A stretch of 64,000 nt of DNA from assembly GCA_002189035.1 (NCBI GenBank), contig NEEC01000017.1, positions 62,001 to 126,000 on the forward strand, in the 5' to 3' direction. Positions 1 through 64,000 of this stretch are shown here, in pieces. The DNA is from Utricularia gibba. Its lineage: Eukaryota > Streptophyta > Magnoliopsida > Lamiales > Lentibulariaceae. The notes beneath the pieces are model-generated. The model saw nothing but the letters and a program-made list of their open reading frames with translations. It was not told the DNA's origin and made no database searches. The position numbers were made by a program, and so were the translations under genes. Numbering within the stretch: position 1 is the stretch's first letter; every line of letters starts with the position of its first letter.

Positions 1-1868
1 TAGTTCCGTCACGGTTGTACAATCTCCACCGTGTGACGGGTAGGTGGGATTCCGCGTAGAGTATTCAATCAACTATTTCAAGTGTTCATTTTTGACCCAT
101 CACAGCTGTGGGTAGCAGCAATGGAAGGAACGTAACCGGTACTCTCAAGTCTTGCCTATGCGGTGCATGCATCAATCATCGTCATCCTCCACACAGTTGA
201 CTCTTTCGCACTCATCCACCCACTCGCTGTATCTGTAGACAAGGTTTCGTAAATAACAAGATTAAACATGCGGTTTGTTTATTTATTTGTTAAAGCGACT
301 CCTTCGTCATGTAGCTGCAAGCACTTACATGTCTATAGCCTCAGAGAGTGCTGCAGAGAGAACGAGGAAGCAAGGTTATTCACTCAGGCAGCGTAATCAA
401 GAAACAAATATTAAATACTTTTGCTGCGGTGAAAGAGCAACAAAGAGAGAGACATGTGATGTTCATTTCAGCATACAGTTTACGGAGGTGCTGAAGCTTT
501 CTTGGCATATCCGACAGGACGCCTCCCCGATCAAGTTCTTCATGTCACTGAAATAAGAAGATCATATTATCATCATCATTTTCGAGCTCCAGGCACCATT
601 CTTTGCGCATGATATTATGGATATGTCAAGGTAATATGGGTACTAATTACATGCGGCATTCGACGCTGGTGGCGTGGCTACAAAAGGGGCAACGAAACAC
701 AGAATCAAGTTTGTTCATCCTCTTCTTGGGTAGTGGCTTAGCCCTTGACTTTCTCTTCCCCATGCTCTGCAAATCTAGGCATTAGCCATAACATGAATAT
801 ATGGTTAGCTGTTAAACGCAAATTTGATCCAAGCGATTTCTTAATATCTACGCTTCCACAGGCATGCGACGACAACCCCTAGCTACAAGAAAAAGGGGGC
901 GGTCGATATCATCATTAAAGAGGCTTGGGAGACGCACGTCCAGACGCCCATAACACACCTAACCTAAAAGAGATCAAGGGGAGAGAAATGAGGAAACCTA
1001 ATCCGAAGTTGATCGCAAGAAACCAGGGAGGAATGAAGCAGGATCTACGCCGGAGCATGAAAGAGAGGCCAGTATTACGTACATGGATCTCCGTTTTTTT
1101 AGCTATTGGACCAATGGCTTCTTAATTCGGCCCATAGGCATGAAGCCCAGCAGAGAGCATCTACGCGCATTTTTGTAATCATGGACGCGGAGCGCTAGCT
1201 AAAATTATTCAAAACAACCCAGCAGGCAGCAGATAAAGAGAATCTTGATTTTGTGCGTTGTTTCTTGAAAGGGAACGCTCTAAATCCTTGTCTTTCTTTT
1301 AAAATCCAAGTGTGTGGCGTGCGCGACTCTTTCATGGGTGAGCGAGCATATAGGAAGGATACCATCTAATAGGTAATACCAAGAAGGGTCAACCTTAACA
1401 GCTAAACAATCCAGTTGCTCTAGAAGAGTCGGATCCGGATCCGGAGCGGGAGCGGGTGCCTGTTAGAGAAAGAGAGAGGGACTGGGAGGGACCAAAAGGA
1501 ATCTTGTTGATGTGGGAGGCGGGCCCTCGTGTATTAAAAGGGGGGGCATCCGGTCTGCTTTCCATGTTTGAAGCCCATTAAAGTTACCACCAACTCTCAT
1601 CAAGACCCCATCCATCCATCTGCCTTCCACTTTCCTGTTTCCAGTCAGTCAGCCCCCCTCCCCTTAACTCGAGGTTTATTCCAATTCCAATTCCATTTTC
1701 CCATTCACATCACCCGCCGCTCTTTCAATGCCCACAAACGCCACCGCACTCATCGCTCCGCTTCGCACACCAACATCGAATTGGAACAAGAATCGTCGCA
1801 ACTGAAGCTTCATCTCTCCCATTCCCACTCTCCTCTCTCTCTGGGGTTTTTTTCATTCCTTTTGGTTC
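1..1868. other. Upstream region without a recognisable gene
   Basis: No convincing coding region is visible. The short open frames here (60-108 codons) show no family resemblance and no exon-like continuity. The last 400 bases become pyrimidine-rich and lead into the kinase start at 1869, so they probably hold its promoter and 5' leader. A GGATCC-type direct duplication sits near 1430-1445. Confidence 0.6.
1531..1540 (+). promoter_or_regulatory. Possible TATA-like element of the kinase gene
   Basis: The string GTATTAAAAG lies about 330 bases before the kinase ATG and is followed by a C/T-rich leader, as expected for a plant promoter. The match to TATAAA is imperfect and no transcript data are available. 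Confidence 0.3.
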
Positions 1869-3245
1869 ATGGGTTGGTTTTCTTGCTCCGCTGAATCCGC
1901 CGTCGCAACCTGCGATTCCCAAAACTGGGAGCTTTTGATCGCCAGGAGCAGACAAGATGACAAACGACGCCCCTTCCAGATCACCGAATTCTCTTTTGCA
2001 GATCTTTGTTCCGCAACGGATGCCTTTTCCGCCAGGAATCTACTAGGGAAGGGCAGCCATGGCTCCGTTTACAGAGCTCAACTAGGAAGCCACCTAGTTG
2101 CCGCAGTGAAGAGGACGAAGCAGCAACCCCATCTCACTGAAACCGCTAATAACGAGGTAGACATTCTATCCAGAATTTATCATCCAGGGCTAGTCAACTT
2201 AATCGGTTTCGCCGTCGATCCCACCAACCGGAAACTCATCGTGGTGGAGCACATGCCCAATGGATCGCTGTACGATCTCCTGCACTGCCCCTCCGTTAAG
2301 CCTCCGGGATGGGTTAAGAGGGCTCGATTCGCGCTGCAGATTGCCAGGACTCTTAATTTTTTGCATTCATCCAGTCCGCCCGTCATTCACCGCGACATTA
2401 AATCCTCCAACGTTTTAATAGACTCCAGATACAACTCCCGAATCAGCGACTTCGGTTTGGCACTTAGAGGAAACGTGGAAGACGTGAGGATGAGGAGCAC
2501 TCCGCCGGCGGGAACGCTGGGATACCTCGATCCCGGCTACCTTGCGCCGGGGGATATCAGCACCAAATCCGACGTCTTTAGTTTCGGAATCCTCCTGCTG
2601 GAGATCATCAGTGGAAGGAACGCCATAGACCTCAACTACAGTCCACAGTCGGTGGTTGAATGGGCAGCGCCATTGATACAATCCGGTAATATCCCCTGGA
2701 TCTATGACCCTCGGTTGGCCCCCCCAGACGACGACGAGGCCCTCCAACAAATGGCAGTTCTGGCAGAAAGTTGCGTGATATCAAAGGCCGTGAATCGGCC
2801 GACGATGGCGGAGGTGGTGGCAACTCTGAACAAGTTGTACCAGCGCTTGAGAAGGCAATCCCAGTTGCGGAGGTGCGTGAGTTTCGGGAGGCGCGTTGAG
2901 AGCGTGGTGAAGGAATCTCGTGTGACCCAGTTCCATTACCAGCCACTCCCAGTCGAGGACGTGTCCCGTAAGTCAGGCGGTGGCCGGAGGAGCGGGAAAG
3001 TGTCATCCAGTACGAGGACTAGGGCAGAGTGCGACGCAGCTGGCGGTGGCTTTACTAGTGCGAGTATTGCAAGGTCCAAATCAACCGGGGCAGCGGGCAC
3101 CACATCGACACCTAGAAGCAATCAGGCGGCTCCCGCTGATCAACGGTGCATGGCCGTAGGTAGCAGCGAGAAGAATAAGATGACCAGAGCGACACTGCGT
3201 AAATCCAGGTCAACGGGGTTCTACATGGGAAGACGATACTACTAA
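1869..3245 (+). CDS. Receptor-like cytoplasmic Ser/Thr kinase (At3g51990-like)
   Basis: Single-exon frame of 458 residues. The kinase domain covers about residues 50-325: glycine loop GKGSHGSVY (60-68), the AVK lysine (K81), an alpha-C glutamate near E96, HRDIKSSN (174-181, RD-type), DFG (194-196) and the activation-segment motif GTLGYLDPGY (215-224). There is no signal peptide or membrane span, so it should be a cytoplasmic receptor-like kinase of the At3g51990-type group, judged by family resemblance. The N-terminus MGWFSC has Gly2 and Cys6, which could permit lipid attachment; this is inference. The C-terminal 130 residues are basic and Ser/Gly-rich and end in KSRSTGFYMGRRYY. The first ATG of the frame is used; it lies just after a pyrimidine-rich leader. 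It converges on the REXO4-like gene with about 230 bases between stops. The substrate is unknown. Confidence 0.93.
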   Translation: MGWFSCSAESAVATCDSQNWELLIARSRQDDKRRPFQITEFSFADLCSATDAFSARNLLGKGSHGSVYRAQLGSHLVAAVKRTKQQPHLTETANNEVDILSRIYHPGLVNLIGFAVDPTNRKLIVVEHMPNGSLYDLLHCPSVKPPGWVKRARFALQIARTLNFLHSSSPPVIHRDIKSSNVLIDSRYNSRISDFGLALRGNVEDVRMRSTPPAGTLGYLDPGYLAPGDISTKSDVFSFGILLLEIISGRNAIDLNYSPQSVVEWAAPLIQSGNIPWIYDPRLAPPDDDEALQQMAVLAESCVISKAVNRPTMAEVVATLNKLYQRLRRQSQLRRCVSFGRRVESVVKESRVTQFHYQPLPVEDVSRKSGGGRRSGKVSSSTRTRAECDAAGGGFTSASIARSKSTGAAGTTSTPRSNQAAPADQRCMAVGSSEKNKMTRATLRKSRSTGFYMGRRYY

Positions 3246-3471
3246 CCGTCAACCGGGGTGGTGAGTCGACACCACTCACCCGTGGTTGAAATTTAAAAAA
3301 ATGTGGATTTTAGATCACAAACAATGAATATTGCTTTTAATCTGGTTGATGGTCAAGGGAAGATTAAACGCTCATCACATTCAACACTAATTGAAAACGC
3401 TTACAACAAATCCCTTCGACTTCAATAGTTGGAGTTGGGTTCCTGCGTGCCGTGCCGTGCCGTGACAGCGG

Positions 3472-5199
3472 TCATGATCCTTCAACAGCAGTCAGCTTTT
3501 TCTTACGCTGGCGATTTTTCCGCTTCTCCTTGAGCCTTGTCAAATCCTTTACATACTTTTCCCAGTGCATTCTGTTTTTATGGTAAAGCACCATAGCTGC
3601 GCGTGCATCTTGTATCTGAAATGAAATCAAATGATATGGTTTTGTTTTTAATACCCACCACCATCATCTAATCGAAGCAGAGTCCAGCAGAACAGTTCCA
3701 AACCAAGTAAAAAATTACCGGACAATGCTCGCCGATTTGGATGTCAACACCGAGGAACTCTGCAGCAAGATTCTTGAGAGAACGACTTCGCCCATTCCTA
3801 GCCATCGAAACATTTCACTATTTACAAAATCCAAATTCATCAGAAAGGCCAAATATGTGTGTACCTTAGGAACGGTGGGTACCCAGATGTATCTCGTATA
3901 TCCTTCTTGGGATGACTAAGCATCAGTGCCTAGCATCATCCATTAGCACAAACTGTAACACCTGATCAAAACGCTAACTCTTAACGTAAAGGTTGTGGAC
4001 ATTTGTAAAAGTACTTTAAGATCATTGTGCAGTGCATGGCCTACGAGGACCTTGCCCTTGATCATCTCGGACACTTTCTTCTGGACATGGCTAAACTTCA
4101 TAGCTGTCACCAACAATCCAGAGGGAATATTTAGGCTTGGAACACAATCAGGCACAGGTATTGTAGTTTTCTTTCGGGACTGTTGAGGAAAAATAGACAT
4201 TACTTACCCTTCCGTAAGTGCCGTGGTCGAATACCGCTAACTCCCGTGCGGAAGTCTACTACATCCTCCAGAGGCCGCACATATTCATCAATTAAGACAT
4301 TACCATATTTGTTTACCTGTGCAATGATGGGGAAAGTGAATTACTAACAGAATGCAAGATTGTCCAGACTCAAACACAGCAAGAAAATACAGGCCTTTTC
4401 AAAAAGCATACGTTATTTTTTCACAGTAACGAAGCAGAGGTCTGCTAGTTAGCTTAACAAAACACCATAAACGATGGCATCACCAAAGCGACAATACGTT
4501 ACACTGCAACAGCTTATTCAGACAGAGGGCATTATCACAACAAATTTGGCAAAGAGAATAGTAACAATATGAAGGCATACAAGTGCAATTCTCCCAAGAG
4601 CACTTTTGTTTCCAAGCGAGCTGACGCCAACCATCTCGCAGTCCATAGCAACAGTATCCGTGAGACTGCAAAATCCGTCACTAACTAAGAGTTCAAACTA
4701 TGTAGATAAAGGAATTCAACCTAGGGAGGCCAGAAAATGTAAAATCAAAGGCACTAAAGCAAACACTTGACTTAAGCCCACCTGCTGTCAGAACAAGTGG
4801 GGATCAGAGGATTTGGTTTCACTGCATCAGAATCCTCTTCTCGCATACATTTTCGTTTCCCTTTGGTTACGAAAATCGAATCAAGTAAAAGCCACAATAA
4901 CATTCAAATCAAAATTTTGGTTCAACGACAAAACGTGCACTCATAAGAGAATTATAAGCAAGTGCGACATATAACCTAATATGATTGAGTCAACGTTCAT
5001 CCCCACGTCATGCCGGGGACCCTGGCTCACGGAACCATTGCTCCTCAGTTTCTGCAGAGCAAGCATCTGATCAGAGATGACAACACGAGAAAACGCCTAC
5101 ATCATCCGTCATAAGCAACACGATTCCGGAGAGAACCTGATGAAGTTGAACCCAATTTGGGTTGAGACATTTTCTAGGGTTTTTTGCTTCGTTGGACAT
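3472..5199 (-). CDS. REXO4-like 3'-5' RNA exonuclease (DEDDh family), 9 exons
   Basis: Nine exons can be followed by GT-AG boundaries and continuous reading: 5137-5199, 5021-5066, 4782-4860, 4581-4665, 4208-4316, 4015-4103, 3865-3929, 3719-3797 and 3472-3615. They total 759 bases, 252 residues plus stop. The start MSNEAKNPRK leads to LNPNWVQL, typical of plant REXO4-like proteins. Exonuclease motifs are all present: AMDCEMVGV (Exo I, Asp and Glu), GHALHNDLK (Exo II, Asp) and GEHCPIQDARA (Exo III, His and Asp). The C-terminus is a lysine/arginine-rich tail ending KKLTAVEGS, suggesting nuclear or nucleolar location. REXO4 relatives trim structured RNA, including pre-rRNA. An upstream in-frame ATG at 5280 exists, but 5199 fits the family start better. 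Exon calls are by eye; the gene looks intact. Confidence 0.88.
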
Positions 5200-5420
5200 C
5201 CTTGCGACGGCTGTCTGGCATCCGGCGGCGTCCTCTCCTCTGTGTAACGGGCTTGATGTTATAAAACACTGGAGAGTCATATATGGGCTTCACGGATCTT
5301 GTCGTGTGGGGAACACACGTGTACGGTTGTAGACAGTACAGTATTATGATTTTGTTAAGGGGATTTTAATGACAAAATTATCATTTTATTCTTTGAAATT
5401 ACTATGTTTTTCATTTCTTT
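5200..5420. other. Upstream region of the REXO4-like gene
   Basis: This holds the probable promoter and leader of the minus-strand exonuclease gene, then AT-rich sequence up to the Athila-like insertion. The last five bases, TCTTT at 5416-5420, are the left copy of that element's target site duplication. Confidence 0.5.
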
Positions 5421-6560
5421 TGATGTTGATTCTGCAAGTGCACAAAAATCATCGAAGTAATAAAATAAGATCGTATTCATAGGGAATTATTATTAGAATT
5501 CTCTTTTCAAAACAAAGACTTAAAAAAGTTGAAAACAAAAAAAGATTTGGTTTTTGAAAACAATAAGAAAAGTGGATTTGGATCTAAAATCCATCTTACT
5601 TGAAATTCGCCATTTCATATGTGCAAACCTTGAAAACTGACTTGCTTGCGCAAGTTTTGAGGGTGTTATACTACAATATTGCTACTCGGTGACCATTATG
5701 GCACCGTCCCTTGTTTTGTGGGATTATAGAATCAATCACGCCACCAGAGTCATTTCACCTCTTGTGATAACCCATGTTTTCCCCACACCTAAATCTAACC
5801 CCTACACCTCACACCTCGTAGACAGATTAGACAGAATGTGCCTTACCAACGATATCCGATTGAGCCATTCTCCTTAGATGCTAAAAATCATGTTGGTAAA
5901 GAAAACGTTGCGAAAAACAGAATCAGAACTGAAATTAAATGTTAAAAAACATAGTAAGACAGTCACACGCGCAGAACTTGCATAAGCAAGGTTTCACAAC
6001 AGATCCTCAGCCGCAAGCACTCACATGCGCATGTTCGACTCTAAACAACAAAAGTTGATGGAAAACGAAAGTAAAGGAATCCAAAACATGCTAGACTCGA
6101 TTCTAAACCCTAAATTGACTCTCTGGTCATCCACCTTGACTAACTTTTGATCTTCACGTTTGGATCTTTATATAATGGTGGAGACTGATCGGGCTTTCTT
6201 AATGGGCTCACATCAAATCTTCTATTCGGATCTTCTAAGATTTGATACAAATCTTCTAGGATAAGATCCAACTTTTCTAAGATAAAATGCGAATCTTATC
6301 TTATCCGAGAATCTTTGACCGAATGTTCATCCAGATAGACCGAATCTTTGCCTCCATCAAAGTAGCTCGAAAATCCCCCAAATTATGCCAAAATTATCAT
6401 GAAAAATCACAAAACACACTTTCCCTCCAAAAAGATCAAAATTGTATGAAAGATATAAAATTCTTCTAAAAACATAAGAAAAGTAGGATAAAAAGAATGC
6501 AAAACCCATTTAAGTGAGTCTTAAAAAGCAAAAATATAAATGATACAAAATCACTTATCA
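5421..6560 (-). repeat. 3' LTR of the Athila-like element
   Basis: Aligns by eye along its length with 13881-15120. Read on the minus strand it begins TGATAAGTGATTTTG, and its other end on the plus strand is TGATGTTGATTC. It lacks about 60 bases near its left end that the other LTR has, plus a segment equivalent to about 14401-14460. One exact CTTGCGCAAG is at 5645-5654, with a relaxed version CTTGCATAAGCAAG near 5967. Confidence 0.92.
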
Positions 6561-6576
6561 ACTCCCCCACACTTAA
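6561..6576 (-). other. Polypurine tract of the Athila-like element
   Basis: On the minus strand the sequence is TTTAAGTGTGGGGGAG followed by T and then the LTR start TGATAAGTG. This is the usual plus-strand priming site directly upstream of an Athila/Tat 3' LTR. Confidence 0.8.
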
Positions 6577-7904
6577 ATGTTTGCTTGTCCTCAAGCAATT
6601 GTTCAAGGCATTTTCCTTCAAAATAGTAACTTGCAAATATAGTTAAGGCAACAATATGCCTAAGTTGTTCAATGGCATACCATACCCTAGCCCCCCTTGC
6701 ACGTAGCTACTCTTCACATGTGTCACTCAATACGCTCAAGAAGAGAAATCCATAAGAGGGTAAGATTAAAAAGGTTCACTCAATACCTGAATGTAGGCGA
6801 GTCAGTGAACTTGCGCAAGTGATCTACCAGTTTCAGCAGGCTTGTGCAATCATGAGGTCTTTTTTTTTCGGGTTGTAGCGCGCAGGAGATTGAGACAGGT
6901 GGGAAATTCGGTTGGAGGCTTCATTTCATGGGTAATAAGGAGTGAACATCCATCAAACAGTTCTGCCATGCTTGTCCTTTGATTTTCGTACTCCAATAAA
7001 CTCCTCTTTCAGTTTTATGGCTTGTTCCAATCTTTCACTCTCTTTTCTCTCTTCTTCTCATCTTCTTCTTCTCTTTTTCTTTTTTTTTCTTCTCTTTTTT
7101 TTTTTAAATCAACTCTCTTTTGAACAAGATGTTATTGAAAATCCTTTCATAAATTGTTGAGCTAGAGCTTGATCAGTGAATTAAAAATTGCTCTCAACTT
7201 TTCTTCTTTGTAATAGAGCTCCTGGTTCTACAACTTGCGCAAGCAAACGAATAGAACTATTTTCCAGATGCTCATTCCTTGGGTCAAGAGAAATTGATGT
7301 AGGCTATAATTGACAAAACGGATTTGGCTTCTAATGTGGGGATCCAAATAAAAGCTTTTAGGCCAAGCGGGTCTCACTAAGTGGATTCATGGTGGGATAT
7401 TGGGATAAAACAAGGCAAATCCTAGTGCCTCAATCCTTTTGCACAAGACCTGTAGAATAACTCAGCAGTATGCACAAGAACAAGTCTATGATCATTCTAC
7501 ATTCAAGTCACTCATAATGAAAAGAGAATGATCTTCTCACCAAGAAACTAGGGCTATGTAGCTTGCGCAAGGAACACAAAGTAATCAGCATGCCAAGAAA
7601 CAACATAGCAACAAGCATACCAAAATTCTAATTTACAGCAATTATCTCGAAAAAATAATACCAAAAATAGATGTCTAAGTTCCAGCAAAACATAAAATGC
7701 AAGGAGTTGATCAATGAAATATATGCCAAATTTCAAAAAAAAATTTAAAGGTATAAAAAAAACAATCTAAAAAGTAAACTATTCCCCCCACACTTAAATA
7801 ACATCTTGTTCTCAAGATGGGCAGAAACACTTACCTTTCGTCAGGTGCTCTGATGTATCTAATAGTGTGGAATTTTTCATCAAAAGTATCCATTGCACCT
7901 GTGA
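6577..7904 (-). other. Non-coding 3' region between integrase and 3' LTR
   Basis: About 1.3 kb between the integrase tail and the polypurine tract. It has no recognisable frame and no env-like protein, and includes a T/C-rich run near 7020-7105. Exact CTTGCGCAAG copies occur at 6810, 7234 and 7562, so the palindrome is as dense here as in coding parts. A second TTTAAGTGTGGGGGGAAT-like string near 7785-7802 looks like an additional polypurine-like tract. Confidence 0.55.
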
Positions 7905-9349
7905 TTATTGAAGAGAAGGAAGAAAAGAAAAACAATGCAAGAGAAAATCGAAAATAAAATAACTAAAAGGGAAATCGCTTGTTTTTGTGTGGCAAGAAGC
8001 AAACCATAGGTCTTTTTCATGAAGGTGGGGGTGGTTAGAGAGATCCACTGGAACATGCAATGTGTCCATGGAAGATTTTACCCCTTCATGAAACCGTTTC
8101 AATCTCTGAATATTTACTGTAAATTCTCCATGATCAGGATGAGTGATGAGGACTGCTCCACTGCGGTAGATTTTCTTGATGGTGTATGATCCACGCCATC
8201 TGGACTTGAGCTTTCCTGGAAATAAACGAAAACGAGAATTAAATAACAAAACTGTGTCACCTTCTGCCAAGCCTTCGTTTGTTCCTTGTACAGTTTTGCA
8301 TTTTCGTAGGCACTCATCCTTAGCTCGTCCAACTCTTGGAGTTGCAAGATCCTTTGCTCTTCAGTAGCCTTGGCATCCAAATTTAATTCTTTGATAGCCT
8401 AATATGCCTTTTGCTCTAATTCCACAGGCAAGTGACAAGCTTTCCCATAAACCAAACGATAAGGGGAGGTCCCTTAGGGAGTCTTATACGCTGTGCGATA
8501 AGCCCATAAAGCATCAGTTAATTTGATTGCCCAATCCTTGCAGGTTTTGCCCACCGTACGCTCCAGAATCCCGTTCAATTCCCTGTTAGTTACCTCCACT
8601 TGTCCGTAGGTTTGTGGGTGATATGGGGTTGATGCCCTGTGTCCTACTCCATACTTGCGCAAGAGCTTCCGGAATTCTCTTTCAATGAATTGTTTTCCTC
8701 CATCACTTATGACATATCTTGGCGCACCAAACCTGGGTAGAATGATCTTTTCGAAGAGCTTAATTACAGCTCTTGTATCAGCTGCTGGAACCACGATAGC
8801 TTCTGCCTATTTTGAGACATAATCCACCACCACAAGAATTTGAGTGTTGCCATATGAAGATGGAAAGGGTCCCATAAAATCCAGCCCCCAAACATCGAAA
8901 ATTTCCACCTCCAGGATATATGTCATGGGTCCTTCATCTCTCCTGAAAATAAAACCCGCATGCTGACATGGTTCGCATGCTTGAACAAATGCCCTCACAT
9001 CATGATTCATGGTGGGCCAATAAAATCCAAATTCAAGAATTTTGAAGAGTGTTTTTGATGCTGCTAGATGCCCTCTATATGGTGATGAATGGTAATGCCA
9101 AATAACATCCCTTACCTCCTCTGGTGGTAGGCATCTTCTGATAATCCCATTAGCACAACGTTTGAAAAGCAGAGGTTCTTCCCAGAAATAATGCCTCGCT
9201 TGCGCAAGGAAGCGCCTCCGCTGGTTGAAGTTTAGATTCTGGGGCAAGACTCCTCCAACGAGATAATTGACAAAATCATCATACCATGGTAGATTGCCGT
9301 CTTGGATAACAAGGATACGTTCTGTGGGGAAAGAATCATTAATGGGCAA
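7905..9349 (-). pseudogene. Integrase of the Athila-like element, broken
   Basis: The zinc-binding HHCC region is visible in the 9349-8807 frame (HYHSSPYRGH then CEPC), followed by the core with GLDFMGPFPSS, ISDGG and the VEVTNRE glutamate, so D, D and E are present. A stop replaces the Trp expected after DYVSK at about 8807, another follows AYKTP at about 8474, and a further stop lies near 8400. The C-terminal part (8270-8080) keeps NSRFRLFPGKLKSRWRG. Palindromes at 8654 (coding LRK) and 9199 (coding LAQ) lie inside the frame. Confidence 0.88.
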
Positions 9350-9369
9350 CTCCCCACACTTGTTTCAAG

Positions 9370-10185
9370 CTATAGGCATGACAAATGATCAGCTACTCCA
9401 TTTTCCTTGCCCTTCTTGTCACGAATTTCAAAATCAAATTCTTGGAGAAGTAGTATCCATCTTATCAACCTGGGTTTCGATTCCTGCTTGCTCAAAAGAT
9501 ATTTTAAGGCAGCATGATCCGTGTGAACAATTACCTTTGCACTCAGCAAGTAGGACTTGAATTTTTCAATGGCAAACACAATTGCCAGCAACTCCTTTTT
9601 TGTGGTTTTGTAGTTCATTTAGGCTATATTGAGAGTTTTGTTGGCATAATAAATCACATGAATTACCTTGTCTTTTTTCTGTCCAAGAACAGCCCCTACA
9701 GCACAATCACTTGCATCACACATCAGTTCAAATGGCAAGGTCCAATCTGGTGGTTGAAGAATGAGTTCAGTGATAAGAGCTTGCTTCAGCGTGTTGAAGT
9801 CATGCACACATTCTGCATCAAAACAAAAATTCGTGTCTTGTGCAAGTAGCGCTGTTAGTGAGCGAGAAATGTGAGAAAAATTAACCATAAATCTCCTATA
9901 AAATCCTACATGCCCCACGAAGATTTTGATCCCTTTTACCGTAGTTGGTGCTGGTAATTTTTCAATCACCTCGATTTTTGCTGGATCTACTTGAATGCCT
10001 TTAGAAGAAATGTGATGTCCAAGCACAATGCCTTCTTCAATCATAAAATGACATTTCTCCCAATTGAGTACCAAGTTGCACTCAATACACCTTTCCAAAA
10101 TGATGCCTAAGTACTGCAAACATGAATCTAAATCAGTCCCATAAATAGATATATCATTCATAAATACCTCGATGATCTTCTCCAC
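9370..10185 (-). pseudogene. Reverse transcriptase C-terminal part and RNase H, broken
   Basis: 10185-9619 holds the end of the RT palm and the connection, including FMND where this lineage has FMDD, then GHHISSKGIQVDPAKI and FVGHVGFYRRF. 9618-9370 holds RNase H with the [13 protein letters not shown] glutamate, [10 protein letters not shown] aspartate and [13 protein letters not shown] stop near 9619 separates them. The N for D change at the first of the paired catalytic aspartates (codon AAT in place of GAT, at about 10156-10158) should abolish polymerisation. Confidence 0.9.
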
Positions 10186-10206
10186 GTGTTCTGAAAAAAA
10201 TGACTG

Positions 10207-11529
10207 TCATGCATGTTGAAGAGTTCTAGGAGCATTGCACAAACTGAATGGCATTCTCTTGTATGCAAAGGTGCCAAAAGGACAAGTAAATGTGGTCTTG
10301 TGTTGATCTTCCGAATGAATTGGAATCTGAAAATATCTGAAATAACCATCAAGGAAACAATAGAAAGCTTGGTTACTTAACCTTTCCAGAATTTGATCAA
10401 TAAATGGCAATGGGTAATGATCCTTTCTAGTGGCATCATTGACTTTCCGAAAATCTATACACATCCTCCAGCCAGTGACCTTGCGCAAGGGGATGAGGTC
10501 TCCCTTCTCGTTTTGTGTCACTGTCATGCCTCCTTTTTTTGGTACGTAGTGTATTGGGCTAACCCATTGGCTATATGAAATAGAGTAGATGATCTCAGCA
10601 TCTAGTAATTTTAGAATTTTTTTTTTAATCACCTCCTTTAGCATAGGATTTGCCTGCCTTTGTGGTTGCACAATTGGTCTTGCCTCAGCTTCCAAATAAA
10701 TCCGATGAGTGCAGAATTGAGGGTGAAGCCCTTTCAAGTCATCCAAGGTGTACCCAATGGTTTGTCGGCGCTTGCGCAAGACATCCAGCAGCATTTGGGT
10801 GTGGTATTCACTCAATCCTGCGTTCACAATCACTGGGTAAGTGTGATATTCCTCAAGAAATTCGTACCTCAATGATGGTGGCAGCTTCTTCAACTCAATT
10901 TTGCTTCCAGCATCAAGTTCCTTCTTTGTTAGTGGAGCCATCATTGGTGTGTCATCTGGAGTGTCTTCTTTTTCATCCTGCAGAAGATTTACATCCTGAA
11001 TTTCATGCAAAAAAACTGCTTGTGCATGCTCCTGCATAACAGCATCTTTCGCTTCCCCTTGCGCAAGCTCGTCACAGTCAAATCGTTTCATTGCGTGATC
11101 AACATTGAACTCCAGTTCTTCTTCTCCGAATCTGAGTGTCAATTTCCCTATTCTAAAATCAATGAAGGCTCCTGTGGTTGCCATAAAGGGTCTCCCAAAA
11201 ATAATTGGTACCTCCACATCAAGTGCCATATCCAAAACAACAAAATCACAAGAAACAAAATATTTTCCAATTTTTACCGGCACGTTTTCTACTACGCCTT
11301 CAGGATTCTTCATAGATTTATCAGCAAATACCAGCTGAATTTTTGTGGTTCTCAGCTCCTCAAGATTCAATGCTTTGAATAAAGAATAAGACATCAAGCT
11401 GATACTTGACCCAATATCATACAAGCACTTCTCAAAATTGCTTCTTCCAATGATACAAGGGACTGAAAAAATTCCAGAATTTGCATGCTTTTGAATCAGC
11501 CCATCACATCTGTGAATGGAATTTCGCAT
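10207..11529 (-). pseudogene. Aspartic protease and N-terminal reverse transcriptase
   Basis: One 440-codon open frame. The protease active site is YDIGSSISLM, a D-x-G-S version of the D-L-G-A seen in relatives, followed by ILGRPF-like IIFGRPFMAT. The RT part has VTGWRMCIDFRKVN, FLDGYFRYFQI (the usual G is R) and PFSLCNAP (the usual G is S). A frame break separates it from the catalytic FMND segment. Palindromes at 10480, 10771 and 11058 are in frame, coding LRK, LRK and LAQ. Confidence 0.88.
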
Positions 11530-13283
11530 AAGTGGGCATTTGCAACATCACATCAGTGAATGGAATGTTCACATGGAGAGTTTTCAGCATCTCCAGAAAC
11601 TTGGAATATTGTTGATCCACTGACGATTTGACATGTCTCTGTGGATAAGGGATTAGAGGATTATAAAAAGGTGGAGATATGTATACTAGAACATCCAGCA
11701 ATTCGTCTGCTTGCACAGGGGCTGCTATTGCACTCTGCATTCCACTCCTCGTTGCCACAGCTTTGCATTCAGCATGATTTTTCTCTGGCTGAATTGGGAG
11801 CCTTGAAGCCTTGTGGGTTTGAGCAACATTATTCATCCGACTGTCTAGAATGCGAGTTGTTATCCCGAGTTGCTCTAGACGCTCATTCATTTCATTCACC
11901 CTTGTCTTTTGGTCTGAAATTTCTCCTCTTATTTGCTTAAGTTGTTCAGCCACCAATCCATTTACTTGTTTGATTTGCTCCAGCATTCCTTGGTTAAGCC
12001 CTTCCTGTTTCTCCATGAATTGATTGAGCGTATCTCGTAAGAATGGTCGTTGGGGCTGCTGCTGGTTCTGATTCTGGTTCTGCCAAGTGTTGCCTCGATT
12101 TCCCCAATTGTTCCCTTGCGCAGGCATAGAAGCTCCTTGCACAAGTTTTCCCTGAAAAATTCACAAAATTAACATTCTTACCTTCCTCTTCTGGCTCACT
12201 CTCTATCTTCTCTGAGGCTGCTTGGACTTGAGCAATGACAGGCTGGAGTTTGCTGATTTTATCGTCTAATTTTTGCAATGTTTCGGAAATCTTTGAGACG
12301 GTAGTGTCACATGGGTTGTCCCGAACTCCAGTTTTCAAATTCCTTACTGGTTGAGACCATCGTGCCTGTCGTTTTGCAAACTCATCAATTAGTTCCCAAG
12401 CTCTTCTAGGACTTACCTGGTCTAGGGGTCCAACACCCGCATTCAACAGTCCCTTTGCTTGCACAGTGAGTCCATCATGAAAGCACATGATCATAGCAGC
12501 GGGGCTGAGTCCATGCTTAATCGTGACTTGTGTAATTTCCTTAAATCTCTCCCAAGCTGCTGCTATTCCTTCTCCTTCATCCTGTGAAAAATTGGTGATC
12601 TCAAACCTGGTGTTCGAGTACTTCGTGGGTTCAAAATATTTGTCCAAAAATGCATCCTCCAATTCTTGCCAAGTGTAAATAGAGTTGGGTGGCAAAGAGT
12701 CTAACCACCTCCTTGCTAATTCCCATAACGAAAATGGAAATAAACTTTACTTGATCGCATCGTCAGAGACTCCTCGTTCCACCACCATGTCACAATACCT
12801 GAGAAAAATTACAATGTGTTCTTCGGGAGCCTCTCCAGGTTCTCCATGAAATGGGCTTTGTTGCACCATGGTGATCAATGAAGGCTAGAGTTGGAATCTT
12901 CACACGTTGATGGCTGGTGCTGAAAATGGACCAAGCTTCCTCATGTGTCAAAAATTATCACCTAGAGGAACTTCATCCTAAGGATCAACAGCAAATCTGT
13001 TAGCATTCTGCTCCCTGCGCACGTACCTGTCTTTTCCTGGGCGATGATTTCTGGCTTGTGCAGGTTGTTCCCTGCGTGCTGGTTCTGGTCCTTCCTCTTT
13101 GCTAGATGCTTCTTCAGTACACACATTCCTCTTGGGTATCTGCCTTTGTCTTTCATGATTTTCCCTTTCAGGATTTCCTATAAATTCATACCTCTGCTCG
13201 TGATGAGGATTTTGGTTGTCACGTCGGTTTGATCCATTGTAACCCCAATGGTCTTCTCCTTCCCACCTTGGAGGAGAGTTCAC
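11504..13283 (-). pseudogene. Gag of the Athila-like element, broken
   Basis: The N-terminal part is charged (13283-12978). After stops near 12977 and 12950-12890 the retrotransposon gag core follows: SLFPFSLWELARRWLDSL then TWQELEDAFLDKYFEPTKY and AAWERFKEITQ (12760-12540). A frameshift near 12140 leads to a Q-rich coiled-coil-like part and the conserved IPYPQR and QYSKFLEMLKTLHVNIPF segment before the protease. Several stops fit C-to-T decay. Relaxed palindromes (CTTGCACAAG, CTTGCGCAGG) lie at 12115-12144. Confidence 0.85.
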
Positions 13284-13867
13284 TCCTCGCCTTGGAGTTC
13301 GTGGGTTGCTGTTCTGCTCATCATGATGTTGAGGTTCAAAAGCCTTGTTTTCCTACCATCCTTGCACAAATGTTGATTGCCAACGGTTTTCATTTGTGCC
13401 TGCGTGCCTAGGCCTTCCTAAACCACGTTCCAGCACCCTGTTGGTTCGTCCTGGGCCTGATAATGCGCCTGTGGGCCCTTCTCGGAGAGGTTCCATGCCT
13501 CGATTTCTTCCCAATCTTGCTGTTGTTCGTTCTTGTGCAGGCTATTGATCAGATCCATCGCTACGCCTTCGATATACCCCTACACAATTAGTAGTCGATC
13601 TGCATATACCTGTTCTTTCATTTGTCATCAAGGCTGATCTAGTGGCCCTATTTGGCTGGTGTCTGGGCGTTCGTGCTCGTTCGCTATCTGGTTCGGACAT
13701 CACCAGATAGCCCTCCTCATGTCTAGAATGCCTTCTAGACAGGTTTCCCTGCATTGTGCTTGCGCTTGACGATTTTCCAACCTACTTCTTTGACAGGTCT
13801 GGTCAATTTGTAGGTCTAGCGGGTACAGCTCGGTTGAAGCCTTGTGCTTGCGCATGCAACACTCATT
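13284..13867 (-). other. 5' leader of the Athila-like element
   Basis: The sequence between gag and the 5' LTR has no convincing frame of its own. It contains several decayed versions of the palindrome, such as CTTGCACAAA near 13365, CTTGTGCAGG near 13533, CTTGCGCTTG near 13759 and CTTGCGCATG near 13848. Confidence 0.5.
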
Positions 13868-13880
13868 AAAAGCAACGGCT
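13868..13880 (-). other. Remnant of a tRNA-Asp-type primer binding site
   Basis: On the plus strand AAAAGCAACGGC directly precedes the LTR and matches the inner part of the complement of a TGGCGCCGTTGCC-type site used by Athila/Tat elements. The GCGCCA end next to the LTR is missing, so the site looks partly deleted. The match is short. Confidence 0.45.
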
Positions 13881-15120
13881 TGCGCAAGTGCACTAAATAG
13901 AATGTCTCAAAAATAAAAGAAAAATAAGAAATAATCATAAAAGAAATTCCAAAGGAATACATAGAAATCGTCGAAATAATAAAATAAGATCGTATCCACA
14001 GGGAATTGTTATTGGAATTCTCTATTCAAAACAAAGACTTAAAAGAGGTTGAAAACAAAAGAAAGATTTGGTTTTTGAAAACAATAAGAAAAATGGCCTT
14101 GGATCTAAGATCCATCCTACTTGAAACTCGCCCTTTCGTGTGTGCAAACCTTGAGAACTGACCTGCTTATGTAAGCTTTGGGGTGTGATGCTAAAATAGT
14201 GCTACTCGGTGACCGTTATGACACCGTCCCTTGTTTTGTGAGATTATGGAATCAACCACGCCACCAGAGCCATTTCACCTCTTGTGATAATCCATGTTTT
14301 CCCCACACCCAAATCTAACCCCTACACCTCACACCTCGTAGATAGATTAGACAAAATGTGCCTTACCAACGATGTTCGATTGAGCCCTTCTCCTTAGATG
14401 CTTGAGGCCAACCTTTAATTCTCCCATACTCCCTTAGAGCTATATGGTACTAAAGATCACGTTGGTAAAGAAAACGTTGCGAAAAACAGAATCAGAACTC
14501 AAATTAAATGCTAAAAAACATAGTAACACAGTCACATGCACAGAACTTGCGTAAGCAAGGCTTCACAACAGATCCTCAGCCGCAAGCGCTCACACGCGTA
14601 TGCTCGACTCTAAACAACAAAAGTTCATGGAAAACGAAAGCAAAGGAATCCAAAACATGCTAGACTCGACTCTAAACCCTAAATTGACTCTCTAGTCATC
14701 CACCTTGACTAACTTCTTTGATCTTCGCGTTTGGATCTTTATATAATCTGGGAAATTGTCGAGCTTTTTTAATGGGCTCACATCAAATCTTCTATTCGGA
14801 TCTTCTAAGATTTGATACAAATCTTCTAGGATAAGATCCAACTTTTCTAAGATAAAATACGAATCTTATCTTATCCGAGAATCTTTAACCGAGTCTTCAT
14901 CTGGATAGACCGAATCTTTGCCTCAACTCGAAAATCCTCCAAATTATTACAAATTCGTCCTGAAAAATCAAAAAACACACTTTATCTCCAAAAAGATCAA
15001 AGTGATATGAAAGATATAAATTCTTCTAAAAACATAAGGAAAGTGGGATAAAAAGAATACAAAATCAATCTAGGTGAGTCTCAAAAATCACAAATATAAA
15101 TGACATAAAATCAATTATCA
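13881..15120 (-). repeat. 5' LTR of the Athila-like element
   Basis: Partner of 5421-6560, slightly longer because it keeps two segments lost from the other copy. Its right end ATCAATTATCA is followed by TCTTT, the right target duplication. An exact CTTGCGCAAG overlaps its left border at 13879-13888. The 5645 palindrome corresponds here to CTTATGTAAG near 14165. Confidence 0.9.
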
Positions 15121-15125
15121 TCTTT

Positions 15126-15414
15126 CTACGGACAATCAAAAAAAACCAAAGGTAATATTCACACAAAAGAAAGATATTCTACTAAAAAAGATTAATAATC
15201 ATTACCCCAAACAATGTAAAATGGCTTTCAATATTCTTGAATCGTTCAGAAAACAATTAACTTATTGACAAATCTTGTCTTTAGATATTTTGTATTGAAT
15301 ATTGATTGAATTTATATCAATGATAAAATTCGCTATTTGATCTATAAGTATTTTCAAGTTAAAAATTCTCCGTTTAAAGTATTTGTGAAATGAGGATATC
15401 ATAAGTATGGATAA
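15126..15414. repeat. Fragment of a copia-like LTR, cut by an LTR insertion
   Basis: From about 15251 to 15414 the sequence aligns by eye with the copia-like LTR beginning at 47912 (shared blocks near 47980-48135, such as CAAGTTAAAAATTCTC). In that copy the text continues across TATGGATAAGTTGG, whereas here a family B LTR begins directly after GGATAA. 15126-15250 shows nothing recognisable. Confidence 0.65.
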
Positions 15415-15878
15415 TGATGACACACGTTTTCTTTGCATTTTGTAATGCAAAATTGTTATGTTTTACTTAGGTTTAGGTTGGATTTGTGTGGTTTTCCATG
15501 TTTTATATGTTGTTTATGTTAATTTTATGTTGAAAAGTAGACAATCCTGATTTAATCCACCACCTTTGTTATTAATGTTTAATTAAATTCAGCAGGAAGA
15601 CTAGTATCAAATCAGACTCAAAGACATATGAATAAAGTTAAAGGGGCGCAACAGCCAAAAGGAGACAAAGAGCACTGTCTTACTGCCTGCAGTCTGCAAG
15701 TTCTAACCAAAAACAGCGCTGGTGTCAGGAACAATGCATTGAAGTAAAGGAGGGGAGATATTTTTCGAAAAAGAGAGCAGAAGCTTCATGAACAAAGCGA
15801 GCACACGAGAGGACTTCTCCTGCAACACGGAGAACACTGACGAGAAGAGAAGAGGGGCTTCATTCTCAAGAACATCCC
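15415..15878 (+). repeat. Left part of a family B LTR (copy B3)
   Basis: Begins TGATGACACAC and aligns with the start of the complete family B LTR at 56881, through the shared segment on tRNA-free leader-like sequence CTGCAGTCTGCAAGTTC. It is split at 15878 by the insertion of the family A element and resumes at 21249. Confidence 0.8.
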
Positions 15879-16858
15879 TGATAAACGAAAACTATTGCAC
15901 ATCGTTAAAATGCAAATTTCTCCTATTAAATAAATTTATAACCTAATACACATTTAAGGATAATACAATTATGAGTATAGTGATTAGGGTCGAACACGAA
16001 GAGCAAGTGCTTGCGATGTGAAAGTCAATGCATGCAATCAGTGTCACGTTGATAGATTTGGTCTTAACTAGGATTAAGACAGAGTTGCGATAAAATACAT
16101 TAAAGAAAAGTAACAGATTTTTGAACTCGGTTGTTTCTAAGATGAAATGGGTGATGCCTTGGGATTCCTAGGGGATGTATGCTTATCATTAAACATACTC
16201 ACACAAAACATAAATAAAAAAACTAACAAACAAAGTCTAGGTTTACCCGGACTCTTTTTTCCCCTAATCTTTGGTCTACCTCTAATTAGGGTTATTAAGA
16301 TTGGTTTATCCTGGTTTCTTAAGGAAGTGGCATGACTTATGGTTGATTAGGTCTAAAAAATGATTAGCATATTTCTCCCCCAAGGCACCCCTAAGTGCTT
16401 AGTCACTTATGCTTAAGGTAAATGAAAATAAAAAAGAAAACATCATCCACATCGTACTCATCTCACAGCCACATACCAGAAAATAAACTAGCAAGGAATT
16501 AAAAAAGTTCAACATAAAGCTAGAATTGTCACATGCTACTCTTAGCTAAGAGTAATGCTCCTAAAAACATAAAGTTAATCTTCAAATTTCAATTTCGTTC
16601 TTTGTTCATCTTCCTCCTTCTTTCCCCAGAAATCTTCTCCAGAAAGCTGTGTCGTATGTCTCCAATGGGAGAGATATTTTTCTCCCTCCATCTTCCCCCC
16701 TTTTTTATCCACAATCCTCCTTTTTCTCTTCCATGGATTTTATGTACTCCTTTTCAAACTTTTGTCTCATCCTCTGCCACTACACTGTTCATATCTGGCT
16801 CCTTGGAATTCATGTTGCCGACATGTGCTTCATTGCTCAAAGAAAATATGTGTTATCA
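15879..16858 (-). repeat. 3' LTR of the nested family A element
   Basis: Bounded by TGATAAACGAAAAC and TGTGTTATCA. It aligns with the LTR at 51814-52982 but has lost about 130 bases near its right end. The internal text that follows it (CATTATAATACAACG) also follows the 51814 copy. Confidence 0.87.
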
Positions 16859-17747
16859 CATTATAATACAACGACACTAGACTTGTCCTCAAGTCCTAAC
16901 TAAGACTAACAGGAGGTAAGCAATTGAGGGATTTCCAAACAGCCATAGAGAGACTTGACATTTAGGTTCAAAATGCCGGAATTGAAAGAGTGCCAATGTG
17001 CAAGACAGGTAATCACTCAAGTATACATATGAATTTCATCAAAATAAATGCCTTCAAAAATTAAATAAGCTAACATGACATAGTTAGACTTTCAATGGGA
17101 GACTCGTGGTCTCTTTTCATTTCTTCCTCTCTTCTTTTTTTTTTCTTTCATTTTGTACAGAGATCAAGATTAGGGAAGGTTCCAAGCTTAACTCAGGCAA
17201 TTGTTGCTCCCCTCCTTTGTATATGGAGTGTGGGCTAAGCACTTCTCTCGTTATTCCTCCTGAGGGTTTTCTACTCCTCTGAGTCATTCCAATAACCTCC
17301 CTTCTCTCTTTACTTTGTTGTCTACACAAGCTTTTTAATTGTGTGTCGCTTTTCAAGACATGAGATCTTATCGCTTTTCTTATGATGATGCTTTTCTGAC
17401 CCCCTCTTTTTCTTCATCTCTCTATAAGCCTTTCAACCACTAATATTCATGAAAGAACCAAATATGTTAGTTTGCAAAAAAAAAAAAAAATCTCAAATGC
17501 ACAAATCAGAATCCATTACACATGGTGCTACCTCATGAAGATAAGCAGGCTAAAAGTCATGCTTAAAAGTGTACAAATAGTTAAAGCAAAATTCATGCAT
17601 CTTGTACTTCATGAAAAGCACCACGCATGCATATGGAAATTGTTCAAATAGCTTGCAAAATTCTCTTGATTTTAGTACCCAACTACTAAATTATGCCTAA
17701 CTTAGACTAACAACTTAAAAATAAAAATAAGAGCAATGACAGCAAAC
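16859..17747 (-). other. Non-coding 3' internal region of the family A element
   Basis: No coding frame is convincing. Blocks of this region reappear at 52983-53778 next to the other family A LTR, including TTTTCAAGAC and GATGATGCTTTTCT. This shows that both belong to the same element family. A run of 15 A bases lies near 17477. Confidence 0.7.
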
Positions 17748-18823
17748 TTACTTGATCCGGGAGTAGTCCTTCACTCCCTGTTTCAATTCTTTTACTTCGC
17801 GCAACAAATTCCCAAGCCTATCATATATCATGTCGATCCTCTCCTTGCAGCAACAATCTTTTTGACTTCTTTGACTTGAAACTATCTGATCAGAAGTTTC
17901 TCCCTTTTCCTTCATTGAAGGTGCGTCCCCACAAAGTCTTGCAATTTTAGGAACAAATCCACCCTCTCGTGCCTGAATTAGTCCAATAGTTTTAAGAAAA
18001 TGAGCATTAAGAGGGGCCAGTTTCTCTTCTACATGCAAGAATTCCAGCTCAAAAATTTTCTTAGAGCATAACCTTTGAGCAAGAAAAGTGACAACACTAC
18101 CGAACCCAAGATGCTTTATGGTATTCATCCGATATTCCCTGTTCATTTTTTCTGCTAAAATCGCCCCTAAATTCAAAGGTTTCCTGTGCAACAAGCACCA
18201 CATGACAAACAAATCACGTTTTTATAGAGAATTAAATCCTAAGGCCCTACCAACAGCAGAAACAAGCAAGTGGACATATCGCATAGCAGGGTCTATAAAT
18301 AAATCAGCTTTCATCCCTTTGGATTTAAATTCTATCACATGTTGATCAGTTAAAATTTCATACACCTCTTTAGCATCAAAATCATCAGGATAATCAAACA
18401 ATGAGGTAGAAAATTCATGGGACTCAACATGTTGTTCTATACAAAAACCTAAAGCTACATTCCATTCATCAATTGATAATAAGAAATTCTTTCCTAGCAA
18501 TTTAAACGTGATGGCTGATGATGCAAACACAGTTTCTGATTTCTCATAACAAAAGGTACAAGCAAATTCATACATTAATTCAACATAAGAAGGACGGTTC
18601 AAATCACATAAAGCAAGCAGCGCAGAATCCTCTAAATTGAATGAACTTCTGTAACTATGCCCAATTCCACCAATATTTCGAAATCTATGATCCGACAAGG
18701 CAGCACCCTTGCCCATTTTACCTCATTGTACCTGGCTGTAATTTCTTCTTCATCAAAGTGTAGGTACGTGAGGTTGACCATTTGTACATGTTGCTTGAAG
18801 TAGGGGATGCCTTTGCTGGTCAT
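17748..18823 (-). pseudogene. Athila env-position ORF protein, frame-broken
   Basis: Three adjoining frames (18823-18632, 18716-18222, 18212-17748) form one product of about 330 residues. The order of segments resembles the family of conserved Athila 'putative retrotransposon' proteins found in the env position: a FKQHVQMVNLTYLHF start, TFKLLGKNFLLSIDEWNVALGF, a VSAVGRALGF segment, MWCLLHRKPLNLG, and a basic, Cys-containing coiled-coil tail. No clear signal peptide or fusion-type membrane span is visible, so calling it an envelope protein is not supported. Stops and frameshifts make it inactive. Confidence 0.65.
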
Positions 18824-19019
18824 TTTTCACTGTGATTTACCTTTCTCTACCTCTTCAACCCTACATGAACTCAAGAACAGTGGAACAAGGTTAGGTAAGA
18901 ATTTTTCTCGTTTCGTTTGTACCTCATGTCCTCCTCGCTGGCATTTTTCTGCAACTCCTTTACTGTTTGTTTAGGTTCCTTTTGCTTCCTTGTTTTGCTC
19001 CTTGTCCTCTTTGCAATTA

Positions 19020-20735
19020 AGGCCATATTTTTTTTTTACTTCTACTTCTCAAAAAAATCAGAAGTACAAATAAATCAGAACAATACATAATTTTACTTAT
19101 TACTTCTTACTTTTTAACTACTTCTACTTGTTTTAACTTTGAGTTACTTCTTACTTCTTACTTCTTATTCTTACTTCTCATTGTGAATTTACAAATTTAT
19201 CCTTCATTATAAAAATATATTAAATATTTCATCCTATTTCCATGAATTCTATTCCCTTCGACAATGCTCTAAGGTTTGGAGATTTCACACAATTGTGATT
19301 TCAATTTCCGGAATTGAATAACATGTTTTTTAGGAGTAATATTTGCTGGAAGTTCTTTATAATTCCTAAGGTAATGCCTTTTTTGTTACTCCAGTTTTGT
19401 TTCATTTTTTCCGATAGTAATCGCAATCTAAATTGGATACTTGCTTCTTAATCAATGTGGAGAGAAATACGTGAGTTGTGGGTGAGATTTTCTTTTTAAT
19501 TACATTTAATGTTGTGGTTGAGTTGATGCTACTTTTGTTGCATTTAATGGTTGAATTTGGACTGGAACTTCGTTGTATCAATTTTGTTTCATTTTTTTAA
19601 TAGTAATGGCAGTCTGAATTGGTTCCTTTCTTCTTAACCAAGGTGGAGAGAAATACGTGAATTTTGACTGAGCTTTTTTTTAATTGCATTTAATGTTGTG
19701 AGTTTTGGCTGAACTTTTTCACTATGAGATTGGAAACGTTGCACTATTTTGCTCAAAAAAAATTATGGGTTGTAAAAATATTAATACCTTATCAGATACA
19801 TTGAGGTATTAATTTATGACTTACTCTGCGTTTTAACGTTGCAGTAATTTTTCATGCTTAATGGTTTATTTTTTTTCTGTTACTTTATTAATATAGATAT
19901 GTTTTCAACTGATCCTAGTATATTTCTTAAATTTTTTCTTTTGTTTTTGACTTTGTAACATAGTGATGTACAAGGGGAAAAAAGTGCTGGAGGTAATGAA
20001 ACTAACAGAAAGGTAGTGCGAAATGGGAGCAGATTTCTGGATGAGTTTTTTTATTTCTCGAGATTTGCCTAGCTGAAATTCGTGGTGGGAATCAACCTAA
20101 TACCTCATTCAACAAGATTGGTTGGTTGAATATTCTCAATAAACTAACTAGTCAAATTGAAGATGAGTATTCAATGAAACAAATCAAGAATAAGTGGTGT
20201 GATCTTCGAGCATTATGGACTTTGTGGATTCGACTTGTGAATTGGACTGGTGTAGGTTGGGATACGACAAAAAACACAATACTTGCTAATGATGAATGGT
20301 GAGTAGAAAGGATTACGGTAATTTATTCTTTAAGTTTGTTCATTCTATTTTAATGCTTTACATTATAGGTTTTAGTAGTATTTGATGCTTTGTATGGTGA
20401 TTATTTGGGTTTTGTTGTTTAATTTTCTTGCTTATAAAAGAATAAGGAAGCTAAAAAATTTTATGATGGAAGAACTTTTCGATGGTATTATTGCCACTGG
20501 TCAAGATAGCTACACCCCAAGCTCTAGAATTCTACTAGCAGAAATGGATGATGAAGTTGAATGTGTCCCTGAGACAGAGGATAATACTTTTGATTGGACT
20601 TATGAACCTGTGGTTAATGACTTTGGTACACCACCTTAAGGTCAGAGTGTTAGTCGTATATCTGGCAACAGTTTATGAAAAGAACAACCAAGGAAACAAA
20701 AGAGTAGAAAGGGAAGTAACTCAGACATTATCGCG
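19020..20735 (+). pseudogene. PIF/Harbinger-type Myb/SANT-like fragment
   Basis: 20040-20305 encodes IRGGNQPNTSFNKIGWLNIL, then QIKNKWCDLRALWTLWIRL and GVGWDTTKNTILANDEWW. This is the plant Myb/SANT-like (Myb_DNA-bind_3) pattern that accompanies PIF/Harbinger transposases. A following frame, 20382-20639, has the usual LFDGIIATGQDSYTPSSR tail. The left border near 19020 (CAATTAAGGCCATATTT) contains TTA, but no right end is seen: it joins a truncated LTR at about 20736. 19080-20030 is AT-rich without a frame. Confidence 0.6.
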
Positions 20736-20736
20736 A

Positions 20737-21248
20737 AGTTCAATAGAAAGCTAGAATTGTCACAGGTTACTCTTGGCTAAGAGTAATGCTCCTAAAAAAA
20801 GAAAGTTAATCTTCAAATTTCAACTTCATTCTTTGTTCATCTTCCTCCTTCTTCCCCCAAAAATCTTCTCTAGAAAGCTGTGTCGTATGTCTCCAATGGG
20901 GGAGATCTTTTTCTCCCTCCATCATGCCCCCTTTTTTGTCCACAATCCTTCGTTTTCTCTTCCTTGGATTTTGTGTACTCCTTTTCAGACTTTTGCCTCA
21001 TCCTCTACCATTACATTGTTCATATCCGGCTCCTTGGAATTTGTATTGCCGACATGTGCTGCATTGCTCAAAGAAAACTATTAGAAGTAAGGTTGGAACT
21101 AAATCATAGATTTAGTCTCAACTAAGACTAAAATAACACAACTATGGTACTATGCGCAAAAATATAGAACTAAGTAGTAAAACTTAAGTTTTGTAGAAAA
21201 ATATGAGTCATTTCCCTATATTCAATTACTCAAAAATATGTGTTATCA
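20737..21248 (-). repeat. Partial 5' LTR of the nested family A element
   Basis: Aligns with 16515-16858 and with 52480-52982. Only the half that includes the LTR 5' end (right side, GTGTTATCA) remains. It retains the segment that the 15879 copy has lost. Confidence 0.82.
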
Positions 21249-21805
21249 AGCCCTAGAGCCCAGTCCAGCGCTACTATTCTGAGTCGTGAACAGTAGCTAA
21301 CGGGCATTAAAACAATCTTTATTTCCTTTTGATTTACTAAACGCTTTGAGTTTTTGTATCTGACTTATTTACAATGTTATTTTCACTACATTATCTAAAT
21401 GAAATCATGTTTTATCTTTCAAGTATGCGTAGCTAGAATCTTAGGGATGCCTTAAGGTGAAATATGGTGATGTGGGTCTAGGGTTAATAATATAATTCAT
21501 GTTTGTTTCTTAGTTATTGTTTTTATCATTCCATGGGTAGATTTAAGGAGGAGAACAAGTGGCTTTGCAACTCAAATACTTGATTTAGAGGTAGACCAAC
21601 AAATCAAAATGGGAGCAATAGGTAATAGTCTAGAGTAGAACCAGTACAACTGGGTAGAACTAGTTATATGCACTTTGCATGCGCCTAGATCTAATTGCAA
21701 TATTGGTGATGATATTAGGGATTCACTTAGCCAAAAATATGATGAATGACCTGGGTAGACTTAAATTATTTAGAGTTGTGAGTATAGGAACATGGTAAAT
21801 TAAAT
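21249..21805 (+). repeat. Right part of LTR B3, truncated
   Basis: Resumes LTR B3 after the nested insertion, starting near GAGCCCAGTCCAGCG, and aligns with 40660-41215 and 57365-57690. It stops abruptly at about 21805, where gag sequence of another element begins on the opposite strand, so its final 350 bases are missing. Confidence 0.78.
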
Positions 21806-22766
21806 TAGCCATTCTATGGCAATTCCCGCAAGGCATATTCTTGGCTTGGAATAAAAAGAGTTCCTTCATCATCTCAAACATAGCTGCCACATTTTTCGTC
21901 AGCTCATTTTCTGATGACTTTGGCTTGCATTCCAGCTCATATACTCTTCTATTCGAGGCCTGCTTTCTGATTATGTGCCTGGAATGCTCAGCCAACTTCT
22001 CAAGTAGCGCAAGAGCTTCTGTGGGAGTTTTTTTTCTAAAAAACCCACCTGCTGCAGAATCCACCATGGCCCTATCCGTGCATAGAAGACCATCATAAAA
22101 ATACTTGACCAATGTATTGGTCTGAAATCCGTGGTGTGGACAGGAGCCTAGCAGGTGATTAAACCGCTCCCAATATTCATGTAGAGATTCTCCACTTGTT
22201 TGCTCAATGTCACTGATCTCCTTTCGTATCCCTTCAGCCTTGGAAGCAGGGAAATACTTGCTGAGAAACACCTTCTTCATCCTTGATCAATCCGTGATAC
22301 TTCCAGGCTTCAAAGAGTTGAACCACGTTTTTGCACTCCCTTCCAGTGTAAATTGGAATGCCTTCAAGCAGATGGCATCCTCAGTCATCCCAGCACTCTT
22401 AAAAGAGGTGCAAACAGCAGTAACATTATCAAGATGTTCATGTGGGTTCTCACCCACTTTTCCATAATACTTTGGCAGAAAATTAATCATAGCTGGCTTC
22501 AATTCGTTGGTTGTGTCATCGAGAACCTAATACACAGCCCTATGTACATGTGGTCAGCTGCATCAAGCTCATTCAGGGTCTTCTCCTGTTCTGCCATATT
22601 GAAATTAGCTTGAGTAACAGCAGGGAGTCTGCTCAACCTTACTGCTTCTCTCACTCTTGTGCGGTTCTTGCTGATAGTTCTCTCGATTTCTGGGTGGAAA
22701 ACAAGATCTCCTGCACAAGAAGAACGCAAATGCATCAACCGAATCACAAAACAATTAAACACCACT
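21806..22766 (-). pseudogene. Gag fragment of a family A-related Athila/Tat element
   Basis: Frames 22765-22499, 22502-22287 and 22280-21723 together give a gag with LKAFQFTLEGSAKTWFNSL, FLSKYFPASKAEGIRKEI, SGESLHEYWERFNHLLGSCP and VKYFYDGL, the standard Athila/Tat gag core. The end NCHRM at about 21815 is the start of a zinc-knuckle-like stretch. Frame breaks occur between the segments. The gene is cut at 21805, where LTR B3 begins. Confidence 0.82.
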
Positions 22767-22786
22767 CCCCGGAAATGGCGCCAATT
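22767..22786 (-). other. Primer binding site (tRNA-Asp-type)
   Basis: On the minus strand, directly after the LTR end TTTATCA and three spacer bases, lies TGGCGCCATTTCCGGGGA. It differs at two positions from the site complementary to plant tRNA-Asp (TGGCGCCGTTGCCGGGGA). Confidence 0.75.
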
Positions 22787-23494
22787 TGATAAACAAAAAA
22801 TTTACACGTCGTAAATGTAAATCTTGCTATCAAATAAATTTACAACCTAATACACATTAAAAACAATACAATTATGAGCATAGTGATTAGTGTCGAACAC
22901 GAAGAGCAAGTGCTTGCTATGTGAAAGTTGATGCATGAAACTAGTGTCACGTTGGTAAAATTGATCTTAGCTAGGACTAAGGCAGAACTAAAACGAAATA
23001 CAGTAAAGAAAAGTAATAAGTTCTGGAGCTCGGTTGTTTCTGGAATGAAATGGGTGATGCCTTAGGACTCCTAGGGGATGTATGCTCATCATTAAACAAG
23101 CTCATACAAATCACAAATCATACAACTAACTCAAAAGGTCTAGGTCTACCCGAACTCTTGTTTTCCCGCCTAATCGTTGGTCTATCTCTAATTAGGGTTG
23201 TTAAGCTGGGTTTCACTACTTCCCCCTCCTGGATCTATCTTGGTTTGTTAAGGAAGTGGCGTGATTTATGGCTGTTTAGATCTAAAGATTGATTAACATG
23301 TTTCTCCCCTTTTCACCCCAAGGCACCCCCTAAGTACTTAGCCACTCATATTTGAGACAAACGAAAATAGAAAAGAAAACATCATCCACAATGCATTCAT
23401 GTCTCAGTCGACTACTAGAAGATAAACAAGCAGGAAACTGAAATGTTCGATAGAAAGCTAGAAAACGTTGCTAGCTAATCTTAGCTAGGAGTAA
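22787..23494 (-). repeat. 5' LTR (family A), truncated
   Basis: Begins TGATAAACAAAAAATTTAC next to the primer site and aligns with 51814-52530. The alignment ends near GCTAGGAGTAAT at 23494, so the LTR 5' half is lost. This is the start of an element of which only gag remains. Confidence 0.83.
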
Positions 23495-24750
23495 TAATAT
23501 GATATTTTTCTTGAATGCAAAATTAATTGAAAATCCTTTCTTAAATTCAGTAGTCACTCCTCATGCAAATCGGAGGTGGTTATCAATTATGTATGCAGTC
23601 CTATAACTACACCTACAATAGCAGGAAACAAATATTATGTAATATTCATATATGAATATTCCAAGTACATGTGAATATACCTTATGAAGCGTAAGGCTGA
23701 GGTATTACGATACTTTGAAATTTTCAAAGCTCTTGCTGAAGTACAAAGCAATTGCAAAAATCTCACCCTCCAATTTGATAATGGAGGCGAGTACAAGTCA
23801 ATTGAACTAAAGAGTTTATGTGGTATTGTCCAACAGTTTATCACTCCATATATACCTGAACAACAAAATGAGATTTGCGAGCAGAAAAATCAAACTATAG
23901 TTAAAATGGTTAGTTGTCTCTTGTATCAAAAAAGGTTACCTAAAGTGTTGTGGAGAGAAGCAACAAACACTGCAGCGTACTTGCTTAATTGTACCTACGG
24001 AAGGCACAAAAGATAACAAGACTCCCTAGCTCTTGTATAACGAAGTTCTTGCTTTGGACAAAATTTTTTGGCTCATCTTGCTATATTCATATTCTTAAAG
24101 AAAAGAGAACAAAATGGGATATAAAATCAAAAACTAAAATATTTTTTGGATATGCATATGCAAATAAAGTGTACAGAATACTAAACCTACAAAAAAATGA
24201 AGTTGAAGTTATCTGAGACATGATAGTGGACGAGAACATTATCTATGATTGGAGCAATAATTCATCACTAACTAAGAATCACTCCTCTTACTCTAGAATA
24301 ATTTTGCGTTTGTTTCCCTCAATGAATCTGGAAGATAATCCTAAAAATAATATTTTGATCCTCCCGAATAAATAAATCAAAGCAGTGAACACAATTCAAG
24401 AAATGGAGTTCTAAGAAGAAAATATCTCAATGATTAAGTCAAGTCAAATGTAGACTAAAATAGCATCCAGGAGGAACATTCAACCAAGAACATGATATGC
24501 CACAAGTCCAAAGTACACAACTTCAAACTTCAAAACCTAAACCAACACTCAAGAAACCAGCCCACTCAGATAGACCTTGCTGCAACAAGACATAATAACA
24601 ACTAGTTCTATGACCCACAAAAACAAATGCTTGTAATATGTAGAAATGATTTTTTCATCAACACACCGGGGAATCAAAAAGGCTCATCAATGTTTTTCAA
24701 TACCTTCCAAAGTCTTCAATATTTTAAAATTTTTCAGCTTCTTACCCGAG
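23495..24750 (+). pseudogene. Ty1/copia integrase remnant
   Basis: 23684-24016 encodes LQFDNGGEYKS (the second catalytic Asp), then ITPYIPEQQNEICEQKNQTI (with the catalytic Glu in the E of CEQKN) and WREATNTAAYLLN. This is the core of a copia integrase. The 23989-24216 frame continues with KIFFGYAYANKVYRIL. Stops and frameshifts break it. From 24217 onward the translation keeps weak copia similarity (DMIVDENIIY) and then fades. No LTRs are attached. Confidence 0.8.
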
Positions 24751-25169
24751 TATGGAAGCACTAACAAAGGGTACCTGGACGGATGTTGCTTCTTAGCAAC
24801 AAAATGCCTTCGTTGCTAGAGGTGGACACTGGCCCTTATATCCCTTGTAGTCGTTGTGCAATCTTTTCTCGGATGTTACTAATATACAACCATTTCCCCC
24901 GTCAAAATGGTATTGCATGGTCGGATGTCAGGTTATTGGGTATTCACTAAAAAACAAAAAACATTCCGATAGTAAATGTATTTGGGGCCAGGCACAGCTC
25001 ACCTGCGGTGGATGGATTTGTTTGCCGATAGGGACACCAGTTGACGCAATCCTCCAAGGTTGACAAGTCTCGAGTATGCTGCCGTACGAAACTTACCTCG
25101 TCAATGGAGGATACTATACAACATCCCATCTGCAATCTCTAATCCGCACTCCTCATCCTAAAACCCGAC
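24751..25169. other. Promoter-side region of the first NCL gene
   Basis: No gene is visible. The stretch ends with the C/T-rich leader directly before the NCL start at 25170. Confidence 0.4.
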
Positions 25170-27992
25170 ATGAAACCAGCTCAACTTCTCCCTGCTTTTC
25201 TTCTTCTCATTTTATTGTTTGTTTTGACTCCGGGCGGCGCCTCTCGCCTGTTGTCTTCCGAGCTTGTCCCCGATGCTAATCGGCTCCCATTTAGAATTAG
25301 TAATCAAAAAGGTTTTATTTGGGGTGTTGATGAACGCGGAGGGGAGGAATCCTGCGAGGAGGTGTTCGGTTTTGTGCCGTGTTCCAAGACGATGATGGGG
25401 CACTTGTTCCTCATTCTGGTCTACGAATACTTACTGTTCCACGCTGAGTCATATGTAGCTTCAGGAGGACAAAGAATATTCCAGATCCTCGGCCCTGGAG
25501 TGTTTGGTGCCAGTGTGTTCCAGGTTATTGGTTCTCTACCAGAAGCCCTGATACTTCTAGGTGTGTCCACACAGCTTGTTTTCCAGATAAATGAATATCA
25601 TATGTAATCTATTATTTGATCTCAAAGAGATTGCTGATCTTCTGTAGCCTCTGGATTATTCAGTAGCAAGGAAGTTGCAGAGGAATGTGTCATAACCGGA
25701 ATCGGTTTATTGGCCGGATCATCAATCTTGCTTCTCACCATTCTATGGGGAAACTGTGTTATTCTAGCAAGTCGGCGCTTCTCAGATCACTTGAATGATA
25801 ATCTTTTTGAGCATCGGGACTACAACCCTCTGGAAAAATTCTTCTTTTCCCTATGGCCTGGTTTGTCTTTATTTTTCTCAATCATCTTCTCGGATCTAGC
25901 ATTGTCCGGCTTAGTTTATCTTTGCTTCTTCGCATTTTGGCAGGTTCGGGTATCATCACGGACTTAGAAACAAGCTACACTGCCAGAATTATGCTCATTT
26001 CCGTGATACCATTAGCCTTGATCCAACTACCTCGGATATTGAATCTATCTAGCCATGGAGAACTTATTTTTATGGGGACTATGATAGCTGTCTCGCTGTT
26101 GTTCCTGATTTCTTACTTCTTGTACCAGGTGCCTCCGTCGTGTGCATTTCCTATTATCATCAGTTTGCTTTTCTTTCTTTTTATGGGCTTCGTGGTGGAA
26201 TTGCAGTTCTTTCAACCATGGATTCAAAGGCGGCGCCTACTTTATATAAAACATGAGCATCTGGTGCTAGACATTCTGAGACATTTTCAGAACGAGACAA
26301 TGGGAAAGCTGTTGACTGAAACCGGATCCCCAAGTGCCACAGCCATAAAAAGGTGGGGAATGAGCTTGCTCTCTCTGTTATTGCAGAAGATACTCCACAT
26401 CACATCTGTTTTCATGCAATTATGCAGACTGTTCGATGAGAAGGACCGTGATGGAGACAAGGTTATCAATATCGCTGAACTCAGAGAGTTTCTGAATGAG
26501 ATTCAATTCAGAAGGGTCCACGAAGAAAAGGACTCCATCATTGCGCAGATAGTGGCCGAGTTCGATGCTGATAATGACCAGAAAATTACCACTGACGAAT
26601 TTGAGTGTGATGAGGAAATGGCTTGCAGAGGTGAAGACAGGAATGGACAGGAGATACCATTCCGTTAAATCTCTCAAGGACATGTACGAGGTACTCCTGT
26701 AGTCTAGTCGAGATTTAGGACTAGACAGCTCTTTCTGCATGTGTATATATGCGAAGAGAAGTGACACGACACCACCGTCTCCCACAGGTTCTTAAACCAT
26801 GGATTCGCAAGAAGATGGCAGAGCATGAAATGATGACACGTCTTATGCCCGCTGTGGTGGAAAATATTCAGAACTATTCTGTGTATGGGAACTTGGTGTT
26901 AGAGGACGGAACACCAGATGTCCCTGCAATAAAGAGGTGCATTGCATGGTCACTCGGTAATGCACACTGCCTATTGGTACGATAAATGAATTTGAGTTCC
27001 GCAGGTTGTTTAAGAGCATTGATCGTGACGAAGACGACTCCATATCAACCTTTGAATTGAAAACGCTGCTAAATGAAATCAACTTGGGCATATCCCCATA
27101 TGATGAGGACGTGGCAACGTCTACCATAATTGAGGAGCTCGATTTGAATGGTGATCAGTTAATTGATGAAGAGGAGTTTATTAAGGGATTGTGTGAGTGC
27201 CTGAACGCGATGAACTGCGATTCAGAGCTTGAGGAAGATGAGAAACATCATGTATCGTTTATAAGGATCTCTTATCCATCTCCTTTCCTTTACATATGGT
27301 AATGATATGAGCTCAGATGAACAAACCAAATTTCTCTTTTATTTGGTTGTTTCAGGATACTTGGGAGCAAATAGACAAAGTTGCCGAGGATAAGTTGACG
27401 GATAAGTCGGTCTTGGCCTGGACCAAAGCGCTATTCCTTTCGGTTATTGGAATCGGTATGCTTGGAATTCTCGCTGAACCCCTGTCTAAAAGCGTTCGTG
27501 ATTTCTCCAGGGCCGCCAAAATTCCATCGTTTTACGTAGCATTCGTACTTGTTCCGGTGGCTACCAATGCTCGGATAGCGGTTTCCGCTGTCTCTGAGGC
27601 TCGAAGGAAGAAACTTACCACCATTTCTTTAACATTGTCTGAGGTACATTGCTCCCTCTCCGTTGCGCATTATTCTGTTTTCGGCAGCTAGGAAAATGTT
27701 GGTTTTGTTTTGAGAAATGCAGATATATGGGACAGTTTTCATGAACAACATCCTGGGGTTATTTGTTCTTCTTTCACTAAGCCACTTCCGCGGGATATCA
27801 TGGAAGTTGTCATCAGATATTCTGGTGGTGCTGCTGGTATCCGCCATTACCGGTTGCGCGACAAGCTTCAACACAGTTTTCCCTGTATGGACATCCATCG
27901 TGGCTTTTCTCCTGTATCCTTTGTCATTGCTACTGGTCTACGCTCTTACGGATTTTGAAAACATGATTGGACCGGAGATCCAACAGATGTAG
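25170..27992 (+). pseudogene. NCL-like: NCL-like Na+/Ca2+ exchanger, four-EF-hand type, with a frameshift
   Basis: Nine exons follow GT-AG boundaries: 25170-25560, 25648-25860, 25944-26128, 26207-26352, 26428-26690, 26788-26936, 27005-27251, 27356-27643 and 27723-27992. A signal peptide is followed by membrane segments and the alpha-1 repeat GSLPEALILL...GIGLLAGSSILLL. Then come two copies of a PWI-x-(R/K) linker plus EF-hand pair. The loops are DRDGDKVINIAE, DADNDQKITTDE, DRDEDDSISTFE and DLNGDQLIDEEE. The alpha-2 region has PVATNARIAVSAV. In exon 5, after the second loop, the frame shifts near 26600: the expected RKWLAEVK...VKSLKDMYE continues in another frame, and the original one stops at 26668. 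It may be a pseudogene or a sequence error. NCL proteins are membrane cation exchangers acting in Ca2+ and salt responses. Confidence 0.82.
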
Positions 27993-28980
27993 ACCCAAGC
28001 GCGGGGCACCCTACAGTTTTTTCAGTTGATGATGTATACACAACACAACAGACATTCTTTCTTAACTTTTATTGGTTATGTACACTCCTGAAGCGATGGC
28101 TGGGCAGGCCCTCAAAAGCTCTAATTAACCAGATGCATTGAACCACTATACTATTCAGTACTGATTTACGAAGACGTGGGGGTAGTTGCATTAGTATACA
28201 TATTTGTTAGGCTTCAACTTCAAAATCAACTCAAATGTGGAGGCTTTTCTCCCAGGTTCTCCTTGAGGGTCGCCGTCTCCTCCATCATCCGTACACAACA
28301 TGGTTATTGGTGTAGGATCCAACTATGATGTTCATCGGTGCATTCACTGATCAGCAGCGGTGATGGTTTGCCAAGTGTGCTTGTGAATGCATTCACGCAA
28401 TTGCTAAGCAGAGTGTTCAATAACAAAGATCAGAAACCAAGACAATTACGAATTCAGAACAACGACGAATTAAACAGCATTGCAACAACCAATACGAAAA
28501 AACTGGAAAGTTGGGCAAGTTGATCAGGTGATCATATCCACGTTTCACGTTCGTGGGTAATTTTGCGTCCAGCACTGCCTTGTCCTGCACTTCTGCTGAC
28601 ATGGTTTCATAATCTATCTGGCATGATGTGCTTACTGATGCTGGCTTGCCTTCAATTCAAGAAGCAGTAGAAGTAGAAGAAGAAGATACCAACAAATAAT
28701 ACACTTTTTCATCCACTGGGAAGTGGAATTCGATACCATCCCGACGCTTGAAGTTTTCCATAGATAGGATTCTTATGTCTTTTCTGTCGGCTCCATATTC
28801 AGCTCCCTGACTCACAACTCCAATTCACGATCCACTAATTCGTGCTTACGGAAGAATTCCAGGCTTCGCAATGTTTTTTTTCTTCTTTTCTTCTTTTTGT
28901 TTTTTCCTTTTCCTTTTTCTCTCTTCATAAGTCGTGCAACACTGCTGCAACTGGACTGGGGTTTGCGTCGTCGCCCCGCC
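27993..28980. other. Spacer between the two NCL genes
   Basis: About 1 kb with no gene. It holds the 3' end of the first copy and the pyrimidine-rich leader of the second (28865-28950, long T/C runs). Confidence 0.5.
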
Positions 28981-31035
28981 ATGAGCTGCCGATGGATTTC
29001 CCTGTGGCTTCTCACCTCTGCCTTGTTCCTTACTTCATGCGGTTCCGTTTCCCTGGGATCGGTCGCCCTGCCGCGCCACCACCTTGAGAGTAATAATAGA
29101 AGTAGTAGCTGCGACCAAACGTACGGATTCATGCCGTGTACCTCCACCCTGATCGGAAATCTGTTTTTGATTTTGGTCTACGGTTACTTTATGTACCTAG
29201 CCGCAACCTTTCTCTCCTCTGGCAGTGAGCTCTTACTTGAAATCCTCGGCCCCGGAATTGTGGGCGGTCTTTTCCTCCCAATTCTCGGTGCCCTTCCCGA
29301 CGCCATGCTTGTCCTTGGTACAATACATACAAACACCCGTTTGCTATTTAGTCCTTGGTACCAAACAAACTTGTTGTAACTTGTCATGCTCTCCTTGCTT
29401 CAGTTTCTGGGCTTTCCGGGAGCAGGGAAATTGCTCAAAGCCAGGTCTCTGTAGGAATGGGACTTCTTGCTGGATCTACCGTGATGCTACTCACTGTAAT
29501 ATGGGGTACCTGTGTTATAGTTGGCAAGTGTAATATCCACGACAATGTTGCCGTTGACTCTCAGGACACCAATGGCTTCAGCTTAACTGGTTTTCTCGTA
29601 CTTCCGTGCTTTCCTTTTTACCTCTTTTTCTGGTATAATCTGGGATTCTCCTAATCATGCAGGCTCTGGCGTTAGTACTGACGTGTGGACGCGGTATGCA
29701 GCCATGATCATGGCGGTGTCTTTGATCCCATTTCTTGTTGTCCAACTACCGCAACTTTTGCGTTCGAACTCTGGAAGACATTTGGCTGTCTTGATCGCTC
29801 TTCTTGTTTCTCTTACGCTTCTTGTGGCATACTGTGTTTACCAGATTTTCCAGCCATGGATTCAGAGAAGACGACTTGCTTATGCCAAGCATAAGCATTT
29901 GATATCTGGCATACTCAAGCATTTCAAAATGCGCAGCCTAGGGAAGCTTTTAACTGCAGATGGAAAGCCTAACCGAGAAGTTCTTCTAAAGTAAGTTCTT
30001 TGTTCTTGCTTGTGGGTCCCCCAATTGGAATTGTCTTCCAGTTCTGACAGTTATCTTCTGATATTGACCATGGAAGGCTCTTCGAAACCATTGATGAGGA
30101 TGAAGATGGATACCTGTCACACTCGGAGTTACGAGCTCTGATCGTTGGAATTGAGCTTGAGAAGATGAATTTCGACTGTGATGATGCTGTAGAGAAGGTG
30201 ATGAAGGATTTTGATGTCACCCTCGACAGTAGAGTTGACTCAGAAGAGTTCATTGCTGGAGTTGGAAAGTGGCTTGGTGAGGCCAAGGGTAGAAGAGTTC
30301 ATACTGATTCCATGGAGTACATAGATGAATTTCACAGGGTATTGAGTTACCACCCCTGTTGTTACGCTGTGCGACATGAATCATTCTCACACTTGCTTTT
30401 GCAGCAAACAAGGAGAGATCATGATCGGCTGGGAGCACAGGCTGATGAAGAAACTGAAGGCATCCAGAATCCACGGTGGTATATAACAAAAGCTGTAATT
30501 CTACTGATTCTTGGATCAGCCATCGCAGCTGCATTTGCAGAGCCTTTAGTTGATGCAGTTCATAATTTCTCTGTCGCTTCAAAGATTCCCACCTTCTTCA
30601 TATCTTTTATTGCTCTTCCACTGGCCACTAACTCAAGTGAAGCAGTTTCCGCTATTATCTTTGCAAGTAGGAAGAAGCTGAGGACCGCATCCCTGACATT
30701 TTCAGAGGTAAGCAGAATGACTCTGCTAGCAACTTATATCCCACGCTTACTAACTCGGACTGAGTCTAGACAACTCGCTGGTGCAGTTGTATGGAGCGGT
30801 CACCATGAACAACGTCCTCTGCCTTTCAGTTTTCCTTGCTCTCGTCTACACCCGTGGATTGAAATGGAATTTCTCATCAGAAGTGCTCGTCATCCTCATT
30901 GTCTGCATCGTCATGGGGGCGCTGGCAAGTTCTCGGACAACTTTCCCTCTCTGGAGTTGCTCAGTATCTTTTTTCTTATACCCATTTTCTCTCGGACTTG
31001 TTTACCTTCTTGACTATCACTTCGGATGGTCTTGA
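28981..31035 (+). CDS. NCL: NCL-like Na+/Ca2+ exchanger, two-EF-hand type
   Basis: Six exons with GT-AG borders: 28981-29317, 29404-29589, 29663-29990, 30077-30338, 30405-30707 and 30787-31035. They join to 1665 bases, 554 residues. The protein has a signal peptide, N-terminal membrane spans with the alpha-1 repeat GALPDAMLVL and GMGLLAGSTVMLL, and a cytosolic linker QPWIQRRRLAYAKHKH. Two EF-hand loops follow (DEDEDGYLSHSE and DVTLDSRVDSEE), then C-terminal spans with the alpha-2 repeat PLATNSSEAVSAI. The EAVSAI glutamate is retained. The order and length match Arabidopsis NCL (At1g53210). An upstream ATG at 28897 exists in frame, but 28981 starts a clear signal peptide. This copy appears intact and is a tandem paralogue of the gene upstream. 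Family members exchange Na+ for Ca2+ at internal membranes. Confidence 0.92.
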
Positions 31036-31252
31036 ACGGTTTAGTCCTCTGATACTAGGTTCCAGTTTCTTTCACCATCAGAGTTTGGCACATAAGAATT
31101 GCTAAACAGTAAAAACCGAAATCATCAAACAACAAGCTTCAAAATTAAAGAAAACATTCAGCCACATGATTGATTACAAAGAGCCACAAAGTAGACAAAG
31201 GTGCTAACTTGCACCCCATCTCATCGGGAGAACAGAAACGAAAGCTATCAAT

Positions 31253-31944
31253 CTAAAACAGCCTTCTTTTCCTTATCTTGAAACTGGATGAGCGAATCAC
31301 ATTGTCGTCTGCTAGAAGTGTTTCTGTAAGAAGGGAAATGGACTCAGGTTTGGTGAAATAGGTGAAGAGAAGATATATACCATCCAAGTAGGTGTTGCTT
31401 TCTCCAGCCTTGTTCTTCTTCCTGATGCCGTAGGCAAGAGGGATCACCCCCCTATTGAAAACCTCCACATACATTCCTCCACCAGCGATTAGCAACTGAA
31501 TCACTTAACACCCAACATTAGGAATCATTAGCGAATCTCAAATAAAGGAAAGATTTTTTTTACCTCTTCATACTTCTGGGTTAACGAAAGACGCTCGTCT
31601 TCAGACATGTCGGGCCTTAGAACCATCATCGTTTCGTACTTCCGGAGGCCAGGGGGACATGGTGGCTCCTCTTGCTTATCGTCCAATTCCGGAAAGTCGG
31701 CAGCAGAAATCTGCGAATCCCGCGACTCACTACTTCCTTCCAAATCTCTTTCGAAGAGCCCTATGTCAAATTCTGCTTTCACAGACAGCGCCGTTCCCCT
31801 AGAGCTTTCTCCTTTTCTTGATCTGAACATCAAAATTCTCCGAGGGCTACAGAATGTGCAGGGGGACGCTAGCAGGAGCGAAGACGGGCGAGGCTGTTGG
31901 GATGGGAAAAGTGGCTTCGCGACCGCAAGAGCGTTGGACGCCAT
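31253..31944 (-). CDS. RPS6: Chloroplast 30S ribosomal protein bS6 (S6 alpha)
   Basis: Two exons, 31564-31944 and 31253-31495, give 207 residues. The first 60 or so residues are Ser/Arg/Pro-rich with few acids (MASNALAVAKPLFPSQQPRP), a chloroplast transit peptide. An acidic linker is followed by the S6 fold: RKYETMMVLRPDMSEDE, then in exon 2 MYVEVFNRGVIPLAYGIRKK and YLLFTYFTKPESISLLTETL. The product is the nuclear-encoded bS6 of the plastid small subunit, which sits by S18. Its 3' end converges with the NCL gene at 31035. The length matches the usual plant form. Confidence 0.92.
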
Positions 31945-33182
31945 GGATGCTATCGCACTTCACCAGCAGCTACCCTGATTCCGATTAGATAGGGACGGAA
32001 GAAACGGTGGTTTGGAGGATGCGCTTTACAGGCCCTCAAAAGCGACTTCAGTATATTAGTTTTTTGGAATTAAAAAATAAACAAGGCGGCAGTGGGTAAA
32101 TTGAGTGCAAAAGCACAACCCAGCGCTAGACCTGGGTAAGGATGTTTCAGCATTTTGGTGTCATGATTCAGACTCCAAATGTCACTGCTAAACATATACA
32201 TGGAAGATCCATGAGGGTACTTTAAGCTTGCATATGTTATTTTCATTTGATATTTAAAGCAACGTGAGTAGAAGAATGGATATTTAATTTAATTTGTAAG
32301 GATTTGAGACCTTACAAACTTGGTGAGGAAGATAGGCATTCAGACTCACAAAGTTGCACCAACCTGATGATTGAGGATTATGCTATGTTCTAACACAAAG
32401 GAAACACATAGAAAGTCATGATCCACAAAACATGAGTATGCTGGTCAAAAAATAAAAATCCATTATGGTTAGAGAGTCACATTGGATTTAAAAAAAAAAG
32501 TGTCAAGAAAGAAGCCTAAGGTTTCTTCTCCATAGGAGTCCCATTAGACTCAAGGAATTTATTCGAGAGAGAAGTCTCTTAATATTTAGATGGTGTTTGA
32601 TAATTGATTTAAGATTTTAAGTATATGATTTAAGATAAAATATATTTTTATGAATTTAGAGATGTTATATTTTGTAATGAAAATATGGTTAGATTGTAAT
32701 TTTAAATAATTGGTTTTATACCTATTTTGAAATGAAAAAGAAAAAAAGATAGATTAGTAATAAATATGGGGTTTAATATTAAGCATACTATCTTCCTGAT
32801 TTTCAATAAAGATATATATGTCATTTTAATTATCTATTTTAAAATAAATCAAAACCAATGATTTATTTATAGCTTCATACTAAACCTATATCTTAAAATA
32901 ATGAGAAAATTTCAAATTTACCATTAATGTTTACTCTAAAATTCATTTTTGTCTTTAAAAATATTGAAAAACTGGTTCAATTAAAAAACCGTTCATTAAT
33001 TAAATAAAAATAATGGCCTCCATGAACATTAGGGTTTAGAGACCTCGTGTAAATCAAAACTCCCGCTTGGTTGTAAACTAATTCATCTCTCTCAACAAAT
33101 GAGTGACGACAATTCAAGGAAACAAGAGAGACAAGGTGGGTATTTAGTCACCAAAAGAGATGAAAACATTGAATAGTGTGTT
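31945..33182. other. AT-rich intergenic region before the MULE
   Basis: No gene is seen. The first 100 bases are the likely bS6 promoter. 32585-32890 has weakly matching inverted ends (GGTGTTTGATAATTG at the left and CATACTAAACCTATA at the right) and could be a small non-autonomous element. The MULE start must lie near 33000-33180, but its terminal repeat could not be defined. Confidence 0.4.
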
Positions 33183-34975
33183 TTGAGACTACATTATGGT
33201 GGTGGGCTCGATTCTTCTACCCAAAAGTATGTCAACGTCTCTGAAAAATTGTTGGAAATTGGGTATGTTTCAGAATTTTCGTATGAATTCTTATTTGGAG
33301 TAGTTTCAATTCTTGGTATAAGTGAAAACTTTCGTGTATTTTTTAAGTATTCGAGTGATTTACAGAATGAAATACATGAGTTGAGCAAGAATGATGATTT
33401 TAACTTAATAAGACACTTGCTTCTTCAGCTTGACCATGTTGATATTTTCATTGATTCAGGTTTTGCTAGGAGAGATCTGACTTTAGTTTGTGAGGCTGAA
33501 TTTGGTAGAGTCTCAACACTGGAGAGTGAAATGGATGGTCGTGACATTCGTATAGAGATGAGTAAAGATTCTGAAAATTGGGCAAGCTTGGATGATCTTG
33601 TACTTGTTGAAAATATTGCTGAAAGTCAAAAAAAATGTTTCAGAAATTCTTGTTGAAAATGATGAAAAGGTTGTTGAAGTTGATGCTTGTTTTTTCATGG
33701 ACAATGTTAATGAAAGTGGCATTGGAAATGGTTCTAAAGAAAGTGAAGATAAATCTATTTGTGACTCTCACTGCAGTGATGAAGAATTTTGGTGTGAAGA
33801 AGATCATGATTTTACAAGAAAGGATGAGGTTTTTAAGAAGTGTGTAGATCCATGTGTAGAATCTAGAATTAATGCTGAAAATATTGTGAGTGTTTATAAG
33901 AGCTTGAGAGATAATATTCGTTTTGAAGGTAATATGGATGATATAGACTCAAGTTTTGATTTGAGAAGTCTCCAAGAGTTGGATGAAGAAGAAATAAGCA
34001 AGACTTCTCTTTATAATCCTAAGAGTGATGCTGAAGATCCCAGTTTGGTTAACGACTTGGTTTTTAACTCTAAAGAAGAAGCAAGATTTTCCATTCATAC
34101 ATATGGAATGAAACATGGCAAAGATTTGGTGTTTCACATTGACAACAAAAGAGTGATTGCAACATGTAGAGCCAATGGATGTCCATGGTGCACCTATGTT
34201 TCCAAAACAAAAAATGACAAAGGTTGGCTCATAAAAAGTTTCAATAATGACCATCAAGGATGTGCTAGAAGCAGAGTAAATATTGGTTTAAGAAGCAACT
34301 ATCTAGCAAAGAAAAATTTACGAACTGAAATTTCGAAATCAAAGGCCTTTAGAGCAAGGAAAAAAGCATTATATATTTTGAACAAGACTGATTCTGAACA
34401 ATGGAGTTTGATTCGATATTATGTTGTTGAGCTATTAAGATCAAATCTTGGGTCTACAGTGCATTTGCAGCTCTCTAATTCTGAGAAACCAGAATACAAG
34501 AGATTCAAGAGCTTGTATGTTTGCTTGGCCACTTTAAAAGAAAACTTTAAATCCGGTTGTAGGAAAGTTGTGGGAGTTGACAGATGTTTTCTTAAAGGAG
34601 GCTTTAATGGCCAATTACTAACTGCTGTTGTAATAGATGCTAATAATGGAATTTTTCCGATAGCATATGCGGCTGTAGAAATTGAAAAATCAATGGAGTT
34701 GGAAGGAGTTTCTTGAAGTACTTAAGGAAGATCTTGAGGTTGTAGATGAACTTGAATGGACATTTATTTCTGACAAACAAAAGGGGTTGTTGGAGGCTTT
34801 TGAACAATTGATGCCACATGTTGAAAATAGGTTTTGTGTTAGACACTTGCACTCTAACCTGAAGACTGCTGGTCACAATGGCATTAAACTAAAAAATCTT
34901 CTTTGAGCAGCTGCAAGAGCAATGAAACCTGAGGTTTTTGCTGCACATATGGAGGAGCTGAAAAAAACAGACTTA
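33183..34975 (+). pseudogene. MULE (Mutator-like) transposase, 5' part
   Basis: The frame opens with a MULE-type N-terminus (LHYGGG...YVSEFSYEFLFGVV), then an acidic linker, then the WRKY-GCM1-type zinc finger (ATCRANGCPWC and NNDHQGC at about 34155-34265). The MULE transposase core follows, with VVGVDRCFLKGGFNG (first Asp) and FISDKQKGLLEA (second Asp). Breaks: a frameshift at the A-run near 33630, another near 34686, and a TGA in place of a Trp codon at about 34904. The frame is then interrupted at 34975 by a chain of Harbinger-type insertions and resumes at 41607. Confidence 0.88.
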
Positions 34976-35965
34976 GGGCGCGTTTGATTGCTGGGTTGCG
35001 GCATGGGTTGCGGCGTGGGTTGCGGCGTGGGTTTAGACATAAACCCACGTTTGGTTCGTGGGTTTCAAGTAGATAAAAATAAACCCACCTTTTGACCATA
35101 AACAAGGCGGGAACCCATGGAGCTGGGTTTAGCTAAACCCAAGGGGGGGGGGGTCGGTTTAGCTAAACCCAGCTCGGCGCTTCCATTTTTGCCGTCACGT
35201 GAACCATATTTGAACGTAGATTTATCAGAAACCAGATGCACAGATCTATTTACCAATTTTTTTGAATGTTAAAATTCCTACATATCTGTAGCATATTTAT
35301 TCAGATCTATAACAGATTTGTTCAGATCTGTAACAGATTTGTTCAGATCTGTTCAAATCTGTTGAAGAAGAAGAAGAAGAAGAAGAAAAAGAAGAAGAAG
35401 AAAAAGAAGAAGAAGAAGAGAAATAAGAAGAAGAAGAGAAAGAACAAGAAGAAGAAAATAAAGAAGAAAAAGATGAAAACAAAGAAAAAGATAAAGATAA
35501 AAATAATAACAACATGTCTAATATTCTGGGTTTTCATTTTTGGTGCTGAATGTGAGTTTTCGTTTTGAAGACGAGCACTGCGTCTATTATTATCCGGTGC
35601 TTGCTGTAAATGTGAATTTTCGTTTTGAAGACAAGCACCGTGTCTATTATTACTCAGTGCTTGTTATAAAATAAAATTTCAACTAAGCATCGTAATTTAT
35701 GCTATGCAGTGCTCGATTGAACTTATAAAATGATATAGAAAAATAAAATATATGATAATTTATTTTAATTAATCAAAAGGGTATATTGGTAATTTCATAT
35801 GAAAATCATTACAAACCCAATTTTAAACCCACGTACCAAACGTGTATTCATCCTAAACACATCAACCAAACACGGATTACACCCTTTAAACCCATGAAAT
35901 CGGGTTATCTAAACCCAAATAAACTAAACCTGGGTTTAAACCAAACCCAGCAACCAAATGCGCCC
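34976..35965. mobile_element. Harbinger-type non-autonomous element (MITE A)
   Basis: 990 bp with terminal inverted repeats GGGCGCGTTTGATTGCTGGG at the left and, reverse-complemented from the right, GGGCGCATTTGGTTGCTGGG. Both sides are flanked by TTA, the target duplication of PIF/Harbinger elements. It encodes no recognisable protein; the lysine-rich open frame in the middle comes from the GAA repeat. Confidence 0.88.
35362..35500 (+). repeat. GAA/AAG microsatellite
   Basis: About 140 bases of near-perfect GAA repeats with A-run interruptions, all purine on the plus strand. It lies inside MITE A. Confidence 0.93.
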
Positions 35966-35968
35966 TTA

Positions 35969-36136
35969 GAGTCTGTTTGGTACAGCTTCTGCTTCAGTAG
36001 AAGCACTTCTAGAAGCTGAAATAATGAAGTGCTTCAATTTTTTTAGAAGCTGGGGTACCCTTGCTCCAAAAAAAACTGAAGCGCTTCTAGAATCACTTCT
36101 TTGAAGTTGTTTTTTGAAGCAATACCAAATAGACCC
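35969..36136. mobile_element. Small Harbinger-type MITE (MITE B)
   Basis: 168 bp with ends GAGTCTGTTTGGTA and, reverse-complemented, GGGTCTATTTGGTA. TTA lies on each side (35966-35968 and 36137-36139) and is shared with its neighbours A and C. The interior is rich in AGAAGC/GCTTCT words that form short palindromes. Confidence 0.87.
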
Positions 36137-36429
36137 TTAGAGCCTGTTTGGAACCGTTTCTAAAATTAACTTAAAAAAAAGTGATTCTGTAGAAGTACTT
36201 TTTTTGAAGCAATTTGTGTTTGGTCCATCAACTCCAAACAGATAAAAACAAAACGTGTTTGGTATAATTTGCTTCATATGTAGTTTTTTTTTTGTATTGA
36301 TATTACTAATATACCCTTAATGAATTTTTTTTCAATTACTCTCTTAAATTCATACCTACCTCTACTACTACATACACTTGTTTTTCATCTTCTTGATTTC
36401 TTTTGTTCACGAATGACAATACACATCCA

Positions 36430-37879
36430 TGGCTTTTGAGATGGAGTATTCATTGTCTCCTTTGAAGTCATACATGGATGATGATCAATCTGCAAGAAGA
36501 AATAAAGAAGTTTAAAAAATGGTGGTTAGTGTTGTATCTTTGATTGGTAGTTATTATGCTAATCGGGTGCATAAATTTCCATGTAAGAATAGGAAGTTTA
36601 CGGGTGTAGAATTGTTGAAGGAGATGTTAGAAGGCAATCCAATTAAGTGTTATGATAAGTTAAGGATGAGAACTCATGTTTTTTATCAACTTTGTGAATT
36701 ATTGAGTGAGTCTAATGGGTTGAAACCTATTGGGGGTGTCTCCATTCGGTAACAACTTGCTCACTTTTTTCAATATGTTGGCCAAGGTCACAATCAACGT
36801 CATCTTGCAAAAGAGTATCAACATTCAAGTATGATGTTTTTTAGTTTTGTATCATCTATGTTTTTTTGCTAATATACTTTTGTATGGTAATGTTGTGTTT
36901 TGCATAATACCGTAGCATGGACAATCCATAGATCGATACGTGCAGTTCTTAAAGCTTGTTTGAAGATGTCTAAAGATTGGATTTGTTTATTTCGACCTCA
37001 CAATGTTACTCCTCCAAAGATCCAATTTGACGATCGATACTCACGTTATTTTAAGGTTGTATATCTTATATATTAGTCTATCCATTCTCTTAATTTATTG
37101 ACTAATCATTATTGGATGATTTTTTACACTTTAGGATTGCATTGGAGCCATAGATGGTACCCACATTGATGCAATTCTGCCACCAAAAAAGCAAATTCCA
37201 TTTATCGAAAGGAAGGGGAAACCAACACAAAACATATTGGCTGCTTGCGATTTTAATTTATGTTTCACTTTTGTGGCTGCTAGTTGGGAAGGGGCAGCAC
37301 ATGATTCACGTGTGTTATGTGCTGCCATTAATGATCAAAATTCTACGTTTCAAATGCCATCCCAAGGTGCTTACTCATAGTTGTTTAATGTGTTAATTCA
37401 AATGTGTTACTCATCATTATTCACTGATCTTGTTTTGTATTAGGAAAGTACTACCTCGTTGACTCTGGTTATGCAAATAGGAATGGGTTTATGGCCCCAT
37501 ACAGGAGGGAGAGATATCATCTTCCAGATTTTCATCGAAATCCATCTATCAGAGATGGAAAGGAATTATTCAATTTCAAGCATTCATCCTTGAGATGCGC
37601 AATTGAAAGATCATTTGGAATTTGGAAGAAGAAATTCAAGCTAGTGACTGCTTCCCTTCTCCATTGGCTTGGAAGATACAAATTAGGCTTGTAATTGTGA
37701 CGATAGCACTGCACAATTACATTAGAATTATGAACAATGATGACCCACATTTCTTAGAAGAAGTGCAAGAATATGATTCACAAGATCCACTGATTGATTC
37801 GGAAGGTGCAGGGGACAATGACATGGATGCCATAAGAGACTCTATTAGGGTGAAAATGGAAGCAGATAGACATTTATGA
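36430..37879 (+). pseudogene. PIF/Harbinger DDE transposase (HARBI1-like), broken
   Basis: The N-terminal DUF8040-type segment is at 36519-36752 and ends in a stop (R then TAA where a Glu-Gln is usual). The DDE_Tnp_4 core is at 37130-37690: CIGAIDGTHI with the first Asp, AAHDSRVL, YYLVDSGYAN with the second Asp, and IERSFGIWKKKF with the Glu. Introns separate the core pieces (for example 37060-37135 and 37370-37443). A frameshift near 37660 moves the C-terminus (VTIALHNYIR...) to another frame, ending at 37879. Confidence 0.88.
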
Positions 37880-37984
37880 ATGTTTGATTTGACAGTTAAC
37901 TATAATTCAGTGTGATTAGTATATATTTGGAAGAAGTCGAGCACATGGACGTGGGTTATGTACAAACAACACCCATGTGTATCT

Positions 37985-38330
37985 CACATTAGCTCCCACT
38001 TCTCTTATATGGGTGTCTCGGAAGTAGTATTTGAGACAGTTTTCCAGGCACCCACTTCCCTCATGTGGGTGTCTCAAGAGAGTGTCTGGAAAGAGAGTTG
38101 GACGGCACCTACAAAACAATACATTGTGCGGGTGTCCGAGAAGAGTGTGTAAGACCATTTCCAGGCACCCACTTCCCTCATGTGGATGCCTCGGAGGGTG
38201 TTTGGAAAGGGATATGTGAAACAGTTTTCCAGACACCCACTTCCTTCATGTGGGTGCCTCGGGAGGGTGTTTGTGAGTCTGCAACCAAATTCCAGGCACC
38301 CACCTTTGCTCATGTGGGTGCCTGGAACCG
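37985..38330. repeat. Degenerate repeats with palindromic CACCCAC/GTGGGTG cores
   Basis: At least four related units, with cores near 38049, 38166, 38235 and 38297, each of the form GGCACCCACTTCC then CATGTGGGTGCC. Each core can fold on itself, and spacing is irregular (about 60-120 bases). They lie between the transposase and the Myb gene of the Harbinger element. Confidence 0.78.
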
Positions 38331-38493
38331 AATATATCCAAACGTTTCGATATGAACTGTGGTTCCGGTTTGAACTGAACCCACCTTTACCCATGTGTAT
38401 CCTGTATTAATGCTATCTATGAAATAAGTAATTTTGTAGAAATCCAATACACGAACATAGGTTATGCATAAACCATGCTTGTGTGTATCTCAC

Positions 38494-38589
38494 ATTAATG
38501 ACACCTACGAAATAAGTAATATGTTAGGAGTCCAACACATTTGTGTATTGGACTCCTACCAAATTACTTATTTCGCAGGTAGCATTAAT
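38494..38589. repeat. Long imperfect hairpin
   Basis: Two arms of about 45 bases face each other around TTTG. The left reads ATTAATGACACCTACGAAAT and the right, reverse-complemented, starts ATTAATGCTACCTGCGAAAT. Both continue through AAGTAAT and GGAGTCCAA. It lies just downstream of the converging Myb gene and may mark the boundary between the two Harbinger genes. Confidence 0.85.
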
Positions 38590-38731
38590 ATAAAATATGT
38601 TAAAACAGAATAACAAAAATTCAGAAAATATGATAACGTCCAACTCATTATTTTGTCTTTAACACAACAACCTCAAATCTAAATGAAATAGACAACATCA
38701 AGATAATCTACTTTTGCAAATAACACCAACT

Positions 38732-39734
38732 TTATGGGACATTCTTCCCCATTTTGTGGCAATGAATTTGATAATCATATTTGAGATAAGCTACTCTTGC
38801 ATCATCATTTTTTGCCAATAACCAAAGATCGCGCTTGGTTTCTGATGCAAACATCGCCATGGCATGTACATATATCTCATCACCAAATGTTATGCCACTG
38901 CAGTTGTCCAAAAAGTCGAAACAGGTTTTTATTTCAGCCTTTTCATGGTCTACAAGACACTGCTCCCGTGAAGGTCCAACAGCTTCTGCCACCTTTTCCA
39001 ATGCCTGAGCAATTATGTTGCTGTCATTTGTCCTAGCACACTTTCTTGTGCTTGTTAGTGCTTTTCGCACCGGTGTTCATATGCTAGATTGACAACCTAT
39101 CAACCATATGGAGAGTTCTGAACTTGTGTAGCAACTTGATAGCCTTCAATATTATCTTGAATGTCATTTGCATCTTCAAAAGAAGGCGATGAGTGTTGTC
39201 CACCTGTCGAATAATGCACTGATTCTCCTATGACTAAGATATCACTAAACATTACCTCTTGCTCTTCTAAAAAAATTGGTATTGCATTCTTATAATAACG
39301 TGCAGCTTTGTTATCCTACAAGTATATAATATCACTTACGATGAAACATTGCAGAAACATAAAAAAACAAGCATTTGTATTATAAAAAATTGAATCTTGA
39401 AACAAATATAATGTACCTTTAAGTAGTCACTCCGGAAGGAATCAGGCATATCTACAACACCATTAGGCTTAAATCCAATTCCGGTTTGCTTCGTCAATTT
39501 AACCCATACATCCCAAGCTTTTTTCATCTTATCCCATTTGTTTTTCAATTGAGCTCGAGAATAATTCTTACCTGTCAAAGAATTAAAATTCCTAACCACA
39601 TTCTCCCATCCCAATCTATTGAAGTGGCTGTTCGGTCTATTTCCCGCATGGACCTCTGTTGTACAAACTCGAATAAAGGTCTCTACCAGGTTAGGATCAA
39701 CCCATCTTGCTTGTGAGCTATCTCCTCCTTCCAT
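38732..39734 (-). pseudogene. Myb/SANT-like protein of the Harbinger element
   Basis: Exon 1 (39418-39734) starts MEGGDSSQARW and has the trihelix-like Myb/SANT pattern: GNRPNSHFNRLGWENVVRNF, then QLKNKWDKMKKAWDVWVKL and TGIGFKPNGVVDMPDSF. The second exon region continues below 39316 with NKAARYYKNAIPIFLEEQEVM. Stops near 39100 and frame changes lead to a last segment (39070-38732) with CFDFLDNCSGITFGDEIYVHA. In PIF/Harbinger elements this protein partners the transposase in DNA binding and nuclear import. It appears inactive here. Confidence 0.82.
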
Positions 39735-40143
39735 ATATCTACAGAAAATGGTGAAATAATGAAAGATAAAAAATGCAACAAAAACTAAAGAAGATGTAGG
39801 CAAATGAAGCAAATGAAACAAAGAAAACTGAAGAAGATCTATTTCATTCGAATGAGATCTGAAGATAGAGACCAAATTTGGAGGAATCGCACCTACTTTT
39901 CACGCTGCATTCGAGTGGGAATAGTTGTAATTTTGAAGCAACGACTTTAACCCTAGATGAAGTGGAAGGGTAATTTATTGAAATTTTGAAATGAAGTAAG
40001 GGTAAAATAGGTATATATATTTGAGAAGTGCTTCAATTTTTATTGAAGCACGGGTCCCTCAGCTTCTCAAAAAAAGTGGAGCGCTTTACTACTCCAACTC
40101 CCGGTGGAGCAGAAGTAGCACGTGTTTTGTTCAGGAATCACTT

Positions 40144-41554
40144 TGATAACACACAAATTTTCATGTTTTAGGATAAGAAAAATCATAGATTTTAATTATG
40201 TTTAAGTGTTAATTTTATAGTTTTAATTATTTTTATTTGATTAGAGAAAATATGATTTTTGGTGTGATTAGTGGGCTAAATCCTTTGATTTAGCCCACCC
40301 CATGTCTAACCTGATTTTGGAGTCTAGCAACATCCCAAGAATGAAGGAAAAATCTGGATTTCGTGCAAGTCACCAGGGTGCAGGGGGCAATGAGTACACT
40401 GCCATGACGACAATCTATAAGTTAGGGCCTGGAGCAGCAGATCTGTCAGAGAATGTACTTGCCTTGGGAAGTGGGAGGCAAGAGAAAGCTGAGGAGAGAG
40501 AATCGCAAAAAAAGAAAAGGGAGTTCACCCCAGAATTTGGAGAGGGCACACACGAGGAGGTTTCTCCCCCAACCCCAACTCAAACACGAAGAACACGAAA
40601 GGAGAAGGAGGAAGAAAAGGGATTTTTCTGGAGAAGAACCTCCAACTTGAAGGAAGAAGATCAAGACCCAGTTCAGCGCTACTGTTCCGGTCCAGGAACA
40701 TGAGCAGACGGAAACCAGACTTCTTATTGCTTTCTTTTACTTTGTTGATGTCTTTAGTTTCTGCACTAAACTTCTGCACGATGTTCTCAACATTTTCTTT
40801 ATCTTATGTTAATGCCATTACATTTTACCTTCAAAGCATGAGTAGCTAAACCCTAGGAGTGCCTTAAGGTGAAGCATGATGGTGTGGGTCTAGGAATCTT
40901 AATAAAATTGATCATTGTTTCTTAGCTCTTGTTTCTATCAAACCATGGGTAGACCTAAGGAGGGGAACAAGTAGCTTTACAACTTAGATGCTTGATTTAG
41001 AGGTAGACCAACAAATCAAGACGGGAGCAGTAGGTGTTAGTCTGGGGTAGAACCGGGTAGACATAGTTCTATATGCTTTGCATGTGGGTAGACCTAATTG
41101 TAAGGTTGGTGATGATATGGAGGACTAGCTTAGCCGAAAATATGGTGAATGACCCTGGAAGACTTAGGTTATTTGAAGTTGTGAGTATAGGAACATGGTA
41201 GATTAAATTAGGAATTTTGGCACCACACCACTTGTAGATCCTTAAGGCACGTTAGTTTTATTCTGAGTTAGAACCACTACCTGTTACCGTAGCGTTAACA
41301 CCTGATATTGTTTAATGATCTTGTTTACCGAACTTGTTTACCACTGTTAGTCCGAGCTTAGACTAAGGCCTACTGTTATCCGAAATTATGCATGTACTAA
41401 AACACTTAGCAAGCACAAGCTCTTCGTGATTGACCCCGATATCCACTATACAAGTTTTCCAAATTTGTATTTTGTGTAGATTAGGGATTATAAATTTATT
41501 TGATACGGATTTTCTATTTTTAATTGCAACGATATTAGGAATTTCCGTTTATTA
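40144..41554 (+). mobile_element. Solo LTR, family B, with CACTT target duplication
   Basis: 1411 bp from TGATAACACACAAATT to CCGTTTATTA, aligning over its length with the solo LTR at 56881-58037. CACTT stands on each side (40139-40143 and 41555-41559), so it is a clean LTR-LTR recombination product. It splits the right subterminal region of the Harbinger element. Confidence 0.92.
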
Positions 41555-41606
41555 CACTTCTAAAAGCGATTTTTTTGAAGCTGAAGCTGCATCAAACAGA
41601 CCCTTA

Positions 41607-42600
41607 GAAGCTTACAAATGGTTGAAAAAGAGGCCTGCAAACCAATGGAGTAGAGCGTTTTTTAGGACAACCAATAAGTGTGATGCATTGCTAAACAATG
41701 CATGTGAATGCTTCAATAGTGTGATTGTTGAAGCTAGAGAGAAACCAATTCTTGGTTTATTAGAAGGAATTCGTAATTATCTCATGACAAGAGTGGCAAC
41801 AAATCTTGAAACTGTGCAAAAGTTGAAAGACACCATTTGTCCTAGAATTCGCAAAATTTTTGAAAAAATCATGAAAGAAGCTAGAAATATGAGGTCTGAC
41901 AGAAATAGTTATCAAATCATGGGACCATTTGAACAGCACACAATGAATATGGAAACAAGACTTTGCACTTGCAGGAAGTGGGAGTTGATAAGAATTCCTT
42001 GCAAAGATTCCGTATCAGCCATGTGGGCAAGGAAGGAGAGGTCGGAAGACTATATAGCTGAATGCTACACTATTTCAGAATACATATAGTGCTATACACA
42101 TGCTATAATGGGAATCTCTAGTTCCACTTTTTGACCTGAACTTAATCTTCCACCACCTATCCCTACAATGTTTGAAAAAAAAAATTGGAGGCCAAAAAAA
42201 CTGAGGAAATAGCAAATGCATGAACCTCCTACTAATCCTCACAGGCTTTCTACAAAGAGATCTAATAATCAGTCTAGCCGTTGTAATGAAACTGAACACA
42301 ATTCCAAAAGTTGCAAGATGGCACCTGCAATGCAACTTGAAGATGAAGGACAGCAGGTTGTTTCTAATCTCAAAATAAAATCAAATAAAAAATGTGATGA
42401 ATTGTATATTTCAATTATAAATTACATGTTTTTATTGTCCACTATTTTTTTTTCTTTGAAATAGTCTAAGAAGCAAGGAGGAGATAATGCAAGAAGAGGG
42501 CACGGGGAGAGGTGGAGGTCGACGGAGCAGTGAGCATTTAAGGCTGAGAGATAATGCCATGGCGCACCTAGCCAAAGGAAAATGACAAAGGTATTTTGTT
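41607..42600 (+). pseudogene. MULE transposase, 3' part
   Basis: Resumes in the same frame as the codons before 34975, so removing the insertions leaves an uninterrupted KKTDL/EAYKW junction. It holds ANQWSRAFF, the third catalytic residue in NNACECFN, and the SWIM zinc finger CTCRKWELIRIPCKDSV. In SWIM fingers the last ligand is His (CKH); here it is Asp. The frame stops at 42089. Related text continues to about 42335, with a zinc-knuckle-like RCNETEHNSKSCK, but crosses stops near 42210. The 3' terminal repeat was not found. Confidence 0.86.
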
Positions 42601-42885
42601 AAGTGTCATTTTCTAGTTATTATTTAGGTATTATTATATATTAATCTAGTGCTAAGTTGTCCAATTAGGAATTATATTGATAAGTAATTGAATTTCCTTA
42701 GAAAATTCCTATTTTCCTATTTTGTATATATTTTTTGTCTTCTTTCTCACACTTTGATCGAGACATGTCAGTAGACTGTTGTGGAGTGTTGCAGGAGTAT
42801 TGTAGGTGGTCAGACTCTAAGTTTTCGTGCCTTGTACGCGACTTGGAACAATTGTCGGCGGAAGACTGACATTCGTCAAGGCCCC
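42601..42885 (+). repeat. LTR-like fragment
   Basis: The segment from TTAAGTGTCATTTTCT to about 42690 resembles, in reverse, 44110-44225, including CTAATTAGGAAT-like words. It is probably a decayed piece of the same repeat family as the inverted pair that follows. Confidence 0.45.
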
Positions 42886-45132
42886 TGATGCATGTCGTTT
42901 CCACAACAAATTTTAATATTTCTAAAACTCGTAAAACACAAAAGTGTAGTATGGGTGTCGAACGTAGGGAGTTGTTTTTCGAGTGAAAGGTGAGTTACCC
43001 CAAATACAACTATCACGATTCGTAAACGGTTTTGAAAGTAAAAGGTGCGAGAAACGTTAGTGATGAAGCTTGAATAAGGGAATAAGAGGGGTTTTGAATA
43101 GACAACTGAAAGAAACATAAGCAATGAACCTTAAATAAAGTACATGTTCCTGGGTTTGAAATCCTGTCCAACTATGTTTGTTGTGTCTTCACTCTTCTCT
43201 GGTCTTCTCGTAGGAGTAAGGAATTGCCTACCCTCCCTTACACTCTCTTGCAAGAAGGCACGAGAATAGCCTGATGTTGCTCCTTCTTGGACGAACGTGA
43301 GAATAAGAGGTCCTGCCAGTGTACCCTCACGCCCAAATTGTGCGCGTGTGCCCGAGTGTTGCCAATGACCTAATGAGTCCAAATACGTGGTCACTACCTG
43401 TCCAATGATCCTGAGGTACGGCCATAGACAAAACGTTGTCTTCCTCCTGCCAAAGGGGCATGAGTTAGTGCTTTCCACCTTGCTCTTCTCCAAAACTCGC
43501 GGGTAGTGATAAGCTAACAATGAATCTTGAATAAGGGGACTGTTACAGAAAGACTGCAACATAGTCGCGCGAAGACATACGAAACCCGTTCGGATTCAAA
43601 GAAGAGATGAAGATAAGCTAACGAAACATAGGACTGGGGGTGTTCAAACCCAGAAACAGAAGTTTCTAGCCGCGAACAGCCATACAAGCTAAAGGAAATG
43701 AAAACAAAGTTCTAGAGAGAAGCTAGAGGAAAATCCTCTATAGAGTGAAAACAAAAGTCTAAACTAAGCTAACTACTGATTGTCTAACATCTGAACAGAA
43801 TTGAACTTCAATGAGAGTCTGAGATTTCGTGTCCTCTTGGTTCTGCTGAACTTGGGATGACTTGCAAGCAAAACATCTGCTCTGACACTGGTACGCTAAT
43901 GATGCCACCTGTTAGAGACTCCCGCATGTCAAGGCTCATGATTAGGCGTCTGCTGTCTTCCTGAAATCAAGGGAATGTCAGCTCGGGAAGATCCAATTTG
44001 TCGCCATCAGATGCATTCTTTCTCTCACTTCCTGTCACGTGTACACCTCTAGAAAAACTCAATTGAAACTAGTAAAATTAATAGATAAAATACAAGATTT
44101 AGGATAATTACCCTAAACTAGATAAAAACCTAAATCTCATATTAGAGATTCCTAATTAGACACTTCTAATCACATTTAGACATAAAAACAACCTAAGAAA
44201 ATAATAAGAAAATGACACTTAATAGCCTCTGACTTACGGCATGCTAGAGTCTGCAGCAATGATTGGGCGCTAACTTGCACGCAAAGGAAGTCTGCTGGCG
44301 CACGCAAGACATAAGGAATGATGGGAAGGAGACCCAGAGGAGTTAATGCACGTGGGGAGTGATATAAAAGTCACTTGGAGCACTTAGTTTCGAACTTTTA
44401 ATGCCCTTTCGGGTTAAAACTCTTTAGTTTCTGGGATGTAGATGAAGTTTCCTTCCAAGTCCTGAGCAATACACTCGGTTCTTTGTTGAGTTCACTCCGG
44501 ATTCTTCATACTTCCACGCATCTTGTTGCAGTCTTTCCGTAACGACTCTTAGTCAAGGTCCATGAGTAGCATGCCACTCATCGCGGATTTTGGTGAAAAT
44601 CAAGGTGAAGAGCACCAACTCCAACCCTACCATTTCGAGCACCAACTCCTCGCGATAGTGGACAAGTTGTGACCTCGGACCTGCCAATGGCCATTGGCAA
44701 TAGCTGGGAACACGAGCACAATTCGGTTTGGATGGCAATCGAAGGCAATCCTCTTGTCTTCCTAATTGTCCAAGGGGGAATCACATGAGGTTTTTCCCGT
44801 GCCTCCTTGCCAATCAGAGTGTAAGAGACAGTAGGCTATTCCTTTCTCCTTTAACCAGCTATTCAGAAGAAATCAGTGAAAACAGAGGCAAGGACGGACA
44901 AAGGAAGGAGATGGAATCTCATTCCCAGAAACTGCGTACCATAGTCAAGGCCCATCACTTAGGTTGTAACTTTTATTTCTGCGCGTTAAAAACCCCCTTT
45001 TGTAAAGCCGTGACATTTTGAAAGTTTCTTACAAACACTTTTCACGAAAAACAACTCCCAGAGATCGATACTCGTAATACGCTTTTTGTGTTTTACGTTT
45101 TATAAATATTTAAAATTTGTTGAGGAAACGAT
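42886..45132. repeat. Inverted pair of decayed family C LTRs
   Basis: The left arm (about 42886-43460) starts TGATGCATGTCGTTTCC; the right arm (about 44590-45132) ends, reverse-complemented, in TTATCGTTTCCTCAACAAAT. The arms match along their length (for example AAACACAAAA and GGGAGTTGTTTTTCG near the tips), but with many differences. The middle is non-coding and AT-rich in parts. Whether this is two LTRs head to head or one foldback element is undecided. Confidence 0.7.
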
Positions 45133-45999
45133 AAATTTAAAACTGTGTGATTTTTTGGTATTTATAGAAAATCAATTTTATTGTTATTTATAGAAAACCA
45201 AAATCCCACTAGTACGTGGAAAAAAAAAACAAGGAACTTCTACTATTTTTAAATTTTCCCTCTCCCATATCTATATCAGATTGATAAAGAACGATCACAC
45301 AAACCCCAACATATTTTACATCTCCTCTTCTTCCCTAAGGCTGTGTTTGGTAATAAGGATAACATGGGATATCCTAATATGCGGGATAATAATAACGTGT
45401 TTGGTAAGCGGAAATAAATTTTTCTGGGATACTTTTTTCCTTTCTATAAGTCATAAAAGTATCCCCATCAAAACCCCTCTTTAATTTTATACCTTACACA
45501 TGGATAACTTTTTGATTATGAAAAGTCTAAAATACCTATAAATACATCTACATCTTGTCTTTAATTAAATGTAAGGGAAAATTATTTTTCAACCCTATGA
45601 TTCTGTTTCCCCTCAACCTACGAATTTCTTCCTCTATCTATAGATTTTCTTCCTCAACCTGTGAATATTTTCTACACCGACTTGCAAAATTTGGATCATA
45701 GACCCATTGTTGGGTCTCAAATTCATGTAATTGAGGTCCATGTTTTGACTGTTCGGTGGCACAACAAAGTATTCATTCGGTGTCCCACCCATTTGTAGAC
45801 ATCAAAATCGAAGGTTAGTAGCCAAGATGAATGAATAAATTCTTTAATAATGCAAACATATTCATTTTGTATTTTCTGATTGTTTGCTTTGTTCAAGATT
45901 TGTGTACGCATAAGCATGTAGTCTCTCTTGCATTAATTATTATATGTGATGAATTAATTGAAGGAACCCAAATTATTTTTTTGGATGGAATCAATTGAT

Positions 46000-47045
46000 G
46001 AGAATGCTCAGTTATTGTTATTGGCTTATTTGTTGCAAAGGAATTTCGAAATTGCTCATATTATTGTGCTTATTGTGCTGCTCCGACTACGTTCTCATGG
46101 TTCAAGACGGCAATGCCGATACTGATATACATCGAAAATGCCAAGACAAATTGAACATCTCCATGAATTAGTTAGCAACATGAACAACACAGCTTTGGAG
46201 GAATTGAGGATGAATCGAGATTCCTTTGGACGATTGTATTGTCTACTTTGTGATTATGCAGGGCTTCGTGACTCGAAGTATGTAACTATTAGTGAGAAAG
46301 TCTGTATTTTCTTAAGTATTTTAGACCATCATAAGAAGATGTGAGTTCAAAAGTCATCCTTCAAAAGATCGACTTGGACAATTAGCTGTCACTTCAAGGC
46401 CGTTCTTGTAGCTGTTTTATGTCTGTATGATAAGCTGTTAGTTAAGGGTGAACCTGTTACTATTACCATTGCCACATCAAGGTTCTGTTTCTTTGAGGTA
46501 CTATTTCTTTTTTTGGTTATGCAATGTTTATCTTAATAACTATTAATTGTTGAATGTTTGTAATATGTGTAGAATTGTTTAGGTGCTTTAGATGGGTCCT
46601 ATATTGAGGCACGGGTGCCTGAGTGTGATAAGTCAAAATATCGAATCCGAAAAGGTACAATAGCCTTCAATGTCTTGGGTGTATGTGATCAAAATATGAA
46701 TTTTATTTACATGCTTGCTGGTTGGGAAGGATTGGCTGCTGACAGCCGTATACTTAAAAGTGCTTTGTTGAAGGAAGTTGGTGGTCTACGAGTACGTAGA
46801 GGTTAGTTGTGAAGTTAGTAAGATTTTTAAAGGTTTTTCCATGCATGAATTTCCATTGTTTCAGGCTGTTTTCAGAAACATTTTACTATACAAATGCATG
46901 TTGTGATTGTAGGTTGCTATTATCTATGCGATAATGGCTACACCAATTGTGATGGCTTCCTAGTTCTATATCAGAATGTGCAGCTGCCTTCCTTGAAAAA
47001 CATTTTTATATTTCAGTTGAACTAGATTCAGTATTTTATTTTGGA
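46000..47045 (+). pseudogene. PIF/Harbinger transposase remnant
   Basis: 46138-46344 is the DUF8040-type N-terminus (RMNRDSFGRLYCLL). 46572-46806 is the start of the DDE_Tnp_4 core, with NCLGALDGSYIEARVPECDK and LAGWEGLAADSRIL. After an intron-like gap CYYLCDNGYTN carries the second Asp (about 46915). The ERSFG segment with the catalytic Glu is not found, so the core is truncated as well as frame-broken. Confidence 0.83.
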
Positions 47046-47402
47046 TTGGGTAAGAATATTCATTTTGAATACTTCATGCTGATGAAATCAATTATTTGGA
47101 CATTCAATTGCTCTAATCAAGATAGTAAGTCCTGTGAAAAAAATCAATTGAAATATAGTGGAATCCATTGGGGCAAAAATGAAGGTCATATGGTGACACT
47201 TGATTGCCATGTAGTTCAGGCGTCAGTAAGAAATCTATGGAGAAGAAGCCATAGAAATTCATAAACTAATAAAAGTAGGAACTTTCCTAGAAAATACCAA
47301 TTCATCTCATATCTCGTCCGGTGTTTCTAACATCCTTGTTGTGCTATTCCACCCTTTTCCCGATCGAGAAAGAATGTCCATAATCATGTAGTATTCCTTT
47401 TT

Positions 47403-47693
47403 CTAGATCTTGATTTTCGAAGAAATGTGTGGAATAGCTGTCAAAGTTGAAGTGGGTTTGCGTTTCTTCATCATCTTCTCAAGAGCTACATAATACCCAT
47501 TTCTAAAACTATTTTCACTCTTCCACCCACTGTCAATAATATCCTTGAAAGCGATAACAAGAAGACGTGCTTCTTCAACGCTCCACCCGAGTTTCGATTT
47601 CGATTTACCATTGTTGTTCTCTGTGTGGGACGTGCTCATTTCGCACAGAAAATTGGAGAATGATTGAAGAGCCGAAGCCAAGAACCCTACCAA
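47403..47693 (-). pseudogene. Myb/SANT-like remnant of the second Harbinger element
   Basis: The frame has LGWSVEEARLLVIAFKDIID, then SGWKSENSFRNGYYVALEKM and LTAIPHISSKIK, the pattern of plant Myb/SANT-like proteins. It appears to stop after the first exon; later exons are not recognisable. The first 18 residues may be non-coding, with MSTSHTENN as the real start. Confidence 0.72.
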
Positions 47694-47911
47694 AATAAAA
47701 AAAATGTAGAAGGGAAAAAATGTCTTTGTTCAAAATCTGTAAAAAGTAATCCAATATATGTCTACCAAACAAGACATGGGATATCTTATTCCAACCCATA
47801 AATTCTATACTAGCAAACATAATGTGTACTTATAGGAGGGATAATTTTTATCTGGTATAAATTATACTAGTATTACTAAAACTACTATCAAACATGGCTT
47901 AAGGCACCACA

Positions 47912-49410
47912 TGTTGGTATATATGTTTTAGAGACAATTAGCATATTGGCAAGTCATATCTTTTTATATTTATTTTGAATTGTGATCAAATTTATATCAC
48001 TGATAAGATTCTCTATTTGATCTATATGCAGTAAAAATTATGATAAGATCATAATATGAGATTTTTCAAACGTTTATATTCAAGTTAAAAATTCTCTGGC
48101 TAACGTAATTGTGAAATGAGAATATTACAAATATGGATAAGTTGGCACACATTGAGTTCCCTAAATTGTTTACGCAATGGTTCTTACCATTAATATAATG
48201 AAATTAATAGAACCAATGTGTGGGTGTCAATTAGAGAATTGATTCATTGAATGACTCATTTTCAAGATACTACAATGGGAAGCTAACCAAGTGTCACTAG
48301 TAAGATCTCGAATATGACAACTGTGCAAGTAAGCTTAAACTTGAATCAATAAAGTCATCTTAATCTTAATCTTATACTTTCATCCATTACTAATGAGAGT
48401 TTAACCATGACTTGCCTAGTATAGATGAGAATGGATACGACTCCTTAAGGTTAGAGATAGTTGATTGATCAATAAAAAATTCATCACTCATGTTAGTTAT
48501 GAGATCTTATCTCAATAAATTTCATCAAAGCCTTACAGTAAATCTTAGGCCTAGGATAATGACACTCGAGGAGGTTGATTAAGTCATTGAATGTTAGTGC
48601 TTAAATGCAATTATAAGTTCGATACATAAAAAAGACACACACTCATGTTTTGGTATCGAATGAGATATAAATATAATGAAAGTTGTTCTTTGTATAATGG
48701 CTAGTCATAGAAAAGTTCAATCAGTTCATCTGATTATTTTTACATCTTTGGAATCATGATATGTTGCTAGACATCACTCACGATCGGAATGATGGATTTA
48801 ATTAATTAAGAGTTAATTAATAAATTCATTATTATGACCTCAATTGAAGAAGTCTATATGATCACACATAATAGTGGAGTCACTCATTAATATAAAATAA
48901 AATGATATAATTACATGAGATTTAATTGGTAAAATAGATAAATTAAATAAATTATTATTTTGAGATTAATATTGATTAAATTCAAAATAAAAGATCTGAT
49001 ACATATAAGACTTAGGAACATATATATCTATTAGATTTTCATGAGATAAGATCTTTATGAAGATTTGATTAGATATATTACCAAATATCTATATCAAATA
49101 GTCAGAAAGATTTGATCCGTGGAGATTTTTCATATCTTCATTCCATTTGAGATTTATCTGGAAGAGTCAATTTTTTCTATTAGCATCTGAGGAGATTGGC
49201 CATCATTCAATAGCTTTGAGAAGGTTGTTGACGGAGTGCTTCACGTGGGATACCATAGAGGCCATCTATTGTTGGTGGATGATGAACAATGGAGTGCATT
49301 GAAAGGTATTTTTAGAATCCTTTTATCTGATGTATGTATTCGAAGATCTGCAATTTGGAATTCTCAAACATTTTTAAATTCTATTACTTCTCTGATATAC
49401 AAACCTAACA
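47912..49410 (+). repeat. Copia-like LTR, left arm of a large inverted repeat
   Basis: Begins TGTTGGTATATATG, typical of copia LTRs, and from about 48175 to 49410 aligns in reverse with 50430-51602. It is AT-rich, non-coding and has many small differences from its partner. The fragment at 15251-15414 is from the same family. Confidence 0.75.
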
Positions 49411-50429
49411 CGACAAACACCTTAGCCATGCATACTCAAACTAAACAATACAAATTCATAAAGCGAACGTATAGGATTAAATGTTCATTCTCATAGTCAC
49501 ATTAATAAAATGATAAGCAGAAGTAAAATGATCAAATGTAAAAAATATTAGTAGAGCCTAATTTAATGACATTATTCCTAGCTAAGAGAAATGTCTACTT
49601 AGAATTGGCTTTCATGTTCTTCAATTAAAAGAAAAAAATTCTTTGTCATCCTCCACCTTGTCTATATGTGTCTAATATATAAGATCACTCTATTATATAG
49701 ATCATACTAAATTAGGGAGAAGGAGATTTTCTATGATTGTTTTGATCCAATTCTGGAAAAAAATAGCTCTCCCCTCATAGTGTTTGATACAACCCTCCAA
49801 ACAATAAGTGTTTGACAAACTAGATCTTAGATTTTAAATGAAGCAATTCTTGAAAAAAAAATGACTCTCGTTCTCCTTATGTTAGTGTAAGGAATAAGCT
49901 TAATTATTTAGTAGGGGATTTTTCCATAGGGAACTCTTGCAATATGGATATTGATATCCTATCATATAGGCATCTTGACAACTCTTGTCCTTTTGTTCAT
50001 AACGCATCATATCCCTGGATTTTCATACATAATGATCGAAAATCGTAATCGACCCTAGATGCCTTGGTAACAAATAAATTATTAACCATCATATGCATCG
50101 ATAATTCGTGCAAAGGTCAACATGCCCCACGACTACACACATATAAACCATCATCATGCTACGCATACACACGTATGATATGTGTCTCAAAAGCATCAAT
50201 CATGAATCGAATTTTTCACATCATAAGGCAGCAAAACAATACAACATAATGAGATTTCATGCATCACATGCTTTTACATAATCAGATTTCGTGCATCACA
50301 TGCTATTACGTAATCAGATTTCGTGCATCACATGCTATTACGATGATCGCCGCCAAGGCGACTTATAAGAACATCTCACAAAATCAGCAATGATTCTAAC
50401 ATATACACGTATTCTGTAATATTCAGTGC
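49411..50429. other. Spacer of the inverted LTR pair
   Basis: AT-rich sequence between the two arms with no recognisable frame or retrotransposon domain. The only structure is the 32-bp tandem repeat at 50253-50348. Confidence 0.6.
50253..50348. repeat. 32-bp tandem repeat, three units
   Basis: Three adjoining units start at 50253, 50285 and 50317, each with GATTTCGTGCATCACATGCT (first unit GATTTCATGC) and ending around ATTACGTAATCA. The period is exactly 32. Confidence 0.9.
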
Positions 50430-51602
50430 AGTGGAATTTGAAAATTTTTGAGAAACTCCAAACACAGATCTTGGAATATGGTATACGTCAAATAAAGGGA
50501 TATTGCAAATACCTTTCAGTGGACTCCGATGTTCACCAACTGACAACAGTAGATGGCCTCTATGGTATCCACATATGCAGCACTTTGTCGATAACCTTCT
50601 CAAGGCTATAGAATGTTGGTCAATCTCCTCAGGTGCTAGTAGAGAAAATCACCCCTTTGTGGATCAATCTCAGAGAGAACGAAGATGTGAAAAATCTGCA
50701 AATCAAATCTTGCTAATAGATATTTGGTAACATATCAAATCAAATATCCATAAAGATCTTATCTTATGGAGATAGATATATGTTCCAAATCTAATCTATA
50801 TAAGATCTTTTATTTTGAGTTTAATCAATATTAATATCAAAATAACTCTCTATTTAATTTATCCACTTTACCAATTACATCTCATGTAATTGTGTCATTC
50901 TATTTTATATCGATGAGTGACTCCACTATTATGTGTGACCCTATAGGCTTATTCAATCAAGACTGTAATAACGGATTTATTAATTAACTATGAATTAATC
51001 AAATCTATCATTTTTTATCATGAATGATGTCTAGCAACATATTATGATCCCTAAGATGTAAGAATAATTAGGTGAATTGATTGAACTTTTCCATGAGCAG
51101 TCCCCATACAATGAATAGCTTTCATCATACTTATATCCTATTCGATACCAGAACATGGGTGTGCGTCTTTCTGATGTGTCGAACTTATAATTGCATTCAA
51201 GCACTAATATTCAATAACCTACTCAAACACTTCGAGTGTCATTACCTTGGGCCAAGGACTTAATGTTAGGCTTTGATACAATTACTTGAGATATGATCTT
51301 ATAGGTAACATGAGTGATGAATCATTTATTGATCAATCAACTATCTCCAACCTTAAGAAGTCACATCCCTTCTCATCCATACTAAGCAAGCCATGGTTAG
51401 ACTTCCATTAGTAATGAGCGAAAATGCGAGCTTAAGATGAAGATAACTTTGATAACCTCAAGTCTAAGCTTACTTGCTACTGACATTTGGTTAACTTCCC
51501 ATAGTAGCATCTCGAAGACGAGTCATCCAGTAAATCGATTATCTAATCGACACCCATAGGTTCTAATAATCTCATTACATCAATTGTGAGAATCATTGTC
51601 TC
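50430..51602 (-). repeat. Copia-like LTR, right arm of a large inverted repeat
   Basis: Reverse complement of about 48175-49410, with shared words such as CATAGAGGCCATCTA and TGAGTGACTCCACTATTATG in reverse. It lacks the outer 260 bases of the left arm and ends where a Ty3 RT fragment begins. Confidence 0.75.
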
Positions 51603-51813
51603 AAGAACACTAACAGCAAGTGTGCTAAAATCCTTGACAAAGTGACGGTAGAAACTAGCCAATCCATGGAAACTACGTACTTCTCTAATCATTGTAGGAT
51701 TTGGTCATCCCCTAATTGCCTTCACATTTTCTTCATCCACTAAAATTTCTGAACCTTTTACAATGTTGCCAGGAAAAGAGATTTGGTAGTAGAAGCTATC
51801 TTTAGTTGATCTT
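51603..51813 (-). pseudogene. Ty3 reverse transcriptase/connection fragment
   Basis: On the minus strand it reads ILVDEENVKAI, then VRSFHGLASFYRHFVKDFST, the conserved segment between RT and RNase H of chromovirus-like elements. It is a short orphan piece cut by the copia LTR on one side and the family A LTR on the other. Confidence 0.78.
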
Positions 51814-52982
51814 TGATAAACGAAAAATTCACATGTCGTAAATGTAAACTTTCCTATCAAATAAATTTATAACCTAATACACCTTCAAGCATAAAATAAT
51901 TATGAGCATAGTGATTAGGGTCGAACACGAGGAGCTAGGTGCTTGCTATGTGAAGGTCAATACAAGGAATCAATGTCACGTTGGTAAAATTGGTCTTAGC
52001 TAGGACAAAGGCAGAACTAAAACGAAATACAGTAAAGAAAAGTAATAAGTTCTAGAGCTCGGTTCTTTTTGGAAGGGAATGGGTGATGCCTTGGGACTCC
52101 TAGGGGATGTATGCTCATCACTAAGCAAACTCATCTAAACCACAAATCATACAACTAACTCACAAGATCTAGGTCTACCCGGATTCTTGTTTTTCCCGCT
52201 AATCTTTGGTCTACCTCTAATTAGGGTTGTTAAGTTGGGTTTCACTACTTCCCCCTCCTGGATCTATCCTGGTTTGTTAAGGAAGTGGCGTGACTCATGG
52301 CTGTTTAGATCTAAAGATTGATTAACATGTTTCTCCCCTTTTTACCCCAAGGCACCCCCCTAAGTACTTAGCCACTCATGCTTAAGATAAATGAAAGTGG
52401 AAAAGAAAACATCACCCACAGTGTGCTCATTTCACAGTCAAATACCAGAAAGCAAACAAGCAAGTAATGTGAAGTGTCAACAAAAAAACTGAAAAACATC
52501 ACTAGCTACTCTTAGCTAGGAGTAATGTTCTTCGAAGAGAGAAAATAATCTTGAACTTCAGCTTCGTTCCTGTTTGTCTTCCTTCTTCTTCCTCCCCAGA
52601 AAACCTTCGCAGAAAATGTGTTTGTGAGTCTCCAAGGGGATCTACCTTCTCTCCCTACCTTAGTTTCTTTTTTATCCAAAATCTTCCTTTTTCACCTCCT
52701 TGGACTTTGTGTGTACTCTTTTTCAGACTTCTGTCACCTTTTCTGCTACCACACTGTTCATACTCGGCTCCTTGGGGTTTGTGTTGCGACCGATGCTGCA
52801 TTGCTCGAAGGGAACTATTAGAAAGTTGGGACTACATCGCAGATTTAGTACCAACTAAGACTAAAAGTGCACTCCTACGGTACTTATGTGCAAAAATATA
52901 GAAACATGCAATTAAGCTTAATTTTTGTAGCACAAAATGAGTAAATTCCATGCATTGAGCCACTAAAAAATATGTGCTATCA
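51814..52982 (-). repeat. Complete family A LTR (copy A2)
   Basis: 1169 bp from TGATAAACGAAAAATTCAC to ATATGTGCTATCA, the most complete family A copy in the window. It aligns with 15879-16858, 20737-21248, 22787-23494 and, in reverse, 63638-64000. Confidence 0.88.
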
Positions 52983-53778
52983 CATTATGCTACAACGATA
53001 CTAGACTTGTCTTCAAGTCCTAACTAAGACTAATAGGAGGTAATTAGTCAATGAATTTCCTACAGAGCGATGTGGATGCTTAGCATTCAGCCAAAAACGC
53101 ATGAGTTGTAGGGGTGCTCGTGTGCATGTGAGGGTGTCACTCAAGCATACATGACAATTTCATCCTGAAAGGTGCATTTGAAGATTATATGAGCAAAAAT
53201 GGCATGTGCTTACCTCCAAAGAGTGCTGATTGTCACTACTATTTTTTTTTTTCTTTTCTTCTTCTCCCTTTTTTTTTCCACAGAGATCGAGACCAGGGAG
53301 AATTTAGAGTTCAACTCAGGTAAACTGTTGCTTCCCCTCTTTGTTTGTGAGTGTGGGCTATGCACTTTCCTCCTTATTCCTCCAGGGATCCCTTCTACTC
53401 CTCTGAGTTGTTCTCATAACCCCCCCCCCCTGTGCTCTTTACTCTGTCGTCTATACACGCTCTTTTGTTGTGTGTTGCTTTTCAAGACGTGGGTCTCATC
53501 GCTTTTCTGGTGATGATGCTTTTCTTGACCCATTTTTTTTTGCTGTCTACAGATTTCGTGACAACCAGTCCTCCATGAAAAATCAACACATGCCATTCCG
53601 ACTACACTGAACATGTTGCTGTCTCACAAAAATAATCAAGGGAAAACATGCTCACTGGTTCATAATAGGCCATAACAAAATTCATGCATTCCGTGCATCA
53701 TGAAAAACATCTCATGCTCTTAAGGAAATTCCTCAACCGTTCACAAAATTCTCTTGACAATAACGTCTCACTACTAAA
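52983..53778 (-). other. 3' internal remnant of element A2
   Basis: Non-coding sequence equivalent to 16859-17690, the region between the env-position frame and the 3' LTR. It ends at about 53778 within ACTACTAAATT, where the chromovirus LTR tail begins, so the rest of A2 is lost. Confidence 0.72.
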
Positions 53779-53831
53779 TTTACTAGCTATTTCTTCTTCT
53801 ATCCAACATCCAAATTCTGTGTCTAACATCT

Positions 53832-53843
53832 TGGTATCAGAGC
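53832..53843 (+). other. Primer binding site (tRNA-Met type)
   Basis: TGGTATCAGAGC, a perfect match to the site complementary to initiator tRNA-Met, lies three bases after the LTR end TCTAACA. Confidence 0.93.
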
Positions 53844-53845
53844 AA

Positions 53846-54473
53846 ATGGATGAAATCAAGGAGATGCTAGTCAATATGATGATTGACTTCAAAAAAGACG
53901 TTCTTGCAGATCTCAAGAACCAGTTGAACACTAAGCTATCAGAACTAGAAATCTGAGTAGAAAAGGCAGAATCAGTGGTTGAGAGTTCTCAAATGGGAGC
54001 AAAACCTAGTATGGGAAATCTCAAACTCGTTGAAAGGCATAGCACAAGATTCGTTTATTTCGTTGAAGCAAAATCAACCAAAAATTACATAGTCGGACTT
54101 GAAGACCTACTACAATCTACAATTTGGACCAAGGAATCGAGCCTCTAACACGGCGAGATTGGAAAAATTACATATGGGAAGTGATTTGGAAGACTATCAT
54201 GCTCAATTCTTAGCGGTGGTCATTACAGTAAAGGATTTTACACCTGAAAATGAAATGCAGATTTATTTAAGTGGGTTACCAGAAGAATTTCCTAGCCAGA
54301 TTTCTTTACAACATCCAAGCAGCACAATGGATGCCATGAGCTTCGCATTAATGCTTCATAAGGGAGAAAGAGGAGGTCCTAAAATCAGCAGCAAATCTGA
54401 ACCGTGGAGAGGAAAGCAAATCAAGGCCTTGAGAAAAAGAGAGAACTTCAGATTGCCACCAAGAAGACAATGA
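53846..54473 (+). pseudogene. Chromovirus gag, broken
   Basis: Starts MDEIKEMLVNMM, just after the primer site, with a stop at about 53954. The capsid-like part is at 54099-54400: LEKLHMGSDLEDYHAQFLAV and IYLSGLPEEFPSQISLQHPS. The zinc knuckle CFHCDEKFVPRHKC follows in the next frame at about 54528-54570. Frameshifts separate the parts. Confidence 0.85.
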
Positions 54474-56850
54474 TGTTGAAACGGCTTCCACAGAAAGAAT
54501 TTGAGGAACGAAAGGCTAAGAATCTATGCTTTCATTGTGATGAGAAATTTGTTCCAAGGCATAAATGCAAGAAGCTTTTCTTTATTGGATTTGTGGAAGG
54601 AGATTCAGACATTGAAGAAGATCAAGATATTCATATATCAGTCAATGTAATCATAGGAGGCAAGGAAACATCAATTGAAGGGAGACTTATGCTTATTGAA
54701 GCCAAAATCATGGAACAAACCAACCTATTCCTTCTAGACTTAGGAAGCTCCCATAGTTTCATGCATGAGAAGATGCTATCTAAACTTCCATTGGATGTAA
54801 CTCAAAGGAAGGGTTTATGTGCACTTGTGGCTCATAGAGAATCTATTAGTTGCATTGGAGTTTGTAAAAATGTAGAGCTCAATATTAGAAATTTCACTTG
54901 TAGGCAAACACTCTATGTCTTCCTGTTAGGCAACTTTGATGGAATTCTAGGATATGATTGGCTCACAACAATCGGACCTATATCTTGGGATTTTGGAATA
55001 CCGCAAATATCCTTTATTCAGAATGGAGATACATATGAGATCAAGGGTTACCATACAAGCCAACCATCTACAGCGAGTCTCAATATCTCCATAGAGCTTG
55101 ATAATTCTTCCCCATTATACAAACATATTCTACACAGCATGTTGACCTCTAACCACCATGTTTTTGAAGAACTAAGGGGATTACCACCTAAAAAGAGACA
55201 TGAGCATCAGATACATCTAGTAGCAGGGGCTGATCCATCCACACGAATACCTTATCATTATCCTTACAAGCAACGAGGCAAGATCGAAAATCAGGTGCAA
55301 GAACTATTAAAGAAGGGGTGGATCCATCCCAGCACGTCACCCTTCTCAGCTCTTGTACTCTTGGTTGCTAAAAAGGATGGAGGTTGGCGATTATGTATAG
55401 ATTATCGTGCGCTCAACAACATCACAGTTAAGGTCAAATTCCCTATACCTACTTTAGAAGAATTAATAGGTGAATTGCATCGTGCTCAAATTTTTTCAAA
55501 GTTAGATCTAAGCACTGGATACCACCAGATCAGGATGCATGAGGAGTCGATTGTTACAACAGCCTTCCAAACAACAAAAGGGCATTATGAGTTCAGTCTT
55601 TCAAGCTTACTTATGGAAATTTGTGTTTGTTTTTTTTTATGATATCTTAATCTACAGGAGAACTATGGAAGATCATATGCGACATCTACAACTTGTTTTC
55701 CAGTTGCTACATGATCAACAATTATATGTCAAAGCTTTCAAATGCTTCTCTTGTAAGTCGCAGATTAAGTACCTAGGACATTTAATAGGAGTAAAAGGGA
55801 TTTTAGGTAGATGAAAAAAAGGTGGAAGCAATCCTCAATTGGTCAAAACCAAAGAACATTAGAGAGCTGCGTGGGTTCCTTAGCCTAGCCAATTATTATC
55901 AGTGCTTCATTGCCAAATTCAGCACCATAGCAACTCCCCTCACTGCCATGCTTAAGAAGGATGGTTTTTGATGGACAGAAACAAGGGAGAAAGCTTTCAT
56001 CCAATTGAAAGAAGCCCTTATAGTTACACCGGTACTTGCCACTCCAAACTTTGATGAATTATGTATATTAGAATATGATGCTTCAGATGGAGTAATGAGA
56101 GCAATTTTGCATCAAGATGGCCACCCCATTGCATATTTCAGCAAAGGATTGGTGGATAGACACAAGAACCTTGAAGCCTCGATAAAGCATTGGAGTCAAT
56201 ATTTATGGGGAAGACATTTTACAGTGAGAACGGATCATAAAAGTTTACAATATCTAGGACATCAAAAAATGGAAACTTCTTTCCAAATAAAATGGATGAG
56301 TAAGCTTTTGGGTTATGACTTCAACATTAAGTATTGAGCTTGAAAAGAGAACAAGGTAGCCGATGCTTTCACGCATGGATCCAGACACAATGCTACAGGT
56401 ACTTGTTGTTTCTATTCCTCAACTTGACTTATTTGACCAGGTGCGATATCACAATCAGCAAAGTCTAAAGATGATGGAAATCTTGAAAGCAATTGAGGAA
56501 AAAAAACCAACAAGCTGGAGCATTACAAAAATAGAGTATATATCGATGAAAAATCAGAATTGCCCTCACTTATTATGATTGCTATCCATGGCACATTTCA
56601 TGAGGGTGCTCTCAAAACACTACAGAGAGTTAGAGCTGATTTTTATTGGAAGAACATGGCAGAGCAAATACAATCTTTTACAAATGAATGTATTGTTTGC
56701 CAAAGAAGTAAGTCAGAGCAAGTTCATCCTAGTGGGTTATTACAACCTTTGAAGATTCCAGAAAGAATATGGGCGGAAATATCACTTGATTTTATTGAAG
56801 GATTACCACTTTCCAAAGGCAAGAAGGTCATCTTAGTGGTGGTAGACTAG
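54404..56850 (+). pseudogene. Chromovirus pol (PR, RT, RNase H, integrase N-part), broken
   Basis: The protease motif is LLDLGSSHSFM. RT has KKGWIHPSTSPFSALVLLV, WRLCIDYRALNNI and FSKLDLSTGYHQI. The next conserved block (MPFGLTNAP in relatives) is missing: after GHYEF about 25 codons are deleted, with a frameshift. The catalytic motif then reads FFYD instead of FFDD, in the frame 55539-55814. RNase H is at 56005-56337 (LEYDASDGVM, HWSQYLWGR, RTDHKSLQYL), after stops near 55815 and 55970. The integrase zinc site HGTFHEGALK and CIVCQ is at 56583-56705. A stop follows VVVD at 56848. Confidence 0.87.
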
Positions 56851-56880
56851 TTAAGTAAGTATGCTCATTTCATACCACTA

Positions 56881-58037
56881 TGATGAAACACATTTTCCCT
56901 GAATTTTATAATACAAAATAGTTATATTTTATTGTGGTTTAGGTTAGATAAATGTGTTTTTTTTATTTTATGTGTGTTTAAGTTAATTTTATGTGTTTGT
57001 GTTAAAAAGAGGACTAAATCCTTTGATTTAGTCCACAATCTTTGTTAATAATATTTCAGTAAGTTCAGCAGGGAGTTTAGTAGAGAAATCGGACTTGCAA
57101 ACGTGTGGAACAAGTGAAGGGCGCAAAATCCGGAGAAGGACAAAGAACACTGTTCAGCTGCCACCTGCAGTCTGCAAGTTCAGGCTGGGAACAGTGCTGG
57201 CGGTCAGGAACAGTGCAATGGAGTGAAGGAAAGGGGAAATTTATTTCGAAAAGGAGCCAATGGGGTACAGCGAACAAGCAACAACGAGGAGATGCAAGGA
57301 GGCTTCTTCCCCAACGCAAAAAACATAAACCAGAAGAGGGGAAGAAGGCCCAAATCATCAAGAGCAACACCGGAGCCCAGTCTAGCATTACTGTTCCGGG
57401 CTGTGAGCGGTAGCAACCAGGCGACAGAACAGTCTTTATTTGCTTTTCGTTTTCTGAACATTTCGAGTTTCTGCATTTGACTTGTTTACAATGTTTCTGC
57501 CATTTTGGCCAACTTATATGAATGTAATCAGTAGAATCAGGTAGACCTAGTTCTATATGCTTTGCATGCAGGTAGACCTAATTGCAATGTTGGTTATGAT
57601 ATTAGGGACTAGCTTAGCAAAAAATATGATGAATGACCTGGGCAGACTTACGTTATTTGAAGTTGTCAGTATATGAAGATGGTAAATTACGTTAGGAACC
57701 TCAGCATAACACCACCTACAGATCCTTAAGGCGTCTTCGTATTATTCTAAGTTAGAACCAGTACCTGTCACCTTTAGCGTTGAGACCTGATATTGCTTAG
57801 CTATCTTGTTTACTCAACTTGTTTGCCACTATTAGTCCGAACTTAGACTAAGACCTACTGTTATCCGAAATTATGCATTTGCTAAAACACTTAGCAAGCA
57901 CAAGCTCTTCGTGATCGACACCGATATCCACTATACAAGTTTTCTAAAATTGTATTTTGAGTGGATTAGGGACTATAAATTTATTTGATAACGAAATTTT
58001 ATTTTTGCAACGACATTAGGAAAATTTCCGTTTATCA
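56881..58037 (+). mobile_element. Solo LTR, family B, with CACTA target duplication
   Basis: 1157 bp from TGATGAAACACATT to TTTCCGTTTATCA. CACTA is present at 56876-56880 and 58038-58042. The integrase frame continues across it (FIPL before, AHPYNTI after), so it inserted into a chromovirus that was already in place. Confidence 0.93.
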
Positions 58038-58042
58038 CACTA

Positions 58043-58985
58043 GCTCATCCTTATAATACTATTTCTATTGCTAAGGCCTTCCTTGAGAATATCTTCAAGC
58101 TTCATGGATTAGCGGAGGCAATTGTTTCAATTGTCAGGGCCGAAATTGTGCTTCACCACATCATATCATCCACAAGCTGATGGCAAAGTTGAAGCTATTA
58201 ATAAAATTTTAGAAACATATTTACGATGTTTCACTAGTGATCGACTGAACCACTTGTGAGTGGCAAGCATGGGTGGAATATGCTTGTAATACAAGTTATC
58301 AAAGTTCAATTGGGATGACACCCTTTGAGTTGGTTTATGGGCATCTTCCTCCCTTGTTATTTTGCTATGAAGGAGGTGTAAACGTGGCAGCTGTGGAATT
58401 ACAGTTAGGGGATCGAGATGAAGTACTCAAATTAGCAAAAGCAAATCTTCAGAAGAGTCAACAAATTATGACAAGATACTATAATAATAAACTCAAGAAA
58501 ATGGAATTTCAAGTTGGAGAATCCATATGGCTCAAATTGGCTCTTCCTCAACAAAATGGTCTTAAGGGGAAGCGATATTCTAAATTACACCCCAAGTATT
58601 TTGGACGTTTTCGGATCAAACACAAGATTGAGGAACTTGCATATGAATTAGAACTACCTCCAAGCACTCTATTACATCCGGTCTTTCATGTTTCCAGGTT
58701 GAAGCAATTTAAGGGTGACCTTACTAACATCCAGCCATTGCCAATTATACCACAAGGAAATGAGGTAAGTCCACTGGCTATTTTGGAGAATCGTGGCTTG
58801 AGGGAACATCCCCAACTATTGGTGCATTGAACCGGATATTCTCCTGCTGAAGCAACATGGGAGGATTTGGCCACTCTCCAAGCATGATTTCCCAACTTCT
58901 TCGAAGGAGCGGAAGTGTGGTGGAATGTCAAGGAAGCCCACACCCACGACCAAGAGGCAGCAATGTCAATAACTGCACATGGGTT
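58043..58985 (+). pseudogene. Chromovirus integrase C-part and chromodomain-like end
   Basis: TTSYHPQADGKVEAINKILE holds the integrase Glu. After a stop near 58256, 58273-58830 has FELVYGHLPPLL, KMEFQVGESIWLKL and KLHPKYFGRFRI (GPF/Y-like), ending LLVH. A TGA replaces the Trp in the chromodomain-like motif VH-x-TGYSPAEATWEDL (about 58820-58870). The tail WWNVKEAHTHD runs into the 3' LTR. In chromoviruses this end targets integration to chromatin marks. Confidence 0.83.
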
Positions 58986-59285
58986 AGGGGAGGAAAGAAC
59001 GGCTGATCAAATGTTGAAAGGAACAGCACAACCAACACATGGGACATTGTGTACACAAGAAGACCAAGACAACCGCATGCAAGACCTCTCTTTTAAAACC
59101 TTTCGCTTTGTATTCTAACTTTTCAGTTTTGAACCTTCTAGCTTTTGTGTTTTCTCTTGAAGAAAGTATAGCTCCAAGGAGACAAAGCTAGCGACTCATC
59201 AACTCCCAGAGGAGCTTGGTGATTGCTTTTGGAAGTTTACCAGCTATTTCTACTTCTATCTAACATCCAAATTTTGTGCCTAACA
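58916..59285 (+). repeat. 3' LTR of the chromovirus
   Basis: 370 bp from TGTGGTGGAATGTC, preceded by the purine-rich GAAGGAGCGGAAG, to TGTGCCTAACA. Its last 50 bases match the surviving 5' LTR tail at 53779-53828. Confidence 0.8.
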
Positions 59286-59820
59286 CTTATATGGATGTGG
59301 ATGTTTTAAAGTAGGAAGTTAGAGTTTATCTATTGTGAGAGAACTAGGAACATTTGTGCAATTTCCTCCATCGATTATTAGGCTGCAAACCTTTCTATTC
59401 ACAAACCATTGTGTATGGAATAAGTTCTCTCATTATTCATTCGTAGGCTTAGCATCCATGCCCGAAGTACTTTTGGTCACAAACTTTCACCTAGAGTAGG
59501 TTGTTGTTCCTCATTATCCTTCTCATCTATTTTACTTCCACTTTTACTCTCAATTTCTGATTCAGTATCTCTAGAATCTTAATCATCGTCCTCTTATTGG
59601 GGCACTCTAAAGCAATATGACCATGGTCAAGACATTTGAAGCACTTGATATTACATGTTTATCCAGAAGACTTAAATTCCTTTCTCCTAGTTCCTATCAT
59701 CAGGGATTCCTTCTTTCTTCGATCTAAACTGTTCGGCTGGTAGCTCCCTCTTTGGACAGGCCAAAGTCATATTGGACCCAGACCAAAGTCTAACCTTACA
59801 TTTCTCCGCCTTAAAGCCCA
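59286..59820 (-). pseudogene. Ty3-type gag zinc-knuckle fragment
   Basis: On the minus strand at about 59585-59660 the translation is CFKCLDHGHIALECPNKR, a CX2CX4HX4C zinc knuckle typical of Ty3 gag. It is followed by an acidic Ser/Asp/Glu stretch toward 59510. No complete frame, LTR or other domain is attached. 59286-59430 shows nothing. Confidence 0.65.
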
Positions 59821-59822
59821 AA

Positions 59823-60262
59823 TGTTGGAGGCTATAAAAGGACAAGCAAGTACGACCGTTAAGTCAATTTTTCTTCTTCACAGAACAATAGAGGAACACC
59901 TAGGGGGATCCTGGAGATTGTGGGTTTGTTTCCCATGTGCATTTCATCTAGGTGGCCCTGCGATTGGGTATTGCAGAAGGCGAGAAGAAGACTCTCGAAG
60001 AGGAATCAAGCAATTATTACTGATTTTCTTGTTTCCCGATTCATGGGGGGAAGCTTGACCGATGGAGCCTTATTCTTGTGGAACTATTCTTGCTCCTGTA
60101 TCTAAACTCGAGTAATAGTGGAGAGAGACTTCAAATCTGGTGTGATCAGCACCTGCGGTTTTACCAATTGGGTTTCCACGTTAAAATCTTGTGCTGTTCC
60201 TTTATTTTGATTGCAATAATCACATCAGTCGAAGGCTCTAAGTAATGAAACACCCAAAAAAC
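59823..60262 (+). repeat. Copia-type LTR with TATA box
   Basis: Starts TGTTGGAGGC with CTATAAAAGG directly after it (59832-59841), and ends near AACACCCA just before a primer-site-like TAGTATCAAAGC (60263-60274; canonical TGGTATCAGAGC). The left end could be truncated, because the TATA box is unusually close to it. Confidence 0.6.
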
Positions 60263-60379
60263 TAGTATCAAAGCAGCGTTGCGGATTCTTGGAATACTTG
60301 TTGGTGCGGCAGCCTCAATCTGCCTGTGCTAATCAACCATTGTTCTCTCAAGAAACTGAAAATGGAAGAAACAGTTTCT

Positions 60380-60537
60380 ATGACCAAACTGAACTCCTAA
60401 AACTATGCAATATGGAAGTCTACGATGAAAGCTCTCCTTGTGTGCAAGGACCTATGGAAACTTGTTGTACTAGGGAAAGCAAAGCCTGAAAAGTTTCATG
60501 TGGATGACTGGAATAAATTGCATACTTTTATATAAGT
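60380..60537 (+). pseudogene. Copia gag, N-terminal piece
   Basis: ATG at 60380 gives MTKLNS then a stop. The frame continues as NYAIWKSTMKALLVCKDLWK and KAKPEKFHVDDWNKLH, the normal start of a copia gag. After HTFI it stops at 60537. The continuation of this gag lies inverted at 62222-61532. Confidence 0.78.
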
Positions 60538-60555
60538 TTCCACATGAAACTTTTA

Positions 60556-61114
60556 GCACAAAAGAAGACATTTTAGCACCCTAAGCAACATTTAACCCTA
60601 TAAAACACACTTAAACACATATATAAAAACACAACAAAAACAGTGTTATCAAGTATGCTAGCAGGACCTCTTATTCTCATGTTCATCCAAGGTGGAGCAA
60701 CATCGGGCTATTCCCGTGCCTTCTTGCAAGAGAGTGTAAGCGAGGGTAGGCAATTCCTTACTCCTATAATCGAGTACTCAAGCTGGAAGAGTGAAGATGC
60801 AACGAACATAGCTGGACAGGATTCCAAACCCAAGAACATTTACTTTATTTAAGGTTCATCGCTTACGTTTATTTCAGTTGTCTGTTCAAAACCCTCTTAT
60901 TCCCTTACTCAAGCTTCATCACCAACGTTTCTCAAACCTTTTACCTTCAAAACCGTTTACAAATTGTGATAGTTGTATTCGAGGTGCCTCACCTTTCACT
61001 CAAATGCAACTCCCTGTGTTCGATACCCGTACTACGCTTTTGTGTTTTACGAGTTTTAAAAGTATTAAATTTTTTTGTGGAAACGACATGCATCAATAGT
61101 TGTTTTATATAATG
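60556..61114 (+). repeat. Left arm of an inverted duplication (LTR D tip, LTR C end, 19 bp of pol)
   Basis: Composed of the tip of an LTR D in reverse (to GTGTTATCA at 60651), the end of an LTR C (to ACATGCATCA at 61095) and 19 bases of copia pol. It matches 62223-62595 in reverse without visible differences over 60556-60865. About 186 bases present here (about 60870-61060) are absent from the other arm. Confidence 0.88.
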
Positions 61115-62241
61115 TTCCTTCAAGCCACCCCTCACCAACTATGGTAGATCCTTTCAACAATTTCCAACATCCATCAGAGAAGGTGCTGTTGTAACCAGTT
61201 TTGTCCAAGTTATTCACAGACATGAGGTTCATATGTATGTCAAGTACATGTCTTACAATTTCCAACAAAAGGTTATAGCCTCTGTTCATCCTTAGCAGCA
61301 GTTCTCCCAGGCCTAAAATTTTAGCTTATGTGTAGTTCCTCATTTTTACTACTCCAAGGTTTCCTTTTCGGTAATTTATTAGGTGATCCTTTGAAGGAGT
61401 GGCATCATAGCTTGCTGCCGAATCTACGATCCATAGTTCTTCATCAGGGGCATTGCCACTATCCGTAGTTAGCAACACCATCAATTTCTCTTTCTCCGAG
61501 TCCTGCTCAATCAAAGTCAAGAGTTCTTCTTCTACTTCAATAGTGCAGACATCATCCTCTGTTTTGCATTTATTTTTATTGCCTTCCTTTTCAGGTTGAA
61601 GTGTGTGCAGCTAGTATCTACATTCTTTCTTGAGATGTCCTGATTTTTTGCAATAAAAACAACATCTAGTCTCTTTTTGCCCATCTCCTTTTGAATCTGT
61701 GGATCATTCCTTGTGGTTTTGGCCACTTTGTTTTTGTTCCTTCTTATATATGTTGTGACTCTTTTTTCTGAAGTTCCCTTTATGTTCTGTAACTGCAAAA
61801 GTCCTTTTTGAGTGTGATCCATTAGAGAGGCACCAATCTTCTTCTTGCAACAGAGCATTAGCTACTCTTTCAAATTCTAGTTTATCCATGACATTGTTGC
61901 TCAGAGTGATAACCATCGTTTCCCAACTGGAAGGTAGTGAGTCTTGCAATTTAATAGCTTGAGTTTCATCATCAAACGACATACCAGAAGCCAACATAAG
62001 ATCTGCAATCTCTTGGAAGTTACTGAGATGTTCAGCCATGGAGCCTCCATCCTTAAACTTTAGGTTGGAAAGCCTTTTATCCATCATCATTTTATTTTGG
62101 GGATTGCTTGGTTGATAGATTTCTTCCAATTTATTCCAGAGTTGTTGAGCGTCTTCCAATCTGGAAATCCGATGTTGAATTGTCCTACATGCAACAAGAT
62201 GTAGTTTTATTCCAGTCATCCACATTATATAAAACAACTAT
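61096..62241 (-). pseudogene. Copia gag-protease-preintegrase fragment, inverted
   Basis: Reading leftward: VACRTIQHRISRLEDAQQLW and the UBN2-type gag core; the zinc knuckle CFYCKKSGHLKKEC (about 61675-61630) in another frame; the protease LWIVDSAASYDATP (61435); then the pre-integrase segment NTG-like MNRGYNLLLEIVRHVLDIHM and GWLEGTLYKTT, ending at 61096. Stops and frameshifts separate the parts. The 5' end begins VDDWNK, repeating the last codons of the plus-strand gag piece at 60500-60520. Confidence 0.85.
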
Positions 62242-62595
62242 TGATGCATGTCGTTTCCACAAAAAAATTTAATAAGGAGTAAATTTAAGCGATGAACCTT
62301 AAATAAAGTAAATGTTCTTGGGTTTGGAATCCTGTCCAGCTATGTTCGTTGCATCTTCACTCTTCCAGCTTGAGTACTCGATTATAGGAGTAAGGAATTG
62401 CCTACCCTCGCTTACACTCTCTTGCAAGAAGGCACGGGAATAGCCCGATGTTGCTCCACCTTGGATGAACATGAGAATAAGAGGTCCTGCTAGCATACTT
62501 GATAACACTGTTTTTGTTGTGTTTTTATATATGTGTTTAAGTGTGTTTTATAGGGTTAAATGTTGCTTAGGGTGCTAAAATGTCTTCTTTTGTGC
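62223..62595 (-). repeat. Right arm of the inverted duplication
   Basis: Reverse complement of the left arm, minus about 186 bases. The 69-codon open frame produced by each arm (60643-60852 and 62508-62299) is identical, although it is LTR sequence and not a gene. Confidence 0.88.
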
Positions 62596-63637
62596 ATTCA
62601 GTCTGTTAAAATGTGTTTATTGTGAAAATAGGCTCAATTGGCAACAATTGAGCCGAAGATTCTAATATTTCGTCTAGTCTGTGTTTTAAGTCTTACCAGG
62701 GTAAGAGCTAGTGCTGCAGCAACGTACTTTCCGCGTTGAGAAGTCAAAAAGGGACAGAAAATCTGTGCAAAAGCCACTTTCCACCGAAAGTAGCCACCCT
62801 TTTGAAGAGATAAGATATGGACCAGAGATCTCCCTTCTAGAGGACTGAGGAAAGGACAATGCTACCCTTAATTTTGAGCTGCAAAAGGGAAAAGGAAGGG
62901 AGAGAAGAACAGAAGTACATTGTGCACGCAGAGTGCACTGACATCAAACAGGAGCAAGCGGGAGTGAGGAGAACGTTGTTTCTCCGGCGCAAGTCTCTGG
63001 CGACCTCCAGATCTGCGTGTCTACACCACCGTTCCGGCCAGAACTTCAATTTCCAACAGATCTCCAGCCCACAGAAGCATCCTGCAACTTTCATTTATAG
63101 ATTTCTGCACTCCCTTTTCTACGTGAACTTGAAACTGTTATTGCTGTCGTTTTTATGCTTTCTGATGCTTTTCGGTACCTTGCTGTGAACTGGAAACTCG
63201 TTGTAGACCTTGCCTTAGTTTCTAAACATGTTTCTGTTTAAGCTTTCCATGTTTGCCTTTAAGTTTCACGCGCTTTTACTGTTCCTGCGAACCATGCTCT
63301 GTTTCTGCAAACTATTACTCTGTTTTCAAGCGTTCCAAGTTGGGTTTAAGCCTAAGGGCTGTGTTGAGTGACACACGAGCTAAACCCTGGTGTAAAACCC
63401 AGCCAAATTACTTTTATTTTATGTTTTATGCACCTTCACGTTAATTTCAGTCCCTCTTCATCCCTGCAACTCGTTTATTCCAGTAACTGTTATTTTACGT
63501 CTTACCCGCATTAGACTTAAATCCCAAGAAACCCCCCCTGCTTCTGTAAATGTGTTAATCTTCACAAAAATGCAACCATTCCTTGTGGATTCTACCCTTG
63601 CTTGCCACGCTACATTAATTCTTATGATTTGTGTAGT
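62500..63637 (+). repeat. LTR D (long, non-coding)
   Basis: Starts TGATAACACTGTTTTTG and runs about 1.1 kb without a supported gene. Its first 96 bases also form the outer part of the right arm above and appear in reverse at 60556-60651. The 3' end is uncertain: another LTR begins at 63638. Confidence 0.6.
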
Positions 63638-64000
63638 TGATAACACATATTTTTAAGTGATTGAGTGCATGGAAAAGATTCATATTGTGCTACAAAAATT
63701 TAGTTTTACTACCTAATTTTATATTTTTGCGCATAAGTACCGCAATTGTGTTATTTTAGTCTTAGTTGGGACTAAATCTACGATTTAGTCTCAACCTTCT
63801 AATAGTTTTACTCGAGCAATGCAGTGCAGGTTGCAACACGAATCCCAAGGAGCCGAATATGCACAGTTTAGTGGCAGAAGATGAGTCCAAATGTCTGAAA
63901 AGTGGTACACACAAAATCCAAGGAGGAAAAAGGAAGATTTTGGACAAAAAGGGAGGAAAGGTGGAGAGAGAAGCAGATCTCCCTTTGGAGACTCAAGACA
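63638..64000 (+). repeat. Family A LTR start, cut by the window end
   Basis: Begins TGATAACACATATTTTT and aligns in reverse with 52982 down to about 52620. It is the only plus-strand family A copy. The element it belongs to lies beyond the window. Confidence 0.83.

Follow-up and report, generated by a model that had tools for sequence, protein, structure and literature searches.

Why should a single palindromic decamer, CTTGCGCAAG, recur ten times within one retrotransposon? All ten exact copies in the window, the whole 64-kb stretch of DNA that was analyzed, are located inside one Ty3-type LTR retroelement, and none is found outside it. The initial annotation had placed these copies at ten start positions, all of which are right and represent the sole exact copies in the window (Table 1), and it had drawn the element's borders correctly at 5421 and 15120; TCTTT flanks both ends. 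The element lies on the minus strand and carries gag, protease, RT, RNase H and integrase in Ty3 order, with protease matches that score below the Pfam cut-off. It presumably belongs to an Athila/Tat-like lineage, and those homologues that had an organism name, among the matches listed, were from plants. Since its reading frames are split and its LTRs are ~86% identical, it is an old copy; in this broken copy, the region 6500–8000 contains no further ORF longer than 73 aa save the end of the integrase ORF. The domain labels given initially call for caution at 11058 and 10771: in the ORF 10207–11547 these sites are residues 161–163 and 257–259, respectively, and thus sit between the protease match (residues 40–128) and the RT_1 match (residues 357–443) and within neither. 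An integrase C-terminal site is absent from the window element, where the stretch is missing; family copy L021 has ~31 extra bases there, between similar short words.

Table 1 Features of the retroelement and decamer sites along it, in window positions.
Feature	Position	Strand	Basis or remark
Target-site duplication TCTTT, left copy	5416..5420	.	Element flank
3' LTR	5421..6560	-	Direct repeat with 13960-15123; ends and adjoining TCTTT
Exact decamer, LTR	5645..5654	.	Exact-match scan
Exact decamer, 3' non-coding	6810..6819	.	Exact-match scan
Exact decamer, 3' non-coding	7234..7243	.	Exact-match scan
Exact decamer, 3' non-coding	7562..7571	.	Exact-match scan
Exact decamer, integrase core, reads LRK	8654..8663	.	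Scan and copy comparison
Integrase zinc-binding part	8807..9364	-	ORF and domain match
Exact decamer, integrase, reads LAQ	9199..9208	.	Scan and homologue/copy comparison
C-terminal RT and RNase H	9619..10206	-	ORF and domain match
CpG-decayed decamer CTTGTGCAAG, RNase H, reads LAQ; exact in other copies	9837..9846	.	
Protease and N-terminal part of RT	10207..11547	-	ORF and domain match
Exact decamer, RT, reads LRK; plant homologues TRT and the like	10480..10489	.	
Exact decamer, upstream of RT_1, reads LRK	10771..10780	.	
Exact decamer, protease-RT linker, reads LAQ	11058..11067	.	
Near-site, exact in L016	11710..11719	.	Copy mapping
gag (Retrotrans_gag)	11994..12746	-	ORF and domain match
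Near-site, exact in L031	12115..12124	.	Copy mapping
CpG-decayed decamer CTTGCACAAG in gag, exact in L006, L009, L018, L025	12136..12145	.	
Exact decamer, 5' leader	13879..13888	.	Exact-match scan
5' LTR	13962..15120	-	Inner end uncertain: ~49 bp present in other copies absent here
LTR site corresponding to 5645, mutated here but exact at other LTR loci	14166..14175	.	
LTR site corresponding to 5977, likewise mutated here and exact at other LTR loci	14546..14555	.	
Target-site duplication TCTTT, right copy	15121..15125	.	Element flank

The tiny chance expectation assumed at the outset was borne out by two estimates: 100 dinucleotide shuffles of the window contained a mean of 0.02 decamers versus the ten observed, and an order-1 Markov model gives 0.007 for the element. 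The outer C and G are part of the motif, because all ten TTGCGCAA octamers in the window fall within the decamer. Places resembling the decamer with up to two mismatches number 29 in the element (the ten exact sites included) versus 17 in the remaining 54.3 kb. No second palindromic decamer with more than one copy was found in the element, and no 8-mer was equally enriched, low-complexity words excluded, except words overlapping the decamer or decayed from it. Neighboring exact sites are at least 287 bases apart, and half of them (8654, 9199, 10480, 10771 and 11058) are in coding DNA. The ten exact sites were not evenly spaced (P = 0.51). Even spacing was seen for 21 sites and near-sites (P = 0.0006), for the interior twelve (P = 0.0003) and for these twelve plus 12115 (P = 0.003), all sets that were picked after the fact and in which the integrase C-terminal site was entered at 8290, the deletion being nearer 8273; because of this choice and misplacement we put no weight on even spacing.

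The counts support the excess as real and as a property of the element family, not of the host genome at large. At the DNA level they cover one plant genome (100.09 Mb), which contains 491 exact decamers versus 22 for the reversed control. Twenty further stretches around listed sites were drawn from the first 50 of these 491 places and were mostly single sites still unexplained at that point; 16 belonged to the element's family and four did not. The first 50 places span ~11.5 Mb, and as the control rate gives ~2.5 sites over this distance, the four sites outside the family are about what chance would supply. A motif of the host genome is thus not supported, and the equal density across the host that the initial annotation had named as evidence against its claim was not found. 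The pol DNA of the element had at least 46 matches in the genome (the best 40 of 87 candidates were scored) and its LTR at least 44 (the best 40 of 467). Several of the listed sites form pairs ~380 bases apart, which corresponds to the spacing within the LTR.

Each of the ten window sites has an exact counterpart in one or more other family copies mapped to the window, and the sites at 9837 and 12136 as well as the second LTR site, all mutated in the window element, are exact in other copies. The sites are therefore ancestral to the family and did not spread recently copy by copy; some are shared exactly by relatives of 70–80% identity. It follows that a site seen in several copies counts only once, and that independent evidence comes from how many different positions there are. 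In a comparison of 20 exact contexts, of which the window supplied ten and other copies or the partner family described below the other ten, the flanks had nothing in common beyond the ten bases, which are equal by choice; no flanking position carried more than 0.20 bit. These contexts represent about nineteen distinct positions, as the integrase C-terminal site of L021 looks by eye homologous to a site in the partner family.

The initial annotation had also proposed insertion of a mobile palindrome as a unit, which the alignments do not support. At 10480, no family copy has a decamer-sized gap (small indels adjoin the site in L010, L017 and L025/L029), and two sister-lineage loci devoid of the motif, L032 and L034, align gap-free. 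Homologues have residues in the columns of 9199, 9837, 10480 and 10771, with one of 120 rows gapped at 9199 and likewise at 10771. Insertion as a unit is therefore not supported at these four sites; the comparison supports the view that here, at the coding sites which can be judged, the decamers replaced existing bases. At 11058, two of the three residues fall in gaps in 116 of 120 homologues, so that insertion is conceivable there. The encoded residues vary in how ordinary they are. At 10480 the 120 plant homologues read TRT (51), TRL (26), SRT (12), TRI (12) or others and never LRK; LAQ at 9199 is found in one of 120, and the third residue at 9837 is K in 101 and Q in 14 of 120. LRK at 10771 is ordinary (29 of 120). 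The place of 8654 was located by a simple pattern in 16 of 360 homologues, none of which has LRK. That each site is an ordinary conserved part of the coding sequence, which the initial annotation had named as evidence against its claim, is what is seen within the family; against plant homologues the residues at 10480 and 9199 are unusual and those at 10771 are not.

Selection on the nucleic acid, one of the possibilities raised initially, is the best reading of the excess, judging from codon choice and from conservation of the outer bases. Synonymous-codon shuffles of six ORF segments yielded a mean of 0.055 decamers and a maximum of two in 5,000 shuffles, versus four observed; all three LAQ triplets, and two of the three that read LRK, use the decamer's codons, the CpG being decayed in one of them. 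In four relatives at 70–80% identity, the eight outer bases are all unchanged at nine of 15 aligned sites versus 2.25 expected (P = 0.0002), and divergence of these bases within the family is 2.3% at sites versus 5.2% (P ~ 0.01; seven sites versus 2,341 windows, matched choice), tests that involve few sites and related copies under a coding constraint that varies by place. Both tests, as well as the decay count below, omitted L015 (a near-twin of L014) and L026, L029 and L033 (overlaps); both were run without the window's own copy, and the within-family test also without L014. Two more distant relatives with few sites count against selection: L025 (~75% identity) has one exact and two decayed sites in 3,696 bases, and L028 (~70%) has no exact and one decayed site in 3,667 bases. 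Counting in favor of a site particular to this family, in the sister-lineage loci L032 and L034 (3,733 bases each) no decamer was found even at one mismatch, and none of their other enriched words resembles it.

The relaxed forms of the motif were initially attributed to CpG decay, and exact copies at the same places in other loci agree with this; CTTGTGCAAG was correctly located at 9837, and CTTGCACAAG starts at 12136, not 12135. For seven interior sites, CG survives in 71 of 107 cells (66%), compared with 950 of 1,320 (72%) for 92 other CpG columns (P = 0.22), and at two LTR sites it survives in fractions of 0.85 and 0.82, the 33 other LTR columns ranging from 0.37 to 0.97. As the CpGs at sites are lost like others, the TG/CA forms represent ordinary CpG decay and the decamers in these copies were probably unshielded; protection from methylation decay was not seen in present copies at these seven interior and two LTR sites.

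The decamer is shared by a non-autonomous partner family (41 genome matches), in which the family's LTR stands beside a different interior of ~2 kb (L002–L004 and L040). Matches of this interior comprise a short gag-like one (E = 1.7e-5) and weak ones to the integrase end. In the broken partner copies, four ORF pieces gave nothing above the Pfam cut-off (two weak matches, E = 0.15 and 0.066), and one piece had no PDB match. Partner L004 has decamers at 1252, 1501, 1873, 2211 and 2623, three exact and two decayed, and L085 and L088 have the same five places exact, CpG-decayed or one further base off. No counterparts of 1252, 1873 and 2623 were found in the window element. By eye, 1501 resembles a counterpart of 12136, and 2211 one of the integrase C-terminal site.

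A perfect 10-bp palindrome with free flanks, placed in coding DNA, non-coding DNA and LTRs, is what would be expected of a site for a dimer. We give a little less than an even chance to the reading, drawn from these sequence patterns, that the decamer is the family's dispersed recognition site, selected on the nucleic acid, and that its binder is most likely a homodimeric, sequence-specific DNA-binding protein, which would attach at many places throughout the element, including the LTRs. The likely role of such docking would be to mark the element as a whole, or to protect it, through anti-silencing or activation along the lines of VANC in the VANDAL elements of Arabidopsis. Here we infer a protein as the ligand, action on DNA and the role, and the protein has the standing of a candidate binder only; no extra regulatory protein was recognized among the ORFs scanned in the broken copies of the element and its partner, and the protein may act in trans. 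This lack of a recognized protein weighs against the reading, as do the ordinary decay of the site CpGs, the presence of sites in coding DNA, unlike VANC targets, and the few sites of L025 and L028. A bolder version is conceivable, although we find it rather doubtful: at intervals of a few hundred bases the lineage would have placed one exact 10-bp palindrome in its genes as well as its control regions, with altered enzyme residues as a result, a trans-acting factor would tell the element from the host by it, and the non-autonomous partner would share the code.

The main rival is a function in RNA, in which the self-complementary decamer would pair or fold genomic RNAs or dock Gag, leading to dimerization or packaging. 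Self-pairing of the decamer is predicted at −15.3 kcal/mol, and in yeast Ty1 palindromes have been suggested to mediate RNA dimers and to provide protein binding sites (PMC4974528). However, the sites occur throughout the element and its LTRs, no sequence is common to their flanks, and their predicted unpairedness (0.388 versus 0.418 for 1,076 GC-matched decamers) suggests no common structural context; we regard an RNA role as unlikely.

One exact sequence in many places with free flanks could also result from mutational or conversion spread without selection, through short template switching between copies or through biased repair. To our knowledge, no process converts ten bases without their flanks. 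The sites are, moreover, better conserved than other 10-mers, and the four sites read outside the family are near the control rate, which makes this route improbable, even though a repair-based model has been proposed for HIP1 in cyanobacteria (PMC4390886). A few accidental sites copied along with the family would fit the fact that most counted sites are inherited and that LRK at 10771 also occurs in homologues. This explains copies of one site, but not about 20 different positions with one decamer; it fails on codon choice and is disfavored by both the window and the synonymous-codon shuffles, so that we consider it very improbable. That the decamer is a preferred insertion target, with new copies landing in old ones, is the least credible of all, since none of seven target sites (the window and six LTR loci, with duplications matching at 4 or 5 of 5 bases; of the ten loci at which both LTR ends were located, L035, L038 and L040 represent the inner borders of full elements, and at L063 no duplication matches) resembles the decamer, even though some family copies appear nested.

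Returning to the dispersed recognition site as the preferred reading, we file the decamer as a variant of the dispersed recognition motifs of transposons that differs from the VANDAL case in element class, motif and layout. VANDALs are DNA transposons. VANC proteins, which are encoded by the element, bind short motifs in them (YAGTATTAY and AGTTGTCC/AC), located in non-coding regions and often in tandem repeats, and thereby cause methylation loss throughout (PMC5735166; PMC10398659). The likeness lies in a short motif present many times over in certain transposon families. The present case differs in being an LTR element with a perfect palindrome, in sites that are as a rule hundreds of bases apart, and in their spread over coding as well as non-coding DNA, with coding DNA holding five of the ten exact sites; the spacing of at least 287 bases is not that of tandem repeats. 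While VANDAL motifs sit in non-coding repeats, an LTR retrotransposon here seems to have paid a coding price, and to have kept the decamer while relatives diverged to 70–80% identity.

Cyanobacterial HIP1 is likewise one exact palindrome at high density (1000 to 2000 HIP per million bases, compared with ten in 9.7 kb here); HIPs are genome-wide and tied to DNA methyltransferases, whereas the decamer is concentrated in one plant retroelement family (PMC4390886), with 16 of 20 stretches in the family and the others at about the control rate. The PAL sequences of yeast Ty1 are also short palindromes within an LTR retrotransposon, but belong to a cis-acting region near the 5' end, unlike decamers distributed through the whole element (PMC4974528).

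A literature search, judged by title or abstract start and with most subscription papers outside its scope, found no account of a retrotransposon with a motif of this kind, and the decamer string returned no title on transposons. With so short and exact a motif, common in one small genome, a reader protein can be fished for directly, and finding it would show how a transposon is recognized as a whole. No plant factor for the TTGCGCAA core was found by title in the literature searched; we take this core to be the same eight bases as in C/EBP-type bZIP sites, which belong to animal factors, with the outer C/G pair off their consensus.

Several sites and near-sites of the decamer lie in close pairs, with distances of 21 bases (12115/12136), 31 bases (6810/6841) and 32 bases (13847/13879) in the window, and of 21 bases (1826/1847) in L085, a locus of the non-autonomous partner family. 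These distances approximate whole helix turns; however, the number of pairs is too small for testing, and the window pair 11019/11058, which is separated by 39 bases, is a counter-case. Directly adjoining the decamer site at 9199, many copies carry a second palindrome, GAAGCGCTTC, which is present in a mutated form in the window copy (9209-9218). This second decamer occurred 13 times in the first 64 loci, and these occurrences presumably derive from the corresponding position.

The interior of the partner family contains a long but broken reading region, certain parts of which we take to resemble a coiled coil and the integrase C-terminus. A comparison of this region with Pfam yielded nothing over the cut-off. 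The window element lacks approximately 49 bases where its 5' LTR borders the interior (13950-13965); these bases are present in four other genomic loci (L002, L040, L055 and L056).

Element-like ORFs and the partner family, with their apparent resemblances
Feature	Location	Strand	Assignment
ORFs	window 33177-34716 and 41430-42089		resemble parts of MULE-type transposases
ORFs	window 54401-58830	plus	resemble a further Ty3-type element
Partner family	L004:893-2879; also L085, L088		non-autonomous; LTRs in common with the window element's family

The exact-copy count over the whole window found no decamer in the region of the plus-strand Ty3-like ORFs. In window 29101-38800, TAAACCCA occurred 11 times versus 0.43 expected, an excess that perhaps represents a local tandem array.
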